A stretch of DNA of 64,000 bases from Myxococcales bacterium (GTDB lineage: Bacteria; Myxococcota_A; Polyangia; Palsa-1104): positions 79,147 to 143,146 of the forward strand of contig PNAM01000079.1 in the NCBI GenBank assembly GCA_003170275.1, read 5' to 3'. Below are positions 1-64,000 of the stretch, piece by piece. The position numbers and the translations under genes were made by a program. Every line of letters begins with the position of its first letter. Positions within the stretch are counted from its first letter, which is position 1. The notes under the pieces are model-generated. The model was not told where the DNA came from, did not search any database, and saw only the letters and a program-made list of their open reading frames with translations.

Positions 1-999
1 GCACGACTTCATGCAGTCGTTGCAGATGCGGTGGCCGGTGCCCGGCAGCATCGGGTTGTCGATGCACACCAGCGCCAACGCGCCGACCGCGTCGCCCGCG
101 CGCTTGACCAGGTGCATCTCGGAGATCTTTTCTTCCAGCGGGCAGCCGCTCAGCTCCACGCCCAGCGCGTTGGGCTTCACCTGGTTGGTTTTGTTGTCGC
201 GCAGGCCCTTGGAGCAGGAGTCCTTGTCGCGGTCGTGGCAGTACAGGCAGTAGTCGACCTGCGCCAGCACCTCGGCGGGGGTCATGCGCCGATCGGTGAG
301 CTTGAAGCCGTCGCGCATACGGCGCCGATCCGGCGGGCCGACCACCATCTCGGGCAGCTGCTCCGACGGGCGGCGCAGGTGCACCAGGTGCAAGGCGTCG
401 GGCATGTTCTGCGCGAAGCGATAGGACAGCCAGCGCGCGCCGAGCTCGGCCTTGCGCGCCACCACCCAGCCCTCGATCGCGGCCAGCTCGCTGCGCACCG
501 CGACCAGCTCCGGATCGTCGACGGCGCGCGTCTTGAGCGCGGTCTCGCGATCGAGGAGGCCGCACACCGCCACCGCGACCGCGCGCTCGTCGTCGCCGAG
601 CGCACCGGCGATGCCCAGCCGCGCGAGCGCCTCGCCGCCCTCCTTCAACGCCGCGGTCTCGTCGGTGACCTTGCGCTTTTGCGCGCGCCGCTTGACGAAG
701 TCGTCCTTGAAGCGGAACACGATCAGCTGCTCCTCGACCGCCTTGCGTTGCGCGTCCCACTCGCGCTCGCAGCCGAACAGCTCGATCACGAAGCGCGAGA
801 CGTGCGGCGCCAGCTCGACCAGCAGCGCCGAGAGCGCTTCAGGCGACAGGTCTTTGCCCTGCGACGCGCGGTACGCGTCATAGCGAACGGCGAGCTCCGG
901 ATGGCCGGCGACCAGCGCCTCGCGCCAACGTTCGAACAGCGCGCGCAGACCCACCGGCGAGAACAGATCGGCCTGCATGAAGCCTGCGGCGGGGGACAT
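1..999 (-). CDS. FAD/NAD-dependent pyridine nucleotide-disulfide oxidoreductase, N-terminal part (runs off left edge)
   Basis: The minus-strand frame is open from an ATG at 999 (or the in-frame ATG at 978) to the window edge, about 333 codons with no stop. The far end carries clustered cysteines: YCLYCHDRDKDSC, a CPLEEKISEMH segment and ICNDCMKSC. From memory this matches the Fe-S binding N-terminal domain of a long glutamate-synthase-like oxidoreductase found in Proteobacteria, whose FAD/NAD domains would follow outside the window. The first 250 residues are helical and Arg/Glu-rich with no recognised domain. It lies 45 bases downstream of the kinase gene on the same strand. The family is moderately sure; the substrate is unknown. 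Confidence 0.6.
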   Translation of the reverse strand, partial: MSPAAGFMQADLFSPVGLRALFERWREALVAGHPELAVRYDAYRASQGKDLSPEALSALLVELAPHVSRFVIELFGCEREWDAQRKAVEEQLIVFRFKDDFVKRRAQKRKVTDETAALKEGGEALARLGIAGALGDDERAVAVAVCGLLDRETALKTRAVDDPELVAVRSELAAIEGWVVARKAELGARWLSYRFAQNMPDALHLVHLRRPSEQLPEMVVGPPDRRRMRDGFKLTDRRMTPAEVLAQVDYCLYCHDRDKDSCSKGLRDNKTNQVKPNALGVELSGCPLEEKISEMHLVKRAGDAVGALALVCIDNPMLPGTGHRICNDCMKSC

Positions 1000-1044
1000 C
1001 CGGGTCCGCGAGTGTACACCGCAGGCCCTGCGACGCAGGCGCTT

Positions 1045-2697
1045 TTAGAACGACGGCTGCAGCAGGAGATGATCGACTTCGTGCCGCGGCTCCTTCTTGT
1101 GGTGGTGCTTCGGCTTCGGCGGCGCCGGCGCTGCGACCACCGCTGCGGGCGGCTCGGCGACCTTCGGCGGCGGCGGCGGCGGCGGCGCGGGCTCGGGCGC
1201 TGGCTCGGGAGGCTTCGCCAACAGCCGAACCGCGATCAGCTGATCGGTGCTCGATGCCAGCGCGCGCTGCGCCGACAGGAAGCCCGGCTTGCGCACGGTC
1301 AGCATCAACGGCTGCCCGCCTCGGGGCAGCGCCAACACCGCGGGCGACGTGCCGAGCAGCCGTTCGCCGTCGAGGAGCTCGGCGCCGCTCGGCTCGGTGT
1401 TGATGGTCACCGACACGTTGCTCGGGCCGCGCAGCAGCATCAGCGCCGCGCCGCTCAGCGCCAGCGCGGCGGCGGCGAACCCGATCAAGATCGTCCACCT
1501 GCGCTTGCGCCGCACGCGATCGCGCGGCAGCGGCCGCTCCGCCGGCTCGGCCATGGTGTGCGCCGACGGCCTCGCGAGCGGCTTGACCCGCTTCATGCTC
1601 GGCGCGGTGGCCACCTCGTGCGCGTTTCCATGCGCCAGGCGCGCGGCCAGGATCGCCTGCACCTCGGGCGCGGGCGCCGCCATCACCGTCTGCGCATCGC
1701 CCGACAGCCGCACCGGCGCGTTGGCGGGCGCTGACGGCGGAGCCGCGGGCGGCGGTCCCATGGCCACGTTCGAGCGCGGCAGCTCCGGCGCGGGCATTCC
1801 CTCGGCCGGCGTCAGGCTCAAGAGCGCCGCCGAATCGAGGCTGGCGGCGAACACCTCGGGCGCCTTGAGCGCGGCGCCGAACTCCTCCATCGACTTGAAG
1901 CGAAACTCCGGCTTCTTGGCCAGCGCGTGCAGCACGATCTTTTCGACGGCCGGCGTCACCGCCGGGTTGAGCCGCGACGGCAGCGGCGGCGGCTCGCGCA
2001 GGTGCTTGACCAGCACCTCGCCGAATCCCTCGCCGGGAAACGGCACGCGCCCGGTGAGCAGCTGGAACAGCATGCACCCGAGCGCATACACGTCGACGCG
2101 GTGATCGATCTTCTTGCCCTCGGCCTGCTCCGGCGCCATGTAGTGCGGCGTTCCGAGCAGCGATCCGGTCTTGGTCTTGAGCGCCATCGCGCTCGAGCCG
2201 GGCCCCTGCAGCTTGGCCAGCCCGAAGTCGAGGATCTTGACGAAGTCGGGGTCGCCCTGGCGCTCGATCAGCATCACATTGTCGGGTTTTAGATCGCGGT
2301 GGATGATGCCGCGCGCGTGCGCCGCGAGCAGGCCGTCGGCCATCTGCGCCGCGATGTGCAGCGCGCGCGCGAGCGGAAACGGACCCTCCGCCTTCATCAC
2401 GTCGCCGAGCCCGCGCCCCTCGAGCAGCTCCATGACGATGAAGCTGTCGCCGTCGGGCGTCTGCCCGAAGTCCTGCACGTCGACGATGTTCTGGTGGCCG
2501 ATCTGGGTGACCGCGCGCGCCTCGTTGAAGAAGCGCGCCAGCATCTCCTCGTTGGTCGCCAGCTCGGGATGGATGACCTTGAGCGCGACCTTCTTGCCGA
2601 TCACGGGGTGACTGGCCATGTAGACGGCGCCCATCGCCCCCTCGCCGATCTTCTCCATGACACGGTAGTTACCTACCGTGGCGCCCACTCCAATCAC
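1045..2697 (-). CDS. Ser/Thr protein kinase with transmembrane segment and PEGA domain
   Basis: A 550-residue membrane-anchored Hanks-type kinase. The cytoplasmic kinase domain spans roughly residues 10-280: glycine-rich loop GEGAMGAVY (18-26), ATP-binding Lys40, HRDLKPDN (133-140), DFG (157-159) and APE (188-190). All catalytic residues are present, so it should be active. An Ala/Pro linker follows, then one membrane helix, then an exported PEGA domain (VTINTEPSGAELLDG) and a Pro- and His-Lys-rich tail. The start is a GTG. This architecture is typical of the expanded kinase families of Myxococcota. PEGA domains are thought to bind surface ligands, so it may sense the envelope. No cognate phosphatase or target lies beside it. 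Confidence 0.93.
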   Translation of the reverse strand: MIGVGATVGNYRVMEKIGEGAMGAVYMASHPVIGKKVALKVIHPELATNEEMLARFFNEARAVTQIGHQNIVDVQDFGQTPDGDSFIVMELLEGRGLGDVMKAEGPFPLARALHIAAQMADGLLAAHARGIIHRDLKPDNVMLIERQGDPDFVKILDFGLAKLQGPGSSAMALKTKTGSLLGTPHYMAPEQAEGKKIDHRVDVYALGCMLFQLLTGRVPFPGEGFGEVLVKHLREPPPLPSRLNPAVTPAVEKIVLHALAKKPEFRFKSMEEFGAALKAPEVFAASLDSAALLSLTPAEGMPAPELPRSNVAMGPPPAAPPSAPANAPVRLSGDAQTVMAAPAPEVQAILAARLAHGNAHEVATAPSMKRVKPLARPSAHTMAEPAERPLPRDRVRRKRRWTILIGFAAAALALSGAALMLLRGPSNVSVTINTEPSGAELLDGERLLGTSPAVLALPRGGQPLMLTVRKPGFLSAQRALASSTDQLIAVRLLAKPPEPAPEPAPPPPPPPKVAEPPAAVVAAPAPPKPKHHHKKEPRHEVDHLLLQPSF

Positions 2698-2757
2698 GTT
2701 GAAAGCATAACAGCTTATTGTTTGGCCGCGTGGCTGGGAAACCGAACGCCGCCGCGG

Positions 2758-3909
<1,152 letters not shown>

Positions 3910-3986
3910 GGCGTCACTATCCCCGCGTGGTTTGATGCGAATCCAGTGGTTTTTGCTTCTACCACGTCCTATGTTCGGCGCTGCTC

Positions 3987-4577
3987 ATGGACGACCTGAA
4001 AAAGCGCACGCCACCCGGGCAGACCCTGACCACCAAGTGGCCGGTGCTGCACTACTCGGACGTCCCGCGGGTTACCGAAGAGTCCTTTCGTTTCAAGGTA
4101 TTCGGGCTCGTGGAACGGCCTTGTGACTGGACCTGGAAGGAGTTTCGCGCCCTACCCTCGTTTCAAGATAAGTCCGATTTCCACTGCGTGACCACCTGGA
4201 GCAAGCTCGATAACACCTGGGAGGGCGTGTCGTTCAAGACCGTCGCCGAGCGGGTGGGGATCAAGCCCGCGGCGCGATTCGTGATGGTGCACGGCTTCGA
4301 CGGCTATTACACCAACGTCGAGCTCGAGTGGCTGCTCGACGCGGACGTGCTGTTCGCCTGGTCGCACGACGGCAAGGCGCTCGAGCCAATCCATGGCGGG
4401 CCGCTGCGCCTGGTGGTGCCCAAGCTGTACGCTTGGAAGAGCGCGAAGTGGGTTTCTGGGTTAGAATTCATGGAAACGGATCGGCGCGGGTTCTGGGAAG
4501 AACGCGGCTATCACAACCGCGGTGAACCGTTTGCCGAAGAACGCTACTCGTATCAGGAGCCAGGAGACGTTTCGTAG
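3987..4577 (+). CDS. Sulfite oxidase-like molybdopterin-dependent oxidoreductase
   Basis: A 196-residue protein that is almost entirely one oxidoreductase molybdopterin-binding domain of the sulfite oxidase/YedY fold. The Mo-ligand cysteine is probably Cys67 in FHCVTTWS, and the conserved HGGPLRLVVPKLYAWKS stretch of the family is present near residue 145. It has no signal peptide or Tat motif, so it should be cytoplasmic. It lacks the haem and dimerisation domains of true sulfite oxidases, and the substrate cannot be read from sequence. Its TAG stop is followed directly by the ATG of the NuoB-like gene, so the two are probably translationally coupled. Confidence 0.88.
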   Translation: MDDLKKRTPPGQTLTTKWPVLHYSDVPRVTEESFRFKVFGLVERPCDWTWKEFRALPSFQDKSDFHCVTTWSKLDNTWEGVSFKTVAERVGIKPAARFVMVHGFDGYYTNVELEWLLDADVLFAWSHDGKALEPIHGGPLRLVVPKLYAWKSAKWVSGLEFMETDRRGFWEERGYHNRGEPFAEERYSYQEPGDVS

Positions 4578-5108
4578 ATGTCCTCTTCGATGGAAAATAG
4601 CGGCATCCTGCTGACCAAGGTCGAGGATCTCCTCAACTGGGGCCGCAAGAACTCCACGTGGTACCTGCTGTTCGGTACCGCCTGCTGCGCCATCGAGCTC
4701 ATGCAGACCGGCGGCCCGCGCGGCGATCTCGAGCGCTTCGGCTCGGCGCCCCGCGCCACCCCGCGCCAGGCCGACCTGATCATCGTCGCCGGCACGGTGA
4801 CCTACAAGATGGCCACCCGCATCAAGCTGCTCTACGAGCAGATGGCCGAGCCCAAGTACGTCATCTCGATGGGCTCGTGCTCGAACTGCGGCGGGCTGTT
4901 CCAGCTCGGCTACTCGGTGCTCAAGGGCATCGATCAAGTGATCCCCGTCGACGTCTACGTGCCCGGCTGCCCGCCGCGGCCCGAGGCGTTGATCGAAGGA
5001 TTGATGGCGATTCAGAAGAAGATGGGCTCGGAGCGTGGTTGGCTCAAGCGCACCTGGACCAAGGGGCGCGCCGCGGTGACCGAAGCAAATCGTAATCAAA
5101 CCCCCTAA
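4578..5108 (+). CDS. NuoB-like 20 kDa subunit (NADH:quinone oxidoreductase family), stand-alone
   Basis: 176 residues matching NuoB. Paired cysteines GTACCAIE (Cys36, Cys37), GSCSNCGG (Cys101, Cys104) and VPGCPPRPEA (Cys131) supply the ligands of cluster N2, so it should bind a [4Fe-4S] cluster. In complex I it sits at the quinone site with NuoD. No nuoA, C, D or other complex I gene is nearby. It starts zero bases after the molybdopterin oxidoreductase and is followed by an Fe-S carrier gene. It may be a second NuoB copy, or an electron-transfer partner of the upstream enzyme; the second idea is inference from gene order only. Confidence 0.85.
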   Translation: MSSSMENSGILLTKVEDLLNWGRKNSTWYLLFGTACCAIELMQTGGPRGDLERFGSAPRATPRQADLIIVAGTVTYKMATRIKLLYEQMAEPKYVISMGSCSNCGGLFQLGYSVLKGIDQVIPVDVYVPGCPPRPEALIEGLMAIQKKMGSERGWLKRTWTKGRAAVTEANRNQTP

Positions 5109-5127
5109 GCGGGGAGGAGACACTCAG

Positions 5128-5499
5128 ATGGACGCGCACGAGCACGTACAGCAAAACGAAGCCGCCGAAGAGCCGATGCTCGGCTTGACGGAGAAGGCTG
5201 CCGAAAAGGTTCGCGAGATCCAGGCGGCGGAAGCCATCGAAGCCAACTACGGGCTGCGCCTGCGGGTGGTCGGCGGCGGCTGCTCGGGGTTCGCCTACGA
5301 TCTGTATTTCGATCAGGTCACCGAGACCGATCGCACGTTCGATTCACACGGCGTCAAGCTGGTGGTGGACGTGATGAGCCTGCAGTACCTGGCGGGCACG
5401 ACCGTCGACTACGTCGAGGGTCTGCAGGGCGCGGGCTTCAAGTTCGGCAATCCGAACGTGAAGAGCACCTGCGGCTGCGGCTCCAGCTTCAGCGTGTAG
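5128..5499 (+). CDS. erpA: Iron-sulfur cluster carrier, HesB/IscA/ErpA family
   Basis: 123 residues. A 16-residue acidic leader precedes the A-type carrier domain, which has the three conserved cysteines: GGGCSGF (Cys52) and CGCGSSF (Cys115, Cys117). These proteins bind a [2Fe-2S] or [4Fe-4S] cluster and hand it to client enzymes. The GGGGAGGAG ribosome binding site is very clear. Its place after the NuoB-like gene suggests it matures clusters for this operon or the genome at large. ErpA and IscA cannot be told apart with certainty. Confidence 0.9.
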   Translation: MDAHEHVQQNEAAEEPMLGLTEKAAEKVREIQAAEAIEANYGLRLRVVGGGCSGFAYDLYFDQVTETDRTFDSHGVKLVVDVMSLQYLAGTTVDYVEGLQGAGFKFGNPNVKSTCGCGSSFSV

Positions 5500-5554
5500 C
5501 GCCACGCCTTCGTCGATCTACGAGCTGCTGCAATCCGAGCTCGGCCCCCAACGA

Positions 5555-6889
5555 GTGATCAGGGACGAGGAGCGCCTGGAGCGCTTTCTCGTCGACGAAT
5601 CGGGTCTCGGCCGCTACCCGGCCGAGGCCGCGGTGCTGGTCGAGTCGCGCGCGGAGGTCGAGCTGGTGTTGCGCCTGGCCCTCGAGCACCGGGTGGCGGT
5701 CACGCCACGCGGCACGGGCACCGGCATGACCGGCGGCGCCCTGCCCGCGCGCGGCGGGATCGTTTTGTCGACCGAGCGGATGAACAAGATCCGCGAGATC
5801 GACTTCGACGATCTGGTGGCGGTCGTGGAGCCGGGCGTGATCACCGGCGATCTGCAGGCGGCGGTCGAGCTGGAGGGCCTGTTCTATCCGCCCGATCCGG
5901 CGTCGCTGTCGAGCTGCTCACTGGGCGGCAACGTGGCGGAGAACGCCGGCGGGCCGCGCGCGTTCAAGTACGGCGTCACGCGCGAGTATGTCCTCGGGCT
6001 CGAGGCGGTGCGCATGGGCGGCGAGACGCTCCACACCGGGCGGCGCACGTCCAAGGGCGTGACCGGCTACGACGTGACCGGCGCGATCGTCGGTTCGGAG
6101 GGCACCTTCGCGGTGGCCACCGAGATCACGCTCAAGCTATTGCCCAAGCCGCCGGCGGTGGCGACGCTGCTGGCGGTGTTTCCCGATCTGTTCATCGCCG
6201 GCGCAGCGGTGAGCCAGGTGCTGCACCTCGGCGCGCGGCCGCGGGCGCTCGAGCTGCTCGATCGCACCACGCTCGAGCACCTGCGCGGGCGCACGCCCTA
6301 CCGGCTGCCCGAGGGCGCCGGCGCAGTGCTGATCTGCGAGCTCGACGGCGAAGCGGAAGGGCTCGAGGCGCAGCTGTTGCGCTGCGCGAACGCGTGCGAG
6401 CAGGCGGGCGCGGTCGAGGTGGTGGTGGCGCAGAACGAGCAGCAGCGGCGCGACCTGTGGGAGACGCGACGGCGCGCCAACCCGTTGTTGAAGGAATCGC
6501 ACAAGCACAAGATCCCCGAGGACATCGTGGTGCCGCGTGGCGCGATCAGCGAGATGCTGCACCGGGTGGATGCGATCGCCGCGGCCGAGAACGTGGTGTG
6601 CGCCACCTACGGGCACGCCGGCGACGGCAACCTGCACATCAACCTGCTCCTCGACGACGATCTGCCGGACACTCGCCGTCGCGCCGAGGCTGCCGTCGCG
6701 CAGATCATTCGCGCCACGCTCGACCTGCGCGGCACGCTGGCGGGCGAGCACGGGGTGGGCCTGCTCAAGTCGCGGTTCATCCCGTGGGAGCAGGCGCCGC
6801 CGCTGATCCGCCTGCAGCGCGAGCTCAAACGCGTCTTCGATCCCGAGGACCTATTGAATCCGGGCAAGATCTTCCCGACAACTGAGTGA
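5555..6889 (+). CDS. FAD-linked oxidase, GlcD/D-lactate dehydrogenase type
   Basis: A 444-residue flavoprotein of the VAO/PCMH family. The FAD motifs PRGTGTGMTGGALP (near residue 50) and the SCSLGGNVAENAGG region are typical of glycolate oxidase GlcD, as are the C-terminal HAGDGNLHIN and GEHGVG motifs. It oxidises a 2-hydroxy acid such as glycolate or D-lactate. The GTG at 5555 is the first usual start, but family similarity (IYELLQSELGPQRV) continues about 13 residues upstream, where no ATG, GTG or TTG is in frame back to the stop at 5459. A rare start codon or a sequence error is possible. No GlcE or GlcF partner is adjacent. Confidence 0.9.
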   Translation: MIRDEERLERFLVDESGLGRYPAEAAVLVESRAEVELVLRLALEHRVAVTPRGTGTGMTGGALPARGGIVLSTERMNKIREIDFDDLVAVVEPGVITGDLQAAVELEGLFYPPDPASLSSCSLGGNVAENAGGPRAFKYGVTREYVLGLEAVRMGGETLHTGRRTSKGVTGYDVTGAIVGSEGTFAVATEITLKLLPKPPAVATLLAVFPDLFIAGAAVSQVLHLGARPRALELLDRTTLEHLRGRTPYRLPEGAGAVLICELDGEAEGLEAQLLRCANACEQAGAVEVVVAQNEQQRRDLWETRRRANPLLKESHKHKIPEDIVVPRGAISEMLHRVDAIAAAENVVCATYGHAGDGNLHINLLLDDDLPDTRRRAEAAVAQIIRATLDLRGTLAGEHGVGLLKSRFIPWEQAPPLIRLQRELKRVFDPEDLLNPGKIFPTTE

Positions 6890-7524
6890 GCGTGAGCGAA
6901 CGAGGGTGTCCCATGAGGGTGCAACTGGATGCGGCGGACCTGCGCGGCAAGCTGGGGCGGCGCCCGCGGCAACAGTTCCGACTCGACGGCTTCCGCGAGT
7001 CGGCGGTGCTGGTGCCGCTGGTGGTCGAGCCCGGCGCGCAGGCGCGGTTGCTGTTCACCGTGCGGCGCGCCGACATGACCACCCACGCGGGGCAGATCTC
7101 GTTCCCCGGCGGCAAGCGCGACGCAGGCGACGTGGATCTGCCGGCGTGCGCGATCCGCGAGGCGTCCGAGGAGCTGGGCATCGCGCCCGCGAGCGTCGAG
7201 GTGCTGGGCCTGCTCGATGACGTGCCGACGCCTTCGGGGTTCATCATCACGCCGGTGGTGGCGCTGGTGCGCGGGCCGCTCACGCTTACCCCGAGCGAGC
7301 ACGAGGTCGCCGCGGTGTTCACCTGCGAGCTCGACGAGCTGGCGCGGCCGCACCGCTACGTGGACGCCGGGACGCGGTCGTTTCTCGGCGTGAGCTACGC
7401 GATGCACGAGTACCACTGGGAGGAGCACCGCATCTGGGGCGCGACCGCGCGGATCGTCTTTCAGCTGCTCGAGCAGCTCGCCGCGCGCGACTCAGCGACG
7501 GCGACGGACGAAAAGACCGAGTAG
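6886..7524 (+). CDS. Nudix hydrolase, CoA pyrophosphatase-like
   Basis: 212 residues from a GTG that overlaps the stop of the preceding oxidase (GTGA). The ATG at 6913 is an equally good start and gives 203 residues. The core TTHAGQISFPGGKRD followed by AIREASEELGI is the signature of NudL-type CoA diphosphatases, which hydrolyse CoA to 3',5'-ADP and 4'-phosphopantetheine. The Nudix box is near residues 75-97. The first Nudix glutamate position reads as Asp. It is convergent with and overlaps the 3' end of the beta-helix gene by 33 bases. Confidence 0.88.
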   Translation: MSVSERGCPMRVQLDAADLRGKLGRRPRQQFRLDGFRESAVLVPLVVEPGAQARLLFTVRRADMTTHAGQISFPGGKRDAGDVDLPACAIREASEELGIAPASVEVLGLLDDVPTPSGFIITPVVALVRGPLTLTPSEHEVAAVFTCELDELARPHRYVDAGTRSFLGVSYAMHEYHWEEHRIWGATARIVFQLLEQLAARDSATATDEKTE

Positions 7525-8970
7525 CAGCCCCGCGCACGCGAGCCAACCGCCGGCCGCGCTGGCTGCCTCGGCGCCGAGCGAGCAGGCGCAACCTTCGCGC
7601 GCGGGCAGGAAGCCGCCGCCGGGATTGCCGGCGCTGCCTCCGTCGCTGCCGTCGGAGCCGGGGCCCAGGTCGGGGGTAGTGGCTCCGTCGATCGCGACCG
7701 CGAATCCGTACGGGCCACGGTCGCGCCGCCCGCCGCGCGAGAGGCCCAGGATGTCGTCGGCGACCTCGAACGGCGCGAGCGACGAGTCGGCGCCGGGCGT
7801 GACCGCCGGCCCCGAGGCGCTCGGCTTCAGCGCCGCCACCGCGTCGTCCCACGAAGCGAAGACCTGCGCCGCCGGCACGCCCGGATCGATGTCGAGCCGG
7901 CCGGTGGTATCCGCCGGCACGCCGCCGATCGGCGGCGGCACGAGCGCGCCCTTGTTGAAGTACACGTCGAAGGACGCCGCGAAGTTGGTGAGCGCGTCGG
8001 TGCTGCGCTGGAACGGCGCGGGCATGGTGCCGCGCGTGTCGACGAACAGCGTGTTGACCACCTGCACGTCGTCGGAGGCGTGCGCCCCGCCAGCGCCGGC
8101 GCGAAACTCGATGCCCACGCGATCCACGTCGAGCAGCAGGTTGTTGGCGATCGCCACGTGCTGCGCGTCGGTGACCCCGACCGCGCCGTTCGCCGCGCCG
8201 TAGACGATGTTGTTGCGAAACACGATCCCGGACACCTCGTATTGAGCCGCGCCCGGCAGCGGGCTCGCGCTCAGCCCGCCCAGCCCGACCGCGGGTGGAG
8301 AGTCGCCGAGATCGTGCTGGTCGCCGATCACGTTGCGCTCGAAGACGATGTTCTGCGAGACGCCCCGGGCCTCGATCAAGACGCCCGCACCGTCATGAAT
8401 GAACGAGCCGCCCACCGTCGAGTCGGTCACGCCGACCAGCTCGATGCAGTCGCGCGCCGGCGGCAAGCCGACGTGCATGCCCGGCCGCGCGGCCTGCACA
8501 CCCTCGAGCACGATGCGTTGCGACTGCTCGATCAGGATCACGTCGCTCTCCAGACCCGCGTCGTGCACGTACAGGTTGCTGAGCGTGATGTCGTGCGCGT
8601 TGACGACGTGGACCGTGTTGGCGACGCTGTTGCGCACCTCGAACCCGTCGACCACCAGATACGCCGAGCCGCTGCCGATGCCGAGCGGCTCGTTCGAGCT
8701 CTCGAGGATCGCCAGGCCGGGATGAATCGCAGCGATGGTGATCAGCGCGCCTGCGGTACCCTGGCCCGTCAACAGCCCGCCGGCGTAGCTGCCGTCCTCG
8801 ACCAGCACGCGGTCACCCGGCATGGCTTTGGAGAGAGCGAACTGCAGGGTCAGGAACGGGCTCGACTGCAGGCCGGAACCGGTCGCGTCCGATCCCGCCG
8901 ACGCGGAGACGTACCAGATCGCCGCGTGCGCGGAGCTGCCGAGCAACAGCCAGACGGCGAGCGCCTTCAT
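7492..8970 (-). CDS. Secreted right-handed parallel beta-helix protein with MYXO-CTERM-like tail
   Basis: 492 residues. A signal peptide (about 1-16, ending AHA) leads into WYVSASAGSDATGSG, a DUF1565/PbH1-type opening, and then repeated beta-helix turns (for example YLVVDGFEVRNS, ITLSNLYVHDAG, IVFERNVIGDQ). The C-terminus has a Gly/Ser/Asp-rich spacer, EGCACS, a hydrophobic helix and RRRR, a MYXO-CTERM-like sorting signal, so it is probably surface-anchored. Such folds are common in polysaccharide lyases and adhesins. No catalytic residues can be assigned here. Confidence 0.85.
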   Translation of the reverse strand: MKALAVWLLLGSSAHAAIWYVSASAGSDATGSGLQSSPFLTLQFALSKAMPGDRVLVEDGSYAGGLLTGQGTAGALITIAAIHPGLAILESSNEPLGIGSGSAYLVVDGFEVRNSVANTVHVVNAHDITLSNLYVHDAGLESDVILIEQSQRIVLEGVQAARPGMHVGLPPARDCIELVGVTDSTVGGSFIHDGAGVLIEARGVSQNIVFERNVIGDQHDLGDSPPAVGLGGLSASPLPGAAQYEVSGIVFRNNIVYGAANGAVGVTDAQHVAIANNLLLDVDRVGIEFRAGAGGAHASDDVQVVNTLFVDTRGTMPAPFQRSTDALTNFAASFDVYFNKGALVPPPIGGVPADTTGRLDIDPGVPAAQVFASWDDAVAALKPSASGPAVTPGADSSLAPFEVADDILGLSRGGRRDRGPYGFAVAIDGATTPDLGPGSDGSDGGSAGNPGGGFLPAREGCACSLGAEAASAAGGWLACAGLLLGLFVRRRR

Positions 8971-8986
8971 ATCCCGACTCTAAACT

Positions 8987-9021
8987 AAAAAAAATCCCCG
9001 GGCACCTTCCGATGCCCGGGG
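8987..9021 (-). terminator. Rho-independent terminator
   Basis: A perfect 9-bp stem (CCCCGGGCA, 8996-9004, with TGCCCGGGG, 9013-9021) and an 8-base loop. On the minus strand it is followed by a run of eight T. It lies 30 bases past the stop of the small exported protein gene and should end that transcript before the beta-helix gene. Confidence 0.9.
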
Positions 9022-9051
9022 ACGATTTGCTGCAATGAAGCGGTGCGACAG

Positions 9052-9252
9052 TTACTTCTTGTCGCCGCCCGCCGCGTCGCCGGCCGGCGCTTCGCCGTCC
9101 GCCTTGGCCTTCTTGCCCTTCTTGGCCTTCTTCTCCTTCTTGGCGCCGTCGGCCGGCTTGTCGCCGCCAGCAGCGTCACCCTCGGCGCGGGCCGGGGCAG
9201 AGAAAGCGAAGAGAGCGAGAGCGGCGAACATACCCAGCAGGGTCTTCTTCAT
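9052..9252 (-). CDS. Small exported Lys/Ala/Gly-rich protein
   Basis: 66 residues. A signal peptide (MKKTLLGMFAALALFAFSAPARA) is followed by only about 43 mature residues, nearly all Lys, Ala, Gly, Asp, Glu and Pro, with KKEKKAKKGKKAKA in the middle. There is a strong AGGAG ribosome binding site 9 bases before the ATG and its own terminator, so it is probably well expressed alone. No family is recognised. It should be disordered and strongly basic in the centre, which would suit binding acidic polymers, but that is only a guess. Confidence 0.7.
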   Translation of the reverse strand: MKKTLLGMFAALALFAFSAPARAEGDAAGGDKPADGAKKEKKAKKGKKAKADGEAPAGDAAGGDKK

Positions 9253-9467
9253 TGTGTATATCTCCTAGTTGAGCGTTTGATCCCGATGTTTCGATACACC
9301 AGGTTGGGCCGCAACGCTTGCACGCCATATGCCGCGCGCCGGTGGAGCATAAGTAGTTGAATGTTCAAGCGTGCGCCCGTGACTCGAGCAACAGAGTGTG
9401 GCGCTTTTGTTACCTGGCGGAAATGCGGCCTTGCCGAACCGCCACACGCTGGGTAAGCATCGGTGGC

Positions 9468-10346
9468 GTGATTCTACAGTCGATCCTCGAAGCGATCGGG
9501 CGGACGCCGCTGGTCCGGCTGAGCCGCGTCGGGCGCGATCTGGGGTGCGAGCTGTACGGCAAGGTCGAGGCCTGCAACCCGGGCGGCTCGTCCAAAGATC
9601 GGCTGGCGCTGCACCTGGTGAACATGGCCGAGCGGCGCGGCCTCTTGCCGGCGGGAGGTACGATCCTCGAGGCGTCGGCCGGCAACACCGGCGTGGGGCT
9701 GGCGATGGTTGCGGCGGTGCGAGGCTATCGTTGCGTGGTGGTGGTGCCGCAGGCGACCTCGCCCGAGAAGCTGGCGGTCCTGCGCGCGCTCGGCGCCGAG
9801 GTCCGCGAGTGCACGCCGGATGAGGACTACATCGAGCTGGCCGAGCGGCTGGCGCACGAGCGGGGCGCGTTCCGACCCGATCAGTTCAGCAACCCCGACA
9901 ATCCGGAGTCGCACGGCAGCACCACCGCGTGCGAGATCTGGGACGATCTCGACGGGCGGATCGACGCGCTGGTGGCGACCTGCGGGACGGGCGGCACGCT
10001 GGCGGGCGTCGGCCGCGTGCTGCGCGAGCGCAACCCCGCGCTCGCGCTGGTGCGCGTGGTGCCCGGCGACGAGCAGGGCGAGACCACCATCGAGGGCATC
10101 GCGCCCGATGGACCGCCGGCTTCGTTCGGCTGTCCCGAGCTCGACCACCAGCTGCGCGTCAGCGACGAAGAAGCGTTCGCCGCGGCGAGACGCCTGGCGC
10201 GCGAAGAGGCGCTGTTGGTGGGGGGCTCGGCGGGTGCGGCGTTTGCCGGCGCGTTGCGCTACGCACGAACCGCGCGAGCCGGCGCGCGCGTCGTGGTCAT
10301 CCTACCGGACACCGGACGCAATGATGTCGGCGCGCTGGCTCACTAG
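9468..10346 (+). CDS. PLP-dependent cysteine synthase family protein
   Basis: 292 residues from the GTG at 9468; the homology (ILQSILEAIGRTPLVRL) starts here, although the frame is open further upstream. The PLP lysine is Lys43 in GGSSKDR, the phosphate loop is CGTGGTLAG, and EASAGNTGVGLA is the substrate loop. These enzymes make cysteine from O-acetylserine and sulfide, or cystathionine in the CBS branch. It lacks the C-terminal CBS regulatory pair. The 3' end overlaps the start of the DUF3105 lipoprotein gene by 26 bases. Confidence 0.9.
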   Translation: MILQSILEAIGRTPLVRLSRVGRDLGCELYGKVEACNPGGSSKDRLALHLVNMAERRGLLPAGGTILEASAGNTGVGLAMVAAVRGYRCVVVVPQATSPEKLAVLRALGAEVRECTPDEDYIELAERLAHERGAFRPDQFSNPDNPESHGSTTACEIWDDLDGRIDALVATCGTGGTLAGVGRVLRERNPALALVRVVPGDEQGETTIEGIAPDGPPASFGCPELDHQLRVSDEEAFAAARRLAREEALLVGGSAGAAFAGALRYARTARAGARVVVILPDTGRNDVGALAH

Positions 10347-10878
10347 CGCGCTGGCCGCGCTGGCGGTCGCGGGGTGCGGCCAGAAGGCCGCGTCGCCGGC
10401 GGACGGCGGCACGTGCGACGATCTCGGAGCGTGCGCTTTCGCGTGCGGTGCGGGCGTCGATTCGCCGCCGTTCGAAGGCGCGACCCACGTGACCGAGCCC
10501 ACCCCCGTCGTGTACAAGGCCAACCCGCCGGCCTCGGGCAACCACTGGCCCATGTGGCAGGAGCCCTGGGGCGCGTACCCCGACGGCCTGCCGCGCGAGC
10601 GCTGGGTTCACAACCTCGAGCACGGCGGGATCGTGCTGCTCTATAACTGCCCGAGCGGCTGCGACCCGCTGGTGCAACAGCTCACCGCCTTGCGCAACAG
10701 CCTGCAGCCCGATCGCTTCAGCGTGGTGCGCGTTTTGATCGTCCCCGACGCGCTAATGCCGCGGAAGGTGGCGGCGGTGGCGTGGAACTGGCGCTGGCAG
10801 GGCGACGCGTACGACGACGCGGCGCTGCGTTGCTTCATCGCTGCGCGCTACGATCGCGGGCCGGAATCGATCCCGTGA
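10321..10878 (+). CDS. DUF3105 family lipoprotein
   Basis: 185 residues. A lipoprotein signal ends at the lipobox LAVAGC (Cys about 19). The body has the DUF3105 features: ASGNHWP near residue 75 and RWVHNLEHGGIVLLYNCP near residue 95, which hold conserved His and Cys residues. The family has no established function. Double ATG at 10321 and 10324; the first is chosen. It overlaps the cysteine synthase gene and, by the GTGA at its stop, the porin remnant that follows. Confidence 0.8.
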   Translation: MMSARWLTSALAALAVAGCGQKAASPADGGTCDDLGACAFACGAGVDSPPFEGATHVTEPTPVVYKANPPASGNHWPMWQEPWGAYPDGLPRERWVHNLEHGGIVLLYNCPSGCDPLVQQLTALRNSLQPDRFSVVRVLIVPDALMPRKVAAVAWNWRWQGDAYDDAALRCFIAARYDRGPESIP

Positions 10879-11278
10879 CACGGCTCGCCGCCGGCCTGCT
10901 GGTGCTGGTGGCGGGCACCGCCGTCGCCGACGAGAAGACACGCAGGACAGCTTCATCAAGGGCCAGGGCACGAGCGCGAAGAAGCACAACCAGTTCTCTC
11001 TCAACCTCGCGGCCATCGAGCTGCAAGTGACCGAGCCGATCATCATCCACCTGGCGCTCAACCTCGGCGAGAGCACCTAGGTGGTTCACGCGAGCGAGCC
11101 GGGCGGCGCCGAGGTGTGGAAGTACATCCAGCAGGCGTACGTGGGCTGGAAGGCGCCGCTCGGGCGCGGGCTCACGCTCGAGGCGGGGATCTTACACGGC
11201 CGCGCGGGGCTCACGCTCGCGCCGCTCACCGTCGACCAGCAGGGTCTGGTGCTGGCCGGCGCGGTGGCAACTTTTTGA
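10875..11278 (+). pseudogene. Decayed outer-membrane beta-barrel porin (OmpL/BBP2-like)
   Basis: A GTG overlapping the upstream stop opens a signal peptide (TRLAAGLLVLVAGTAVADEK). A frameshift near 10935 then moves the readable protein to another frame: DTQDSFIKGQGTSAKKHNQF, then FSLNLAAIELQVTEP. That frame meets an in-frame TAG at 11078-11080, resumes as VVHASEPGGAEVWKYIQQAY, and jumps after GLTLEAGIL to a short tail ending AGAVATF. Porins of this type usually run to about 350-400 residues, so most of the barrel is gone. Three separate lesions make an inactive gene likely. The family call is from memory of the conserved N-terminal half. Confidence 0.65.
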
Positions 11279-11293
11279 GGTAGACTGCCGCGC

Positions 11294-12886
11294 ATGAAGA
11301 CCGTGCGCAGCTACGTGGGCGGGAAGTGGATCGATTCGTCGGGCGCCAGGACCGTGCTGGTGAACCCCGCCACCGAAGAGCCGGTCGCCGAGATCGCCGT
11401 GGGCGCGGTCGATTGGAACGCCGCGCTCGGCTACGCGCGCGAGGTGGGCGGCGCGGCGCTGCGCAAGCTGACGTTCCTCGAGCGCGGTCAGCTCTTGCGC
11501 GCGGCGTCGAAGCTGGTGCACCAACACCGCGACGAGCTGATCATGCTGGCGATCCAGAACGGCGGCAACACGCGCGGGGACGCCAAGTTCGACATCGACG
11601 GTGCGTCGGGCACGCTGGCGGCGTACGCCGAGGTCGGCCAGTCGATCGGCAACGCGCGGTTTCTCGTCGACGGGGAGGGCATCCAGCTGACGCGCTCGGT
11701 GCGCTTCTTCGGCCAGCACATCGCGGTGCCGCGCGCGGGCGTGGCGGTGCACATCAACGCGTTCAACTTTCCGGCGTGGGGCCTGGCCGAGAAGGCCGCG
11801 GTGGCGCTGCTCGCCGGCATGCCGGTGGTGTCCAAGCCGGGCACCTCGACGGCGCTGGTGGCGCACCGGATCGTCGAGATCCTGGTGGAGGGAAACATCC
11901 TGCCGTCGGGCGCGCTGTCGTTCGTCGCCGGATCGGTGGGCGATCTATTGGCGCACCTGGGCGGGCAGGACGTGCTGGCGTTCACCGGCTCGAGCGACAC
12001 CGGGGCCGAGCTGCGCTCGCACAAGAACGTGGTCGCCTCCTCGGTGCGGGTCAACGTGGAGGCGGACAGCCTGAACGCGGCGGTGCTCGGGCCGGACGCG
12101 GCGCGCGACTCCGAGGCGTACGCGCAGTTCATCGCGGACGTGAGCAAGGACATCACGCAGAAGACCGGGCAGAAGTGCACCGCCATCCGGCGCGTGCTGG
12201 TGCCGGCCGACGCGCTCGAGGCGGTGCGCGAAGACCTGGGCGAGCGGCTGGCGACGGTGAAGGTGGGCAATCCGGCGCTCGAGGACGTGACCATGGGGCC
12301 GCTGGCCACCGCGCGCCAGCTCGCCGACGTCAAGGCCGGCATCGCGCGGCTGCGCGAGGAGACCGACTCGATCTTCGGCGGCGACGGCTCGAGCTTCAGC
12401 GGCGACGCACCGGTAGGCGTGCCAAAGGGCAAGGGCTACTTCCTGTCGCCGGTGCTGCTCGAGCTGCGCAAGGGCGAGCGTGGCCGCGCAGTGCACGCGC
12501 ACGAGGTCTTCGGCCCGGTGGCGACGATCATCCCGTACTCCGGCGCAGCGGCGGACGCGGTCGAGCTGGTCGCGCGCGGCGGCGGCGGGCTGGTGTCGTC
12601 GATCTATTCGGACGATCGAAAGTTCCTCGGCGAGCTGGCGCTCGGCCTCGCGCCCTATCACGGGCGGCTGTTCCTCGGCTCGAGCAAGCTGTCAGGACAC
12701 GCGGTCGGCCCGGGAACGGTATTGCCGCAACTGGTGCACGGCGGTCCCGGCCGCGCCGGCGGCGGCGAAGAGCTGGGCGGCGCGCGCGGGCTGGCGTTCT
12801 ACCTGCAGCGCACGGCTGTAGCGGGCGACAAGCCCATCCTTGAGGCGCTCTTCCGCGCCGGCGAGAAATCGTCGAACGGGGACTAA
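11294..12886 (+). CDS. Aldehyde dehydrogenase, BoxD/PaaZ N-domain type
   Basis: 530 residues of a single aldehyde dehydrogenase domain. The probable nucleophile is Cys in [12 protein letters not shown] near residue 294, with [13 protein letters not shown] and SKPGTSTA as NAD(P)-binding segments. It resembles the dehydrogenase half of PaaZ and the 3,4-dehydroadipyl-CoA semialdehyde dehydrogenase BoxD of the aerobic benzoyl-CoA pathway. The C-terminal MaoC hydratase domain of PaaZ is absent, which favours the BoxD type. No other box or paa genes are in the window, so the in vivo substrate is unsure. Confidence 0.85.
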
Positions 12887-12926
12887 CGGGGCCGCGCAGC
12901 GCAACCCGGTTACTCCTCGTGGGGCG

Positions 12927-13268
12927 CTAGTCGGTGGACGTCAGGTCGTGGTGCTCGACGATCGACATGTCGAGCGGCGCGGCCGGGCACATCGGCTCCG
13001 GCACGCACGCGCCGAGGCTGGGCTGCGAGGTCAGGTAGCGATAGCCCTTGTCGCAGCCGATGCTCTGCACCACGCACACCGCGGCGCAGCAGTGCGGCAG
13101 CTGATCGACCGACGCATCCACATCGCTGTACAGCGATCCGGTTGCCTTGAGGCAATCAGCGTCGGAGCTGCACATCAGCTGGGAGGCGACGTCAGTGCCG
13201 CAACCGGCGGTGATCGACGCGAGAGCTACGACGGAAAACAGGCCTAGGACTCGATAAAGAGCGCGCAT
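12927..13268 (-). CDS. Small Cys-containing lipoprotein
   Basis: 113 residues. The lipoprotein signal ends at ASITAGC (Cys 23). The mature part has nine cysteines in short spacings (MCSSDADC, HCCAAVC, CPAA), like the Cys-rich exported proteins common in Myxococcota. No domain is recognised. It stands alone between the aldehyde dehydrogenase and tRNA-Leu. Confidence 0.65.
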   Translation of the reverse strand: MRALYRVLGLFSVVALASITAGCGTDVASQLMCSSDADCLKATGSLYSDVDASVDQLPHCCAAVCVVQSIGCDKGYRYLTSQPSLGACVPEPMCPAAPLDMSIVEHHDLTSTD

Positions 13269-13384
13269 GGGCCAACATAAAAGTCGCGGAGCGGCCTCGT
13301 GTCAAGTTGTTCTATCCGGGCGGCAGGAGCCTGCATCGGCGCTTACTCCCCATTCCTTGCGAATACTTTGGGCGCTCATCGGGG

Positions 13385-13413
13385 TTGCGGGCGGATCGTG
13401 GCTAAGCTACTGA
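13385..13413 (+). promoter_or_regulatory. Possible promoter of tRNA-Leu(UAG)
   Basis: TTGCGG (13385-13390) and TACTGA (13408-13413) are 17 bases apart and end 12 bases before the tRNA. The -35 box is a fair match and the -10 box a weak one. Confidence 0.35.
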
Positions 13414-13425
13414 CTATTGAAGAAC

Positions 13426-13507
13426 GCGAGGGTGGCGGAACTGGCAGACGCGCCAGCCTTAGGAGCTGGTGCCGAAAGGCGTAGGGGTTCGACCCCCCTC
13501 CCTCGCA
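13426..13507 (+). tRNA. tRNA-Leu(UAG)
   Basis: A full cloverleaf can be drawn. The 7-bp acceptor stem is GCGAGGG with CCCTCGC, and the anticodon stem CCAGC/GCTGG holds the loop CTTAGGA with anticodon UAG. There is a long variable arm as expected for Leu, and a T arm GGGGTTCGACCCC. The 3' CCA is not encoded. Confidence 0.95.
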
Positions 13508-13544
13508 CAAACGGTATACTGCACGCGGACGGCATGTCGTTCCC

Positions 13545-13835
13545 ATGGCGCTGACCTACCCGTGTCCGAACTGCGGCACCAAGCTCGCCGAGCGCGAGTC
13601 GAGCTGCCCAATCTGCAGCGGGCCGATGGAGCTCGACGCGAAGACCGCGACCATCAAGAAGGACATCCGGCAGGAACGGCGGCGCGAGACGGTGGGGATC
13701 GGGTTCATCATCGCCGGCGCGGTGGTCGGCATCCTGGTCGGCTCGTTCACGGAGCTGGCGAACAGCTGGTGGATCGGCGGCACGATCACCTTCGGCTCGC
13801 TGCTGGTCGGGATGCTGGTCGTCTACTTGCGGTGA
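13545..13835 (+). CDS. Small zinc-ribbon membrane protein
   Basis: 96 residues. An N-terminal zinc ribbon with CPNC and CPIC pairs (residues 7-24) is followed by a charged helix and two membrane helices (about 50-68 and 76-95). Such proteins are common and uncharacterised. It starts 38 bases after the tRNA and may share its transcript. Confidence 0.65.
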   Translation: MALTYPCPNCGTKLAERESSCPICSGPMELDAKTATIKKDIRQERRRETVGIGFIIAGAVVGILVGSFTELANSWWIGGTITFGSLLVGMLVVYLR

Positions 13836-13842
13836 GCGCGGG

Positions 13843-14241
13843 TCACACGCACCCGACGCAGTGGCAGGTGATGGTGTTGTCGGAGGTCGACGGCTCGCAG
13901 GTCTCGCCGCCCGAGGGCGTGCAGATGGGCGCCTCGAGGCAGCCGCAGGTGCGATCGGCCTGACAGGCGGGTGGGACTGCGCGGCATTCGATCGATCCGC
14001 TCTCGTTGAAGTTGAAGTGGACGCAGACCTCGGTGGCGGTGACGCAACTCTGGTCGCCGCACGGGGTGGTCCCGGCGAGATCTTGCGGGGCCAGATCGCG
14101 CGCGAGATCTTGCGTGGCCTGATCGACGGCGGCGAGATCGCGCGCAGCCGCATCGTCGCTGATCGGTTCGTCGTATGGACGGGTGCGGCAGGCGGGCGAT
14201 AGCAGCAACGCGAGCAACAGCCATCGAGTGGGCGCCCTCAC
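13843..14241 (-). CDS. Cys-rich lipoprotein
   Basis: 132 residues from the GTG at 14241. The lipoprotein signal ends at LLLSPAC (Cys 18). A repetitive acidic stretch follows (RDLAAVDQATQDLARDLAPQDL), then a Cys-rich C-terminal half (TCGCLEAPIC, TCHCVGC). One base separates this start from the stop of the upstream zinc-ribbon gene, so the two are co-transcribed. No function is known. Confidence 0.6.
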   Translation of the reverse strand: MRAPTRWLLLALLLSPACRTRPYDEPISDDAAARDLAAVDQATQDLARDLAPQDLAGTTPCGDQSCVTATEVCVHFNFNESGSIECRAVPPACQADRTCGCLEAPICTPSGGETCEPSTSDNTITCHCVGCV

Positions 14242-14242
14242 G

Positions 14243-14437
14243 CTACGGCTTGGAGCCGCCGTCCGGCGGGACGCGGATCTTGGGGACCGTCGGAGGATCG
14301 TCGAGGAACGTCTCGCGATCCTCGTCTTCGTCGCCGGCCCCGTCGCTGATCTCGCCGCTGCACTCATCGCACCGCTGCGAGGAACGGGTGGTGCTCACCT
14401 CGAAGATGCGGCGGCATTTTTGGCAGGTCTGCAGCAC
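14243..14437 (-). CDS. Small zinc-ribbon protein
   Basis: 64 residues from a GTG at 14437; the frame is open further upstream, so the start is unsure. Two Cys pairs, TCQKC and RCDEC, make a probable zinc ribbon of the type found at the N-terminus of myxobacterial regulators. The rest is acidic and Pro-rich. It directly precedes the lipoprotein gene at 13843-14241. Confidence 0.5.
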   Translation of the reverse strand: MLQTCQKCRRIFEVSTTRSSQRCDECSGEISDGAGDEDEDRETFLDDPPTVPKIRVPPDGGSKP

Positions 14438-14487
14438 GCCAACACGATCGCATGACCCGATGTGCAGCGGAACCGTGAAAATGAGTG

Positions 14488-14901
14488 CTAGCGGTGGTGG
14501 CGGCGGGCGTGGCGGACGTGCTCGGGGGCGGGCTCGAGCTCGCTCTCCGGCGCGACCACCACCGGCGCGATCGCGAACCGCGGGGCCGTGGCCAGCGCGG
14601 CGCGCGGGGCGTCGTCGTGGGCGATGAACCAGGCGCCGTTGACCGACGCGAAGGTGGCGTGCTTGCCGCAACCGCGCACGTCGCTGGTGGCCTGCACGAA
14701 CCCAGGCCAGGTCGTGACCTTCTCGATCACCAGCGCATGAGTCGGGCAGTCGAGCGCAAAGGACGCGCGCTCGAGCAGCGGCGTGGTCCACGGGATGGAG
14801 GCGGCCTGCGACCGCGTGGTGGCGTGCGAGGCGGCGCAACCGGTGCCGACCAGCGCGACGAGGGTGCAACCGACCAGGGACTTTGCGTAATGATGGAACA
14901 T
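14488..14901 (-). CDS. Hypothetical lipoprotein
   Basis: 137 residues. The start at 14901 has AAGGTGG about 6 bases upstream; an in-frame ATG lies 9 bases further up. The lipoprotein signal ends at VALVGTGC. The middle has two cysteines (LDCPTHALVIEKV, VRGCGKHATF) and the C-terminus is rich in His and Arg. No family is recognised. Confidence 0.6.
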   Translation of the reverse strand: MFHHYAKSLVGCTLVALVGTGCAASHATTRSQAASIPWTTPLLERASFALDCPTHALVIEKVTTWPGFVQATSDVRGCGKHATFASVNGAWFIAHDDAPRAALATAPRFAIAPVVVAPESELEPAPEHVRHARRHHR

Positions 14902-14992
14902 TTCGACCACCTTGGGTTTCGAGTTGTTGGAGAGTACGGAGATGTGGGTGCGTTCTTCCCGCCGCAGGTGCGGGCGGGCGAGAAAAAGCGCG

Positions 14993-16993
14993 CTACCCGG
15001 ACGGAGTCGCCGGCTCGGCCAGCCGGAACTTCGCGGGATGCAGGGCCGGCGAACGCGCGACGAACATCGCGTGCAGCAGCTGAGCGCCGAGGACGAGCAT
15101 GAGGATCAGCTCGAGCCGAAGCCGCGTGATGTGGTGCGCGGGCGCGCGCGCGAGCTCAGCGAGCAGCCGTGCGACCACCTCGGGTGCGAACAGCCCGGCG
15201 TCGACGAGCGCCTGCCGCGAGAGCGCTTCGCTGACGAACGCCGGCGCGCCCGCCTCGAAGAACCAGGGCGCGATCGGCGTCATGAACGGCTGTTTGCGGC
15301 GGCGGCGGATCGAGCGCGGGAGCAGGTCCGCCACCGAGCGGCGCAGGATCGCCTTCTCGCGCAAGGCGCCCAGCTTCATCCACGGCGGCAAGGGGACCAC
15401 GTGCTCCACGACGCGATCGTCGAGGAACGGAACGCGTGCCTCCACCCCGTTGGCCATCGCCGAGCGATCGCTGATGACCAGGATCCAGGAGGGCAGCCGG
15501 GTCTCGAGCTCGAGCGCCAGCTGCGCGTCGAGCGGATCGAGATCGGCGACGTCGTCGCGCACCAGGGCGCCGAAGCCTGCGGGGGGCTCCGCGGCCGGAC
15601 GCACGCGCCGAACGTCGCCACCTGGCGACAGGAGCTCGGTGCGGGCCAGATCGAGGAGCTGCCACACGTCGTACCAGGGAGGATGGACGCCGCCGTGCGC
15701 GCGCGCGACCGCCTCGGTGGCGCCGGCGTCGCGCTCGATCGCGCGGGCGAGCCCCTCCGGTTGGCCGCTGAGCCGCGCGAACAGGCGAAACAAGAACGGC
15801 CTGGCGAAGCGCAATGGAGATCCATCGAGCGCACGGCGCAGCTTGGCCGCGCGAAACACGTCGTATCCGCCGAAGAGCTCGTCGGCGCCGTCCCCGGTGA
15901 GCGCTACCCGCACGCCCTCGGCGCGCTGGCGCTCCGACATCAGCATCCCGCCGATCGCGCCGGGCATCACCAGCGGGAGCTCGAGCTGCCAGATCATCTC
16001 GGGCAAGAGCTCGGCCGCGCGCCGGTCCAGCCGGACCTCGTGCCCGATGCCGCCGAGCGCCGCGCACATCGCGCGCGCGTGCTTCGACTCGTCGAACCTG
16101 GGATCGTCGAAGCTGATCGAGAACGTGGTCGGCGGCGCGCCGCTCACCTCCTTCGCCAGCGCGGCGACGGCGGACGAGTCGAGACCACCCGACAGCGCCG
16201 ACGCCACCGGCACGTCGGCGACCAGGTGCGTGCGGACGGCGTCGCGCAGCACCTCCCGGAGCCCGCCCGCCAGCTCGCGCGCGCTGCCGCGCCGATGCTC
16301 GCCGCGCGGCACGAACGGCGCGCGCCAGTAGCGCCGGGGCGTCTCGAGTCCGCGACCGGCGTGCGCGATCGCGACGTGCGCCGGCCGAAGCTCGAACAGG
16401 CCGGAGAACATCGTGCGTGGCGGGCAGGGGTAGCCGAGCGAGAACAGATCGTCGAGCGAATCACGGTCGATCGCGGCCGGCACCAGGCCCGAAGCGAGGA
16501 TCGCCTTGAGCTCGGAGGCGACCACCAGGTAGTCGCGCGTCTGCGCGAAGTACAGCGGCTTGATGCCGAGGCGATCGCGCGCCAAGAGGAGCGTGCGCGC
16601 CCGCGCGTCCCACAGGGCCAGCGCGAACATTCCGCGCAGCCGCTCGACGAGGGCCGCGCCGTGCTCCTCGTACAGATGGGGGATGAGCGACGTGTCGCAC
16701 GCGTCGGCTACCGCGTGGCCGCGTGCGGTGAGCTCGGCGCGCAGCTCGCCGTGGTTGTAGGTCTCGCCGTTGTAGACGCACGAGATCTGGCGCGTGCAGC
16801 CGAACACCGGCTGGTGGCCCCCGCGCGCATCGACGATCGCCAGGCGCACCGCCGCCAGCTGAACGTGCTCGTCGGCAAAGGTCCCCCACTCGTCCGGCCC
16901 GCGGTGCGTGATCGTCGCGGCCATGGTGCGCAGCACCGACCCGGGCGGCAGCGGTCGCTCACCGGCGCGGAGGATCGCGACGATGCCGCACAC
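14993..16993 (-). CDS. asnB: Glutamine-hydrolysing asparagine synthetase-type amidotransferase
   Basis: 666 residues. An N-terminal class II glutaminase (catalytic Cys2 in MCGIVAIL, then THRGPDEWG, YNGETYNHGELR) is followed by an ATP-pyrophosphatase synthetase domain (SGGLDSS, 268-274). Ammonia from glutamine is passed to an adenylated carboxylate to give an amide. Last gene of a tight four-gene operon, 3 bases after the GNAT stop. In that setting it may amidate a specialised acid rather than aspartate; that is inference. Confidence 0.9.
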   Translation of the reverse strand: MCGIVAILRAGERPLPPGSVLRTMAATITHRGPDEWGTFADEHVQLAAVRLAIVDARGGHQPVFGCTRQISCVYNGETYNHGELRAELTARGHAVADACDTSLIPHLYEEHGAALVERLRGMFALALWDARARTLLLARDRLGIKPLYFAQTRDYLVVASELKAILASGLVPAAIDRDSLDDLFSLGYPCPPRTMFSGLFELRPAHVAIAHAGRGLETPRRYWRAPFVPRGEHRRGSARELAGGLREVLRDAVRTHLVADVPVASALSGGLDSSAVAALAKEVSGAPPTTFSISFDDPRFDESKHARAMCAALGGIGHEVRLDRRAAELLPEMIWQLELPLVMPGAIGGMLMSERQRAEGVRVALTGDGADELFGGYDVFRAAKLRRALDGSPLRFARPFLFRLFARLSGQPEGLARAIERDAGATEAVARAHGGVHPPWYDVWQLLDLARTELLSPGGDVRRVRPAAEPPAGFGALVRDDVADLDPLDAQLALELETRLPSWILVISDRSAMANGVEARVPFLDDRVVEHVVPLPPWMKLGALREKAILRRSVADLLPRSIRRRRKQPFMTPIAPWFFEAGAPAFVSEALSRQALVDAGLFAPEVVARLLAELARAPAHHITRLRLELILMLVLGAQLLHAMFVARSPALHPAKFRLAEPATPSG

Positions 16994-16996
16994 GCG

Positions 16997-17896
16997 TCAG
17001 ATCTCGCTCGTCGCCAGATGCACCCACGGCGCCGGCCTCGGCGCGAACGGCCAGCGCAACAGGTAGACCGTGCAGCTCGCGCCAGCGCGAATTCCGTTCG
17101 CCGCGAGCCACCCGATCTGATCGACCAGACGCTCGTCGAGGGCGAAGCAGGCGGTCGTCTGCGCGTCGCCGATCGACTCGCCGCAGGCGCGCAGGTAGGC
17201 GCCGAGGTTGGGACGCCAGGCGCGCGGACCGAGCGGCAGATGCGTGAGCGGCCACGGCCGTCCGGTCGATTCCAGACGCAGGTCCTTGCAGCCCGCGGTC
17301 GACGTCACGCCGGGCGCGTCGTGCAGCGCGTCGGGGCTCAGATCGAGCCCACCCTCGACGACCGGCGGCGCGCCGGCCGGCTCGAGCTTCGCCAAGAGGC
17401 GCGGCTCGGTGAAGTAGACCGCCAGCCGCGCCGCCGGGCGGCCGAGGCGCATCGGCGTGATTCCTCGCGCCGCGCGCATGACGTCGCCGCGCGTGCCGCG
17501 CATCGCCGCGACGTAGACGATGCGCCACGAGGGCGTCGCCGGACGGAACGCCATGGCCAGCGCAGTCAGCAAATAGCGCCGGCTGAGCTTGCCGCCGCGA
17601 TAGGCGGGGGCGATCTTGTAGTCGGCGCCGTACAGCGTCCGCACGCGGCGCCCGCCGCTTTCGGCAAAGCGGTTGATGCCGGAAAAGATGCCGACCACCT
17701 GGTCACCGTCGAGCGCCATGAGAAAGTGCGCGTCGCCCATGCGCTCGAAGAAGGCCGCGTAGCGCGCACCATGATCGATGCGGAAGTGGTCGGCGCCGTC
17801 GGCGATCGGATAGCGGATCTCCGCTTCGAGCCGGGCCAAGCCAGCCTGGTAGGGCGCCAGCTCGTCGGAGAAGAGATGAAACAGGCGCACGCTCAC
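16997..17896 (-). CDS. GNAT-like N-acyltransferase
   Basis: 299 residues from a GTG that overlaps the stop of the upstream DUF3419 gene (GTGA). The centre, HFLMALDGDQVVGIFSGINR then APAYRGGKLSRRYL, matches the beta4-alpha3 region of GNAT acyltransferases where acyl-CoA binds. The C-terminal 130 residues have no clear match. It should move an acyl group to an amine made by its operon partners. The fold call is moderately sure; the substrate is unknown. Confidence 0.65.
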   Translation of the reverse strand: MSVRLFHLFSDELAPYQAGLARLEAEIRYPIADGADHFRIDHGARYAAFFERMGDAHFLMALDGDQVVGIFSGINRFAESGGRRVRTLYGADYKIAPAYRGGKLSRRYLLTALAMAFRPATPSWRIVYVAAMRGTRGDVMRAARGITPMRLGRPAARLAVYFTEPRLLAKLEPAGAPPVVEGGLDLSPDALHDAPGVTSTAGCKDLRLESTGRPWPLTHLPLGPRAWRPNLGAYLRACGESIGDAQTTACFALDERLVDQIGWLAANGIRAGASCTVYLLRWPFAPRPAPWVHLATSEI

Positions 17897-18834
17897 CGGC
17901 GGAACCCGACCAAGATGCGCTCGTAGAACAGGCTGCGGTCGCGCGCCAACAGCTCGGCGCCGAGCGCGGCGTCGAAGTGGAACGCCGGCGCGAAGAAGGC
18001 GCGCACGTCGCGGGTGTTGTTGAGCTGCCGGATGAGCACCGCCGCCCCCGGTCGCGCCGCCGCCGAGAGGCGCGCGCCCCAGTCGGCGACCAGCGCATCG
18101 TCGGACCAGTCGAAGATGTTGGAGAGGGAGTACAGCTCGAAGCGCTCGAGCGCCGGCACTGCGCCGAGCGCTCCCTCGACCAACTCGAGGGTCGGCTCGC
18201 GACGCGCGTGCACGTAGGCCGGCGCGTCTTCGGCGCGATAGGCGCCCAACAGCACATGCTGCAGGAACGGATTGCGCGGTCCATCGTCGGCCGAGAGTCC
18301 GCGTTCGAAGGCGCGCTGGAAATATCCCGGGTACGAGCCGGGCGTCGCGTGCTGCGTCGCTGCGCGCCCGAACATGGCGTGCAGCAGCGGATCGTTGAAC
18401 GCGATGGCGTAGGCGGCTGGCCAGTAGCGCGACGCCATCCACCGCTGCACCATCGTCCGCCGGTCGTAGGTGTCGTCGGAGAAGTAGCGCGCGAGCTCAT
18501 CGGGCGGCGCCACCAGCTCCTCGATCGCCGCGCGCAGGATGCGGAAGAGCGCCTCGAACTCGCCCTTCTGGTTGAGGCCGTCGGCGCGCGCGTCTCCGAC
18601 GTTGAGCCGCTCGAGCTCGTGGCGCGCCGCCGCCTGCGCCTTTTCGCGCACGTGCGCCAGCGCCGCGGGGTTGAGATCGAAGGCGGTGATGCGCAGCGAC
18701 GGAAATCGATGTGCCAGGGTGAGCGCGGTGCAGCCGCCCGATGCGACCAGCAGCGCTGCGCGCGCGCCGGTGCGCTCGATGAGCGCCGCCTCGAGCTCCG
18801 CATCTTCGCGGACCACCGCGAACTTGAGCGGCAT
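17893..18834 (-). CDS. DUF3419 protein, BtaA-like 3-amino-3-carboxypropyltransferase
   Basis: 313 residues. A SAM-binding Rossmann segment (LLVASGGCTALTLA, then ITAFDLNPAAL) is followed by the DUF3419 features FNDPLLHAMFG and LYSLSNIFDW near residue 240. BtaA of this family moves the 3-amino-3-carboxypropyl group of SAM to the hydroxyl of diacylglycerol, the first step of betaine lipid synthesis. No BtaB N-methyltransferase is nearby, so the product is probably not DGTS. It starts 2 bases after the di-iron gene and overlaps the GNAT gene. Confidence 0.8.
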   Translation of the reverse strand: MPLKFAVVREDAELEAALIERTGARAALLVASGGCTALTLAHRFPSLRITAFDLNPAALAHVREKAQAAARHELERLNVGDARADGLNQKGEFEALFRILRAAIEELVAPPDELARYFSDDTYDRRTMVQRWMASRYWPAAYAIAFNDPLLHAMFGRAATQHATPGSYPGYFQRAFERGLSADDGPRNPFLQHVLLGAYRAEDAPAYVHARREPTLELVEGALGAVPALERFELYSLSNIFDWSDDALVADWGARLSAAARPGAAVLIRQLNNTRDVRAFFAPAFHFDAALGAELLARDRSLFYERILVGFRR

Positions 18835-18836
18835 GT

Positions 18837-19574
18837 TCAGCGGGCGGCGTGAAGATCGAGGTACAGCGTCCAGAACCAATGCGCGCCGAGCGTCAGTCCG
18901 AGGGCCACCTGTTCGCGCGCGCTGCGCTCCGGCCACAGCGGGCGCGCCACGTCGAACAGATCGCGCGAGTGGGTCTCGTCGAGCACCTGGTGCACTTCGT
19001 AGTGGCGCTGGCTGCCGGCGGCGCACCAGCCGCGCTCGCCCACGGTGCCGGCGATCTGCGTCGAGATGCCGACGTAGAGGTGCTCGATCACGCCGAGCAG
19101 CGCCGCGCCCGCTTCGGGTCCGTGCATCAGACAAAACCCGAGCAGCGACTGGTTGAACGCCCGTACCGTCGTCGGGCAGCTGCGCTCGAGCTCCGCCGGC
19201 TGCGCGCCCATGGCACGCAGGTACTGCAAGAAGGTCGCCTTGTGACTGACGAGCAGGTTGCCGCGCCCGTGCTCCTCGGCGATGTTGTCGGCGATCGGCT
19301 GCCGCGTCTCGAGGCGCGGCATGCGCGCGAGCACCGCGGCCAGCGCCTGCGGGAACGCCTCGACGGCGAAGCGGAACGGCACCTGCGTGCGCCGGAAGTC
19401 GTCGCGCTTGGTCGAGTCCTTCGCCATCCACAGAAAATACGGATGGCGCGAAAAGTCGTAGCGCGCGGTGACGAGCTCGATCGCCGCCTCGATCGACGGC
19501 GCCTGCTGCAGCTCTTCCCGGCTCAGTTGCGGCTCGACGGAGAGCAGCTGGGGGGAGACGTCGAGACGTTGCAT
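18837..19574 (-). CDS. Haem-oxygenase-like di-iron protein (iron-containing redox enzyme family)
   Basis: 245 residues, all helical. Candidate metal ligands match the family pattern: Glu101 and His111 in EEHGRGNLLVSH, Glu164 in GVIEHLY, and His195-x3-Asp199-x2-His202 in HQVLDETH. Known members use O2 to oxidise amines, cleave C-C bonds or N-oxygenate amino acid derivatives (for example CADD, UndA, SznF). First gene of the operon with DUF3419, GNAT and AsnB genes. The substrate cannot be inferred from the sequence alone. Confidence 0.78.
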   Translation of the reverse strand: MQRLDVSPQLLSVEPQLSREELQQAPSIEAAIELVTARYDFSRHPYFLWMAKDSTKRDDFRRTQVPFRFAVEAFPQALAAVLARMPRLETRQPIADNIAEEHGRGNLLVSHKATFLQYLRAMGAQPAELERSCPTTVRAFNQSLLGFCLMHGPEAGAALLGVIEHLYVGISTQIAGTVGERGWCAAGSQRHYEVHQVLDETHSRDLFDVARPLWPERSAREQVALGLTLGAHWFWTLYLDLHAAR

Positions 19575-19666
19575 GTCGTCGATTTTGCGCCCGTCGGTTG
19601 CGGCGGTCTACCCGTAAGAATTGTCAGTGCGCGTACGGTTCGTGCAATCCGCCCAGGTCCTTCTGA

Positions 19667-21244
19667 TTAGGGCGCCGGCCCGCGGCGGACGACGAGGAAG
19701 TTTCCGATCTCGATCTCCGGATGATATTGGCTGCGCACGAACGCCGCGAGCTCCGTGAAGCGCGTCAGCGACATCATCGAGGTCTCGGGCTCGAACCCGT
19801 TGCGATCATTGCGGCCGATGAGCACGTAGGCGGGAGGATCCGCGCGCAGCCGGCGCATCAGCTCGGCGCGGCGCTCGTCGAGGCCCGGGATCATGCGCGA
19901 CAGCGGCGCGTCGGTCATGAGGATCTTGTGGAAGGGATAGCGCGTGACCGGGCGGCGATCGGCGAGCGCGTAGAGGCCGGGCGACATGCCCCAGACGAGC
20001 AGTCCCTCGCCGGGCGCGCTGTGCTCGCGCAGGTAGCGCGCGGCGGCCTCCTCGGTGCTCGAAGAAAAGCCGTCGGGTTGCAGCCGCCGGAGATATTCGT
20101 CGCGCGTCAGTCGGCCGCTGAGGTGAAGCAGATCGATGCCATAGGCGCGCCACCACTGCACGCCTGACTCGACCGACAGCGCGAGCACGCTGGCGAGGCC
20201 CAGCACCCACGCGAGCCGCCGCGGGCGTTGCGCCGCCCCGCGCGCCAGCTCGACCACGCCGAACGCGCCAGCCATCGCCAGCCCCGGCATTGCGAGCAGG
20301 TATTGGTAGCCCGCGAGCTGGCGCTGCAGGATGACCGACGCCATCGTCAACACGATCCACGGGAGCAGCCACCAAAATTCGCGCGCGCGCCGCTTCCGCA
20401 AGAGCGCGAGCCCGATGGCGGCGCACAGCAGCAGGAGCGGCGCCCCCAGGCCGAGCTCACGGGCGAAGGTGGGCAGGACGTGCGACCAGGGCGGCGAAAT
20501 GAAGGCCGCGTTGTGACGGTGATAGACGAACGCGGCCTGGTAGAAGTCGCCGAGCGCGCCGTGCGCGGCGAACCAGCCGAACGCGAGCGCCCAGGGCACC
20601 ACGATTCCGACGGCCAACAGGCCGGTGCGGCGCAGCGACGGGCGCAGCGAGCCCGCGAGCAGCCAGGTGAGCGGCCAGGCGGCGGCCATCGCCATCGAGG
20701 GGATCTTGTAGAGACCGGCGACGCCCGTCAGCAACCCCGCCCAAAACGCGAGACCCGGGCGATCGAGGGCGCGCCACGCCAGCCAGGCCGCGCCGAGCAC
20801 CGGAAGCGCCGACAGCTCATCGGCCTGCGCGCGCGACCAGTAGCCGCCCCAGCCCGGCGCCCACAGCGCGGCAAAGACGAGCGCCACTGCCGCGAGCCCG
20901 CTCCAGCGATCCCAAACACGCCGCGCCAGCGCGAAGGCGAGGGCCATGGTGGTCGCCAGCCACACCGCCTCGAGACGCCAGGCGGCCTGCACCACGTCGC
21001 CCGGCACGACGGCCGACAAGGCCCAGGAGTAGAGAAACAGCGGCGGCTTGGAATCGTAGAGATCGCGATACGGCAACCAACCTCGCGGAACCCAACGCGC
21101 GAAGCAGGCGAACAGGCCCTGATCGAGACCGAGTGGCTCGACGCTGCGGACCCACTGCGCGCCGATGAACCAGAGGACCAGCACGGCGAGCGCGACGGCG
21201 AATCCGAGATTCCGACGGTGGAGCGCACGCGGGCCGTTGGTCAA
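19667..21244 (-). CDS. GT-C family membrane glycosyltransferase (GT39/ArnT-like)
   Basis: 525 residues with about 11-12 membrane helices. The first periplasmic loop has the acidic pair expected for the family: LDQGLF (near residue 40) and RDLYDSKPPLFLY (near 60). Enzymes of this fold use polyprenyl-phosphate sugars to modify lipids or proteins at the outer face of the inner membrane. A soluble tail of about 110 residues follows the last helix. It stands alone upstream of a 400-base stretch with only a gene remnant. Confidence 0.82.
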   Translation of the reverse strand: MTNGPRALHRRNLGFAVALAVLVLWFIGAQWVRSVEPLGLDQGLFACFARWVPRGWLPYRDLYDSKPPLFLYSWALSAVVPGDVVQAAWRLEAVWLATTMALAFALARRVWDRWSGLAAVALVFAALWAPGWGGYWSRAQADELSALPVLGAAWLAWRALDRPGLAFWAGLLTGVAGLYKIPSMAMAAAWPLTWLLAGSLRPSLRRTGLLAVGIVVPWALAFGWFAAHGALGDFYQAAFVYHRHNAAFISPPWSHVLPTFARELGLGAPLLLLCAAIGLALLRKRRAREFWWLLPWIVLTMASVILQRQLAGYQYLLAMPGLAMAGAFGVVELARGAAQRPRRLAWVLGLASVLALSVESGVQWWRAYGIDLLHLSGRLTRDEYLRRLQPDGFSSSTEEAAARYLREHSAPGEGLLVWGMSPGLYALADRRPVTRYPFHKILMTDAPLSRMIPGLDERRAELMRRLRADPPAYVLIGRNDRNGFEPETSMMSLTRFTELAAFVRSQYHPEIEIGNFLVVRRGPAP

Positions 21245-21394
21245 GTGCGCCCCCCGCGAAGCGGGTGAGCGAAGCGAACCAAGGGCGCACGGGTGTTGAA
21301 GCGAAGCGAAACCACGCTGCGATTATATGCTGCGCCGAAAAGCGACCAATTTTCGCCAGGCCGACGGTGTCCGACAAAACGCCAGACCAAATGT

Positions 21395-21671
21395 TCAGTC
21401 AGGCCGAGCGGCGCGGTGCAGAAGGTCACCGGCGTCGCCGCCGGAACGTTCCTCGAGATCGAGGAGCCGCGTTGGATCACGGTCCAGCCTGGGCAGCGCG
21501 GGCAGCACGGCCACCTGGACCAGCGGTGGCGCGTCGCTCGAGAGCACCTGCGGCGCCGACGGCCTGGCAACCTTCGATCTGGCGCCGCGCACGACGGCCG
21601 GGCCGGTGTTGGCTTCGCTCACCGTCGACGGGCGCGCCCTGCCGGCGCATCCGGCGCTCTACTACCGCTGA
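21395..21671 (+). pseudogene. Possible 3' remnant of a frameshifted gene
   Basis: This fills most of the 417-base gap between the GT-C gene and the membrane sulfatase gene. One frame reads sensibly up to about 21490 (VTGVAAGTFLEIEEPRWITV) and another from there to a TGA at 21669-21671 (TATWTSGGASLES, ASLTVDGRALPAHPALYYR). Joined, they look like the C-terminal end of a secreted beta-sandwich protein. The family is not recognised. The rest of the gap (21245-21394) holds only short GCGAAGC-type repeats. Confidence 0.35.
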
Positions 21672-23668
21672 AGCCACTCGCCCAGCTTGGCGCGCAGCTC
21701 GGCGAGCACCTCGGGATGCGCGTCGGCGACATCGCGGCGCTGCTCGGGATCCGCGGCGAGGTCGAAGAGGCGCCAATGCACCCCATCTGGAGCGGGCTGA
21801 TACACCAGCTTCCAGCGCGGCGTGCGGATCGCGCGGACCTTGGCGTCCGTCGATGGGCCTTCGAAGCGCGGCTGCAGGAAGATGTCGCCGTCGTCGGCAG
21901 CCTCGGTCGAATGCCACAGGTCGGGATAGGGCAGTCGATCTCCGGCGCGGTAGCCCGGCCCGGACTCGAGCAGCCACAGTCCGCTCTCCTCGAACGAGCT
22001 CAGCTCGAGCGATTCGCGCGTCCCGTCGAGGAGTGGCGAGAGATCTACGCCGTCGCCCGCCGGCGCGGCCACGCCCATCAGCGCTCCGAGCGTAGGCGCG
22101 AGATCCACGTCGCGCACGATCCCGTCGACGTCGCGCGGCGCGTGCTTGCCGTCGGCGATCACCAGCGGAATGTGATTCGCCAGGTCGCCCCAGAGATGAT
22201 CGCCGTGGCCCATGCCGCGGCCGGGCACGTCGAAGAGATTCTCACCGTGATCGCCGAGCAGCACCACGATCGTGTGCTCGTCGACGCGCGCGAGCAGACG
22301 CGCGATCGCCGCGTCGACGCTCGCGACCGCGCCGTCGTACAGCGCTTGTACCTGGCGGGCTTCTTCGGGCGGCAGCACCGCCAGCTGCGGCAATGGCTGC
22401 TTGAGGTACCGGTAGGGTCCGCGATATCCCGCGTCGGCGAACTTGCGCCAGAACGGCGTCGGCGCGGCGTAGGGCGTGTGCGGCGCCGAAAAGAACACCG
22501 TGAGGAAGAACGGCGCTCCGGCGAACCGATCGAGCTGGGCCGCGGCGCGGTCGGCGAGCGCCATCGGATCTTCCAGCTCTGCGGTGATGCCGGTCGCCGG
22601 GAACAGGTGGCGCCCGAGCCGCGTGGCGGCATAGGGCAGCACGTTCGGGTGTGCGTTGAGGAGCTGCTCACCGACGATGGTGTCGAGGTTCATCAGCGGA
22701 ACGTCGACGGTGTCGAAGCCGATCGGCGTGCGCGAGAAGATCTCGCCGGCGAAGTCGGAGACCACCGCCGTCCGGTAGCCGGACGCGCGCAGCACCGACG
22801 GCAGCGACGCGCCGATCGCCAGCCGCGCGGCGGCTGGCGGGAACTCGTGGCGGATCCCGTGATGGCTGGGAAAGCGCCCGCTGAGCAGCGAGACGAACGA
22901 GGGGAAGGTGCGCGCCTGCGTGACGAAGGCTTCGCGGAAGCGCACGCCGCGAGCGGCCAGGCCGGCGAGCGTGGGAAAGCGCGCCGCTGCGTCGGGAGCG
23001 AACACGCGATCGGCCCGCAGGCTGTCGACCGCGAGCAGCAGCACGCTCGGCCGCGCGGTCGCAACCGGCTTGGTGGGACGCGCGGCGATCGCAGCCGCTG
23101 CGACGGCGACGGCAGGAACGCCCAGCGCGCCGAGGACGAGGATGGCGCGCCGCCGCAGCCACGCGCGCCCGCGCACGGAGACCACCAGCGGCGCGACGAA
23201 GGCAACCGCCAGCCCGCAGGCCAGCGCCACATCGAGCGTGTCCGTCGAGAGATGATCGGTCGCGAACACCATCGCGGTACGCCGAACGCCGCCGCGCTCG
23301 TAGAAATGCGCCGAGTAGAGCTGCGGGAATTGCGCCATCGAGCGCGCCAGGAACCAGCCGTGGCCGACGAGCGCGCCCAGCAGACCGCGCACGAACGCCC
23401 GACGTGGCGAGCGCCCGCGGGCCAGGTCCCAGGCGCGTCCGGACAGCGCAGCCAGGGCGCCGAATCCAGCGCATGCGCCGACCAGCACCGCCAGCATCAG
23501 CAGCTGCTGCGCGACGGCGTGGGCGCGCGCGCGCTCCAGCACCGCGGCGATCACGCGCGGATCGCGCAGGCCCATGAAGCCAACCTCGCCGCCGGCGAAG
23601 TCGAGCGCGAACAGCGCGCAGCCGACGAGCGCGCCCGCCGCCGGCCCGCTCGCGAGCATCCGTCTCAT
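21662..23668 (-). CDS. Membrane-anchored sulfatase/phosphoglycerol transferase-like protein
   Basis: 668 residues. About five membrane helices (1-205) carry a C-terminal alkaline-phosphatase-superfamily domain: VDSLRAD (metal-binding Asp), FPSFVSLLSGRFPSHHG, SAPHTPY and LLGDHGENL near residue 460 (second metal site). In sulfatases the nucleophile motif is C/S-x-P-x-R; here it reads TFPSF, so Thr may act instead, as in phosphoethanolamine and LTA-type transferases. Its ATG overlaps the stop of the cytochrome gene upstream (ATGA). Confidence 0.82.
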   Translation of the reverse strand: MRRMLASGPAAGALVGCALFALDFAGGEVGFMGLRDPRVIAAVLERARAHAVAQQLLMLAVLVGACAGFGALAALSGRAWDLARGRSPRRAFVRGLLGALVGHGWFLARSMAQFPQLYSAHFYERGGVRRTAMVFATDHLSTDTLDVALACGLAVAFVAPLVVSVRGRAWLRRRAILVLGALGVPAVAVAAAAIAARPTKPVATARPSVLLLAVDSLRADRVFAPDAAARFPTLAGLAARGVRFREAFVTQARTFPSFVSLLSGRFPSHHGIRHEFPPAAARLAIGASLPSVLRASGYRTAVVSDFAGEIFSRTPIGFDTVDVPLMNLDTIVGEQLLNAHPNVLPYAATRLGRHLFPATGITAELEDPMALADRAAAQLDRFAGAPFFLTVFFSAPHTPYAAPTPFWRKFADAGYRGPYRYLKQPLPQLAVLPPEEARQVQALYDGAVASVDAAIARLLARVDEHTIVVLLGDHGENLFDVPGRGMGHGDHLWGDLANHIPLVIADGKHAPRDVDGIVRDVDLAPTLGALMGVAAPAGDGVDLSPLLDGTRESLELSSFEESGLWLLESGPGYRAGDRLPYPDLWHSTEAADDGDIFLQPRFEGPSTDAKVRAIRTPRWKLVYQPAPDGVHWRLFDLAADPEQRRDVADAHPEVLAELRAKLGEWLQR

Positions 23669-25512
23669 CGCTTCACCGTACCCTTGAGCTCGCGCTCGAG
23701 GCGCTCGCGCACATCGGGCAGATGCAGACCGTCTCGCTCGTGCGGAAGAGCGATCCGCTCCAACAGCTCGACCAGCGCGAGCGCGTCGCGAAACTCCCCG
23801 CGACGGTGACGCAAGGTGATGAGGTGCACCAGGCCGGAGGTGGGCGGCTGCTGGTGCGCGAGCGTGTCGGCGAGGTCGCGCTCGAAGGCCGCGGCATCGA
23901 GCTGGCCCGGGTCGTTGACCATCGAGAACGTCTCCAGTCGCACGAACGGATGCGGATCCGCGAGGCCGAGCTCGATCCAACGCTTCCGCCCGCCGGCATC
24001 GTGATGATCGAGCGCGCGGATGGCGATCGAGCGGAGCTGCGGATCGCCGTCGCTGGCAAACGGCGCGACGCGCGGCACCACGCTCGCATCCGGCGGTTGG
24101 ATCACCAGCAGATCGAGCGCCGACGCGCGCAGGTACGCGCTCGGCTCATCGAGCAGGGCGAGCAGCCGCTGGGTCGCGCCGGGCGCCCGCTTGCGCGCGA
24201 GCGCGATGGTGCGCACCCACTCGCGCACGCCGGTCGCGCGCCGCTGGCCCCAGCGCTCGAGCGCCGCCAGCGCCCACTCGGGCGTTCGCTCGCGATGGCA
24301 GGTGGTGCACGCGTTGGGATTGCCGAGCTCGAGGGTCTCGCGCGGCCGCGGGATGGAGATCGAATGATCGGACGTGCGCTGCCGGCGCGTGTCGTCGTCG
24401 CCGATGAACGAATAGGCCATGTGGCAATCGACGCAGCGGATCGCCGGCGCCATGGGATGATGCGAGTGGCGAATCGCCGCAGCCGGCGCCAGGCGATCGC
24501 GATGGCAGATCGTGCACTGCCGGTTCGACTCCGCGCCGGTCGCCGGCTCACCGACGAAGTCGCGCGCGGTGAGGCCGTGCGGCTCGTGGCAGCCCTTGCA
24601 GGTGAGCGCTCCGCCGCGGAAGCACGCGCTCAGCACGTGTCCGGGGTATTGGTAGCTCGTCAAGCGCTGCGTGCCGTCGGGGCGGAGCGCGTCGTGGATC
24701 AGGCTGGTGACGAAGATGTCGGGCAGCCCGTCGGGCGCGCGCGGAAATACGTAGGGCTTGAGCTGAAAGCCGTGGCACTGCCCGCACACGCGCGCCTCCT
24801 CGCGACCGCCGAGCGGACGCAAATCGCGGAGACTGTCGTCGCTGCGCCCGGCGCGCCGGCGGCGGATGTGCTCCACAGCGGCGCCGTGGCAGCTCTCGCA
24901 GTCGATGCGCAGATCGGCCCAGCGCGTCTCGACCGGAGCGGTGGTGCGATAGGCCTGGCTCAGGTGGCAGGAGAAGCAGCCGCCGGTCATGTCGAAGCCG
25001 CCCCAGTAGCCCTTGAGGTCGCGGTCGAGGCCGCCGCCCTGGTAGAGCGAGGTGGGAATCCATTCGTTGGTTCTGGTGCACCAGATGATCGGCAGCAGGC
25101 TGAACGCGCCGTCGTCCGCGCGCGCGACGTAGAGCTGGTGCTGGCGGCCCGACGCGATCACCAGATCGACCTTGCGTCGTTCGACGAAGCCGCGCGCCGA
25201 GCGCATCTCCATGAAGTAGCCGTCGGGCGTCAGCGACGGTGTGACCGCGCCATCGGCCAACGCGACCGGCGCGCCGGCGAACGGCGCGAGCACCGACTGC
25301 GACGACGCCGGCGCCATCGCGCGTCCGTGCGGCGAGCGCGCCCAGGCATCGACGATCTTCCCGTGGCACTCCGCGCACGCCGCGGCGCCGGCCAGCTCGG
25401 CCACCGGCACCGACGTAGGCAGCGTCGCCGGCAGCGTCGCGGCAAGGGGCGCCTCCTTGGGTGGCGGCTTCGCGCAGCCCGCAGCGAGCAGAACGAAGAA
25501 CAGGAGTCGCAT
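23665..25512 (-). CDS. Octahaem cytochrome c lipoprotein with HEAT-like C-terminus
   Basis: 615 residues. Lipoprotein signal with LLAAGC (Cys 13). Eight CXXCH motifs are visible: CAECH, CFSCH, CESCH, CGQCH, CKGCH, CTICH, CVDCH and CTTCH, spread over residues 45-410. The order resembles cytochrome c554-type folds. From about residue 420 the protein becomes a helical HEAT/TPR-like array (ALERWGQRRATGV, LLALLDEPSAYLRASALDLL). It should sit in the periplasm or on the outer membrane and carry electrons. Co-transcribed with the membrane sulfatase-fold gene. Confidence 0.9.
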   Translation of the reverse strand: MRLLFFVLLAAGCAKPPPKEAPLAATLPATLPTSVPVAELAGAAACAECHGKIVDAWARSPHGRAMAPASSQSVLAPFAGAPVALADGAVTPSLTPDGYFMEMRSARGFVERRKVDLVIASGRQHQLYVARADDGAFSLLPIIWCTRTNEWIPTSLYQGGGLDRDLKGYWGGFDMTGGCFSCHLSQAYRTTAPVETRWADLRIDCESCHGAAVEHIRRRRAGRSDDSLRDLRPLGGREEARVCGQCHGFQLKPYVFPRAPDGLPDIFVTSLIHDALRPDGTQRLTSYQYPGHVLSACFRGGALTCKGCHEPHGLTARDFVGEPATGAESNRQCTICHRDRLAPAAAIRHSHHPMAPAIRCVDCHMAYSFIGDDDTRRQRTSDHSISIPRPRETLELGNPNACTTCHRERTPEWALAALERWGQRRATGVREWVRTIALARKRAPGATQRLLALLDEPSAYLRASALDLLVIQPPDASVVPRVAPFASDGDPQLRSIAIRALDHHDAGGRKRWIELGLADPHPFVRLETFSMVNDPGQLDAAAFERDLADTLAHQQPPTSGLVHLITLRHRRGEFRDALALVELLERIALPHERDGLHLPDVRERLERELKGTVKR

Positions 25513-25529
25513 CGAGCCCCCAGTGTATA

Positions 25530-27335
25530 GTGTCGAGCGTGGCTCCGCTCGTCCAACGCGAGCGCGTCGTGCTCCTCGCCGTCCTGCTGGTCGCTCTCGC
25601 GCTGCGCCTCGGCTATGTGCTGTCGCAGCGGAGCGACGTGCTCTTCGAGCATCCGATCCTCGACGAGCAGCGCTACGTCGACGACGCGCGCGGGCTCGCC
25701 ACCGGCCACGTCGCCGAGGATCAGCCCTACTGGCAGCCGCCCGGCATCATCTACTTCCTCGCCGCCGACTTCCGTCTCTTCGGACCCGGGCTAACCACGC
25801 CGCGGGTCGCGCAGGCGCTGGTCTCGACGGCTGCCTGCCTGCTCCTGTTCGCGATCGCGCGGCGGCTCTTCGGCACGCGGGTGGCGCTCGCCGCCGCCGC
25901 GATGCTCGCGCTGCACGGCGTGCTCATCTTCGAGAGCGCAGAGCTGCTGCCGCCGACGTTCGCGCTCACGCTCGACCTCGCCGCGCTCTGGTTGCTGCTG
26001 CGCGCCGGCGAGCTTGAGCGCGCGCGCACGTCGTTTACAGCCGGCCTGGCGCTCGGTGTCTCGGCGCTGTTCGCGCCGACGGTGCTGCCGTTCGCCGTCC
26101 TCGCTGCGTTGTGGTTGCGCCGCCCGCGCCTGATCCTGGCGCTCGCGCTCGGCGTCGCGCTGCCGATCGCGCCGGTGACCGCACGCAACCATCGGCACGG
26201 CGGCGAGTGGGTCCTGGTCTCGACCAACGGCGGGCTCAACTTTTTCCTCGGCAACAATCCGCGCTACCAGGAGACCTTCTCGCTGCGGCCCGGCCGTCAC
26301 TGGGAGGAGCTGACCGACGAGCCACGGCGCGCGGGCATCGCGCAGCCGGGCGCGCAATCGGCCTACTTCGCGCGCCAGGGACGGGCGTTCTTCCGCGACG
26401 AGCCGGCGCACGCGATCGGACTGTGCGCGCACAAGCTCTACCTGTTCTTCAACGGCGGCGAGATCCCGCGCGACAGCGATCTCTATGCCGCGCGCGCCCG
26501 CTCGCCGCTGCTCGCCGCGCTGGTTTGGCCGGGCCCGCTGCGCTTTCCCGACGGCGTGTTGATTCCGCTCGCGCTCATCGGCGCGGCGCTCTGGTGGCGC
26601 GAACGCAAGCGCCTCGCGCTGCTGTACGGGTTTCTCGCCCTGCAGGCGCTGCTGGGCGCCGCGTTCTTCGTGACCGCACGACACCGCGTGCCGGCGCTGG
26701 CGATCTTCGCGCTGTTCGCGGCCGCCGGCGCGGTCGAGCTTCTGCGTCGCCCGCGCGCGCTGGCCGCGTTCGCCGCGCTCGTGGTCGTGCTCAACCTGCC
26801 CACGCGCGAGTCGACGCTCTCCTTCGCCGCCGAATCTGACTTCTACCGGGGCGTTGCTTTCTTGCGCGAGAAACACGATGCGGCGACGGCCGCCGACTAT
26901 TTCCGCCGCTCCGCCGCAGGCGATCCGAGCGACCCGCGCCCGTGGTTCGAGCTGGGCAACGCGCTCGATGCGTCCGGGCGCCGCGACGAAGCGGTCGACA
27001 CATGGAAGCGCGCCGCCGCCGCCGATCCGTGGGACGTGCGGCCGCTGCGCCGCGCGTCGATGGTGCTCTCCCGCTCGGGCGATCTCGCCGGCGCGATCGC
27101 CGCCATCGAGGCCAACGTCGGCACGAAGCTGCGCGAGGATGCGATCTACGCGCCTGACTGGCTCAACCTCGCCTTTCTGCGCGCCCGCTCGGGCCAGCTC
27201 GACCGCGCCATCGAAGAGCTGCGCAAGGCGGCGCGCGCCGACCCGCTCTACTTCGGGCAACATGCGCCCCACCTGCCGCGCGCCGATATCGCCGACCCTC
27301 GCTTCGCGCAAGCGATCGACGACCTGCTACGATGA
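25530..27335 (+). CDS. GT-C membrane glycosyltransferase with C-terminal TPR repeats
   Basis: About 601 residues from a GTG at 25530 (a second in-frame GTG is at 25539). About ten membrane helices; the first loop has the acidic motif HPILDEQRYVDDARGL typical of the PMT/GT39 group, and YWQPPGIIYFL. After residue 430 there are three TPR-like units (AADYFRRSAAGDPSDPRPW, WFELGNALDASGRRDEAV, LNLAFLRARSGQLDRAIEEL). It lies between two multihaem cytochrome genes and is divergent from one of them, so it may glycosylate exported proteins; that is inference. Confidence 0.8.
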   Translation: MSSVAPLVQRERVVLLAVLLVALALRLGYVLSQRSDVLFEHPILDEQRYVDDARGLATGHVAEDQPYWQPPGIIYFLAADFRLFGPGLTTPRVAQALVSTAACLLLFAIARRLFGTRVALAAAAMLALHGVLIFESAELLPPTFALTLDLAALWLLLRAGELERARTSFTAGLALGVSALFAPTVLPFAVLAALWLRRPRLILALALGVALPIAPVTARNHRHGGEWVLVSTNGGLNFFLGNNPRYQETFSLRPGRHWEELTDEPRRAGIAQPGAQSAYFARQGRAFFRDEPAHAIGLCAHKLYLFFNGGEIPRDSDLYAARARSPLLAALVWPGPLRFPDGVLIPLALIGAALWWRERKRLALLYGFLALQALLGAAFFVTARHRVPALAIFALFAAAGAVELLRRPRALAAFAALVVVLNLPTRESTLSFAAESDFYRGVAFLREKHDAATAADYFRRSAAGDPSDPRPWFELGNALDASGRRDEAVDTWKRAAAADPWDVRPLRRASMVLSRSGDLAGAIAAIEANVGTKLREDAIYAPDWLNLAFLRARSGQLDRAIEELRKAARADPLYFGQHAPHLPRADIADPRFAQAIDDLLR

Positions 27336-27895
27336 TCGAGATGAAAAAGCTCGCACGACTCGTCGCGCTGTTCGCGCTCGGCGGCTGCCAGGACGGCTCG
27401 TCCGCCGACGCCGGAATCGACCTGTCCGTCGGCACGCCATGCAGCGGCACGCTCAGCGGCGCGGTGACCGAGACCATCCTCGGCTGCAAGGTGACCTGGG
27501 ACGAGAAGAACGGCGTCGCCGACGTGGGCAACGACGGAAACATCCTGGTCTCCAATCCTTCGGCGATCGACGACTCCGACAGCTTCGGTTTCGTCTTCAC
27601 GGTGAACGGCGACGCCCGCACCGGTTCGTTCTCGTTTGCCAACGTGAGCGGGGTCAGCGCGGGCGTCAACGTGTTCGGCGACGGCGGCGCGGTGAACTAC
27701 GCTGCGAGCTTCTTCGCCGCGCCGATGGGCCCGCCGAACCTCGGGTCGCTCTCGGCGAGCCTGACGGGCTCGACGCTGGACTTCACGACCGCCACGGAGC
27801 AGCAGTGGATCGTGCACGGCAGCATGACCGCGACCCTGGTGGCGCGGCCGCCGTCGACCGCAACCGATACTGTGCAGATGACGCTCGACTTCTAA
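27332..27895 (+). CDS. Hypothetical lipoprotein
   Basis: 187 residues, ATG overlapping the stop of the glycosyltransferase gene (ATGA); a second in-frame ATG lies at 27341. The lipoprotein signal ends at LFALGGC. The mature part is rich in Ser, Gly, Thr and Val, as in an all-beta secreted domain, with two cysteines (TPCSGTLSG, TILGCKVTW) that could form a disulfide. No family is recognised. Confidence 0.65.
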   Translation: MIEMKKLARLVALFALGGCQDGSSADAGIDLSVGTPCSGTLSGAVTETILGCKVTWDEKNGVADVGNDGNILVSNPSAIDDSDSFGFVFTVNGDARTGSFSFANVSGVSAGVNVFGDGGAVNYAASFFAAPMGPPNLGSLSASLTGSTLDFTTATEQQWIVHGSMTATLVARPPSTATDTVQMTLDF

Positions 27896-27898
27896 CCA

Positions 27899-29848
27899 TC
27901 AGCGCCAGGCGGGCGGCAGCCACTGCGTTGCATCGCTCAAGTGACGGCCCTGCTTGGCGACGAAGTACGCACGCGCTCGCGCGATCTCGTCGCCGCGCGC
28001 CTGATCTCCCGAGGCAGCGTAGTTGGCGGATAGCTTTTCGAGCACCCACGCATCGCCCGGCGAGCTGCGACGGGCCGCTTCCAGGCGCTCGATCGCCTGC
28101 GCGCGTTTTCCCGCACGCAGCGCCAGCGCCGCCAGCCCGACCTGCGCCGCTCCCGCCATCGCCTTCTCGGCCACCGCGCGCTCGAACAGCACGCGCGCCT
28201 CGTCGACCTGTCCGCGGCGGAACAGGAAGACGCCTTTCGCTTCGAGCGCGCTCGGGTTCCCGGGATCGAGCGCGAGCGCCCGATCGAGCGCGCGCTGCGC
28301 CTCCGCGGCGTCGTCGTCAAGCGTGCGGCGCGCGTACTCGACCAGCGCCGCGCTCCCGTCGGGCTGGGCGCGCAACATAGCGACGAGCGCCGCGAGCGCG
28401 CGGGGCGAATCGTGCAGCTGGTCGAACTGCATCGTCAGCCACTGGTACAGCTTCGGCACCGCTGGCCGCGACGGCAGCACGCCCGCGATCCGACGCGCCG
28501 CCTCGTCTCGCTGGCCTTCGCCCGCCAGCGCCAGCGCCTCGAGCGCCGGCATCTCGGAGCCGGCGACCGGCTCGCCGACGAACGCCGACCACGACTGAAG
28601 ACGCGCCGTCTTCTCCTCCGGTCCCGGCTTGACGGGCGGTGGCCGTCGCTGAATGAAGTGGTCGGTCACGATCACCAGCGGCAGCATCGAGGTCGGTCCC
28701 GCGCGCATGTGGCAGCGAACGCAGTGGCCGTCCTCCTTCGCCTGCTCCGCCTTCGGCGCCGAGCAGCGCTTGTCGCGGTGGCACGCCTCGCACTTTTGGT
28801 CCCACCATGCCGGCGGCTCGTCGCGGGAGCTCACGTGCGGGTCGTGGCAGCTGGTGCAGGTGAGCTTCTTTGATGAGCCGCGCCAGCAAGCGCTACGCAC
28901 CATGCGGTCGGAATGAGCGACCAGGTAGAAGCGATCCGACTCGGGCGTCTCGGCGAGGAAATTCACTCGAAACGCGTCCAGCGGCTCGCCAGGCCGGTAG
29001 CTGAACTCGTGCCGACCCACGCGCGCCTGCGACCGCTCCTGCAAGTGGCATTGCGTGCACACGTCGAGCTGCCTGAGTGGCGAGAGGCGCGACGGGTTGA
29101 CGATGTCTTCGCCCCTGAGCGTCTCGAGATGGCGCGCGCCCGGCCCGTGGCATCGCTCACAGCCGACCCCCGCCGGCATCGCGCCGACGAACACGTCGTC
29201 GCTGCCGGCCAAGCGTCGCGGATAGTCCGAATGGCACGAGATGCAGAACGTGTCGAGCGAACGGCCGAACCGGAAGTTGCCGCCCGAGGCGCCCGGGTCG
29301 AGGTCCCAGCGCCCGAGCTTGGCGTAGTAGTCGATGGGGAACTGATAGAAGCGCTCGCCCTTGCGCGAGTAGAACGACATGCCGTAACTACCCGCGCTCA
29401 GCGAGTGCGTGACCGGCTCGCTGATGGAGTGCACCGGCTTCCCGTCGTCACCGACGAGAAACTCTTCGATGAGGTAGCGCCCGTTCTTGCGCACCGGCCG
29501 GTAGCGCAGCCCGGAGCCCGCATGCAGCACCGAGGTTCCCGCGGCCGCGTCGAAGATGCCGGCCAGCCAGCGCGGATCCAGCGACTCGATTGGCCGCAAC
29601 CCGGTGGACGCCATCGAGTGCTTCGCGTAGCTCGCAAATATCTTCTTGTGGCACGGCTGGCACGCCGCCGAGCCGACGTAGCCCGGCTCGGCGAGCCCGC
29701 CTTCCGGGGTCGACGGCAGCGGCCGGCTCCAGTCGAGCGGTGTCGAGTCCCAGCGGATCGACGCGAGCGGATCCGGGTGTGCAGTCGGCGCCAGCCGGCG
29801 CTCACAAGCAAACAGAGAGAGAGAGAGAAGCAGCACGGCCCGCAGCAC
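27899..29848 (-). CDS. Heptahaem cytochrome c lipoprotein with TPR C-terminus
   Basis: 649 residues. The signal has the lipobox LSLFAC (Cys 15). Seven CXXCH motifs (CQPCH, CISCH, CERCH, CTQCH, CTSCH, CEACH, CVRCH) lie in residues 60-385. SAGSYGMSFYSRKGERFYQF is a segment seen in cytochrome c554-type proteins. The last 200 residues are TPR repeats (ALDRALALDPGNPSALEAKG, VFLFRRGQVDEARVLFERAV). Similar plan to the octahaem protein 2 kb away, but too different to be a recent copy. Probable electron carrier in the periplasm or at the cell surface. Confidence 0.9.
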   Translation of the reverse strand: MLRAVLLLSLSLFACERRLAPTAHPDPLASIRWDSTPLDWSRPLPSTPEGGLAEPGYVGSAACQPCHKKIFASYAKHSMASTGLRPIESLDPRWLAGIFDAAAGTSVLHAGSGLRYRPVRKNGRYLIEEFLVGDDGKPVHSISEPVTHSLSAGSYGMSFYSRKGERFYQFPIDYYAKLGRWDLDPGASGGNFRFGRSLDTFCISCHSDYPRRLAGSDDVFVGAMPAGVGCERCHGPGARHLETLRGEDIVNPSRLSPLRQLDVCTQCHLQERSQARVGRHEFSYRPGEPLDAFRVNFLAETPESDRFYLVAHSDRMVRSACWRGSSKKLTCTSCHDPHVSSRDEPPAWWDQKCEACHRDKRCSAPKAEQAKEDGHCVRCHMRAGPTSMLPLVIVTDHFIQRRPPPVKPGPEEKTARLQSWSAFVGEPVAGSEMPALEALALAGEGQRDEAARRIAGVLPSRPAVPKLYQWLTMQFDQLHDSPRALAALVAMLRAQPDGSAALVEYARRTLDDDAAEAQRALDRALALDPGNPSALEAKGVFLFRRGQVDEARVLFERAVAEKAMAGAAQVGLAALALRAGKRAQAIERLEAARRSSPGDAWVLEKLSANYAASGDQARGDEIARARAYFVAKQGRHLSDATQWLPPAWR

Positions 29849-30143
29849 GGGTTTCTAACTGTACTCGATCTAGTTGGCGGGAGCCGAATGATCGGCTGCA
29901 CCGCCGGCTCGATCCGCTTTTTGAACAGCTCGTTCAAGACTTGAACACAAAAATTGAACAAGCGACCCGCCATTCGCCGGCAAGTCCTTGAAACTCCGCC
30001 ACCTCGGGATCGGATCGGAAATTGCTGTGACGGCTGCTACAAGAACTTCAGTGGATCGCGACCAGAAACAGCAACAGGAGCCCGTGAAAAAAGTGGTTTA
30101 CTTTTTTTGCGAGAAAAACTAGTGTCTCAGGAGACTGAATTTT
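29849..30143. other. Intergenic region upstream of the riboswitch
   Basis: About 295 bases, clearly less GC-rich than the flanks. It holds the TTGAAC repeats noted separately and an AT-rich block near 30085-30120, the likely promoter area for the riboswitch-controlled gene. A GTCT-CAGG-AGAC mini-hairpin lies at 30124-30135. A 93-codon frame here (29954-30235) has unlikely composition and crosses the riboswitch, so no gene is called. Confidence 0.5.
29921..29959. promoter_or_regulatory. Cluster of TTGAAC half-sites with a palindrome
   Basis: TTGAAC occurs at 29921, 29941 and 29954, and its complement GTTCAA at 29932. The middle pair forms a perfect palindrome, GTTCAA-gac-TTGAAC (29932-29946). 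Four copies in 39 bases of high-GC DNA look like an operator for a dimeric regulator acting on the riboswitch gene or the divergent cytochrome gene. No regulator is identified. Confidence 0.35.
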
Positions 30144-30225
30144 CTCCTCGAAATGGCAAACGCCGGGCGACCGGCGGACGCAAAGCCTGGGGGACTCTAA
30201 GAGTCGGCCCGGCTACCGAAAGGAG
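30144..30225 (+). ncRNA. Cyclic di-GMP-I (GEMM-I) riboswitch
   Basis: The conserved parts appear in order: GGCAAAC (30155-30161), a GC stem closed by the GNRA loop GCGA, GGACGCAAAGCC (30176-30187), a second hairpin (GACT/AGTC) and CCCGGCTACCGA. The flanking CTCCT (30144-30148) can pair with AGGAG (30221-30225) as helix P1. AGGAG is also the ribosome binding site of the gene starting at 30232, so ligand-bound P1 would block translation. The ligand-selecting base aligned with G20 of the Vc2 riboswitch is G, which favours c-di-GMP over cGAMP. Confidence 0.8.
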
Positions 30226-30231
30226 CCCACG

Positions 30232-31326
30232 ATGACGAAGCGATGGTATTCTCTGTTGGCGGGTGGATTGTTGGTGGCAGGCTGCAGCGGGGTTGCGCAG
30301 CGGCCCGGCGCGATCGACCTCCAGGAGGGAATCAACCTCCTCGACGTCAAGGACGCGGCCTGGGGCGCAAACGCGGCCTATAAAGAATCCGGGCGGCTCG
30401 TGTTCATCGAGACGCGCGTCGGTTCGCTCAAGCCGGAGATTTATCGAAACGACGCGCCGAACGAGCCGGCCTACGAGATGGACCTGCGGTTCGTCGATCA
30501 GGACAACCACACCTTCTATGTGATGCGCGGCGGCGATACCTTCGCCGATCCGACCTGGGCGCAGGACATCGCGGCCTCGCGGCACGCGAAGATCGACTTC
30601 GCGGCGCGCGCGGTCGACTTCAAGCTGGCCCAGAAGGCGGCGACGGCGCTCGGGCAGGTGTTGCCGGCCTCGTTCAAGGACCACACCTTCCACGTGACCC
30701 AGTTCGCGAAGCAGCTCGTGCCGTCGGAAGACCCGGCGATGATCGCCAAGACGGCGCAGATCTCGCTGACGCCGCCGCCCGCCGTCGGTCCGAACGGCGA
30801 GCAGGGTTATGGCAGCTACAACAACGGCGGCTATGAATGGCTCGAGACCGACAAGTACTCGGGCTCGACCGGCTGCGCTTTCTGGATCTGCGCTGCGAAG
30901 CACTCGGCGACGATTCAGTGGTCGTGGTCCTGGAACGGCAGCGCCGCGGTCGGCCCGACCTTCGCCATCAACGCCAACAACCACGGCCGCGCCTACAACG
31001 GCAGCGGTATGGGCTACGACTGCTACTCGAACGGCGGCTGGTACTGGGCGCGGACCATCACGGGTTCGACCGCCGGCAGCGCCACGGGATCGTGGGACGG
31101 TCAGGGCGCTTGCCAGACCGGGTACAGCTGGAGCTCGAACAACAACGCCCACCTCTGCAACGACGACGCGGCGTATGAGCTCTGGGAGGCGAAGTACGGC
31201 GACCAGAACAACATCAGCTTCTCGGTCCAGGAGTACGGAACTCACGGTGGCGCGGGCACGTCGAACCCGTCGACGTTCTCCTGCAACTATCCGAACGGCG
31301 ACTGGAACACCCCGAACTGCCCGTAA
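30232..31326 (+). CDS. Secreted lipoprotein under riboswitch control
   Basis: 364 residues. Lipoprotein signal MTKRWYSLLAGGLLVAGC. Residues 20-190 form a mixed domain (LRFVDQDNHTFYVMRGGDTF). From about 195 on, the protein is rich in Gly, Asn, Ser, Tyr and Trp (YGSYNNGGYEWL, SATIQWSWSWNG, NPSTFSCNYPNGDWNTP) with paired cysteines, like an extracellular carbohydrate-binding or structural domain. No family is recognised. Translation is probably switched by c-di-GMP, which points to a role in adhesion, matrix or surface change. Confidence 0.8.
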   Translation: MTKRWYSLLAGGLLVAGCSGVAQRPGAIDLQEGINLLDVKDAAWGANAAYKESGRLVFIETRVGSLKPEIYRNDAPNEPAYEMDLRFVDQDNHTFYVMRGGDTFADPTWAQDIAASRHAKIDFAARAVDFKLAQKAATALGQVLPASFKDHTFHVTQFAKQLVPSEDPAMIAKTAQISLTPPPAVGPNGEQGYGSYNNGGYEWLETDKYSGSTGCAFWICAAKHSATIQWSWSWNGSAAVGPTFAINANNHGRAYNGSGMGYDCYSNGGWYWARTITGSTAGSATGSWDGQGACQTGYSWSSNNNAHLCNDDAAYELWEAKYGDQNNISFSVQEYGTHGGAGTSNPSTFSCNYPNGDWNTPNCP

Positions 31327-31335
31327 CCTGACCTC

Positions 31336-31368
31336 AGAGGAGCGGCTGCTGCTGACGGCCGCTCCTCT
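31336..31368 (+). terminator. Probable terminator hairpin
   Basis: An 11-bp perfect stem, AGAGGAGCGGC (31336-31346) with GCCGCTCCTCT (31358-31368), just after the lipoprotein gene. The following CTTCTTCCCC is pyrimidine-rich but is not a clean T run. Confidence 0.6.
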
Positions 31369-31402
31369 CTTCTTCCCCTCCGACTCGCGTATACTCCCCC
31401 GC

Positions 31403-31885
31403 ATGAATCGCAACCTCGCAGTCACCATCGCTGCCGTCGTGCTCGCTGGTGGCGGCGCTCTCGCTTTTTTCACGCTGCGCCCTCCTCCCCACCAGCACGC
31501 ACCGGCGGCGCCGAGCGCCCACGGCAGCGGCATGGACCGCGCGATGGCGGCGGCCAACGCGCTCTATGACGCGCAAGAGGGCAAGACGCCCTGCGAGACC
31601 GCCTACAACGCGCTCAAGACTTCCGACGACGTCGCCAAGACCCAGAACGCCAAGTCGGTCGTCCTCCGGCTGGCTCCGCGCGACGAATTCCTCGCCCGGT
31701 GCGGCGCGCTTTCCCCGGTGACGCAACAATGCCTGGTGCCGAAATACCTGCGCAGCCACCGCGAGGAGTGCGTGCCCGCGCGCCCGTCGCCGGACGTGCT
31801 GAAGGCGATGGTCGAGCTGCGGCAGGCCTCTCAAGATGACGAAGGCGAGCCGCCGCCGATCGCTCCACCCGCTCCACCGAGGTGA
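31403..31885 (+). CDS. Hypothetical membrane-anchored protein
   Basis: 160 residues. An N-terminal membrane helix (about 5-24) serves as signal anchor, followed by a Pro/His/Ala linker and a small helical domain with four cysteines (TPCETAYNAL, LARCGALSP, QQCLVPKYL, REECVPARP). The same Cys-containing helical pattern appears in the tail of the PilZ-like protein at 34932-35921 (SPCDLAFARL, NRCSALSADDQRCL), so the two share a small domain. Function unknown. Confidence 0.65.
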   Translation: MNRNLAVTIAAVVLAGGGALAFFTLRPPPHQHAPAAPSAHGSGMDRAMAAANALYDAQEGKTPCETAYNALKTSDDVAKTQNAKSVVLRLAPRDEFLARCGALSPVTQQCLVPKYLRSHREECVPARPSPDVLKAMVELRQASQDDEGEPPPIAPPAPPR

Positions 31886-31886
31886 G

Positions 31887-32447
31887 CTATTGCGGCGGTA
31901 CTTCCGCCGCCGGATTCTCCGCTTTGGAGGCCTCGTGCTTCTCGAAACGCTCGGGGAGTCGGCCCCGGCTCAGTCGCACGAACTGCTTCGCGCGCTCGGC
32001 TCCCAGCGTGTGGCCCAGCTCCGCGATAACCTCCGCCTCGCCCTTGGCGGTCGCGTCTCCATAGTCCTTGATGCTGATCCTGCCGGCCTTGAGATCGTTC
32101 AGGATCCGCTGCCCCTGGTCGCGGGCCGCGCTGATAACCGGCTTGATCTCGGCTTCCTCGGCTTCCGTGATCCGGAGCTCCTCGAGGCTGGTGGGCGCGT
32201 TTGCCAAAGCGGCCGGGTCCGCGACCGCCGGGGTCGCTTTCGGCGGCGACAGGGGAGCGACAGACGGAACCGCTGGCGCAACCGGCTGCGCAACGGGCGG
32301 CACTTCGGTCACGGTCGGCGCGGGGGCTTCGAGCGTCGGCGAAACGATGGTCGGCTTTTGCGTCGAAGGCAGCAGCAAGAGCGCGTAGCCCATCGCGCCC
32401 ACGGTCGCTGCGCCGAGCACGATCATCATCATCCGCGTCGTGGTCAT
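31887..32447 (-). CDS. Hypothetical membrane-anchored protein with Pro-rich linker
   Basis: 186 residues. N-terminal anchor helix (MMMIVLGAATVGAMGYALLLL), a Pro/Val/Ala linker (about 30-75), then a charged helical domain (ITEAEEAEIKPVISAARDQG, RILNDLKAGRISIKDYGDA). Its ATG overlaps the stop of the HTTM gene (ATGA). Last gene of a three-gene operon. No family is recognised. Confidence 0.65.
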   Translation of the reverse strand: MTTTRMMMIVLGAATVGAMGYALLLLPSTQKPTIVSPTLEAPAPTVTEVPPVAQPVAPAVPSVAPLSPPKATPAVADPAALANAPTSLEELRITEAEEAEIKPVISAARDQGQRILNDLKAGRISIKDYGDATAKGEAEVIAELGHTLGAERAKQFVRLSRGRLPERFEKHEASKAENPAAEVPPQ

Positions 32448-33325
32448 TGCTCGCTCCGAACAGTGTAGCGCGTGATCGTGGCCACCTGCCGGTCGTCGAG
32501 CGCAAGCAACGCGCCGAAGGCGAACATGCAGTAGAAGAGGGGCGGCACCTCGAGCATGGCGATGATGCCAAGGAAGAACAGTTGGTACGCGACCAGCGCG
32601 TAGAGGCGCGTCTTGCGCACGAGGAGCAGCGGCGGCGTGCCCAGCTCGACGAACAGCGTGAGCCAACTGAACGCCCGGCCGACGCCCTCTGAGTGCAGCC
32701 AGCCGGCTCGCGCCACCCAGTCGCGCACCAGGAAGCCCTTCGGATAGGACAGCACCACGCGCATCTCGTTGGTAGCGGGCCAGCCGGCGACCAGCTTCTC
32801 GATGCCGGAGAAGAATACCGCGAGCAGAACCTGGAACAGCACCAGCGACGAGAACAGCTTCGATTCGGCGGGCGCATTCTTGCGGCCAATCAGCGCGTCG
32901 AGCGAGAGCGCCGCGGAGCCGCCGCCGCACACCATCCACACGAGCAGGATCGCCCAGGCGTTGACGATGGCGAGCGTCTGCACCGGGAGGCCGTTGAAGC
33001 TGGCGAACGTGTAGCAGCCGAGACCGGCGACAATCACGGAGGCGCGCGTGGCGAGGCCGAGCGCCGCCGTGGCGCAAGCGAGCGTGGTGGCGACGGCAGC
33101 GGCGCGCACCAGGCCGTGCGGCAAGCGGGAGAGCGCGACGTACAGCCAGTGGCTCCACTCCTCGGTGCGCACCACGCCAGGCGAATAGGACTCGTCGAAC
33201 TGCAGCAACGAAGGGGCGAAGTGCAGGCCGAGCCCGACGAAGAACGCGATGCGGAACAGCGCCGGCATGAGCGGCTCGCGCGTGCCCTCGAAGGGGCCGA
33301 ACAGCCTATTGAGCCAGGATTGCAT
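32444..33325 (-). CDS. HTTM/DoxX-like integral membrane protein
   Basis: 293 residues with about seven membrane helices. The pattern (LFRIAFFVGLGLHFAP, SFNGLPVQTLAIVNAWAILL, FSGIEKLVAGWP) matches the HTTM domain related to the membrane part of vitamin K-dependent gamma-carboxylase. The soluble carboxylase part is absent. Function in bacteria is unknown. It overlaps its upstream neighbour by 20 bases and its downstream neighbour by 4. Confidence 0.75.
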   Translation of the reverse strand: MQSWLNRLFGPFEGTREPLMPALFRIAFFVGLGLHFAPSLLQFDESYSPGVVRTEEWSHWLYVALSRLPHGLVRAAAVATTLACATAALGLATRASVIVAGLGCYTFASFNGLPVQTLAIVNAWAILLVWMVCGGGSAALSLDALIGRKNAPAESKLFSSLVLFQVLLAVFFSGIEKLVAGWPATNEMRVVLSYPKGFLVRDWVARAGWLHSEGVGRAFSWLTLFVELGTPPLLLVRKTRLYALVAYQLFFLGIIAMLEVPPLFYCMFAFGALLALDDRQVATITRYTVRSEQ

Positions 33326-33740
33326 GCGGGTCGCAGGGGAACGAGCGGGTGCGCTGCGGACCGCGAGAATCGACGGCGAGATCGTATTCGTCGACGAACA
33401 CGGTCAGCTTTTCCGTCGAGCGTCGGCTGGCGCGGTAGCACAGCTCGGCGAGATAGGCCGGCCTGATCATGATATTGACGGCGACGCGCGCGCGCTTGTA
33501 CAGCGGCGCGGGCGTGCGCACGAGATCGGCGAGGTCGCGGCGCACGCCGTCGGCGCCGGCATAGGAGTAGACCTGCACCTGGCGCGGGTTCTGGTTGAAC
33601 ATGACGTAGCCGTACTTGAGGTGCGGCAGCAGCAGATCGATGCGCTCGCCGAGCAGCTTCTCCGCGAGGGTGTGGTCGAGCGCGCCGGCGACGCCCAGCA
33701 GCACGAAGGCGGCGATGAACGCCCGACGGGCGAGGCGCAT
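33306..33740 (-). CDS. Small membrane-anchored partner of the HTTM protein
   Basis: 144 residues. One N-terminal membrane helix (AFIAAFVLLGVAGALD), then a domain with LKYGYVMFNQNPRQVQVYSY, probably exported. This kind of protein is often found beside HTTM genes; the strong overlap of coding regions supports a joint role. Its function is not known. Confidence 0.65.
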   Translation of the reverse strand: MRLARRAFIAAFVLLGVAGALDHTLAEKLLGERIDLLLPHLKYGYVMFNQNPRQVQVYSYAGADGVRRDLADLVRTPAPLYKRARVAVNIMIRPAYLAELCYRASRRSTEKLTVFVDEYDLAVDSRGPQRTRSFPCDPHAILAQ

Positions 33741-33763
33741 GCGAAGAGTGTAGCATCATAAGG

Positions 33764-34939
33764 ATGCGCGCCTCGGGTGCGATGGGGATGGTGATCGCGC
33801 TCGTCTGCCAGGCCTGCGGGCCGCCTGAGCGATCGGCCGCGCGCCTGGCGATCACCAACGGCGCCGCCGATCCGGGCGACCCCGCCGTGGTGGCGCTGCT
33901 CGACGCGAGCGGGCGGGTGTTCTGCAGCGGCACGCTGATCGCGCCGCACACCGTGCTGACCGCGGCGCATTGCATGTTCGACGCGAGCAACTTCGATCAA
34001 TTTCAGGTTTCGTTCGGCGCAACCGCGTCAGCGGCGGGCGCGATCGCGCTCACCGACGCGCGGCCGCATCCGATGTTCGACGCCGCCGCGAGCTTCGCCA
34101 ACGACCTCGACTTGCTCACGTTGCGGGAGGCCGGGCCGGTGGCGCCGATCGCGATCGATGCGCGTGCCGTCGATGCAAGCCTGGTCGGCCAGATCTTCAG
34201 CGCCGTCGGGTTCGGCTCTACCGGCCCGCAGGCCGGCGACTCCGGTCCCAAGCGAACCGGTTCCGCCAAGGTGACCGCCGTCGGCGCCGGCGACTTCACC
34301 GTCGCGCCCTCGCCGTCGCAGCCGTGCGCCGGCGATTCGGGCGGCGCCGCGCTGTTCACCGACGCCGGCGCGACCGTGCTCACCGGCGTGACCAGCCACG
34401 GCGACACCGGCTGCGCCGACCACGCGGTGTTCAGCCGCATCGACGTCGCGCAGGCGAATTTCCTCCAACCCTACCTCGCCTCGATCGCCGACGCGAGCGC
34501 GGCGACCGGCGACCGCTGCTACTTCGACGAGCAGTGCCGCTCCGGCCCGTGCCTGCAGGCGCTCGACGAGCCCAAGCGCTTCTCCTGCTCGCAGCCATGC
34601 AAGCACGACAGCGACTGCCCGGCGGCGATGATCTGCGCGCCCGACGGCTGCCGCTGGCCCGCGCCGTCGCCCGGCGCTCTTGGGTCGAAGTGCACGCAGC
34701 CGACCGACTGCGCGAGCGGCGTCTGCTACGCCGCCGTGTGCACGCGCTCCTGCGTCCCGACGGGGATGGACTGCCCGGCGGGCTTCGCCTGCACCGACGC
34801 GAAGGACATCACGTTCTATTGTCTGGCTGCGCCGCGCTCCGGCTGCGCGATCGGCGGCCACGATGGGTCGGGCTTCGCCGTCGCGCTGGCGCTGCTCGCC
34901 TGGCTCTTGCGAAAAAGAGTAAAATGGCGAAATGGGTGA
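33764..34939 (+). CDS. Secreted trypsin-like serine protease with MYXO-CTERM-like tail
   Basis: 391 residues. Lipoprotein-like signal (IALVCQACG). Catalytic triad visible: His69 (LTAAHC), Asp114 (FANDLDLLTL) and Ser192 (GDSGGAAL), so it should be active. After residue 235 there is a Cys-rich region with Cys-x5-Cys units (CYFDEQCRSGPC, CKHDSDCPAAMIC) and finally SGCAIGG, a membrane helix and RKRVK, a MYXO-CTERM-like signal. It is expected at the cell surface or released. Confidence 0.9.
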   Translation: MRASGAMGMVIALVCQACGPPERSAARLAITNGAADPGDPAVVALLDASGRVFCSGTLIAPHTVLTAAHCMFDASNFDQFQVSFGATASAAGAIALTDARPHPMFDAAASFANDLDLLTLREAGPVAPIAIDARAVDASLVGQIFSAVGFGSTGPQAGDSGPKRTGSAKVTAVGAGDFTVAPSPSQPCAGDSGGAALFTDAGATVLTGVTSHGDTGCADHAVFSRIDVAQANFLQPYLASIADASAATGDRCYFDEQCRSGPCLQALDEPKRFSCSQPCKHDSDCPAAMICAPDGCRWPAPSPGALGSKCTQPTDCASGVCYAAVCTRSCVPTGMDCPAGFACTDAKDITFYCLAAPRSGCAIGGHDGSGFAVALALLAWLLRKRVKWRNG

Positions 34940-35921
34940 ATCGCCGACGCATGCGCGGCCGCGGCTGCTGATCGCGCTCACCGCATTCTTCTTGCTGCTG
35001 GCCCCGGCGAACTATTTCGTGCGCGCGCACCTGGCGCTGGCGCCGCTCGGCGATTTCGCGCGCGTGGTCGACACGCGCGATCTGCTGGGCGCGATCGCGC
35101 TGTTCTTTCCGCTGGCCGTCGGGCTCGGCCTGCTGCTGGCGCGCGCGTGGGGATTCTGGCTGTTCATCGTCTACGCGCCGACGCTGATCGCGTTCAACGT
35201 GCGCTCGTACGTCGAGAGACCGTTCCTGTTCAACGCCGGCGTGCTGGTGGAAAGCGCGCTGGCGGTCGCGCTGGTCGGCTATTTCCTCCAACGCGACATC
35301 TACAAGCCGCTCTTGTCGGCGACTGCGCGTGGCTTTCGCCGCAAGCCGCGCTGGAACATCGCAGCCGACATCTCCGTCGACGGCGCGGCGCTCACCACCC
35401 GCGACTTCGGCGAGAACGGCTGCTACGTGCACTGGCCCACGCCGCGTCCCGTCGGAGAATCGCTGAAGATCGAACTCGAGCTGGGCGGGCGCCGCTTCGC
35501 ATTCGCCGGCGAGATCGCGCGCGTCGACGGTGGCGGGGCCGGGATTCAGTTCCGCGGGCTCAGCGACGCGGAGGCGCGCGCGCTGAAAGGGGCCATTCGC
35601 GCCGCCGCCCCGCGCCGGGAGACGCCGCTCGTACGCAACCTCGCCGCCGTCGCCGCCGTCCTCGTCGTCGGTGCCGGCGCGGGCGTGCTGCTCCAGCGCG
35701 GACATCCCAGGCGGCCTGTCTTGGTAGTGCCGCCGCCATCGGGTCCGAGCCCCTGCGACCTCGCGTTCGCGCGCCTGCCCTGGAAGAGCGCGCCGCCCAA
35801 CCTTCAGACCTTCATGAACCGCTGCAGCGCGCTCTCGGCCGATGACCAGCGCTGCCTTCAGCCGGAAGCGGCGACGCAGCCGGCCTGCAACGCCGTCCGC
35901 GACCGGCTCATGCGTCCGTGA
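34932..35921 (+). CDS. Membrane protein with PilZ-like domain
   Basis: 329 residues. Four membrane helices in the first 120 residues, then a PilZ-like domain: basic FRRKPR near residue 135, DFGENGCYVHW (the D/N-x-S-x-x-G position reads D-F-G-E-N-G) and GIQFRGL. A further helix (LAAVAAVLVVGAGAGVLL) precedes a short Cys-containing tail like the protein at 31403-31885. The Arg motif is imperfect, so c-di-GMP binding needs proof. It overlaps the protease gene by 8 bases. Confidence 0.7.
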   Translation: MGESPTHARPRLLIALTAFFLLLAPANYFVRAHLALAPLGDFARVVDTRDLLGAIALFFPLAVGLGLLLARAWGFWLFIVYAPTLIAFNVRSYVERPFLFNAGVLVESALAVALVGYFLQRDIYKPLLSATARGFRRKPRWNIAADISVDGAALTTRDFGENGCYVHWPTPRPVGESLKIELELGGRRFAFAGEIARVDGGGAGIQFRGLSDAEARALKGAIRAAAPRRETPLVRNLAAVAAVLVVGAGAGVLLQRGHPRRPVLVVPPPSGPSPCDLAFARLPWKSAPPNLQTFMNRCSALSADDQRCLQPEAATQPACNAVRDRLMRP

Positions 35922-35958
35922 TCGCCCGCGCGGTGGTAGGATTGCAACGGGATGCGCT

Positions 35959-38253
35959 TTGGTTCTCGCCGTCCTCAGCGTAGTGACCGGATGGATCGTC
36001 GGATCGGCGTCCGCCGATCCGTTGCGAATCGGCCGCGCCGCAGACGTCGGCGTGAGCGGCCGCGCCGAGGCCCCTGCGCAGGTGACGGCGGTCGACCCGG
36101 CCGCGCTCGCGGGTGACATCGCCTGGACGACGGCGCCGCCGGTGGGCGCGCGCGCCAGACTGACGTTCGATCCGGCGCGCTACCGCGTCGCGGCGCGCGC
36201 CGGCGCCGATCCGCTGGTGATCGTCGGGCCGGCGGGCGTGGTGATCGCCGCCGATCTCGAGGACCCCTCGAACGCGGCGCTCCGTCGCTGGGGCTACCTG
36301 CCGTTCCTGCTCTACGCGGCGGGCGAACGCGCGGCCGGGCGCACGCCGGTGCGCTTCGCCGCCTGGCCCGGCGCGCCCGTGCCGCACCGCGGGCTGACCG
36401 GCGCGTGGCTGGCGGTGCTCGCGCTGGCCGGCGTGCTGCTCGCGATCGGCTTCACGGTCGCACGCCGGCGCGCGCGGGCCCATCCCGACGCCCACGTGCA
36501 GCTGTTCGCGCCGCTCAACGCCCCGGCCCGCCCCGGCGCCGCCGCCTGGAGCCGCCCCGGCATCGCGCGCCCGCTCGGCGGTTTTTTTCTGTTCCTCTCC
36601 GCGACCCTGCTCGCGATGGGTCCCTACCTGTACCTCAGCGCGGTGGTCATCCCGTCGCTGGTGCAGCCGTTCCCCGACGTGGACGGTGCGTGGGCGCCGG
36701 TCGAGGAGCTGGCCACGCTAGCCTGGTCGTTGGTCGACTTCGGCATGACGCTCGCGTTCGTGCAGCGCTTCGCGGAGCACCGCGTCTCCGATCCCGCGCG
36801 CGCGTTGCGCTGCGCCCAGCTCTGGGTGTGGTGGGAGCTCGGCACCGGCTTCGTGCTGGTGCTCGTCGGTGGCGTGCTGGCCTGCGCGATCCTGCCGCAC
36901 ACCCGCTACGCGCTGTTCTCGCGCATCGTGCTGGTGCGCAGCGCCATGCAGCTCCCCGGGATCCTCTCGCTGTTCACGATCTTCTTCCAGGCGGTGCAGC
37001 GTTTCGATCTGCAGGCCGGGCTCGATCTGCTCGAGAAGCGCCTCTTGTTCGTGCTCCTGCCGATCCCGTTCGTGCTCGCGTTGCGCGCATGGGGCCGTGC
37101 GCACGCCGACATCGGCGAGCCCTTCGGCGCGCTGCTCGGCGTTGCCGCGGGCCAGTACTGCACGCTGCTCTGCACCTGCGCGCTGGGCCTGTTTCTCTAT
37201 CGCCGCATCGGGCTGCCGCTCGCTCCGCTCTTCTACGCCGGCTTCGATCGGCGCACGTTCTTCGACCTGGCGCGCTTCGGCGCGGGCGTGGTGGCCGGCA
37301 AGCTGCCCTTCTTCCTCGCCAACTTCGCCGAGATCGCGATCGTCACCGCGCTCTTGCCGGGCTTCCCCGCCTGGCTCGGCATCCGCCAGCTGCTCCTCAG
37401 CCGGCTGATCTTCATGCTGTATTTCCTGTGGCCGTTCATCGACTCGGGCGTGCCGGCGTTCGCCGAGGCGTTCGCCGCGCGCAAGCATGCGCTGGTTCGT
37501 TACTACGTGGTGCGCTACCTCCAGTTCGGGCACCTGTTCGTCGCGCTGATGATCGGCTTCCTGCTCGCAACCGGCCGGCCGCTGATTCTGTACGCGCTCT
37601 CGCCCGAGTGGCATCCGGCCGCGCGCTACCTGCCGCTCGCCGCGTCGATCGGCGTGTTCCTGCCCACCTCGTGGCTCGCCGACGTGTTCCAGAAAGGCGC
37701 CGGGCGCGCCGGGCTGAGCGCCGCGATCATGGTCGTCGAGCAGGTGCTGCGCGTGGCGCTCCTCTGCTACCTCGTGCCGACGCTCGGCTTTGCCGGATTG
37801 TTCGTCTCCACGTTGGCGATGTTGGGCGCCACCACCGTGCTGGCCTGGTGGATCAACCACCGCGTGATCCTGCGACTGCAGGCGCTGCCGTTCACCACCT
37901 TCGTCGCGCCCGCGCTCACCGGCGCGCTGTGGTTCGCGCTGCTCACCGCCTCAGCCGCGCTGCTGCCTGCCAGCCGCCCGGCGGTGATCGGCCTGTTCGT
38001 CGCCGGCGCGGTGCTCACCTTCCCCCTCGGCTTTCTGATCTGCGGCCTGATCGGCGGCTTCGATCCCGCAGCGCTGGCCGAGATCGCCCAGGCCGCCGAG
38101 CTCGCGTCGGTGATGAAACCGATCGCGCGCCAGCTCGCCCGCCTCGCCCGCCTCGGCGCCCGCCTTTCGCCCCACCACCCCGCGGCCCCCCCGCTCGCCT
38201 CCGAAGCCAACCGCGAATCCGACGAAATCGCCGCCCTCGAAAGCGCCCTATAG
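35959..38253 (+). CDS. Putative polysaccharide flippase-like membrane protein
   Basis: About 764 residues from a TTG at 35959; no ATG or GTG fits the frame, and the TTG opens a good signal peptide (VLAVLSVVTGWIVGSASA). A 130-residue exported domain comes first, then about 14 membrane helices with polar residues placed as in the MOP/Wzx/MurJ group. It ends in a basic and Ala-rich cytoplasmic tail. It would move lipid-linked sugars across the inner membrane. Convergent with and overlapping the barrel gene by 6 bases. The family call is from the general pattern. Confidence 0.65.
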   Translation: MVLAVLSVVTGWIVGSASADPLRIGRAADVGVSGRAEAPAQVTAVDPAALAGDIAWTTAPPVGARARLTFDPARYRVAARAGADPLVIVGPAGVVIAADLEDPSNAALRRWGYLPFLLYAAGERAAGRTPVRFAAWPGAPVPHRGLTGAWLAVLALAGVLLAIGFTVARRRARAHPDAHVQLFAPLNAPARPGAAAWSRPGIARPLGGFFLFLSATLLAMGPYLYLSAVVIPSLVQPFPDVDGAWAPVEELATLAWSLVDFGMTLAFVQRFAEHRVSDPARALRCAQLWVWWELGTGFVLVLVGGVLACAILPHTRYALFSRIVLVRSAMQLPGILSLFTIFFQAVQRFDLQAGLDLLEKRLLFVLLPIPFVLALRAWGRAHADIGEPFGALLGVAAGQYCTLLCTCALGLFLYRRIGLPLAPLFYAGFDRRTFFDLARFGAGVVAGKLPFFLANFAEIAIVTALLPGFPAWLGIRQLLLSRLIFMLYFLWPFIDSGVPAFAEAFAARKHALVRYYVVRYLQFGHLFVALMIGFLLATGRPLILYALSPEWHPAARYLPLAASIGVFLPTSWLADVFQKGAGRAGLSAAIMVVEQVLRVALLCYLVPTLGFAGLFVSTLAMLGATTVLAWWINHRVILRLQALPFTTFVAPALTGALWFALLTASAALLPASRPAVIGLFVAGAVLTFPLGFLICGLIGGFDPAALAEIAQAAELASVMKPIARQLARLARLGARLSPHHPAAPPLASEANRESDEIAALESAL

Positions 38254-39924
38254 ACGGACGACGACTTCGAGGCGGGCGCCGGTGAAGGACGGGAAGTCGC
38301 GGCAGATGCCGGAGATGCACTTGAGGCCGCCGCGCGTGCCGCCGACGAACAGGCGGATCGAGGAGGCGGTGGTGACGTTCCACTGGATCGCGCCGTTGAA
38401 GAAGTTCTGGTTCACCTTCGTCGAGGGGCGGGTCGACCATTCGTAGCCGAGCGTGGCGACCAGGTGCGGCGTCCACTTGAGCGCCAGGTACGCGTCGCCT
38501 TCGGTCCAGCTGGCCGGCGTGCCGTCGGTGTTGATCACCTTGTCGCCGCGCCGGAACAGCGCGAAGCCCTGCGTCTCGATCGACAGCCCGCGCGGCAGGT
38601 ACTGCGCGGCGTCCCACTCGACGTGGCCGATGCTCTGGAATTGATCGTCCGGGTTGTCCTTCATGCAGTCCGTCGACGTCCCGCACTTCTCCAGGCGATA
38701 GCCGCCCGACGGGAACAGGTGCGAGCGTCCCTCGTTCCAACGGATCTCCGCGCCGCCGTACGGATCGTGATACTCGAGCCCGCCCGCGCCGCGATCCTGA
38801 AAGTAGCCGTAGCTCGCGTACAAGAGCAGCCACGAGCTCACGCGAAAATCGGCGCGCGCGCGCGGTCCGGTGACGTCGTAGATCGGCGAGACCAGCTCGG
38901 TCTGGATGCGCTCCGCCGTCGGTGGCTGGTTGTAGACGATGGGCGCGAACTCGGGCAGCGACGGATCCACCGACGACTTCCAGCGCTGATAGTTGGAGTA
39001 GTGCTTGACCTCGACCAGCACCGACGCCGGGCCGAAGTAGCCGGTCGCCGCGCCGTACACCGCGTAGCCGCTGCCGCGCGTGTCCGAGTTCACCGCCAGC
39101 TGCCCGTCGGCCTCGAAGTAGAGCGCCAGCCACCTGGTCAAGCGCGGCGCATCAATGGTGCCGCCGTACATCATCATCCCGTCCTGGCGCGCGTGCGGTC
39201 CGGTGGTCGCGTTCTTGTTCTGCACGCCGCCGGTGGTGTGCACGCCGATGATGATCTTCTCGAGCGCCCGATACTCCACACGCCCGCCGGCGATGATGTC
39301 GTACGGATCCGCCGCGTAGCGCCCGGTGGCTTCGTCGATGTTCTGGATGTTGGTCGCGCCCGCCACCAGCGTCGCGGTGATGTTGTCCTCGTGAAACACG
39401 AACTTGCCGCCCAGCAGCGTGGTGTCGATGCCCAGCTCGTCGAGCTTGCGCAGCGACAGCACCAGCCCGCGCCCGAACGAGACGTAGAAGTCGCCGAGCG
39501 TGGCCTCGACCGAGCGGCCCGAATATTCGAGCGACAGTTTCTCCGCGTAGAAATAGTTCTGGCAGAACCGGCTGCGCAGCGTGATCGGCGTGGTCGCCGC
39601 CGGCCCGCACGAGCCGTTCGGCGTATCGAAGAACACGCCGGTGTCGAAGCGCGTCGCCAGGCGGAAGCGGCGCCACGCCAGCGTCACGTTCAACCGGTTG
39701 AGGAGATCGACGAACGTGTTCTCGGGCGTCGCCATGCCCGTGGCGTCGTGTGACACGATCAGCGCGTAGTTGGGCGAACCGTTGAGATCGCCGTGGTACG
39801 AGGTGAACAGCGACTCGGTGATGTCGAGCCGCAGCCCTTCGGTCTTGATGTGGAACTCGACCGCCGAGGCGGGCGTCGCGACCGCGAGCGCTAACAGGAA
39901 CGCAACGCGGCGAGCGCCTCGCAT
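38248..39924 (-). CDS. Outer-membrane beta-barrel protein (DUF6029-like)
   Basis: 558 residues. Signal peptide to about residue 20 (ATPASAVEF), then repeated amphipathic strands with aromatic ends (LSLEYSGRSVEATLGDFYVS, LLLYASYGYFQDRG, LVATLGYEWSTRP), ending in LEVVVRL. Four cysteines, GSCGPA and LRSRFCQNYF near residue 110 and CGTSTDC near 410, could form loop disulfides. Third gene of an operon with two thioredoxin-fold lipoproteins, 4 bases after the second. Function unknown. Confidence 0.75.
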   Translation of the reverse strand: MRGARRVAFLLALAVATPASAVEFHIKTEGLRLDITESLFTSYHGDLNGSPNYALIVSHDATGMATPENTFVDLLNRLNVTLAWRRFRLATRFDTGVFFDTPNGSCGPAATTPITLRSRFCQNYFYAEKLSLEYSGRSVEATLGDFYVSFGRGLVLSLRKLDELGIDTTLLGGKFVFHEDNITATLVAGATNIQNIDEATGRYAADPYDIIAGGRVEYRALEKIIIGVHTTGGVQNKNATTGPHARQDGMMMYGGTIDAPRLTRWLALYFEADGQLAVNSDTRGSGYAVYGAATGYFGPASVLVEVKHYSNYQRWKSSVDPSLPEFAPIVYNQPPTAERIQTELVSPIYDVTGPRARADFRVSSWLLLYASYGYFQDRGAGGLEYHDPYGGAEIRWNEGRSHLFPSGGYRLEKCGTSTDCMKDNPDDQFQSIGHVEWDAAQYLPRGLSIETQGFALFRRGDKVINTDGTPASWTEGDAYLALKWTPHLVATLGYEWSTRPSTKVNQNFFNGAIQWNVTTASSIRLFVGGTRGGLKCISGICRDFPSFTGARLEVVVRL

Positions 39925-39928
39925 GAGG

Positions 39929-40483
39929 CTATTTTCCGACGAGGCTGGCGACGTCCTCGGCGATCAGCTTCTCGTCGCCGGCGGAGAACCCCGAGCGCAC
40001 GCGCGAGATCTGCCCGCGCCGATCGATCAGTACCGACAGCGGCGCGGTCCGCTTGGGGTTGTAGACGTTGACGACCTTGGTCTCCTCGTCGAGGAGCACC
40101 GGAAAGCTCAGGTTGTAGCGGCGCGCGAACGGACCGACCTGCGCGATCGTCTCCGGCCCGTCCATCGCCACCCCGAGGACCACGAAGCCGCGATCTTTGT
40201 TGGCTGCGTAGAGCTGCTGAAGGTGCGGCAGCTCGGCCTCGCACGGCACGCACCAGGTGGCCCAGAAGTCGATCAGCACCACCTGCTTGCCGAGATAGTC
40301 CGAGAGCTGAACGGTCTTACCGTCGGTGTCACGCAGCGTGAAGTCGGTGGCTTGCGCGCCGAGGCCGGTCGATTCGGTGGCCACCGAGCCGGCGGTGCGC
40401 GTGCCCGAGCCGCCCGACGAAGCGGGCCCACACGCAGTCGACAAGAAGCTGGCGAGGAGAAGAAGCGGAGCGCGAACGGACAT
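39929..40483 (-). CDS. TlpA-type thioredoxin-fold lipoprotein
   Basis: 184 residues. Lipoprotein signal with FLSTAC (Cys 18). Thioredoxin-like domain with the active site FWATWCVPCEAELP and cis-Pro region RTAPLSVLID. Probably a periplasmic or surface thiol reductase. Its ATG shares a base with the stop of the upstream gene (TAATG), so they are coupled. Confidence 0.88.
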   Translation of the reverse strand: MSVRAPLLLLASFLSTACGPASSGGSGTRTAGSVATESTGLGAQATDFTLRDTDGKTVQLSDYLGKQVVLIDFWATWCVPCEAELPHLQQLYAANKDRGFVVLGVAMDGPETIAQVGPFARRYNLSFPVLLDEETKVVNVYNPKRTAPLSVLIDRRGQISRVRSGFSAGDEKLIAEDVASLVGK

Positions 40484-41100
40484 TACGGAAGCGAGTCGAG
40501 GACCGGAGTCAGATCTTCTTCACCGACCTGCATGTGAACGATCTGCATGTCGGAGGTGCGCACGACCATGTTGAGCGGGAACGCCGCGATGTCGGCGTAC
40601 TGGTGGATCTTGTCCTCGGGATCGAGGCCGATGCCGACGTGCAGGCCGTGGTTGGTGGCCCAATGGTCGAGGTCGGTCTCGTTCGCCGGCGCGCCGGTCT
40701 TCTCGTTGTAGCCCTGGATCATCGCCTCGAAGAAGCGGAAGCCCTTCGGCTGATAGGTCGTCTGCAGATCGGGAACCGTCTTCTGCTCGTCATTGCACGG
40801 CCCGCACCAGCCGGCCACACCCGACATGACGACGTACTTCACCGTCGAGTCCGTGTGATAGTCGGCGAGCGAGACCGGCTTGAGCGCGAGACCGTCGTAG
40901 GTCGCCATGCCGGTCGGACCTGCCGGGTCCTCCTTGCCGATGAACTTGATGTTCTCGATCACGCTGCCCTGAACGTAGCCGTACGGGCCCGCCGGATACG
41001 TGCCAGCCTGGTTCATCTGGTTGGGCGTGTCGTCGACGTGCGGGGCGTTCGAGCAACCAACGACTCCGAAGGACAGGGCGAGGACGATGGAGATGCGCAT
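40483..41100 (-). CDS. Thioredoxin/redoxin-like lipoprotein
   Basis: 205 residues. Lipoprotein signal FGVVGC (Cys 16). A divergent redoxin domain with the classic active site SGVAGWCGPCNDEQ near residue 100. Exported and lipid-anchored. AGGGAG lies about 7 bases before the ATG, and a good promoter lies just upstream. First gene of the operon with the TlpA-like protein and the barrel. Confidence 0.82.
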   Translation of the reverse strand: MRISIVLALSFGVVGCSNAPHVDDTPNQMNQAGTYPAGPYGYVQGSVIENIKFIGKEDPAGPTGMATYDGLALKPVSLADYHTDSTVKYVVMSGVAGWCGPCNDEQKTVPDLQTTYQPKGFRFFEAMIQGYNEKTGAPANETDLDHWATNHGLHVGIGLDPEDKIHQYADIAAFPLNMVVRTSDMQIVHMQVGEEDLTPVLDSLP

Positions 41101-41130
41101 GTGAGGGCTCCCTAGGTCTTACATGTCGGG

Positions 41131-41158
41131 TTTACACCCGGAAAGCCGGGTCTGTCAA
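41131..41158 (-). promoter_or_regulatory. Sigma-70-like promoter of the redoxin operon
   Basis: On the minus strand TTGACA (41158-41153) and TGTAAA (41136-41131) are separated by 16 bases. The spacer contains a short CCCGG/CCGGG inverted repeat. It sits 31 bases before the ATG of the redoxin lipoprotein. Confidence 0.65.
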
Positions 41159-41219
41159 TTGGATAGAGGAACTGCAGAATTACATCCAGTTACAAAGAGA
41201 TACGCGACGGCATTTACGA

Positions 41220-41248
41220 TTGACAGCGCCCGTCCTGGCGGACTAAGA
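41220..41248 (+). promoter_or_regulatory. Possible promoter of the Cys-rich lipoprotein gene
   Basis: TTGACA (41220-41225), 17 bases, CTAAGA (41243-41248). The start codon at 41259 is so close that the mRNA would be leaderless or nearly so; no ribosome binding site is seen. Weak -10 box. Confidence 0.35.
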
Positions 41249-41258
41249 CACCAGCCTG

Positions 41259-42257
41259 ATGAAATCCTCCCTCCTCCTATTATTGTGTCTGGGCGCCGGC
41301 GCGTGTGACTCCCCCGCGACGAAGATCGGCTTCGCGTGCAAAAAGGACGGCGATTGTAACGTCGCCGGCCAGACCTGCGTGCTGAGCATCTGTACCCACG
41401 GCTGCGCCGGTCAGTTCGGCGCGCAGGGCTGCCCGATCGGCTACAACTGCACCAGCGGGGGCTCGGCCACCGCGCCGCTGACCTGCAACAAGATCCCGTT
41501 TGCCGTCGACCCGATGACCGGGGACGCGGTGCTGTTCGGCGTGTCCTGCGTCGCCGGCGACGCGACCTGCATGGGCACCAGCGATACCAACGGCGCGCCG
41601 CAGTGCCGCAAGGGCGAGAATCCGATCATGCCCGGCACGGCGCTCGCGACCGATCCCGGCGCCTACTGCACGGGGAGCTGCACCAGCGACGCCGACTGCC
41701 CGTACTTCATGTTCTGCAACACCGACTTCGACATGGTGCAAAAGTGCATGTTCCGCAAGCAGTGCGGTCCGTGCACCTACAACGATAACTGCAACAAGGG
41801 CGACGCGACCTCGTCGAGCTATGCGTGCGTCGCCACCACCGACGGCAAGGATCACTACTGCACGCACACCTGCGCGGTGCAGAATGACTGCCCGGGCGCG
41901 GCCCAGAGCATCTCCTACCTCGCCTGCCGCGGCGGCAACGACGCCCAGGGCAACGCCGGCAGCTTCTGCATCCACAAGCGCGGGATGTGCGTGGGCACCG
42001 GCGAGATCTGCGACCCGTGCCGCACCAAGGCCGACTGCGCCAAGAGCGGGACCAGCTGCATCTCGAACGATCAGACCGGCGAGCAGATGTGCTCGAAGGC
42101 CTGCGCGAACGACGCGGCGTGCGCGGGTCCCAACAACGCGACCTGCGACGACACCAACATCCCGTCGGCGGCGAACCCGTCCGGCAACTCGATCGGGATC
42201 TGCACCGGCGACGATTCGGCGCACAACAACCCCGGCCTTTTCACCTGCAATCTGTAA
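41259..42257 (+). CDS. Very Cys-rich lipoprotein
   Basis: 332 residues with 38 cysteines. Lipoprotein signal LCLGAGAC (Cys 16). The mature part consists of repeated units such as FACKKDGDCNVAGQTC, CTSDADCPYFMFC and CDPCRTKADC, like the Cys-rich tail of the protease at 33764. Probably many disulfides and an outer-membrane or surface location. It is divergent from an operon of two thiol-redox lipoproteins, which could help it fold. Confidence 0.75.
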   Translation: MKSSLLLLLCLGAGACDSPATKIGFACKKDGDCNVAGQTCVLSICTHGCAGQFGAQGCPIGYNCTSGGSATAPLTCNKIPFAVDPMTGDAVLFGVSCVAGDATCMGTSDTNGAPQCRKGENPIMPGTALATDPGAYCTGSCTSDADCPYFMFCNTDFDMVQKCMFRKQCGPCTYNDNCNKGDATSSSYACVATTDGKDHYCTHTCAVQNDCPGAAQSISYLACRGGNDAQGNAGSFCIHKRGMCVGTGEICDPCRTKADCAKSGTSCISNDQTGEQMCSKACANDAACAGPNNATCDDTNIPSAANPSGNSIGICTGDDSAHNNPGLFTCNL

Positions 42258-42345
42258 CTGCCGCATATTGTTTGCAGCAGTCGTTGACACGACGCGTCCC
42301 CAATCTGTAACCTGGGGTCACTCATAGGCTTATCGGGAGGTCCTT

Positions 42346-45300
42346 ATGCTGAGGCGATTCGCCCCGCGTATCTTGGTGGCGACGACGCTGGTGTTTGCCC
42401 TGGGAATCGGCTGCGGTTCCGCAGGTGGTGGTGGTTGCGGCGGGCTCAAGCCGCTGCCCGTCGACCCCAAGCCGCTCGGCTTCCCGACCGATCAAGTGAT
42501 CGAAGGCGGCATCCAGGCGCGCATCACCAAGCCTGGCATGGACAAGCTGATCAGCGCGGTGACCAACCTCCTCGAGGGACAGCTCGGGCCGGGCATCTGC
42601 GCCGTCACCGAGAATGATCTCGTCGGTAGCCCGGGCGATCTGGTGCACCTGGTCGCGTGCGACTCGAACGCTTGCCCCGGCGGCGCCAAGGGCTGCCCCG
42701 CGCAGATCATCCTCAACTCCAAAGATCGGCCCAACGGCATCAACGATGGGCTCGACACCCTGACGGTGACGCTGCCCGATGCGAATCCGCCGGTGGTGCA
42801 CATCGACCTGGCGTTCGACTTCCACCTGCCGCTGTACATCGACTACGGCTACCTGATCGGCTCGGGTAGCTGCACCATGGACATCAACGACCATCACTAC
42901 AGCGGCGACGCGGGCGCGACGCCGGTGCACGTGGCGCTCGACATCGGTCTCGGGATCGATCCGACGACCGGCGAGCTCACCATCAACCTCAACAACCTGA
43001 ACATCCTCAACCTCGATCTGACCTCGAGTGGCTGCGGCGCGATCGGCAGCTTCTTGTCGACGCTGCTCAGCTTCGTCGACAGCACGCTCGGCAACTTGAT
43101 CATCAACTTCATCGTCGACCTCCTGAAGCCGCAGATCAACACCATCATCCAGGGCTTCTTGCCCAAGCCGCCGGGCATAGCCGGCGTGTTCGACACCGGC
43201 GCGCTGCTCGCCAACTTCAATCCGCCCAAGGACGCCAACCTCGAGATGTTCCTGGTCGCCGGCGGCTACGTGCAGTCGAAGGCCGGCGGCCTGACCCTCG
43301 GTGTGATGTCTGGGCTCAACTCCGATCGCGACGAGACCACCCGCTCGCCGGGCATGACCTCGGAGCCGTCGCTGTGCGTGCCGTCGCGCCCGACGCCGGA
43401 TCTGGCGACGCCGCCGTGGATGCTGCCGTTCAACGCCGCGCGCAACGACTTCCTGCTCTCGCCGGCCAACGAGTTCTCCGGCAATCCCGATCCGACCAAC
43501 GGGATGGGCGCGCTCAACGACGTGGCCATCGGCGTGTCGCGCACGTTCTTCGATCTCGCCGGCTTCCACATCTACAACTCGGGCACGCTGTGTCTGGCGA
43601 TCGGCGGCGACGCGCTGCCGCAGCTCAACGCCGGCACGCTGTCGGTGATCGTCGGCTCGCTCGGCAACATCCTCGAGGATCGCAAGGCGCCGCTCGAGCT
43701 GGTCCTGCGGCCGCAGGTTCCGCTCTCGTTCACCATCGGCGCGGGCACCATGATGGATCCGCTGCTGCACGTCGCGATCAGCGACATGCGCATCGACTTC
43801 TACGCGTGGATCGAAGAGCGCTTCGTGCGCCTGTTGACCATGGGGCTCGACCTGAACGTCGGGCTCAACCTGACCGTCGCCAAAGACGCCAACGGCAACG
43901 CCGCGATCCAGCCCATGCTGGTCGGCGTGGACGCGGCCAACGTCACCATCCGCGTCTCGAACAGCGACCTGTTGCAAGAGGATCCGAAGGCGCTCGAGAT
44001 GGTCTTCCCGTCGCTGATCAACATCGCCACCGGCGCGCTCGGCGGAGTGGTCAAGCCGATCACGCTGCCGTCGATCACGGGCTTCACGCTCGACGACCTG
44101 ACCATCCAGCGCGTGCAGACCACGCAGGATGACTTCCTCGCCATCTTCTCGGACATCAAGACCGGCACGCCGTCGGGGTTGATCGACTGGACCGATCCCA
44201 ACCATCCCAAGCTGGTGGGCGCGATCCAGACCCTGGCGTCCGTCGAGCATGTGGACGTTCCGTCGGCCGCGCAGATGCAGGCGATGTTCGCCGGCGGCGG
44301 CGCGCAGATCGCGGACATCACCGCCAGGCCGCGCGTGACGCTCAAGCTCGGCACCGAGAACAACGAAGGCCACCCGGTCGAGTGGGCGTGGAAGATCGAC
44401 GGGGGGATGTGGCGCGTCTGGACGCAGGATCCGAACCCGGTGATCGCCGACGACGCGTTCTTCCTGCAAGGACGGCACACCATCGAGGTGCGCTCGCGCG
44501 TGGTCAATCAGTGGACCACCGAGGACACCACGCCGGCCAAGCTCAGCGTGTTGATCGACTCGGTGCCGCCGGAGCTGCACCCGACGCGCGATCTGGTGAA
44601 GGACGACCGCCTCTTGTTCGGCGGGTTCGACCTGGTCTCCGACACGGCCGCGCTGACCTACTCGTGGCTCGGGATCGACGGCCAGCAGACCAACTGGACC
44701 TCGGACGATTTCATGAGCATCACCGAGGCGCGCACGCTCACGGAGGACGGCTCCAAGCCGCTCACCCTGTTCGCGCGCGATGAAGCGGGCAACATCCTGC
44801 GCAGCGCGGTGGATCTGAATCCGATCCTCCAGTTCCACGGCCGGACCACCGCACCGGCCACGTCGGGCTGTGGCTGCACCGTCGGTGGGGCTACGCAGAC
44901 GTCCAACCTGCTCGGCAGCGGGATGATCCTCCTGCTGGGGCTGCTGGTGCTCCTTCGGCGGCGGACGACTGGCGTCGCGGCCGCGCTCGGGTTCGCGGCG
45001 CTAGGGCTGTACGCGTCGGGCTGCGGCTGCCAGGACAACGGGCTGCAGTGCTCGGTCGACGATGATTGCGCCAAGATGCAGTGCGCGGCGGGGCAGATCC
45101 CGCAGTGCCAGTCGAACATGTGCTTGTGCACCCCGGACGTCCCGCCCGGTGACACGGGGCGCTTCTCGTCGATGATGCTGCTCGGCCCCAACGCGTACGT
45201 CGCCGCGTACAACAATACCTACGGCGATCTGATGATCGGCCACGTGACCCCGCCGGCGGTGGTCACCGAGTGGGACTTCGTCGACGGCGTGCCCGACGAG

Positions 45301-46455
45301 TCGCCGATCTACGCCAACTCGCACGTGCGCGGCGGCATCCAGACCAACGGCGACGACGTGGGCCGCTACACGTCGATCCAGGCGACGCCCAAGGGCGATC
45401 CGATCATCGCCTACTACGACAAGACGCACGGCGCGCTCAAGTTCGCCAGCTTCGGCGTGTTGCGCTGGCACTCGTACACCATCGACAAGGGCGACGGCGC
45501 GCCCGAGGGCGGCGGTGACGACATCGGCCGCTGGGCGTCGATGACGCTCGGCCCCGACGGAGCGCCCGGCATCGCCTACACCGCGACCGTGCAGCGCGGC
45601 CCGATGAGCATGGTCCCCGAGGGTCAGCTGCGCTGGGCGCAGGCCAAGACGCCCGATCCGCGCGGCCCCGAGGACTGGACCATCACCATCGTCGACTCGC
45701 GGCCGCTGCCCGATCCGAACGCGATGACCGGGGCCGACGGCGGCACCAGCCCGGCCGATGGCGGCGTGGACATGGCGACGCCTCCGGTGGTGAGCGAACC
45801 GCTTTTGCCCGAAGGGATCGCGCTCATGGCGGCGACCGCGCGGAAGCAGGACGGCAGCCCGGCCATCGCCTACTACGATCGCACGCGCGGCAACCTGCGC
45901 TACGTCGAGCTGGTGGCGGGCAAGTGGTCCACGCCGGTGATCCTCGACGGCGAGGCGATGGACGGCAGCGACACCGGCGACGTCGGGCAGTACGCGTCGC
46001 TGGCGTTCGACCCCAAGGACGTGGCGCACATCTCGTACGTCGACGCGACGCACGACAACCTCCTGTACGTGAACCTCGCCACCAAGCTGCCCGAGGTGGT
46101 GGACGACGGATACCACCCCAAGGACGAGATGACCCTCGACGGGCTCGACTCGCCGGTCTACCACCTGGTGGGCGACTCGTCGTCGATCCAGACGGTCGGC
46201 GGGCTGATCGTGATCGCCTATCAGGACTCGACCGTGGCTGAGCTTCGCCTGGCCGAGAAGGGCATGGACAACAAGTGGGTGCTGGCGACCGTCGCGGGCC
46301 ACGCCATGCCGTTCAAGGGCTCGTACGGCTTCTACGCCAACCTCAAGATCTCGAACCAGCGCGCGATCATCTCGTCGTACGCGATCAACCAACACCCCGA
46401 TACGCCGCTGTTCTACGTCGAGGTCTTCGACATCGACCTCGGCCAGATCATGTAA
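42346..46455 (+). CDS. Giant secreted protein with internal MYXO-CTERM-like signal and second lipobox
   Basis: 1369 residues. N-terminal lipoprotein-like signal (LGIGCGSAGGGGC). Residues 40-640 hold long hydrophobic and amphipathic stretches (LINFIVDLLKPQINTIIQGF) reminiscent of lipid-binding TULIP folds, then a beta-sandwich (640-830). At 840-872 comes SGCGCTVGG, a membrane helix and RRR, a full MYXO-CTERM-like signal, yet the frame continues. A second hydrophobic stretch ends in a lipobox-like LYASGC (Cys about 893). The rest has repeated propeller-like units (GRYTSIQATPKGDPIIAYYD, GQYASLAFDPK). It reads as two exported proteins fused in one frame. RBS GGGAGG. Confidence 0.8.
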   Translation: MLRRFAPRILVATTLVFALGIGCGSAGGGGCGGLKPLPVDPKPLGFPTDQVIEGGIQARITKPGMDKLISAVTNLLEGQLGPGICAVTENDLVGSPGDLVHLVACDSNACPGGAKGCPAQIILNSKDRPNGINDGLDTLTVTLPDANPPVVHIDLAFDFHLPLYIDYGYLIGSGSCTMDINDHHYSGDAGATPVHVALDIGLGIDPTTGELTINLNNLNILNLDLTSSGCGAIGSFLSTLLSFVDSTLGNLIINFIVDLLKPQINTIIQGFLPKPPGIAGVFDTGALLANFNPPKDANLEMFLVAGGYVQSKAGGLTLGVMSGLNSDRDETTRSPGMTSEPSLCVPSRPTPDLATPPWMLPFNAARNDFLLSPANEFSGNPDPTNGMGALNDVAIGVSRTFFDLAGFHIYNSGTLCLAIGGDALPQLNAGTLSVIVGSLGNILEDRKAPLELVLRPQVPLSFTIGAGTMMDPLLHVAISDMRIDFYAWIEERFVRLLTMGLDLNVGLNLTVAKDANGNAAIQPMLVGVDAANVTIRVSNSDLLQEDPKALEMVFPSLINIATGALGGVVKPITLPSITGFTLDDLTIQRVQTTQDDFLAIFSDIKTGTPSGLIDWTDPNHPKLVGAIQTLASVEHVDVPSAAQMQAMFAGGGAQIADITARPRVTLKLGTENNEGHPVEWAWKIDGGMWRVWTQDPNPVIADDAFFLQGRHTIEVRSRVVNQWTTEDTTPAKLSVLIDSVPPELHPTRDLVKDDRLLFGGFDLVSDTAALTYSWLGIDGQQTNWTSDDFMSITEARTLTEDGSKPLTLFARDEAGNILRSAVDLNPILQFHGRTTAPATSGCGCTVGGATQTSNLLGSGMILLLGLLVLLRRRTTGVAAALGFAALGLYASGCGCQDNGLQCSVDDDCAKMQCAAGQIPQCQSNMCLCTPDVPPGDTGRFSSMMLLGPNAYVAAYNNTYGDLMIGHVTPPAVVTEWDFVDGVPDESPIYANSHVRGGIQTNGDDVGRYTSIQATPKGDPIIAYYDKTHGALKFASFGVLRWHSYTIDKGDGAPEGGGDDIGRWASMTLGPDGAPGIAYTATVQRGPMSMVPEGQLRWAQAKTPDPRGPEDWTITIVDSRPLPDPNAMTGADGGTSPADGGVDMATPPVVSEPLLPEGIALMAATARKQDGSPAIAYYDRTRGNLRYVELVAGKWSTPVILDGEAMDGSDTGDVGQYASLAFDPKDVAHISYVDATHDNLLYVNLATKLPEVVDDGYHPKDEMTLDGLDSPVYHLVGDSSSIQTVGGLIVIAYQDSTVAELRLAEKGMDNKWVLATVAGHAMPFKGSYGFYANLKISNQRAIISSYAINQHPDTPLFYVEVFDIDLGQIM

Positions 46456-46470
46456 AGGCGCCCCGCTCGC

Positions 46471-49470
46471 TCAGGGCTGGAACGGGCCCTTCCAGCCGTT
46501 GCCGTCGACGTCGACGAAGATGGCGTTGGTGAAGGCGAGCGCGGGGATGCCGCGGGCGGCGAGGTCGAGCGTGTCGACCAGGTCGGTCATCGGGACGGTC
46601 GGGTCGACCGCGTTGGGGATGATCGGGAACAGCCCGGTGTCGCCGGTGGCGCGAGCGACCAGCCACAGATCCCGACCGCCCGCGCCGGCGCGCTGGCGGG
46701 CCAGGAGCATGTCGGCGTCTACGTCGGTCACGTCGATGGCGATCTCGAGCCGCGCGCTGGCGGCGACGCCCGGGACGGTCTCGACCGAGGTGACGGTCAT
46801 CGCGCGCGCGCCGCCGAGGCCCATCGCGCAGCGCGCCGTGGGGACGGCGCGCGTGGTGAAACAGACGGCGGGCACCAGCGCAGCGGGGTCCATGCCCTTG
46901 GGCGTCGGGATGTCGAAGGTGTTGTTGGCGAAGATCTCGACGGTGTCGACCGGCGCCCACGCCGAGGTGACCACCGTGAGGTGCATGGCGAGCGGTCCGC
47001 TCGCGTGCGCCACCGTCGAGCCGATGCCCATCCCGTCGACGGTGAACTGCAGGAACGGCGCGTTGGTCACCACCACGTCGTGCGGCACGCCCTTGCCCGA
47101 CAGCGTCGCGACCACCGCGTCTTCGAGCCCGGCCGAGATCGCGCCCGGCGAATCGTCCGGCACGCGCACCAGCGTGCGCGGCAGCCCGCCGGGGCTGGAG
47201 ATCCACTCGTGCGAATCGGACACGCCGGTGGGCGTGGGCGTAAAGCCGAACGAGAGAAAGTTCATCCAATCGCGCAGGTTGATGTCGACCTTCTGATCGA
47301 CGCGCTCGCCGTCGACGACCATGGCGGGCAGGTGGAACCCGTTGTAGATCTCGTGCGAATCGAAGGTGGGCGCGAACAGCGCCTGGTCCTCGGGCAGCCC
47401 GAGGATGAGCGCGCTCACCGGCATCAGCTTGGAGTCGCCGTAGAAGGTGTGCGCGCCGAAGTCGAAGCGCAGCCCCACGCGATCGAAGGTCTGCTGGAAC
47501 GACGAGAAGTCGCCCGGCATCGAGCGCGGATGGTTGACCTGCACCACCTTGGCGCCCTGCTTGCGGAGCCCGTCGAAGATCTGCGGCGGCGGCAGGTTGA
47601 GGCCCAGCTCGCCGCCCGCCCAGTCGAGCGCGCCGCCGTTGGGCGACAGCGGATCGACCACCAACGGGAAGCCGATGAAGTGCCCGTAGTCCCATGCGGT
47701 GGTCTCGACCCCGATCGAGCTGTCGAGCAGATCGTTGGCGCCGAGCGCGTCGATCAACGGCGCGTAGTCGAACAGCACGTCGTGCTCCGACGAGGAGATG
47801 AAGTCGGTGCCGTCGACCAGGTAGCTCACCACGCGATCTTCGGGCGGCGTGACCGCGTCGGGCGAGATGTGCGAGTGCTGGTGGAAGTCGGCCGCCACGT
47901 AGCCCGGTGTGGGCGCCACGTGATCGAGGACCGCGTCGACGCGCGCGCCGCCCGCGGGAAGATCGACGACCTGCTCGAAGCGGCTCCACTCCGGCCCGCG
48001 CGAAGCGATCACGCGATACCTGCCGGGGACCAGCGGGATCGGGTGATCGTAACGGGTCGCCAGCGTCGAGTCGCCGTAGCGCGAGTGGATCCAGTTGGCG
48101 ATGCCGTACGGCAGCACGTCCTTGACCGTGTCGCGGAAGTGCCGATCGGGGACTGCGCCCGGCGCGCCCACGACGGTGATCTTGGCGGGGATGGACGCGC
48201 CCGCGCGATCCTTGACGGTGTAGTCGATCATCGCCGCCGCCGGGATGGTGAGCGCTACGTCGCCGCCGGGGATCGACGCGCTGACCGGAGCGCCGCGCCG
48301 CCACCCGTCGCCCTCGGCCTGGAACTGATAGCTGCCCGCCGGCAACGCGCCGGCGAACCGCCCGTCGCCGTCCACGCTCAACGTGGTCAACAGCTGCGCG
48401 CCCGCCGGCTGCGCCGGATCGAGCACGGTCACGCGCGCGCCCGCGCCCGCCGCCACCGTCCCGGAGAACGGCACGGTCGCCTCGCCGCGCAGCGCGTGCG
48501 CCTGCGCGGTCACGTCGCCGACGTCGCGCCCGACGACCAGCTCGACCTCGCGCGTGGCGGTGCCGTTGGACTTGACCACCAGCGACTGCCCGGTCGAGCC
48601 GAACGCATCGAACAGATCCTTGAGCTGATACACCTCGACGTCGACGCCGGCGATCGGCACTGAAGCGCCGGCGATCGTCTGGTCGGTGAACACCGGCACG
48701 ATCCCGTAGGCGATGTCGCGGCCGAGGAACGCCGCGTAGGTCACCAGCGGAAACTTGGAGGTGCCGACGATGTCGGCGAACCCGAGCTCGCCGAAGCCCA
48801 GAAACGGGTGAAAGATCTCCGGCCCCGCGCCGGTGTCCGAGAGCGTGCCCCAGGTGGTGGCCTCGTCGAGGTCGCCCGGGTTGTAGAAGGTGTAGATCAT
48901 CCGCAGCTGCGTCTGGCCCGGCGACAGGATATAGGTGACCGCGGCGCGCCACTTGAGATCGATGTCGGCGCGATAGTCGTCGGCGATGCCGATGGCGAAG
49001 CTGCCCAGGCCGGGCAGGTTGATGAAGTCGTCCTTGGCGTCGTGCCCGCGGAAGCGCAACACCGCCGGCCCGCCCTTGGCGCCGTCGCGCACGATCTCGA
49101 CCGAGTCCCAGTTGATGGTGCGGCCGAGCTGCAGAAACGCGGACACCTCGCCGAGCTGATCGCCCGCCGGCGCGTCGACGCGGTCGAGATCGATCACGTT
49201 GCCGCCGAACGGACAGGGCCCGATCGCGCGTCCGGGCGCCTGCACCACCATGCGCAGCTTTTCGTTGCGCATGAAGTAGTCGCCCACGAGGCCCTGCGAC
49301 GCGGGACCCTTGACCCGCTCCTGCTCGTAGTTCTCGGCGGTGAGCCGCCCGGCCGCCGCGAGCGCAGCGCCGCCGGTGGGCGGTAGGGGCGGCAGCGCGT
49401 TCTCCAGCGGGTCGCCCGAGCTGCAGCCAAACGCAAACAATATTGGTAGGCCAAGACAAATGTGACGCAT
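46471..49470 (-). CDS. Large lipoprotein with PHP-like metal-dependent hydrolase domain
   Basis: 999 residues from ATG 49470 (in-frame ATG also at 49488). Lipoprotein signal FAFGC. Beta-rich N-terminal half with carboxypeptidase-regulatory-like segments (DGRFAGALPAGSYQFQAEG). Near residue 550 the motif AADFHQHSHISPDA and then SSSEHDVLFDY match the first metal sites of the PHP/CehA-McbA family; VNHPRSMPG and GVSDSHEW follow. It may be an exported phosphoesterase or carbamate-type hydrolase. The ends of this gene and of the giant protein gene face each other 15 bases apart. Confidence 0.8.
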   Translation of the reverse strand: MRHICLGLPILFAFGCSSGDPLENALPPLPPTGGAALAAAGRLTAENYEQERVKGPASQGLVGDYFMRNEKLRMVVQAPGRAIGPCPFGGNVIDLDRVDAPAGDQLGEVSAFLQLGRTINWDSVEIVRDGAKGGPAVLRFRGHDAKDDFINLPGLGSFAIGIADDYRADIDLKWRAAVTYILSPGQTQLRMIYTFYNPGDLDEATTWGTLSDTGAGPEIFHPFLGFGELGFADIVGTSKFPLVTYAAFLGRDIAYGIVPVFTDQTIAGASVPIAGVDVEVYQLKDLFDAFGSTGQSLVVKSNGTATREVELVVGRDVGDVTAQAHALRGEATVPFSGTVAAGAGARVTVLDPAQPAGAQLLTTLSVDGDGRFAGALPAGSYQFQAEGDGWRRGAPVSASIPGGDVALTIPAAAMIDYTVKDRAGASIPAKITVVGAPGAVPDRHFRDTVKDVLPYGIANWIHSRYGDSTLATRYDHPIPLVPGRYRVIASRGPEWSRFEQVVDLPAGGARVDAVLDHVAPTPGYVAADFHQHSHISPDAVTPPEDRVVSYLVDGTDFISSSEHDVLFDYAPLIDALGANDLLDSSIGVETTAWDYGHFIGFPLVVDPLSPNGGALDWAGGELGLNLPPPQIFDGLRKQGAKVVQVNHPRSMPGDFSSFQQTFDRVGLRFDFGAHTFYGDSKLMPVSALILGLPEDQALFAPTFDSHEIYNGFHLPAMVVDGERVDQKVDINLRDWMNFLSFGFTPTPTGVSDSHEWISSPGGLPRTLVRVPDDSPGAISAGLEDAVVATLSGKGVPHDVVVTNAPFLQFTVDGMGIGSTVAHASGPLAMHLTVVTSAWAPVDTVEIFANNTFDIPTPKGMDPAALVPAVCFTTRAVPTARCAMGLGGARAMTVTSVETVPGVAASARLEIAIDVTDVDADMLLARQRAGAGGRDLWLVARATGDTGLFPIIPNAVDPTVPMTDLVDTLDLAARGIPALAFTNAIFVDVDGNGWKGPFQP

Positions 49471-49569
49471 GGGTGACCAGCATATCATCGCTCCCGCGAT
49501 GGAACGCCGCCTTCGGCGCAAGGAAGGGTTCACCTTGTTTTTGCGGAGCGTGTTGCCTAGCGTGCGAGC

Positions 49570-50202
49570 GTGATCTGCCGCTGTCAGCCAACCCACCGGG
49601 GACGACCGCTCGATCTGGCGGCGCTGCACGCGAGCCCGCCGCCGCGCGACCCGGCCGCGCCGTGGCCGTTCCTGATCGTGCCTGGCTACACGCCGCTGTT
49701 CGGCTGGACCGGCGGCCTGCACCCGAAGAGCGTCGCGCGGCTCGAGCTCGCGCTCGCCGATCTGAACGCGCACCTTGCGCCGGCGGTGATCGTCTCGGGC
49801 GGCGCGGTGCACTCCGTCGAGAACGAAGCGGTGCTCATGCGCGACTGGCTGCTCGCGCGCGGCGTGGCCGCCGAGCGGATCGTCGTCGAGCCCTGCGCGC
49901 GTCACACCACCACCAACCTGCGCAACGCCGGGCGCATCCTGCTCTCGCACGGCGCCGCCGAGGCGCTGGTGGTCACCTCCGACGGGCCCGACTGGCGTCT
50001 GCACCGGCGCGGCTGGCGCTTCGCCGAGCAGGCCTACTATCTCGGATTTCCTTGGCTTTCGACGTTCCATCTGCGCTGCCTGCGGGAGCTCGGATACCGC
50101 GTCGGCGAGCTCACCTGGCTCGAGCCGAACCGCGTCCGCTTCCGGCCCTCGAACGAGGTCTTTCGCGCGTCGTGGCGGGAGTCGCTCGACGGAGATCCCT
50201 GA
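49570..50202 (+). CDS. YdcF/SanA family (DUF218) protein
   Basis: 210 residues from a GTG. Core motifs of DUF218: LIVPGYTP (usually LGxG), VIVSGGAVHSVENEA, ERIVVEPCARHTTTNLRNAG and VVTSDGPDWRLHR. Members such as ElyC and SanA act in envelope biogenesis. There is no membrane helix here, so it is probably cytoplasmic. Followed by a strong hairpin at 50276. Confidence 0.85.
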   Translation: MICRCQPTHRGRPLDLAALHASPPPRDPAAPWPFLIVPGYTPLFGWTGGLHPKSVARLELALADLNAHLAPAVIVSGGAVHSVENEAVLMRDWLLARGVAAERIVVEPCARHTTTNLRNAGRILLSHGAAEALVVTSDGPDWRLHRRGWRFAEQAYYLGFPWLSTFHLRCLRELGYRVGELTWLEPNRVRFRPSNEVFRASWRESLDGDP

Positions 50203-50271
50203 CCACCGAACGATTTGTAAAGATTTGTAAGCGTTCGCGCAACGTTCGCACTCTGGGGCGCGTATGATGAG

Positions 50272-50787
50272 TTACCGAGGCTGGACCGCTGGGGGGACTG
50301 GTCCAGCCTCGCTCTTCTTCTTGATCGGGTCCACCGGCGGCCCTTTGGCAAGCGTCAGACGCAGGTTGCCGAACAGCACCTCGCCGGCGCCGCGGGCCAT
50401 CAGCGGCGCTTCCGCCAACGTGCCGTGCATCGTGGCGCGGCCCTTCTTCGGGATCATCGCCGCGCACAACCACAGCCTGGTCCCCTGGGGTACGAACACC
50501 TCGGAAAAGAAGTCGGTGCCGCGCGACAGCTTCTCGGCGAACGCGCGCGTCTCCGGCTTCCAGCACTCGCCGTCGGCGACGTAGACCATCGCGTCGCCGG
50601 TCACGCCCTTCGGGAAGGTGAGCGTGCCGCCGATCTCGACCTCGGCGTTGGGCGGCAGCGGCGGCGGCGCGGGCGGGACCGGCGCGCGCGCTACCGGCGA
50701 GGGGGCCTTGGGCCGCGGCGGATCATCCGCGGGGGACGGAGGCGAGACGCAGCCGGCGAGGCACAACACCCACAGCACGTTCCTCAT
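50272..50787 (-). CDS. Hypothetical lipoprotein
   Basis: 171 residues from ATG 50787. Lipoprotein signal VLCLAGC. A Pro/Ala linker (residues 15-45) is followed by a small beta-rich domain (GGTLTFPKGVTGDAMVYVAD, GTRLWLCAAMIPKKGRATM). Last gene of a four-gene operon; its ATG overlaps the stop of the YkgJ gene. The last 12 codons lie in a terminator-like hairpin. No family is recognised. Confidence 0.65.
   Translation of the reverse strand: MRNVLWVLCLAGCVSPPSPADDPPRPKAPSPVARAPVPPAPPPLPPNAEVEIGGTLTFPKGVTGDAMVYVADGECWKPETRAFAEKLSRGTDFFSEVFVPQGTRLWLCAAMIPKKGRATMHGTLAEAPLMARGAGEVLFGNLRLTLAKGPPVDPIKKKSEAGPVPPAVQPR
50276..50323 (+). terminator. Strong hairpin, probable terminator of the YdcF gene
   Basis: A perfect 12-bp stem CGAGGCTGGACC (50276-50287) with GGTCCAGCCTCG (50300-50311), then CTCTTCTTCTTG. 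It acts on the plus strand after the YdcF gene but lies inside the 3' end of the opposite lipoprotein gene. Confidence 0.65.
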
Positions 50788-51320
50788 GGCGTCAGGATCC
50801 TCTTGTCGAAGTCGACCCAGATGCGCGGGTCCTTGCGGCAATCATACGTCCGGCAGGGCGCTGGGCGGCGAACATACGCCTCGCAGCGACGGGTGGCAGG
50901 CTCGGAATGAGTGCAGTAGCCGTCCTCGCGCTTGCGGATCTGATACGGCCGGCCGTAGTCCCAGTCGAGCACGTGCTCGTCGAGATCCTGCGCCGAGAGA
51001 CACACCGTGAGCTTGCAGCAGCGCGCCTGGCACAGCGGCAGGAGCTGCGCGCAGTCGATCTGCGGCAGGTCCGCGAGCGCGTACTTGTCGATCGCCTTGC
51101 CCAGCTTGACCACCGGGCGCTCCGCGAGCGCTTCGGTCGCGTCGTCGAGCGCATGCTGGCGCTTTCGCTCGAACGCTTCAGGCGGCAGCGCGCCGGTCGC
51201 GATCAGCGTTTCGATCAACGCCTTGAGCGTCGCGCCGGCGTCCGCCTGCGCCAGCCGCGCTTCGACGGATTGGTGCAAGAGCAGCCGGAGCGCGTCCTCG
51301 AGTTGGTCGCGCTCCGCCAT
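50784..51320 (-). CDS. YkgJ-type Cys-cluster protein
   Basis: 178 residues. An N-terminal helical part, then the YkgJ zinc/iron-chelating region: CQARCCKLTVCL (near 99-108), GYCTHSEPATRRCEAYVRRP and PCRTYDC. This family binds a metal, function unproven. Starts one base after the stop of the GT4 gene. The pairing with a radical SAM gene in one operon suggests a linked metallo-enzyme task. Confidence 0.82.
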   Translation of the reverse strand: MAERDQLEDALRLLLHQSVEARLAQADAGATLKALIETLIATGALPPEAFERKRQHALDDATEALAERPVVKLGKAIDKYALADLPQIDCAQLLPLCQARCCKLTVCLSAQDLDEHVLDWDYGRPYQIRKREDGYCTHSEPATRRCEAYVRRPAPCRTYDCRKDPRIWVDFDKRILTP

Positions 51321-51321
51321 G

Positions 51322-52454
51322 CTACGCCGCGACGGAGGACTTTTCGGCTGCGTTGCGGTGGCAGCGATCCTGCGCCAACCGGTAGACCTCGAGGTGCTGC
51401 GCGAGCACCGGGTCCCATGCGAAGCGCGCCGCCGACTTGCGCGTCGCCGCCGCCATGCGCGCGCGCATCGGCGCGTCGGTCACCAGCTGCACGATGTAGT
51501 CGGCGAACTCTTCTTCGTTGGCGGCGAGGAAGCCCTCGCGCCCGTGCTGGATGATGTCGCCCACGCCGCCGTGGCTCATGGCCACCGCCGGCACGCCGGC
51601 GCACAGCGCCTCGAGCGTGGCGATGCTGAGCGCCTCCTTGCACGTCGGCAGGATGAACACCGACGAGCGCGCCAGCACCTTCTTCACCTCCGAGCGCGGC
51701 TGCCAGCCGAGCACCTCGAGATGCTGCCGCACGCCGAGCCGCTCCGCCTCGCGCTCCACCTTCTTGCGCTCCGACCCGTCGCCGACCAGCGTGAAGATCG
51801 GACGCAGCGACGCAGGCAGCTTGGCGTACACGCGCGGCATCGCGCGCACCACCTCGATCGGGCGCTTGCGCTTGTACAGCCGCATCACCGAGGTGATGCG
51901 CAGCGGCGCGTTCGGCTCCGGCTCGGCAGCCGCGTCCCACTCGTCCAACTTGACGCCGTTGGGCAGCACCACCACGTCGCGGCCGGACACGCGTTCCATC
52001 TCGCCCGCCACGTAGCTCGACACCGCGGTGATCACGTTGGGCCAGTGGGTCCACGGATAGAACCGGTTGGCCACCGCCAGCAGCCGCCCGCCGGCGCCCG
52101 CGAGCACCGAGTGCTCGGTGAGCACGCTCGGGATGCGGTGTTTGTGCGCCAGGTACGCGGCGGCCTGCGAGAGCGGCGAGAACGCGGTGTGGCAGTGCAC
52201 GACGTCGTAGTTGCCGTCGAGCAGCAGGCGCTCGAGCGCCGAGATGCTGCGCGCGCGATAGATCACGCGATAGAGCGGCAGCAGCGGCCCGTCGAGCCGG
52301 TGCACGCGGATACCGTCGATCTCCGGCTCGCCGCGCGTCGAGGTGATCACCTCGACCTCGTGGCCGTGCGCCTTGAGCTCGCGCGCCAGATCGCGCATCT
52401 GCATCTCGAGCCCGCCAATCCGTGGCGCGTACCAATCACATACCAGCGCTACTT

Positions 52455-52458
<4 letters not shown>
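51322..52458 (-). CDS. GT4 family glycosyltransferase
   Basis: 378 residues, cytosolic GT-B fold. N-terminal acceptor half with GGLEMQMRDLARELKAHGH; donor half with RLYKRKRPIEVV, LVGDGSERKKVE and the nucleotide-sugar motif PTCKEALSIATLEALCAGVP (E-x7-E). A retaining transferase acting in surface glycan or glycolipid synthesis. Its ATG overlaps the radical SAM stop (ATGA). Confidence 0.92.
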
Positions 52459-53450
<992 letters not shown>

Positions 53451-53530
53451 CGAGCGGGACTCTAGGGGTTTGGCCCGCAAAAAGCAAAAGCAATGGACGC
53501 GCCAGGCGCAAAAGGATAGGAGTTGAGCGC

Positions 53531-54241
53531 ATGCAGGTCTGTATCACGGTGGACATGGAGCACGACTGCCCGCCATTTCTCCGGACCTATCGCGGGGTAA
53601 CACAAGGGACGCCGCGCCTGCTCGAGCTCCTTTCGGGCGAGGGCGTGAAGGCCACGTTCTTCACCACCGGCGACGTAGCCCGTCGGTTTCCTGACACAAT
53701 CCGTTCGATCGTAGACGGCGGACACGAGCTCGGCTGCCACGGCGACTCGCACCGCCGGTTTTCGGCCATGGACCCGACCACCGCGCGCCAGGAGCTGCAC
53801 GACGCGACAGACGTGCTCCGCAAGTTCTACCCGGTGGCCTCGTTCCGCGCGCCCAATCTCGACTTCCCGGCCTCGTTCCTGCCTTTTTTGCGCGACCTCG
53901 GCTACAAGGTCGACTCGTCCGAAGGACGGCACAAGCCGGGCTCGTTCTTCAAGGCGCCGTACACCGCCGAGCGGGTGCGGCGCGTGCCGGCCTCGACCGC
54001 GCCGTCGTTGGTGCGGCTGCCGCGCCTGATCCGCGAGCGCTTCTACGCGCGCATGAAGGACCCGGTGGTGTTCTTCTTCCACCCGTGGGAGTTCGTCGAC
54101 GTGACGCGCGAGCCGATCCCGATCGACTGCCGGTTCCGCACCGGAGAGCCCGCGCTGCGCACCCTGCGCGAGACCATCGGCTTCTACCGCGGGCGCGGCG
54201 CGACCTTCCGCAGGATGGCCGAGCTCGCCGCCCAAGCGTAG
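53531..54241 (+). CDS. Polysaccharide deacetylase (NodB domain)
   Basis: 236 residues. Catalytic motifs: ITVDMEHD (base and metal Asp), GCHGDSHRRF (metal His-x3-His), FRAPNLDFP and FFFHPWEF (catalytic His). No signal peptide, so cytoplasmic, unlike chitin or peptidoglycan deacetylases; it may deacetylate a lipid-linked N-acetylhexosamine. ATAGGAG lies 9 bases before the ATG. It directly abuts the following GT-C gene. Confidence 0.9.
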   Translation: MQVCITVDMEHDCPPFLRTYRGVTQGTPRLLELLSGEGVKATFFTTGDVARRFPDTIRSIVDGGHELGCHGDSHRRFSAMDPTTARQELHDATDVLRKFYPVASFRAPNLDFPASFLPFLRDLGYKVDSSEGRHKPGSFFKAPYTAERVRRVPASTAPSLVRLPRLIRERFYARMKDPVVFFFHPWEFVDVTREPIPIDCRFRTGEPALRTLRETIGFYRGRGATFRRMAELAAQA

Positions 54242-55636
54242 ATGATGACTGCCCGCCGCCTCCTGTTCCTTCTCGTAGGCATGGCGGGAGCGGCGGTGTT
54301 GTGGTTCCCCGGGCAGGCCTACTCGATCGAGCGCTTCGACTGCCCGAACTGGCCGTCGCCGTCGGCGGGGCTGCCGTACCAGGCGCTGGTGCTGCTGGGC
54401 GTGGTGCTCTCGAGCGTGGCGTGGCTGGGGCTGGTCCGCGAGCGCGCGCAGAAGCTGTCGCACGTGCTGTGGATGGGCGCGGCGCTGCACGCGGTGGCGC
54501 TGATCGTGCCGTGCTTCCTGTCGCAAGATCCGCTGTTCTACGCGGCGATCGGGCGCGCGATCGCCAAGTACCACGCGAACCCGTACACGCTGCGCATCGG
54601 CGACGCGCTGCCCGCCGGCGATCCGTTCCTGGCGGCGATGCCCGGCGTGTGGAAGCTGGGCACCAGCGCGTACTCGCCGGGGTTCCACGGCGTCGCGTGG
54701 CTGGTGGCGCGGTTGGCGGGGGACGACCTGCACCTGGCGCTCAAGCTGTTCCAGGTCGTGGGCCTGTTGTCGATGCTGGCCACCGCCGCCATAGCCGGCG
54801 TGGCCGCGCGTGACGGACGGGCGGCGGCGCTGGTGGTGTTCTCGCCGCTGGCGGTGATCGAGGGAACGATCGGCGCGCACAACGACGGGCTGGTCGCGGT
54901 GGGCGTGGCGCTGTTCGCGCTGTCGCTGGCGCGGCGCCGGCCGGTGCTGGGGCTGGGCGCGGCGATAGGCGGGCTGGCGATCAAGGCGTCGGCGGTGCTG
55001 CTGGCGGCGATGTACTCGATGACCCTCGCGTTCACCTTCGCGCGCGAGCGACTGCGCGGGCGACGCGGCGTGTACCTGGCGCTCGCGCTGGTCGCGGCCG
55101 CCGCGATCGCGCTGGCGCTGCCGCTGCTCCGCCGCGTGACGCAGGTGATCGGCTCGCCCGACCAGATCGACTTCTGCACCTCGTTCAGCGCCGAGTGCGC
55201 GATGCGCTTCGGCCTGCGCTGGATCTTTCAACTGGGAATGGCGGCGTGGCTGGTCGGCATCGCCTTCCGCATCGCCGGGCTCGGGCTGTTGGTGTGGACC
55301 GCCTGGCGCGCCAGCCGCGACGGCAACGTGCTCGGGTGGGCGGCGGCCATGCTGTTCGCCTACTTCCTCTACTTCTCCGGCCAGTCCGAGTGCTGGTACT
55401 GGCTGCCGCTCTTGCCGCTGCTCTCCTTCGCCGATCCGCGCCTCCAGCCCGCCATGCTCGCGGTGTGCATCGTCAGCGTCGCGACCTACCCCGTCCACCT
55501 GATGTTCACCTGCGGCGACGTGCAGGGCATGCCCATGTGGCAGCGCATCCTCGGCAACGCCGCCGAAGAAATCTCCCTCAACGTCCCCACCACCTGGCTC
55601 CTGTGGCGCGGGCTATCGCGGCGCGTAGACGTGTAG
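54242..55636 (+). CDS. GT-C/GT87-like membrane mannosyltransferase
   Basis: 464 residues with about 11 membrane helices, starting right after the TAG of the deacetylase gene. Family-like loop FLSQDPLFYAAIGRAIAKYHANPY (Asp in the first large loop) and IEGTIGAHNDGLVAVGVALF. Similar to polyprenyl-phosphate-dependent alpha-mannosyltransferases (MptB type). Likely works with the deacetylase on one glycan. Convergent overlap of 24 bases with the next gene. Confidence 0.75.
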   Translation: MMTARRLLFLLVGMAGAAVLWFPGQAYSIERFDCPNWPSPSAGLPYQALVLLGVVLSSVAWLGLVRERAQKLSHVLWMGAALHAVALIVPCFLSQDPLFYAAIGRAIAKYHANPYTLRIGDALPAGDPFLAAMPGVWKLGTSAYSPGFHGVAWLVARLAGDDLHLALKLFQVVGLLSMLATAAIAGVAARDGRAAALVVFSPLAVIEGTIGAHNDGLVAVGVALFALSLARRRPVLGLGAAIGGLAIKASAVLLAAMYSMTLAFTFARERLRGRRGVYLALALVAAAAIALALPLLRRVTQVIGSPDQIDFCTSFSAECAMRFGLRWIFQLGMAAWLVGIAFRIAGLGLLVWTAWRASRDGNVLGWAAAMLFAYFLYFSGQSECWYWLPLLPLLSFADPRLQPAMLAVCIVSVATYPVHLMFTCGDVQGMPMWQRILGNAAEEISLNVPTTWLLWRGLSRRVDV

Positions 55637-56998
55637 GGCGCCGGACTGCGAGACCAGGCGGTAGTGGGCGCGTAGGGCGTCGAGCTCGGCGGCGGTGAAG
55701 CGATCGCGGTGCAGGAAGTTGTTGGCGGCGGGCTCTTCGAGGGTGAAATCGAGGAGCACGCGCGCGACCTCGCCGTGCTCGAACGCGCGCACCAGCGGCG
55801 CGGCGTCCCAGCGGCCGGCGTAGGAGAGCTGGGTGGCGAGGTAGGGGATGGCGATCGGTTCCTTGCCGGCGCCCAGCGCGGGGAGCCACGCCTGCTCGGC
55901 GAACACCGTGCCGGAGACGCCGGCGAGCGCCGCTCGCGCACCGGAGAGCTCGAGCTTCGAGGCGGGCAGCGCGAACGCGAGGAGAACGATCACCCAGACG
56001 GTGGTCTCGGCGAGCGCCAGCGCGAGGTGCGCGTACAACAGGCGCACCGGCGCGCCCGCGGAGACGGCGACCGCGACCACCACTACCAGCGCGGCGAAGA
56101 ACTCGAGCAGGTAGTTCGCGCTCGAGCCGGTGCGGCCGAGCGCCAGCCACCACAGCGCACCGAGCGCGAGCACCGCGCCCCACGGCCCGAGCACCTGGCG
56201 CGCCTCGGGCGAGAAGCGGTCGCGATGGCGCCACGCCCAGATCGCGATCGCCACGCCGAACATCGACGGGGCAACGGCCTCGCCGAGGTAGCGCAGGAAG
56301 GTGATCAGCTTCCAACCGGCGATCGACCACATCACCAGCGGCTCGAACAGGTGCAGCGCGAAGATGCTCGCGCCCAAAAGCAGCGCGGTGGTGAGCGCGA
56401 GCACGATGCCGTTGCGGGTCTCGCGCCACAGCGCCCACAGGATCACGCCGCCCGGCAGCACGATCAGGTTGTGCTTGGCGAGCAGCGAGGCGGTGAACGC
56501 GATCGCGGCGAGCATCGGCCAGCCGCGCACGCGCCGCGCGGCGAGCGTGACCCCGACCGCGCCCAGGCCGAGCGCCAGCGAATCGGCGCGGCACACCACC
56601 GCGTGATAGCCGGGCTGGCAGGTGGCGGCGAACAGCAGCGCGGCGAGCACGCCGGTGCGGCGCGAGCGGGTGGCGCCTGCCACCGACACGCCGATCATCG
56701 CCATCGCCAGGAGAAAACCGGCCAGCGACACCAGCCGCCCGACCGGCAGGATCGCCGCGTCCGACGGCGCCAGCCAGGCGACGAGGTGGAGCTGCAGGGG
56801 CGGATAGTTGCTCGAGAGCAGCGGCAGCTCGCCGAGCGGCCGGTACAGATCGCGGCCGTGGCGCAACAGCCAGATCCACACCGCGGTGTCGCCCTCGGCG
56901 TAGTCGAACGCGGCCGGGCAGCCCACCGCGCACACCCAGAACAGCGCCATCACGCAGGCACCGGCGACCATCAGCGCGACGGCGGGCTTGCGGTTCAT
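55613..56998 (-). CDS. GT-C-like membrane glycosyltransferase
   Basis: 461 residues, about ten membrane helices. First loop FDYAEGDTAVWIWLLRHGRDLYRP followed by SSNYPPLQLHLVAWL resembles the acceptor loop of GT39/GT83 proteins, with Glu and Asp as possible catalytic residues. The tail is a small soluble domain (GEVARVLLDFTLEE). One base separates it from the stop of the MMPL gene, which is transcribed just upstream on the same strand. Confidence 0.7.
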   Translation of the reverse strand: MNRKPAVALMVAGACVMALFWVCAVGCPAAFDYAEGDTAVWIWLLRHGRDLYRPLGELPLLSSNYPPLQLHLVAWLAPSDAAILPVGRLVSLAGFLLAMAMIGVSVAGATRSRRTGVLAALLFAATCQPGYHAVVCRADSLALGLGAVGVTLAARRVRGWPMLAAIAFTASLLAKHNLIVLPGGVILWALWRETRNGIVLALTTALLLGASIFALHLFEPLVMWSIAGWKLITFLRYLGEAVAPSMFGVAIAIWAWRHRDRFSPEARQVLGPWGAVLALGALWWLALGRTGSSANYLLEFFAALVVVVAVAVSAGAPVRLLYAHLALALAETTVWVIVLLAFALPASKLELSGARAALAGVSGTVFAEQAWLPALGAGKEPIAIPYLATQLSYAGRWDAAPLVRAFEHGEVARVLLDFTLEEPAANNFLHRDRFTAAELDALRAHYRLVSQSGALHVYAPR

Positions 56999-56999
56999 T

Positions 57000-59486
57000 T
57001 CAGCTGGAGGACGACGACGGCTTGGCGCGGCGCTTGCGCAAGAGCTGCACGATGGCCGGGAGCGCGATCAGCGCCGCCGCCAGGCAGGTCACCTCGCCGA
57101 TGTCGGCGAGCAGGCCGAACGAGCGCAGCGCGGCGTTGTGCGACATGAGCAGCGAGCTGTAGCCGATGATGGTAGTCATGGAGCACAGCGCCACCGCCGA
57201 GCCGGTGTCGGCGATCACCGGCGTGATCTTGTCGATGCCTTCGGCGCGCAGGCGGGCCCAGATGTTGGCCGCGTAGTCGGCGCCCACGCCGAGCGTGATC
57301 GGCAGCCCGACGAAGTTCATGAAGTTGATCTTGAGCTTGAGCGTCCCGAGGATGCCGCCCAGCCAGACGATGCCGATGAACAGCGAGATCAGCACCGGCC
57401 CGGCGCCGAACAGCCCGAAGGCGACCAGCACCAGCGCGGTCACGCCCACCAGCGCGGCGAGCATCACGCGCGGCCCGTCGGCGATGATGGTCTCGAGCAT
57501 GCCGGCGAAGACGGTCGCCGCCGACATCGCGGTCCAAGACTTGCCGAGCGCCTCGACCTTGAGCGCCTTGGACATGCGCAACAGGTCGTGGCCGTTCCAG
57601 TCGTAGTAGGTCGCGTGATCGGCGTCGATGCCCACCAGCCGCCCGAGTACGCCGTCGGTCTCGGTGAACGCCTCGCGCACCTGGCGCGGCAGATCGTCGG
57701 TGGTGAGCGTGCGCAGGTAGTCGGGCGGCCGCCACGCCTGCACCTCGGCCAGCTCGTCCTTGTCCATGATCGACTTGTGCTTGTCGATCTTGGCGCGGAT
57801 GCGGTTCAGCATCGCCAGCTTTTCGGCCTGATCCTTGGGCAGCGTCGACGAGACCGTGCGCACCTCCTTGAGCACGTGCGCGGGGCCCTGGGCCTCGTCT
57901 TGCTTCTTCATCGCCGCGGCCACCGCGTCGGCTTGATCGGGGCTATCGACCAGCAGCACGCCGTTGTTGCCGATGTAGCCGGCGCCGACGTCGCCCATCC
58001 CGAGCAGCTCCATGCGACCCCAAAGCCGATCCGACGGCGTCGCGTCGGTGCGCAACTTGAGGAAGTCCCACTCGAGCGGATCCTTGACGTAGCTGACCAG
58101 CGGCCCGATCGCCGCGCCGAGACACAAGAGCGTGAGCAGCGCGGGGAGCAGCGGGCGCTTCTCCGACAGCCGCCCGACGAACGCGAACGGCCGCCGCCAC
58201 AGGTTGCCGCGCGGCGTGAGGATGCCAGGCGCCAGCCGCTCGCCGAAGATCACCATCGGCGGCACCAGCAGGAAGGTGAACAGCCACACCAGCAGCATGC
58301 CGGCGCCGCCGAGCAGGCCGAACTGATTGAAGCCGCGGAAGCTGGTGAGCAGCAGGCACCCGTAGGCGATCGAGGCCGCACCCATCGCGGTCAGCGTGCC
58401 GAGCAGCGCCTCGGACATGGCGATGGCGAGCGCCTGCGGAACGGCCAGCCCGCGCCGCCGCTCCTCGCCGTAGCGCGCGAGCAGCACGATCGGCGTGTTG
58501 ATGCCGTTGCCGAGGATGATCGAGATCAGGAACGCGGTGTTGATGTTGAGGTAGTGGATGGTGACCGACGCCAGCGTCAGCGCGAGCAGGAGCCCGAGCA
58601 CCGCGGGCGCGCCGATCACCAGGATCAGCGCGAAGCGCCGGAAGTAGAGGAAGATCGCCAGCAGCACCAGCGTCGAGCACAGCACGGTGGCGATGGTGAG
58701 ATCCTCGCGGATGCCGTTCTGCATGTCGATCGCCTGCGCGATGCCGCCGGTGAACTCGACCACCATCTTCGGGTTGAACTTGTGCGGATCGAGCCGCGCC
58801 ACCAGCGTCTGCACCGCCTCGAGCGTGTCGCGATCGCCCTTGGTCGCCAGCCCGCCGAGGCGCCGCCACATCATGATGCCGAGGAAGTGCTGGCCTTCGG
58901 CGGTGTTCTCGAAGTAGCTCGAGTCCTTGCGCACCGGCAGCTTCTTGTTGAGCTTCTCGCGCAGCTCCTTGAGCTCGGCGTCGGGATCGCCCTCGAGATC
59001 CACCACCAGCGGGGAGGAGCGCTTGGCGATGATGCGGTCGAGCAGCTCCTCGGCGTGCGCCGTGTCCGAGCTCTCCGCGTAGAGCCACTTCCACTTGGCG
59101 GCGTATTCGGGGATCTCGGTCTCGGGCTTCCACTGGATCTCCGAGAAGGCCTCGGGGATCATCTTGGCCAGCTCCGGACGCAGCGCCTCGGCGAACGCGT
59201 GGTTGGCGTTCTCGTCGGGGCTGTGCACGATCATGACCAGGTTGGTGGCGCTCTTTTGATGGCCGGCGATGCGCCGCAGCGCCAGCACCGCGGGGTGCTC
59301 GTCGGGGAGCAGCTCGGTGTAGTCGGTGTGCAGCTCGAGCTTGAGCGACATGTGCAGCGCGCCCGCGCACACCAGCGCCAGCACCCCGAGGATCAAGAGC
59401 GTGTGGCGCTCGGCGAACGCGACGTAGCGCGCGAACACGCGGTACGCGCGCGAACGTGGCATCTCGGTCAAGATACTTCCCGCCAT
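57000..59486 (-). CDS. RND/MMPL family transporter
   Basis: 828 residues with two repeats of a membrane helix, a large periplasmic loop and five helices. Typical RND features: LHTDYTELLPDEHPAVLAL in loop 1, ILGNGINTPIVLLARYGEERRRG and ITLGVGADYAANIWARLRAEG as the two amphipathic segments. This group includes HpnN-type and mycolate-type lipid exporters. Starts 18 bases inside the upstream LPG-synthase-like gene; ATG 59462 is an alternative. Together they suggest lipid transport. Confidence 0.88.
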   Translation of the reverse strand: MAGSILTEMPRSRAYRVFARYVAFAERHTLLILGVLALVCAGALHMSLKLELHTDYTELLPDEHPAVLALRRIAGHQKSATNLVMIVHSPDENANHAFAEALRPELAKMIPEAFSEIQWKPETEIPEYAAKWKWLYAESSDTAHAEELLDRIIAKRSSPLVVDLEGDPDAELKELREKLNKKLPVRKDSSYFENTAEGQHFLGIMMWRRLGGLATKGDRDTLEAVQTLVARLDPHKFNPKMVVEFTGGIAQAIDMQNGIREDLTIATVLCSTLVLLAIFLYFRRFALILVIGAPAVLGLLLALTLASVTIHYLNINTAFLISIILGNGINTPIVLLARYGEERRRGLAVPQALAIAMSEALLGTLTAMGAASIAYGCLLLTSFRGFNQFGLLGGAGMLLVWLFTFLLVPPMVIFGERLAPGILTPRGNLWRRPFAFVGRLSEKRPLLPALLTLLCLGAAIGPLVSYVKDPLEWDFLKLRTDATPSDRLWGRMELLGMGDVGAGYIGNNGVLLVDSPDQADAVAAAMKKQDEAQGPAHVLKEVRTVSSTLPKDQAEKLAMLNRIRAKIDKHKSIMDKDELAEVQAWRPPDYLRTLTTDDLPRQVREAFTETDGVLGRLVGIDADHATYYDWNGHDLLRMSKALKVEALGKSWTAMSAATVFAGMLETIIADGPRVMLAALVGVTALVLVAFGLFGAGPVLISLFIGIVWLGGILGTLKLKINFMNFVGLPITLGVGADYAANIWARLRAEGIDKITPVIADTGSAVALCSMTTIIGYSSLLMSHNAALRSFGLLADIGEVTCLAAALIALPAIVQLLRKRRAKPSSSSS

Positions 59487-60532
59487 TGACGTCGTAGCTC
59501 CCAGAGCCCGATCGCGGTCACGGGCACGAAGTGGGCGAGGTGATAGAGGATGGCGACCGCGAGCGCCCGCCCGTGATCGACGCCGAGCACGCCCATGGCG
59601 ATCACCAGGCCCGCCTCGACCACCCCGAACTGTCCGGGCGTGGACGGCAACAGGCCGGCGAGCCGTGCAACCAGTACGATGATGAACCACGAAGGGATCG
59701 GCAGCGCCACGCCGACCGCGGCCAACGCCAGGCCGACCGTCGCTGCGTTGGCGAAATCGTTGACGAACGAGCAGACCAGCGAGTACGCCCAGATGCGCGG
59801 CGAGCGAAGCAGGTACATCCCTTCGTGCAGCGTGCCGAGAAAGCCGCGCACTTGATGCATCAGCCCGTAGCCGTCCGCACGCTCGCGCGCCTGGTAGCGC
59901 CAGCCGATCACCATCACCGCGATCGCGCCGCCCGCGCCGGCGACGGCGAACAGGTACAGCGAGTAGCCCATCGCCGCCGGGAGCGTCGCGACCGCCGCGA
60001 CCACGCCGATCTCGAGCCCGAGGCCGAGCGCGTCGATCACCTTCTCGACCACCTGCGCGGCGACCAGGCCACCGACGGTGTAGCCGTAGCGGCGCTTGAG
60101 GTGGACGGTGCGCAACACCTCGGCCGCGGGCGCCGGGAGCAGATGGTGCGCGGCGCTCGACGCCAGGTAGATCGACGTCATCGACCAGAAGCCGACGCCC
60201 GCCTTGGGAGTCGGCAGCGGGCGCACCAGCAGCCACAGCCGCATGCTGCACGGGATCATGCACAAGGTGACCGCCACCAGGCTGGCCAGCGCGACGAAGC
60301 GCAGATCCGCCGCGCGCAGCGCCTCGCCGAACGCGTGCAGGTCGACGGTGCGCGCCGCCAGCCAGAGCAGCCCGGCGATCAGCGCGAGGCTGAAGGTCCA
60401 GCGCAGCACCGTCCGACCCCGCCGCGCGGAGTGTGGAATTTCCGACGCCGCGGTCACATCTGACGACGCAGAAGCTACGAGTTTGGTGTCACCCATGAGG
60501 GTCGGGGCATTGGCGAGCAACAATCGGTCCAT
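59468..60532 (-). CDS. Lysylphosphatidylglycerol synthase membrane-domain protein (UPF0104)
   Basis: 354 residues with about eight membrane helices. Family features: LLPAPAAEVLRTVHLKRRYGY, VEKVIDALGLGLEIG and LLPSTPGQFGVVEAGL. This is the flippase half of MprF without the aminoacyl transferase. An in-frame second ATG (M13) could be the true start. Such proteins often sit with glycolipid or hopanoid genes. Confidence 0.88.
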   Translation of the reverse strand: MDRLLLANAPTLMGDTKLVASASSDVTAASEIPHSARRGRTVLRWTFSLALIAGLLWLAARTVDLHAFGEALRAADLRFVALASLVAVTLCMIPCSMRLWLLVRPLPTPKAGVGFWSMTSIYLASSAAHHLLPAPAAEVLRTVHLKRRYGYTVGGLVAAQVVEKVIDALGLGLEIGVVAAVATLPAAMGYSLYLFAVAGAGGAIAVMVIGWRYQARERADGYGLMHQVRGFLGTLHEGMYLLRSPRIWAYSLVCSFVNDFANAATVGLALAAVGVALPIPSWFIIVLVARLAGLLPSTPGQFGVVEAGLVIAMGVLGVDHGRALAVAILYHLAHFVPVTAIGLWELRRQWREVS

Positions 60533-60617
60533 TTCTTATACCCGCGATACCCCGGGCACCAGAATTAAAAAAGTGACTTGCGGCACGAGGGGATGACCCT
60601 GACAATGCGCCCCGCTC

Positions 60618-61760
60618 ATGGTCACGGTCGACGAGGTTGTGGACGAAGCGGAATTCGCCGCGCTCGAGACGGAATGGCAGGCGCTGATCGACCGCGCCGG
60701 CTCGGCCACGCCGTTCCAGAGCTGGGAGTGGCTGTCGACCTGGTGGAAGCACCACGGCGCGGGCAAGTTGTGGGTGCTGGTCGCGCGCGTGGAAGGCGCC
60801 ATGGTCGGTTTGATGCCGCTGGTGGTGACCCGCTACAGAGGATCGCCACTGCGCCAGGTGCGCTGGATGGGCGCCCCCTTGTCGGACTACCAGGACCTGA
60901 TCGCCGACGACGCGCACCAGGCGCTCTGCGCGCAAGCCTTCCTGGACCACCTGGCGGCCCAGCGAGATCGCTGGGACCTGTGTGACCTCAACGACTTGCG
61001 CGAGGGCGCGGCGCTGACGGGGGCGGCTTCGAAGGAGCTCCGCGCGCAGCTCGTGTTTCATCGCAAGTGCCCGGTGATCAAGCTGGGCAGCGAGTGGGAC
61101 GCGTACCTCAAGACGCTCGGAAAGAACACCCGCGCCAACGTCGGGCGGCGGCGGCGCCAGCTCGAGAAGGCGTTCCGCACCGAGCTCGAGACCGTCGAGG
61201 GCGACGCGCTGCCCGGCGCGATGGAGGATCTGTTTCGCCTGCACAACCGTCGCTGGCGGCGGCGCGGCGCGATGGGCGCGTTCGCCGGTAAGCGCATGCA
61301 GGCGTTCCACCACGAGGTCGCGCAAAAGTTTCTCGCGCGCGGCTGGCTCAAGCTGCACCGCATGCGGCTCGACGGCGAGGCGCGCGCAGCGTTCTACTGC
61401 TTTCAGCTCAACGGCCGCGTCTACTACTACCTGAGCGGGTTCGACCACACCGTCGGCAAGTTCAGCCCGGGCAACGTGATGATGGGCTACGCGATTGAGC
61501 GGGCGATCGCCGACGGGGCGCGCGAATTCGACCTCTTGCGCGGCGACGAGAGCTACAAGTACATGTGGAAGGCCGAAGATCGTTCGACGCAGCGCCTGGT
61601 GATCGGCCACGGCACCCTCCGCTCGCGGATCGCGGTCGGCGGGCACCGCTTCGAGCGCTGGGTCGAGCACGAGGGGCTCAAGGTGCAGCGGCGCCTGTGG
61701 GGGCGCAAGGAGGCGGAACGCGCCGAACCTGCTAGACTTCCCGAACCTGATGGGAACTAG
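60618..61760 (+). CDS. CelD/FemAB-like GNAT acyltransferase
   Basis: 380 residues of the BioF2-like double GNAT fold: TPFQSWEWLSTWWKHHG near residue 35, KNTRANVGRRRRQLEK in the middle and FDLLRGDESYKYMWKAEDRST near the end. The family (cellulose biosynthesis CelD/BcsL) works with exopolysaccharide or lipid modification. It overlaps the next gene by 11 bases. Confidence 0.82.
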   Translation: MVTVDEVVDEAEFAALETEWQALIDRAGSATPFQSWEWLSTWWKHHGAGKLWVLVARVEGAMVGLMPLVVTRYRGSPLRQVRWMGAPLSDYQDLIADDAHQALCAQAFLDHLAAQRDRWDLCDLNDLREGAALTGAASKELRAQLVFHRKCPVIKLGSEWDAYLKTLGKNTRANVGRRRRQLEKAFRTELETVEGDALPGAMEDLFRLHNRRWRRRGAMGAFAGKRMQAFHHEVAQKFLARGWLKLHRMRLDGEARAAFYCFQLNGRVYYYLSGFDHTVGKFSPGNVMMGYAIERAIADGAREFDLLRGDESYKYMWKAEDRSTQRLVIGHGTLRSRIAVGGHRFERWVEHEGLKVQRRLWGRKEAERAEPARLPEPDGN

Positions 61761-62952
61761 CCGGATCTGCCTCGCCCTGGCGTTCTTCGCGAGCGGATCC
61801 GCGTTCGCCGAAGCGAAGCCTGCGCCGCTCCAGACGCTGCCGGCCGACAAGCTGCAAGCGCTGGCGCCGCTGTTGCGCTCGAACGATCTCGCGCTGATCG
61901 AGTCGGGCGACAAGGGCGTGATGAAGCAGCTCACCACCGTGACGCTGGTGGCGGCGCCGGCGGCCGAGGTGCGCGACGTGGTGATCCACCCGGAGCGCTA
62001 CGGCCAGTTCGTGCGCAACATGAAGGAGTCGACGGTCAAGCCGGAGCCGGGCGGCACGCTGTTCCACTCCTACGCGATCAACTACACCATCTACACCGTC
62101 GACGGTCGCCATCGCTACGTGTTCGACAAGGAAGGCGCGGGCGGCGGGCCGCCGGCGGTCGAGATGTACGATCCCGACTCCAACGGCGTGCGCCACTATC
62201 GCTGGGAGTTTCTCCCCGTCGGCTCGGCGACGCTGCTGGTGCTGTACGGCTTCACGGTGGTGCCGCGCGACGGCTTCATGTCCAAGTTCCTCAACCAGGC
62301 GCCGTCGCTGGAGTACGGCCTGGCGCTGATCCCGCAGCTCACGCTCGCGCTGGCGGTCAAGGAGCGCACCGTCGCGCTGCGCGGCGGCAAGCGGGAGGCG
62401 CTGCCGTCGGGCGATCCGGGCAGCTACGACTTTCTCCTCGACCGCGGCACGGTCGCGCTGTTGCGCACGGCGGCGGGCCGGCTCTCGGACATCAGCCTGA
62501 TCGATCGCACCACCGCCAAGCCCGACGCGCTGGTCAAGGTCGCGAGCGAGCCGATCCACTGGGCGAACTTCATGCCCACCATCCATCGCTCGACCCCGCT
62601 CGGCAACGTTCAGGGCATGTCGGGCGTGGAGCTCGAGCAGTCGCTGCCGCTGATGAGCTGGACCAGCACGTTCGCGTACAAGTCCGAGCCGGGCGCGGTG
62701 GACCTGTTCGGGGTGAGCGGCGATCTGCACGGCACGCGCTTCCGCTGGGACGTGCGCGCGCGCGACGCCACCCACTCGGAGCTGGTGCTGCGCGCGATCC
62801 AGCACTACGAGCAGGGCAGCATGGTGGTGCACGAGCTGTACAAGCTCGAGCCGCTGTTCGAATACGGCGTGGACGTCGGGCTCGGGCTGGTGCAGCTGCA
62901 GGCCGTGCGGGCGCGCGCCGAGCAGCTCACCACCAGCCGCGCCACGCGCTGA
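61750..62952 (+). CDS. Exported SRPBCC-fold (START-like) protein, two domains
   Basis: 400 residues. Signal peptide (ICLALAFFASGSAFA). Two START-like halves: VTLVAAPAAEVRDVVIHPERYGQFVRNM (first) and KVASEPIHWANFMPTIHR followed by WTSTFAYKSEPGAVDLFGV (second). These folds bind hydrophobic ligands. With the acyltransferase it may handle an exported lipid. No metal or catalytic motif is seen. Confidence 0.72.
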   Translation: MGTSRICLALAFFASGSAFAEAKPAPLQTLPADKLQALAPLLRSNDLALIESGDKGVMKQLTTVTLVAAPAAEVRDVVIHPERYGQFVRNMKESTVKPEPGGTLFHSYAINYTIYTVDGRHRYVFDKEGAGGGPPAVEMYDPDSNGVRHYRWEFLPVGSATLLVLYGFTVVPRDGFMSKFLNQAPSLEYGLALIPQLTLALAVKERTVALRGGKREALPSGDPGSYDFLLDRGTVALLRTAAGRLSDISLIDRTTAKPDALVKVASEPIHWANFMPTIHRSTPLGNVQGMSGVELEQSLPLMSWTSTFAYKSEPGAVDLFGVSGDLHGTRFRWDVRARDATHSELVLRAIQHYEQGSMVVHELYKLEPLFEYGVDVGLGLVQLQAVRARAEQLTTSRATR

Positions 62953-62977
62953 GCGCCCCGACGGGTGTCGACGGACC

Positions 62978-63006
62978 TTGACAGGCGCCCGGCCACCGTC
63001 TAGTTT
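62978..63006 (+). promoter_or_regulatory. Promoter of tRNA-Leu(CAG)
   Basis: TTGACA (62978-62983), a 17-base spacer and TAGTTT (63001-63006), 12 bases before the tRNA. Perfect -35 box and a fair -10 box. Confidence 0.7.
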
Positions 63007-63018
63007 TCTCCCGCTCTA

Positions 63019-63103
63019 GCGAAAGTGGCGGAACTGGCAGACGCGCAGGATTCAGGATCCTGTGGGTAAAACCGTGAGGGTTCGACTCCCTTCTTTCGCA
63101 CCA
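63019..63103 (+). tRNA. tRNA-Leu(CAG)
   Basis: Acceptor stem GCGAAAG with CTTTCGC, anticodon loop TTCAGGA (anticodon CAG) closed by CAGGA/TCCTG, long variable arm, T arm GAGGGTTCGACTCCC, and an encoded CCA at 63101-63103. The 3' end is a likely attachment site for the integrated element that follows. Confidence 0.95.
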
Positions 63104-63148
63104 GCTTGGAACTGTTCAGCTAATCTCCGATTTCCGAACTACCATCTA

Positions 63149-63413
63149 CTACCCTTTGGGCACCAGCTCCTGCGTTGATGCCCATCTGCTGCCCAAATTC
63201 TTCCGGAACCTTCTCCCGCTAGGAGCCAGGTGCGCGTACCGCAGCGTCGTCATCAGATCCGTGTGCCCGAGCAGCTCCTTGACCTCCTGAAGACTCCGCC
63301 CAGCCATTAGCATCTGCGAGGCGAACGTGTGCCGCAGCATCCGCCACGAGGTACGCCGAACTCCTGCCTTCTTGCACGCACGCCGAGCAGCTTGCGGAGT
63401 TTCCAGATCGCTT
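63149..63413 (-). pseudogene. Tyrosine recombinase (integrase) remnant
   Basis: About 87 codons of the C-terminal catalytic region: WRMLRHTFASQMLMAG, LQEVKELLGHTDLM and LRYAHLAP, which include the H-x-x-R-like box, the second His and the tyrosine nucleophile region. A stop (63414-63416) closes the frame upstream and no N-terminal part is found, so the gene is truncated; an internal ATG at 63340 would give only 63 residues. It ends 46 bases from the tRNA-Leu 3' end. Confidence 0.75.
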
Positions 63414-63491
63414 CAACGCACTTTTTGGCGATCGAGGCTGGATCGCCCACGAGACAATGAACATGGAGCAGAGAAGTTCCTCGCTGATTCC

Positions 63492-64000
63492 ATGACTTCC
63501 GACGTGATCAAGTTCCAGCTATATCGGCTCTCGGTAAGTGAGCTTTTCGAACCACGACTCCGGCTCGCTTGGTTGGCCTTGGCCGACTACGAGGCGGAGC
63601 GCTATCACGGATGCGTGCCAGTGGTCCTCGCATTGCTCGACGGGTATGCGAACGACGTCGACGGCGAGATCGGATTCTCCGAGAAGCAGGCCGACCTAAG
63701 CGCGTGGGATTCGTTTGCGGGCCACCCGGAGGGGCTAAAGCGGCTTCACCGAGTGTTGAACAAGAGCCGCCGAAAGACTCACGCGGATTCCATCTCGATT
63801 CCGTACCGTCACGGGATTTTGCATGGGAGGGATCTCGCATACGACAACAAGCTCGTCGCAGCGAAGGCATGGGCGGCTCTGTTTGCCGTCGGGGAATGGG
63901 CAAAACGGATTGAGCGCGGAGCGAGGCATGCCCCGCCGCCGAAGCCCCAAAAGGGATTGCGCGATCTCTTTCGGATGCTTGCCGACCAAGCGAGACTTCG
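63492..64000 (+). CDS. Hypothetical protein, possible HEPN-like RNase (runs off right edge)
   Basis: 169 codons without a stop from ATG 63492 to the edge; the frame is also open for some distance upstream, so the start is unsure. Helical, with no signal. Near residue 120, PYRHGILHGRD has the pattern R-H-x3-H, which fits the R-x4-6-H signature of HEPN RNases seen in toxin and defence proteins. KLVAAKAWAALFAVGEWAKR follows. Lower GC and rarer codon use than the rest of the window fit recent transfer. Confidence 0.5.
   Translation, partial: MTSDVIKFQLYRLSVSELFEPRLRLAWLALADYEAERYHGCVPVVLALLDGYANDVDGEIGFSEKQADLSAWDSFAGHPEGLKRLHRVLNKSRRKTHADSISIPYRHGILHGRDLAYDNKLVAAKAWAALFAVGEWAKRIERGARHAPPPKPQKGLRDLFRMLADQARL

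Follow-up and report, generated by a model that had tools for sequence, protein, structure and literature searches.

The characterised members of the DUF3419 family are BtaA and Bta1 of betaine lipid synthesis. Class I folds are common to methyl transfer and aminocarboxypropyl transfer enzymes, and nicotianamine synthase is one of the latter. Among GNAT proteins, a 2016 review reportedly called catalysis by the C-terminal carboxylate unique to N-myristoyltransferase (NMT). Within the haem-oxygenase-like di-iron (HDO) superfamily, HrmI and 4-chloro-allylglycine synthase act on amino acids. CADD, of the same superfamily, acts on its own protein, according to PMC13108848, and the known aminolipid N-acyltransferases share a PF13444 domain, according to PMC11631085. 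Here we describe a locus in which members of these families occur together.

A conserved three-gene core

The window, a 64,000-nucleotide stretch of a Myxococcales bacterium contig, carries four tightly packed minus-strand genes (Table 1), at the same coordinates and with the same junctions as in an earlier sequence-only reading. Two bases separate the HDO and DUF3419 genes, the DUF3419 and GNAT genes overlap in GTGA and three bases lie between the GNAT and AsnB genes. Three of the identities given in that reading score above their Pfam cut-offs (Haem_oxygenas_2, 63.6 bits, cut-off 28.9; DUF3419, 60.1, cut-off 28.2; Asn_synthase, 278.5, cut-off 21). The window's GNAT taken alone gives 16.0 bits against the Pfam GNAT family, below the cut-off of 20.7; its assignment is borne out by PF00583 matches in 23 of 27 aligned members (E ≤ 0.1) and by the GNAT-type, double-GNAT fold of its structure model.

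Table 1. Genes of the set, with positions in the window
Product	Position	Strand	Length (aa)	Remark
HDO-family protein, PF14518	18837..19574	-	245	first gene of set
DUF3419 (BtaA-like) SAM-dependent protein, short clade	17893..18834	-	313	predicted 3-amino-3-carboxypropyl transferase
Double-GNAT, N-myristoyltransferase-like protein	16997..17896	-	299	C-terminus ...TSEI; predicted N-acyltransferase
AsnB-type glutamine-dependent amidotransferase	14993..16993	-	666	N-terminus (M)CGIV; optional fourth part

Among 377 genomes sampled from the window's phylum, profiles of the DUF3419, GNAT and HDO proteins each pick out an identical set of 22 (window included), a 26-bit GNAT match in genome G316 having been excluded before the count. 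The best six or seven candidates per genome were scored (three for AsnB), thus second copies may be missed. Since the same genomes carry all three core genes, their co-occurrence is not chance; the three form a conserved module. In all, 33 distinct trio loci were seen, with gene order varying between several arrangements. AsnB adjoins the trio in two of them (the window and locus L057) and is an optional fourth part. The same quartet is present in one other genome, G414, so the four genes do occur together in a relative. The earlier claim of a four-gene set therefore holds as to a conserved gene set, but its core is the trio.

A scan of named genomes recovered close relatives alone. On plasmids the window's DUF3419 protein has no match at E ≤ 1e-5, and the GNAT of locus L017 gave one Mycobacterium match at 25% coverage. 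No description of the trio was found among the matches listed from open-licence PMC papers. The module spans about 2.5 kb and is found in named cultured strains, Myxococcus eversor and Pyxidicoccus caerfyrddinensis among them.

The DUF3419 and GNAT proteins

The trio DUF3419 clade scores 270.9 bits and the next DUF3419 proteins of the phylum 102.5, a gap of at least 168 bits. The 20 ordinary DUF3419 loci inspected (of 21 listed; G424 was left out) all lack the HDO gene. By eye, a central segment of around 45 residues is absent from seven aligned trio proteins and present in 17 of the 20 ordinary ones. Judged by sequence, the trio DUF3419 proteins are a separate short clade, and as they lack this segment, transfer to diacylglycerol cannot be assumed.

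Membership of the BtaA family (PF11899 above cut-off, with a predicted SAM-binding fold) would fit ordinary betaine lipid (DGTS) synthesis, but the trio protein differs in its short, separate clade and its constant GNAT and HDO partners. The sequence-only reading had set DGTS aside because no BtaB is present. Among the neighbour clusters identified, which cover part of all neighbours, no N-methyltransferase was seen to recur beside the trio across genera. One genus, for which part of the clusters were identified, has a CMAS-type gene near the trio in three loci. An N-acyltransferase partner would, moreover, be expected to block trimethylation. We reject the DGTS route because no recurrent N-methyltransferase was seen among the identified neighbours, and consider it very improbable.

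The structure model of the DUF3419 protein has a class I SAM-enzyme fold whose best structural matches are methyltransferases. In Foldseek the model has no match at E ≤ 0.001 and matches nicotianamine synthase weakly (E 0.018); solved structures related by sequence to the clade were sought at E ≤ 1 and none was found. These matches, and the absence of a segment common in ordinary DUF3419 proteins, would suit an ordinary methyltransferase or another SAM reaction, with no homoserine-type unit and with the GNAT and HDO proteins modifying a different amine. We think this quite unlikely, given that the protein scores above the cut-off of a family whose characterised members are BtaA and Bta1 and that its fold serves both types of reaction.

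The GNAT model aligns from residue 1 to 299 with residues 154–496 of the human NMT1 chain (5o6j_B; Z 16.7, rmsd 3.6, 251 residues aligned), and the two C-termini coincide. The C-terminal residue is Ile in 31 of 32 copies, the one exception being cut by a contig end, and the GNAT of L057 ends in TSEI as does that of the window. This constancy is what a role of the C-terminal carboxylate as catalytic base would predict. The likeness to eukaryotic NMT thus comprises a double-GNAT fold over the full length of the protein and a constant residue where the catalytic C-terminus of NMT sits; however, the bacterial protein lacks the part before residue 154 of human NMT1 and has no match to an NMT sequence profile, the 27 members hitting just GNAT-type Pfam families at E ≤ 0.1. 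Foldseek also matches the model to other double-GNAT enzymes (9emd, 4my3). As these match too, and the likeness to NMT comes from a predicted structure, the acyl group could be short. The earlier suggestion that the GNAT acylates an amine is thereby refined: the NMT-like fold makes fatty N-acylation the better guess.

PF13444 is not among the five Pfam families that match the 27 GNAT members, and no PF13444 enzyme was found in the window's own genome, a point in favour of the aminolipid pathway set out below. The proposed product would resemble ornithine, glutamine and glycine lipids in being an N-acylated amino-acid lipid. It would differ from them in that its amino acid would come from SAM and in that their N-acyltransferases, as described in PMC11631085, have the PF13444 domain for which the trio GNAT gives no match.

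The HDO protein and its divergence in the window

The six metal ligands picked out in the sequence-only reading (E101, H111, E164, H195, D199 and H202) are invariant in all 27 aligned HDO proteins. The HDO profile matches 1rcw at E 7.4e-13 and four other sequences at E ≤ 0.001; the nearest solved proteins include HrmI and 4-chloro-allylglycine synthase. The ligands and this similarity place the trio proteins with the HDO superfamily (CADD, HrmI, BesC-type), from which they differ in their partner genes and in that the residues of CADD self-sacrifice are not seen. A CADD-type p-aminobenzoate synthase was rejected on the latter ground: the column of CADD Tyr27 holds Phe, Leu, Val or Ile in 27 of 27 proteins (by eye), and that of Lys152, which we take to be the number of the sacrificed lysine, is Leu in the consensus. 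We note a nearly invariant Tyr one residue ahead of the Tyr27 column.

The window's HDO falls outside the HDO proteins of the other trio loci, and the window locus is thus a variant. Neither the DUF3419 (p 0.157) nor the GNAT (p 0.475) data reject a grouping of the window with the six distant loci, and the incongruence therefore depends on the HDO test (p 2.3e-5). The first HDO tree was disturbed by very long branches; later ones were built without five distant rows and L059, and with two of three g88 sequences shortened, the third being already trimmed to its match. Over 27 loci, distances correlate for all three protein pairs (0 of 2000 permutations as high). Over the 21 main-clade loci, DUF3419–HDO distances show no correlation (r -0.03; 1090 of 2000 permutations) and GNAT–HDO distances a weak one (r 0.38; 51 of 2000). 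The window's HDO is one cause of this loss. That main-clade HDO distances do not track those of DUF3419 counts against the pathway proposed below.

A possible aminolipid pathway and the neighbouring genes

We think it about as likely as not that the trio is a conserved pathway that makes an N-acylated amino-acid lipid. As its product we favour an aminolipid with a homoserine-type aminocarboxypropyl unit, N-acylated and oxidised and, in this organism, also amidated; the product, each reaction and their order are what we infer from the observed genes and predicted folds. The DUF3419 protein would transfer the 3-amino-3-carboxypropyl group of SAM to an acceptor hydroxyl, probably that of a lipid alcohol; the result would be a homoserine-type ether whose alpha-amine is still free. 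The NMT-shaped GNAT would then place a fatty acyl group on this amine using its own C-terminal carboxylate as base. The HDO may use a dimetal site and O2 to oxidise either the amino-acid portion or a chain, at a stage that could be early or late in the order. In the window's genome and one relative, AsnB could convert the carboxylate to an amide. A desaturase and a PAP2-type enzyme, where linked, may supply or finish the lipid part.

Somewhat doubtful, in our view, is the wider proposal of an undescribed lipid class in myxobacteria and their relatives, with an O-linked homoserine-type amino acid derived from SAM, N-acylated by an NMT fold with C-terminal-carboxylate catalysis and oxidised at a dimetal site, which some lineages amidate and in which at least one has apparently swapped the oxidase. 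If correct, it would mean that predatory soil bacteria have a further, phosphorus-free class of lipid, that a di-iron family known chiefly from natural products based on amino acids also has a lipid-related role, and that NMT-type acyl transfer occurs in bacteria. The small size of the module, its presence in named cultured strains and the clear mass-spectrometric signature expected make the proposal directly testable.

The neighbouring genes bear on whether the product is a lipid at all. A fatty-acid desaturase and a PAP2_3 enzyme are linked to the trio in 10 of the 33 loci, in two arrangements. As far as the contigs reach, neither is linked in the other 23, the window and 22 more, which counts against the pathway; the window's genome has a weak desaturase match and one unlinked PAP2_3 enzyme. 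Also counting against it, the close HDO relatives of solved structure have amino acids or their own protein as substrate rather than lipids. We also weighed a small, non-lipid natural product. The DUF3419 protein would then use the aminocarboxypropyl group to alkylate a small alcohol or amine, while the HDO would carry out N-oxygenation, desaturation or C–C cleavage on the amino acid and the GNAT would add a short acyl group, for example giving a hydroxamate by N-oxidation followed by N-acylation. The 23 unlinked loci, the amino-acid enzymes among the nearest HDO proteins and the match of the GNAT model to small-substrate double-GNAT enzymes such as the histidine acetyltransferase 9emd are consistent with such a product; the linkage of two lipid-type genes to the trio, seen in two arrangements, and the NMT-like fold with coinciding C-termini argue against it, as do the neighbours of AsnB relatives described below. 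On balance a small product seems possible but unlikely, and we retain the aminolipid as the preferred reading.

AsnB scores 426 bits against TIGR01536 (cut-off 267) and has a Cys directly after the start Met. An AsnB-type amidotransferase adjoining a GNAT in the window recalls the clusters for N-acetylglutaminylglutamine amide and the XrtA system, but its scores fall far below the respective cut-offs (TIGR03104, 310 of 570 bits; TIGR03108, 394 of 817 bits). Among the other close AsnB relatives found, an MMPL transporter adjoins three of three and a FeeM-type N-acyl amino acid synthase two of the three.

The conserved core of the operon

The four genes of the operon are tightly packed on one strand, as the sequence-only reading had described: the first and second are 2 bases apart, the second and third share a 4-base GTGA overlap, and 3 bases separate the last two. 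Upstream, a gene with a PMT_2 match stops 92 bases short of the start of the haem-oxygenase-like di-iron (HDO) gene. The assembly is 8.17 Mb in size. Two further genes near the operon (615 and 649 codons) clustered by similarity as a paralogous pair.

Features of the operon and of related loci
Feature	Locus	Coordinates	Strand	Remark
HDO-family protein	window	within 14993-19574	-	PF14518
DUF3419 protein	window	within 14993-19574	-	PF11899
299-residue protein	window	within 14993-19574	-	GNAT match, sub-threshold
AsnB-type amidotransferase	window	within 14993-19574	-	sequence profiles
Paralogous pair	window	23665-25512; 27899-29848	-	
AsnB/MMPL neighbourhood	L170 (G197)	6641-11857		other family
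AsnB/MMPL neighbourhood	L172 (G144)	1662-6867		other family
AsnB/MMPL neighbourhood	L169 (G407)			other family
Flavin amine oxidase-type gene	L055 (g82)	10094-11866		
Flavin amine oxidase-type gene	L056 (g82)	5378-6991		
Stand-alone HDO	L163 (g88)	8686-9831		
Stand-alone HDO	L164 (g88)	8735-9880		

Searching named genomes with the DUF3419 protein yielded 15 loci, of which 11 bear myxobacterial titles and the others are titled Deltaproteobacteria (one), "uncultured proteobacterium" (two) or "Comamonas" (one); GNAT and HDO genes are nearby in all 15. Profiles for GNAT (78-454 bits), DUF3419 (271-537 bits) and HDO (281-396 bits) each select the identical 22 of 377 sampled phylum genomes, the window's included and one marginal GNAT match (G316) left out. 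Judging by named relatives, this phylum is probably Myxococcota. Outside the 22, the best-scoring DUF3419 reaches at most 103 bits and the best HDO 158 bits. Merging four contigs present twice, recognised by their identical lengths, left 33 distinct loci. The trio spans 2.4 to 4.4 kb in 32 of these; in the other, from genome G414, it is split over two contigs with the same GNAT stretch at both contig ends. The order is DUF3419-GNAT-HDO in 24 loci, DUF3419-HDO-GNAT in six distant ones and HDO-DUF3419-GNAT in the window, and in L020 the HDO gene is divergent. The trio is a real conserved module and the core of the operon. Its genes remain together despite the reshuffled order, and this speaks for a shared function. 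Among the titles and abstract openings listed in searches of open-licence PMC papers, none described the gene set.

Among 20 of 21 listed control loci with ordinary DUF3419 genes (several on short contigs), none carries the HDO of the trio, and a weak GNAT match (28 bits) turns up in one. By eye, 17 of these 20 DUF3419 proteins have about 45 additional residues past the SAM-binding part, which the trio proteins do not. The ordinary proteins (L099-L118) are diverse: L108 lies in a 779-codon open frame, and L115 and L116 do not have part of the central region.

The title of the L015 record (BNCN01000001.1) names Comamonas sp. KCTC 72670. In trees the trio proteins of L015 are placed within the Myxococcus/Pyxidicoccus group, and the adjoining desaturase and PAP2 genes match those of that group; it is probably a mislabelled myxobacterium.

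Predicted enzymes and product

The fold of the DUF3419 model (pLDDT 91) is that of class I SAM enzymes (best Z 12.3, rmsd 2.8, 163 residues). By analogy with BtaA, a characterised family member, we infer that this protein moves an aminocarboxypropyl group.

An AlphaFold2 model of the GNAT, built from 16 sequences (pLDDT 86), has N-myristoyltransferases (NMTs) as its best Foldseek matches; numerous NMT entries dominate the lists, and other double-GNAT enzymes also match. VIA-align superposed residues 1-299 on 154-496 of human NMT1 (Z 16.7, rmsd 3.6, 251 residues). The predicted fold is like that of NMT, but no NMT profile matches the sequence. The carboxylate of the C-terminal residue of NMT1, Gln496, is described as the catalytic base (PMC7048800), and a review presents such catalysis as unique to NMT among GNATs (PMC4964394). 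The C-terminal residue is Ile in 31 of 32 trio GNAT copies, 25 of these 31 having TSEI or SSEI at the end; the lone exception (L064) runs off its contig, and L057 too has a TSEI ending. This C-terminus is preserved in the distant loci at 26 to 32% identity to the window protein. We predict the GNAT to be an NMT-shaped N-acyltransferase.

Fatty acid desaturase (PF00487) and PAP2_3 (PF14378) genes adjoin the trio in at least 10 of the 33 loci, a lower bound set by contig ends. In nine they are divergent from the trio, eight of these having Myxococcaceae-type titles and the ninth being the "Comamonas" record; in L059 they are collinear with it, with 4-base end overlaps. The window has no linked copies; its genome matches the desaturase weakly (34 bits) and has a single PAP2_3 (133 bits), which is unlinked. 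In one genus, three loci have an adjacent CMAS-type gene (Pfam on one). In two loci of another, g82, a flavin amine oxidase-type gene (Pfam on one) overlaps the DUF3419 start by 4 bases, possibly adding an oxidation step.

The sequence-only reading had taken the four genes as one set. The trio occurs at 33 loci; AsnB adjoins it in two, those of the window and of G414, whose AsnB proteins are 61% identical over 647 residues. In G414 the order is GNAT-HDO-AsnB, then a polysaccharide deacetylase. Close AsnB proteins (E<=1e-120) occur in five of 377 genomes, the two just named plus three from a different family; further AsnB-type matches in the window's genome are 27 to 44% identical. In the three, AsnB adjoins an MMPL transporter; a FeeM-type N-acyl amino acid synthase is also present in two, and in the third the contig ends inside MMPL. 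This set is possibly an N-acyl amino acid amide cluster. Its neighbours, in few cases, connect this subfamily of AsnB with the chemistry of N-acyl amino acids.

Taken together, these predictions point to an N-acylated aminolipid: DUF3419 would make a SAM-derived amino-acid unit, the NMT-shaped GNAT would N-acylate it, the lipid-type neighbour enzymes would take part, and amidation by AsnB would be optional. The trio is a plausible new lipid pathway of predicted chemistry.

The di-iron protein and the window variant

This reading is least certain at the di-iron step. The ligand pattern noted in the first protein holds throughout, with all six metal ligands present in 27 of 27 HDO sequences. Sequence relatives are CADD, another 4-aminobenzoate synthase, HrmI and 4-chloro-allylglycine synthase. 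CADD, a solved p-aminobenzoate synthase-type HDO, sacrifices Lys152. Its Tyr27 is described as a sacrificed residue (PMC13108848). Neither residue was seen at the aligned HDO positions, and assignment as a p-aminobenzoate synthase was therefore dropped.

The window locus is a variant, with DUF3419 and GNAT typical (mean identity to other main-clade members 58% and 47%) and HDO atypical (37% against a median of 57%). In the HDO tree the window protein branches apart from the 25 other trio HDOs included (100/100), and a test rejects its placement in the main clade (p 2.3e-5). The HDO gene lies between GNAT and AsnB in G414 and at the front of the operon in the window. The simplest account is that the HDO of a G414-type ancestral operon was lost and another one acquired; alternatively, rapid divergence combined with relocation may explain the window HDO. 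A stand-alone HDO present in three genomes of genus g88 matches the window HDO best (174-179 bits, against 163 for the best trio HDO) and is the nearest relative found. This 382-residue protein, from genomes of 12.7-13.4 Mb, occurs with no trio, has a C-terminal extension with no Pfam match at E<=0.01 and adjoins a glutathione S-transferase-type gene.

Follow-up and report, generated by a model that had tools for sequence, protein, structure and literature searches.

A c-di-GMP-I riboswitch whose P1 helix may hide the ribosome binding site of a lipoprotein gene

An initial annotation of the window analysed here (a 64-kb stretch of DNA) proposed that a c-di-GMP-I riboswitch precedes a lipoprotein gene, that its P1 helix can hide the ribosome binding site (RBS) of this gene and that c-di-GMP turns translation off. 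This raises the question of whether the element is a genuine member of the GEMM-I family and, if so, at what level and with what sign it would act. A cmscan search of Rfam revealed a significant match on the + strand to the covariance model of the family (RF01051; 58.1 bits, E 9.3e-9, against a gathering score of 35 bits), which bore out the proposed aptamer, and re-reading of the sequence found all of the motifs named in the initial annotation in their places (Table 1). The alignment covers the full length of the model (positions 1-87 of 87), with no non-standard pairs marked. Because of this covariance score, we regard it as settled, on sequence grounds, that the segment is a genuine c-di-GMP-I riboswitch by family membership. 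No other match to RF01051 was found in the genome assembly (8.17 Mb), and the Rfam scan of the window placed only two tRNAs above threshold besides the riboswitch. In the structure line returned by cmscan, the pairs of P2 and P3 are all standard, and the P2 loop (GCGA) is of the GNRA type.

Table 1. Features of the riboswitch and its surroundings, with their positions in the window.
Feature	Position	Strand	Basis or remark
15-bp palindrome GTTCAAGACTTGAAC	29932..29946	.	candidate enhancer-binding-protein site
Candidate sigma-54 promoter CGGATCGGAAATTGCT (GG-N10-GC)	30011..30026	+	9/12 consensus matches; start predicted near 30037
Candidate competing 5' hairpin, AGGAGA 30129-30134 : UCUCCU 30143-30148	30129..30148	+	Shine-Dalgarno mimic; computed pair probability
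CTCCT	30144-30148	+	sequence
P1 5' strand CUCCUCG (anti-Shine-Dalgarno CUCCU + CG)	30144..30150	+	complementary to 30217-30218 and 30221-30225
c-di-GMP-I (GEMM-I) riboswitch aptamer	30145..30220	+	Rfam RF01051
GGCAAAC	30155-30161	+	sequence
G20 equivalent, ligand-selectivity base	30155	+	G = c-di-GMP type; sequence position
P2 stem	30161..30176	+	6 bp, 30161-30166/30171-30176, GCGA tetraloop 30167-30170; cmscan structure line
GGACGCAAAGCC	30176-30187	+	sequence
A47 equivalent, ligand-contact base	30182	+	within GCAAAGCC; alignment to Rfam
P3 stem with short apical hairpin GACUCUAAGAGUC	30184..30214	+	cmscan structure line
CTACCGA	30213-30219	+	sequence
C92 equivalent, ligand-contact base	30216	+	first C of ACCGA; homology
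P1 3' strand CGAAAGGAG	30217..30225	+	includes RBS AGGAG 30221-30225
AGGAG	30221-30225	+	sequence
364-aa lipoprotein, uncharacterised family	30232..31326	+	translation; lipobox LVAGC, Cys18

A known relative for comparison is Vc2, found upstream of VC1722/tfoY in Vibrio cholerae, in which the ligand is contacted by G20, A47 and C92 (PMC4744006); the equivalent of G20 in Cd1 is G11 (PMC9262584). According to the Rfam alignment, all three contact residues of Vc2 are intact here as G30155, A30182 and C30216. It is unlikely that the same aptamer and platform have 3',3'-cGAMP as their natural ligand, as GEMM-Ib elements do. One GGDEF domain in the genome carries the Hypr signature (NDSYGHLAGS + RYGGDEF; L124, G000:C85:20738-21247) and is a candidate cGAMP synthase, since a Hypr-type GGDEF makes cGAMP in Geobacter (PMC6456294), and position 20 is known to be a selectivity factor, not a hard filter (PMC9262584). 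However, the base at this position is G, as in Vc2, in place of the A that marks GEMM-Ib and that we found in 5 of 72 elements of the class, and of the approximately 20 GGDEF domains in the genome, 11 show the canonical D where the Hypr signature would differ. The GEMM-Ib riboswitches of Geobacter (pilM, pgcA) share the fold and RNA family and likewise serve surface or envelope genes, including those of lipoproteins (PMC6456294), but they combine A at the selectivity position with transcriptional ON control, whereas the window element combines G with a translational OFF layout. A further five of the 72 class elements (L008, L009, L056, L086 and L091) have C at position 20 (CGCAA), which fits neither the G of the c-di-GMP type nor the A of the cGAMP type.

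CTCCT is complementary to AGGAG, as the initial annotation had noted, and AGGAG is the RBS of the next gene, 6 nt ahead of the ATG at 30232. Because of this CUCCU/AGGAG pairing and the position of the start codon, the RBS constitutes one strand of P1. The possible helix has 7 bp, in which CUCCU (30144-30148) pairs with the Shine-Dalgarno (SD) sequence AGGAG (30221-30225) and C30149-G30150 with C30217-G30218, with a bulge of two As at 30219-30220. Base composition would place CTCCT in one or other of the four possible P1 registers of this 5' strand with a probability of about 0.003. Some GEMM-I elements are nevertheless transcriptional, among them Cd1, Bc1 and pilM (PMC9262584, PMC11218506); moreover, P1 is necessarily near any close-set RBS, and conservation of the SD eases the gain of CUCC-rich 5' strands, so that the overlap of P1 and RBS could be incidental to a main effect on transcription (by a terminator or Rho) or on mRNA stability. 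We consider this distinctly unlikely, as the ATG follows the aptamer after just 11 nt, a scan of the + strand between 29850 and 30260, and thus of the stretch between aptamer and gene, revealed no terminator-like site, and in the class comparison described below the match of the 5' strand to the SD is specific. Cd1, from the flagellar operon of C. difficile, which c-di-GMP turns OFF, and the Bc-type elements of B. thuringiensis share the aptamer family with the window element, but are built on transcriptional terminator platforms (PMC9262584, PMC11218506), whereas here the RBS lies in P1.

Turning to the relatives of the element, 49 of 318 genomes from the same class contain RF01051 matches. 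The SD lies directly 3' of CCGAA in about 49 of 71 distinct GEMM-I elements. In these, pairing between the 5' P1 strand and the SD region has a mean of -6.5 kcal/mol, whereas upstream-shifted windows reach -3.5 to -4.5 kcal/mol and shuffled strands -5.1 kcal/mol. When 3' strands were exchanged freely between loci, covariation was not significant (p=0.16 overall, 0.24 with one element per genus), because the SD strand hardly varies; in a register-limited test of P1, native combinations formed 3.58 pairs against 3.41 for permuted ones (p=0.003). Compensated variants include CUCCA:UGGAG (L049), UCCA:UGGA (L059, L060 and L062) and CCUCUUG:CAAGGGG (L074). Two other GEMM-I elements precede homologues of the window lipoprotein and are its closest relatives at the level of the gene: in L004, whose protein is 53% identical, the P1 pairing CUCCU:AGGAG is kept, while the P1-SD contact of L041 comprises only 3 bp (CCU:AGG). 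Covariation support for P1 thus appears real but modest, and the better-than-shifted pairing, the compensated variants and the register-limited test lend support to the overlap of P1 and RBS, with related loci appearing to favour a P1 that sequesters the RBS. Within a single genus (g35) we also observed pairs of GEMM-I aptamers 70-195 nt apart (L077, L066/L079 and L081), which are candidate tandem riboswitches.

A third strand, which the initial annotation had missed and the follow-up analysis added, lies upstream of P1, where an SD mimic could capture the 5' P1 strand in a competing hairpin. In computed ensembles without ligand, the pair probability of this hairpin was 0.94 for RNA starting at 30129, 0.71 from 30126 and 0.47 from 30037, whereas P1-SD pairs reached at most about 0.14. 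The hairpin state beat the P1 state by 2.4-5.0 kcal/mol without ligand in leaders modelled to 30231 or 30260, and for two longer leaders the cost of exchanging the hairpin for P1 rose to as much as 5.7 kcal/mol (range 2.4-5.7 over eight leader versions). Across the class, pairing of the 5' P1 strand with sequence 8-45 nt upstream of it reaches -8.35 kcal/mol, against -6.9 kcal/mol by chance, a value that none of 5000 permutations and none of 200 shuffles matched; for the window leader alone, comparison with shuffles gave p ~0.02. Because the upstream pairing beats chance and the folds favour the hairpin, we infer an exchange between SD mimic, anti-SD and SD. P1 alone is weak in the computed folds and the ligand must therefore pay several kcal/mol. 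Several of the folds computed without ligand pair the SD to C30216-C30217 or to early coding sequence, which leaves the modelled ON state not fully open. A transcript start at or after 30132 would delete most of the competing strand.

From the aptamer, the complementarities and the architecture observed across the class we infer ligand binding, strand exchange, the sign of regulation and the promoter, and we think it likely that this genuine c-di-GMP-I riboswitch is a translational OFF switch operating by three-strand exchange. In the absence of ligand, the 5' P1 strand UCUCCU would be captured by the SD mimic AGGAGA, which would free the RBS of its anti-SD strand. Binding of c-di-GMP at the junction formed by the three contact residues would close P1, in which CUCCU would pair with AGGAG and hide the RBS, such that translation of the lipoprotein would drop. 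In this way c-di-GMP would turn translation off, as first proposed. The reverse, an ON switch in which ligand binding frees the RBS, is predicted for relatives with an SD-like 5' P1 strand, but is most unlikely here, where the 5' P1 strand is instead the SD complement CUCCU, the SD itself forms the other strand of P1 and the stretch from aptamer to start codon contains no second anti-SD. Those ON-type platforms are found in seven elements of the class from two families (L064, L080, L083, L084, L095, L097 and L098), in which a GGGAGCC-type 5' strand pairs with a downstream GGCUCCC that also pairs with the distal SD; they are predicted to be translational ON switches. Most of the seven precede lipoproteins of about 160 aa.

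How the mRNA might be supplied is suggested by a region that the initial annotation did not report. The candidate CGGATCGGAAATTGCT is the best sigma-54 site in the window under a GG-N10-GC consensus with TGGCAC/TTGCW context, although its 9 of 12 matches are not strong alone; the genome has one sigma-54 gene. Of the 71 GEMM-I elements of the class, 10 have an upstream motif that agrees with the consensus at 10 or more of the 12 positions; shuffled sequences would give 0.6 such cases, and the reverse strand gave none. Further upstream lies the palindrome GTTCAAGACTTGAAC. The genome has only five GTTCAN5TGAAC sites, compared with three matches to the reversed control pattern, and the two that are identical in sequence precede the window gene and its paralogue. 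Similar 15-bp palindromes are found ahead of most homologues, and the palindrome itself was not found upstream of other GEMM-I elements. The mRNA would then probably be made from a sigma-54-type promoter whose activator would occupy the palindrome, both the type of promoter and the start being predicted. Two other features of the leader were set aside: a possible sigma-70 promoter (TTTACT-N17-TAGTGT, 30097-30125), which the consensus scan did not list and which we keep as a possibility only, and a 12-codon open reading frame, VKKVVYFFCEKN, from GTG at 30084 to TAG at 30120 (30084-30122) with its own AGGAG at 30076-30080, which we treat as chance.

The product of the downstream gene has a signal peptide with a lipobox, which confirms that it is a lipoprotein. 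No Pfam or NCBIfam family matched the 364-aa protein, and homologues were found in 26 of the 318 class genomes, including the paralogue in the same genome; those with names come from Myxococcales and Polyangium metagenome assemblies. His224, His251, Cys294, His307, Cys309, Asp312 and a GGD motif are invariant among the homologues. The N-terminal domain was confidently predicted at pLDDT 90.5 (66 for the whole model), and a fold search with either the whole model or this domain returned no PDB match below E 0.47; the best PDB match by sequence, an endochitinase (E 0.007), was judged to be chance. Lipobox signals are common among class GEMM-I genes, occurring in 35 of the 48 with a usable start, compared with 9 of 48 crude gene calls that form a small background from the window only. 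Adjoining the riboswitch gene on the - strand (23668-25512 and 27902-29848) are genes for two multihaem cytochrome-like proteins with CXXCH motifs and Cytochrome_C7/C554 matches, one of them fused to TPR repeats.

The paralogue, whose truncated leader had escaped the initial annotation, offers a comparison within the genome. Its leader (L042:1330-1476, G000:C115) shares with the window both a CGGATCGGAAATTGCT-type site and the palindrome, and reads ...CAGTCTGCCCAGCTACCGAAAGGAGACTGACCATG, which corresponds to the 3' end of the aptamer and the RBS; P2 and the 5' P1 strand are absent, and an Rfam search of this leader detected no riboswitch remnant by score. As judged from these sequences, the paralogue may have lost the riboswitch and kept the promoter. 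Downstream of the palindrome and sigma-54-like site the leader keeps CAGTCTGCCCAGCTACCGAAAGGAGACTG, in which pairing of CAGTCT with AGACTG could enclose the SD in a constitutive hairpin.

Sensors of this type are well known, while the gene, the likely sigma-54 promoter and the three-strand switch are new details. Vc2 belongs to the same Rfam family and has been described as a translational OFF switch in which P1 stability is the regulatory element (PMC9262584), although a 2016 study of Vibrio GEMM-I riboswitches called it unclear how Vc1 and Vc2 control their genes (PMC4744006); Vc1 (ON) and Vc2 (OFF) provide a precedent for both signs in one family (PMC4744006, PMC9262584). The window element differs from Vc2 in phylum and gene, in having the SD itself as the 3' strand of P1 and, possibly, in having a dedicated upstream SD mimic that competes for the other strand. 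The literature searched gave no direct precedent for GEMM-I in Myxococcota, or for its combination with sigma-54 and lipoproteins. We tentatively suggest, as one possible generalisation, that the GEMM-I riboswitches of the class place secreted lipoproteins under a layer of c-di-GMP control, often downstream of sigma-54 promoters, in which the 5' P1 strand sets the sign of the response: a CUCC complement of the SD with an upstream competing hairpin would give OFF, and a GGGAG mimic of the SD would give ON. On this view the window element is of the OFF type, and each of its three strands can be seen. An RBS that doubles as a P1 strand, together with a visible competitor, makes this short leader suited to testing three-strand exchange through mutation and compensation. 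The finding connects c-di-GMP with a family of surface lipoproteins of myxobacterial type that had not been filed before, and suggests a division of labour in which a sigma-54 signal sets the supply of mRNA and c-di-GMP sets its translation.
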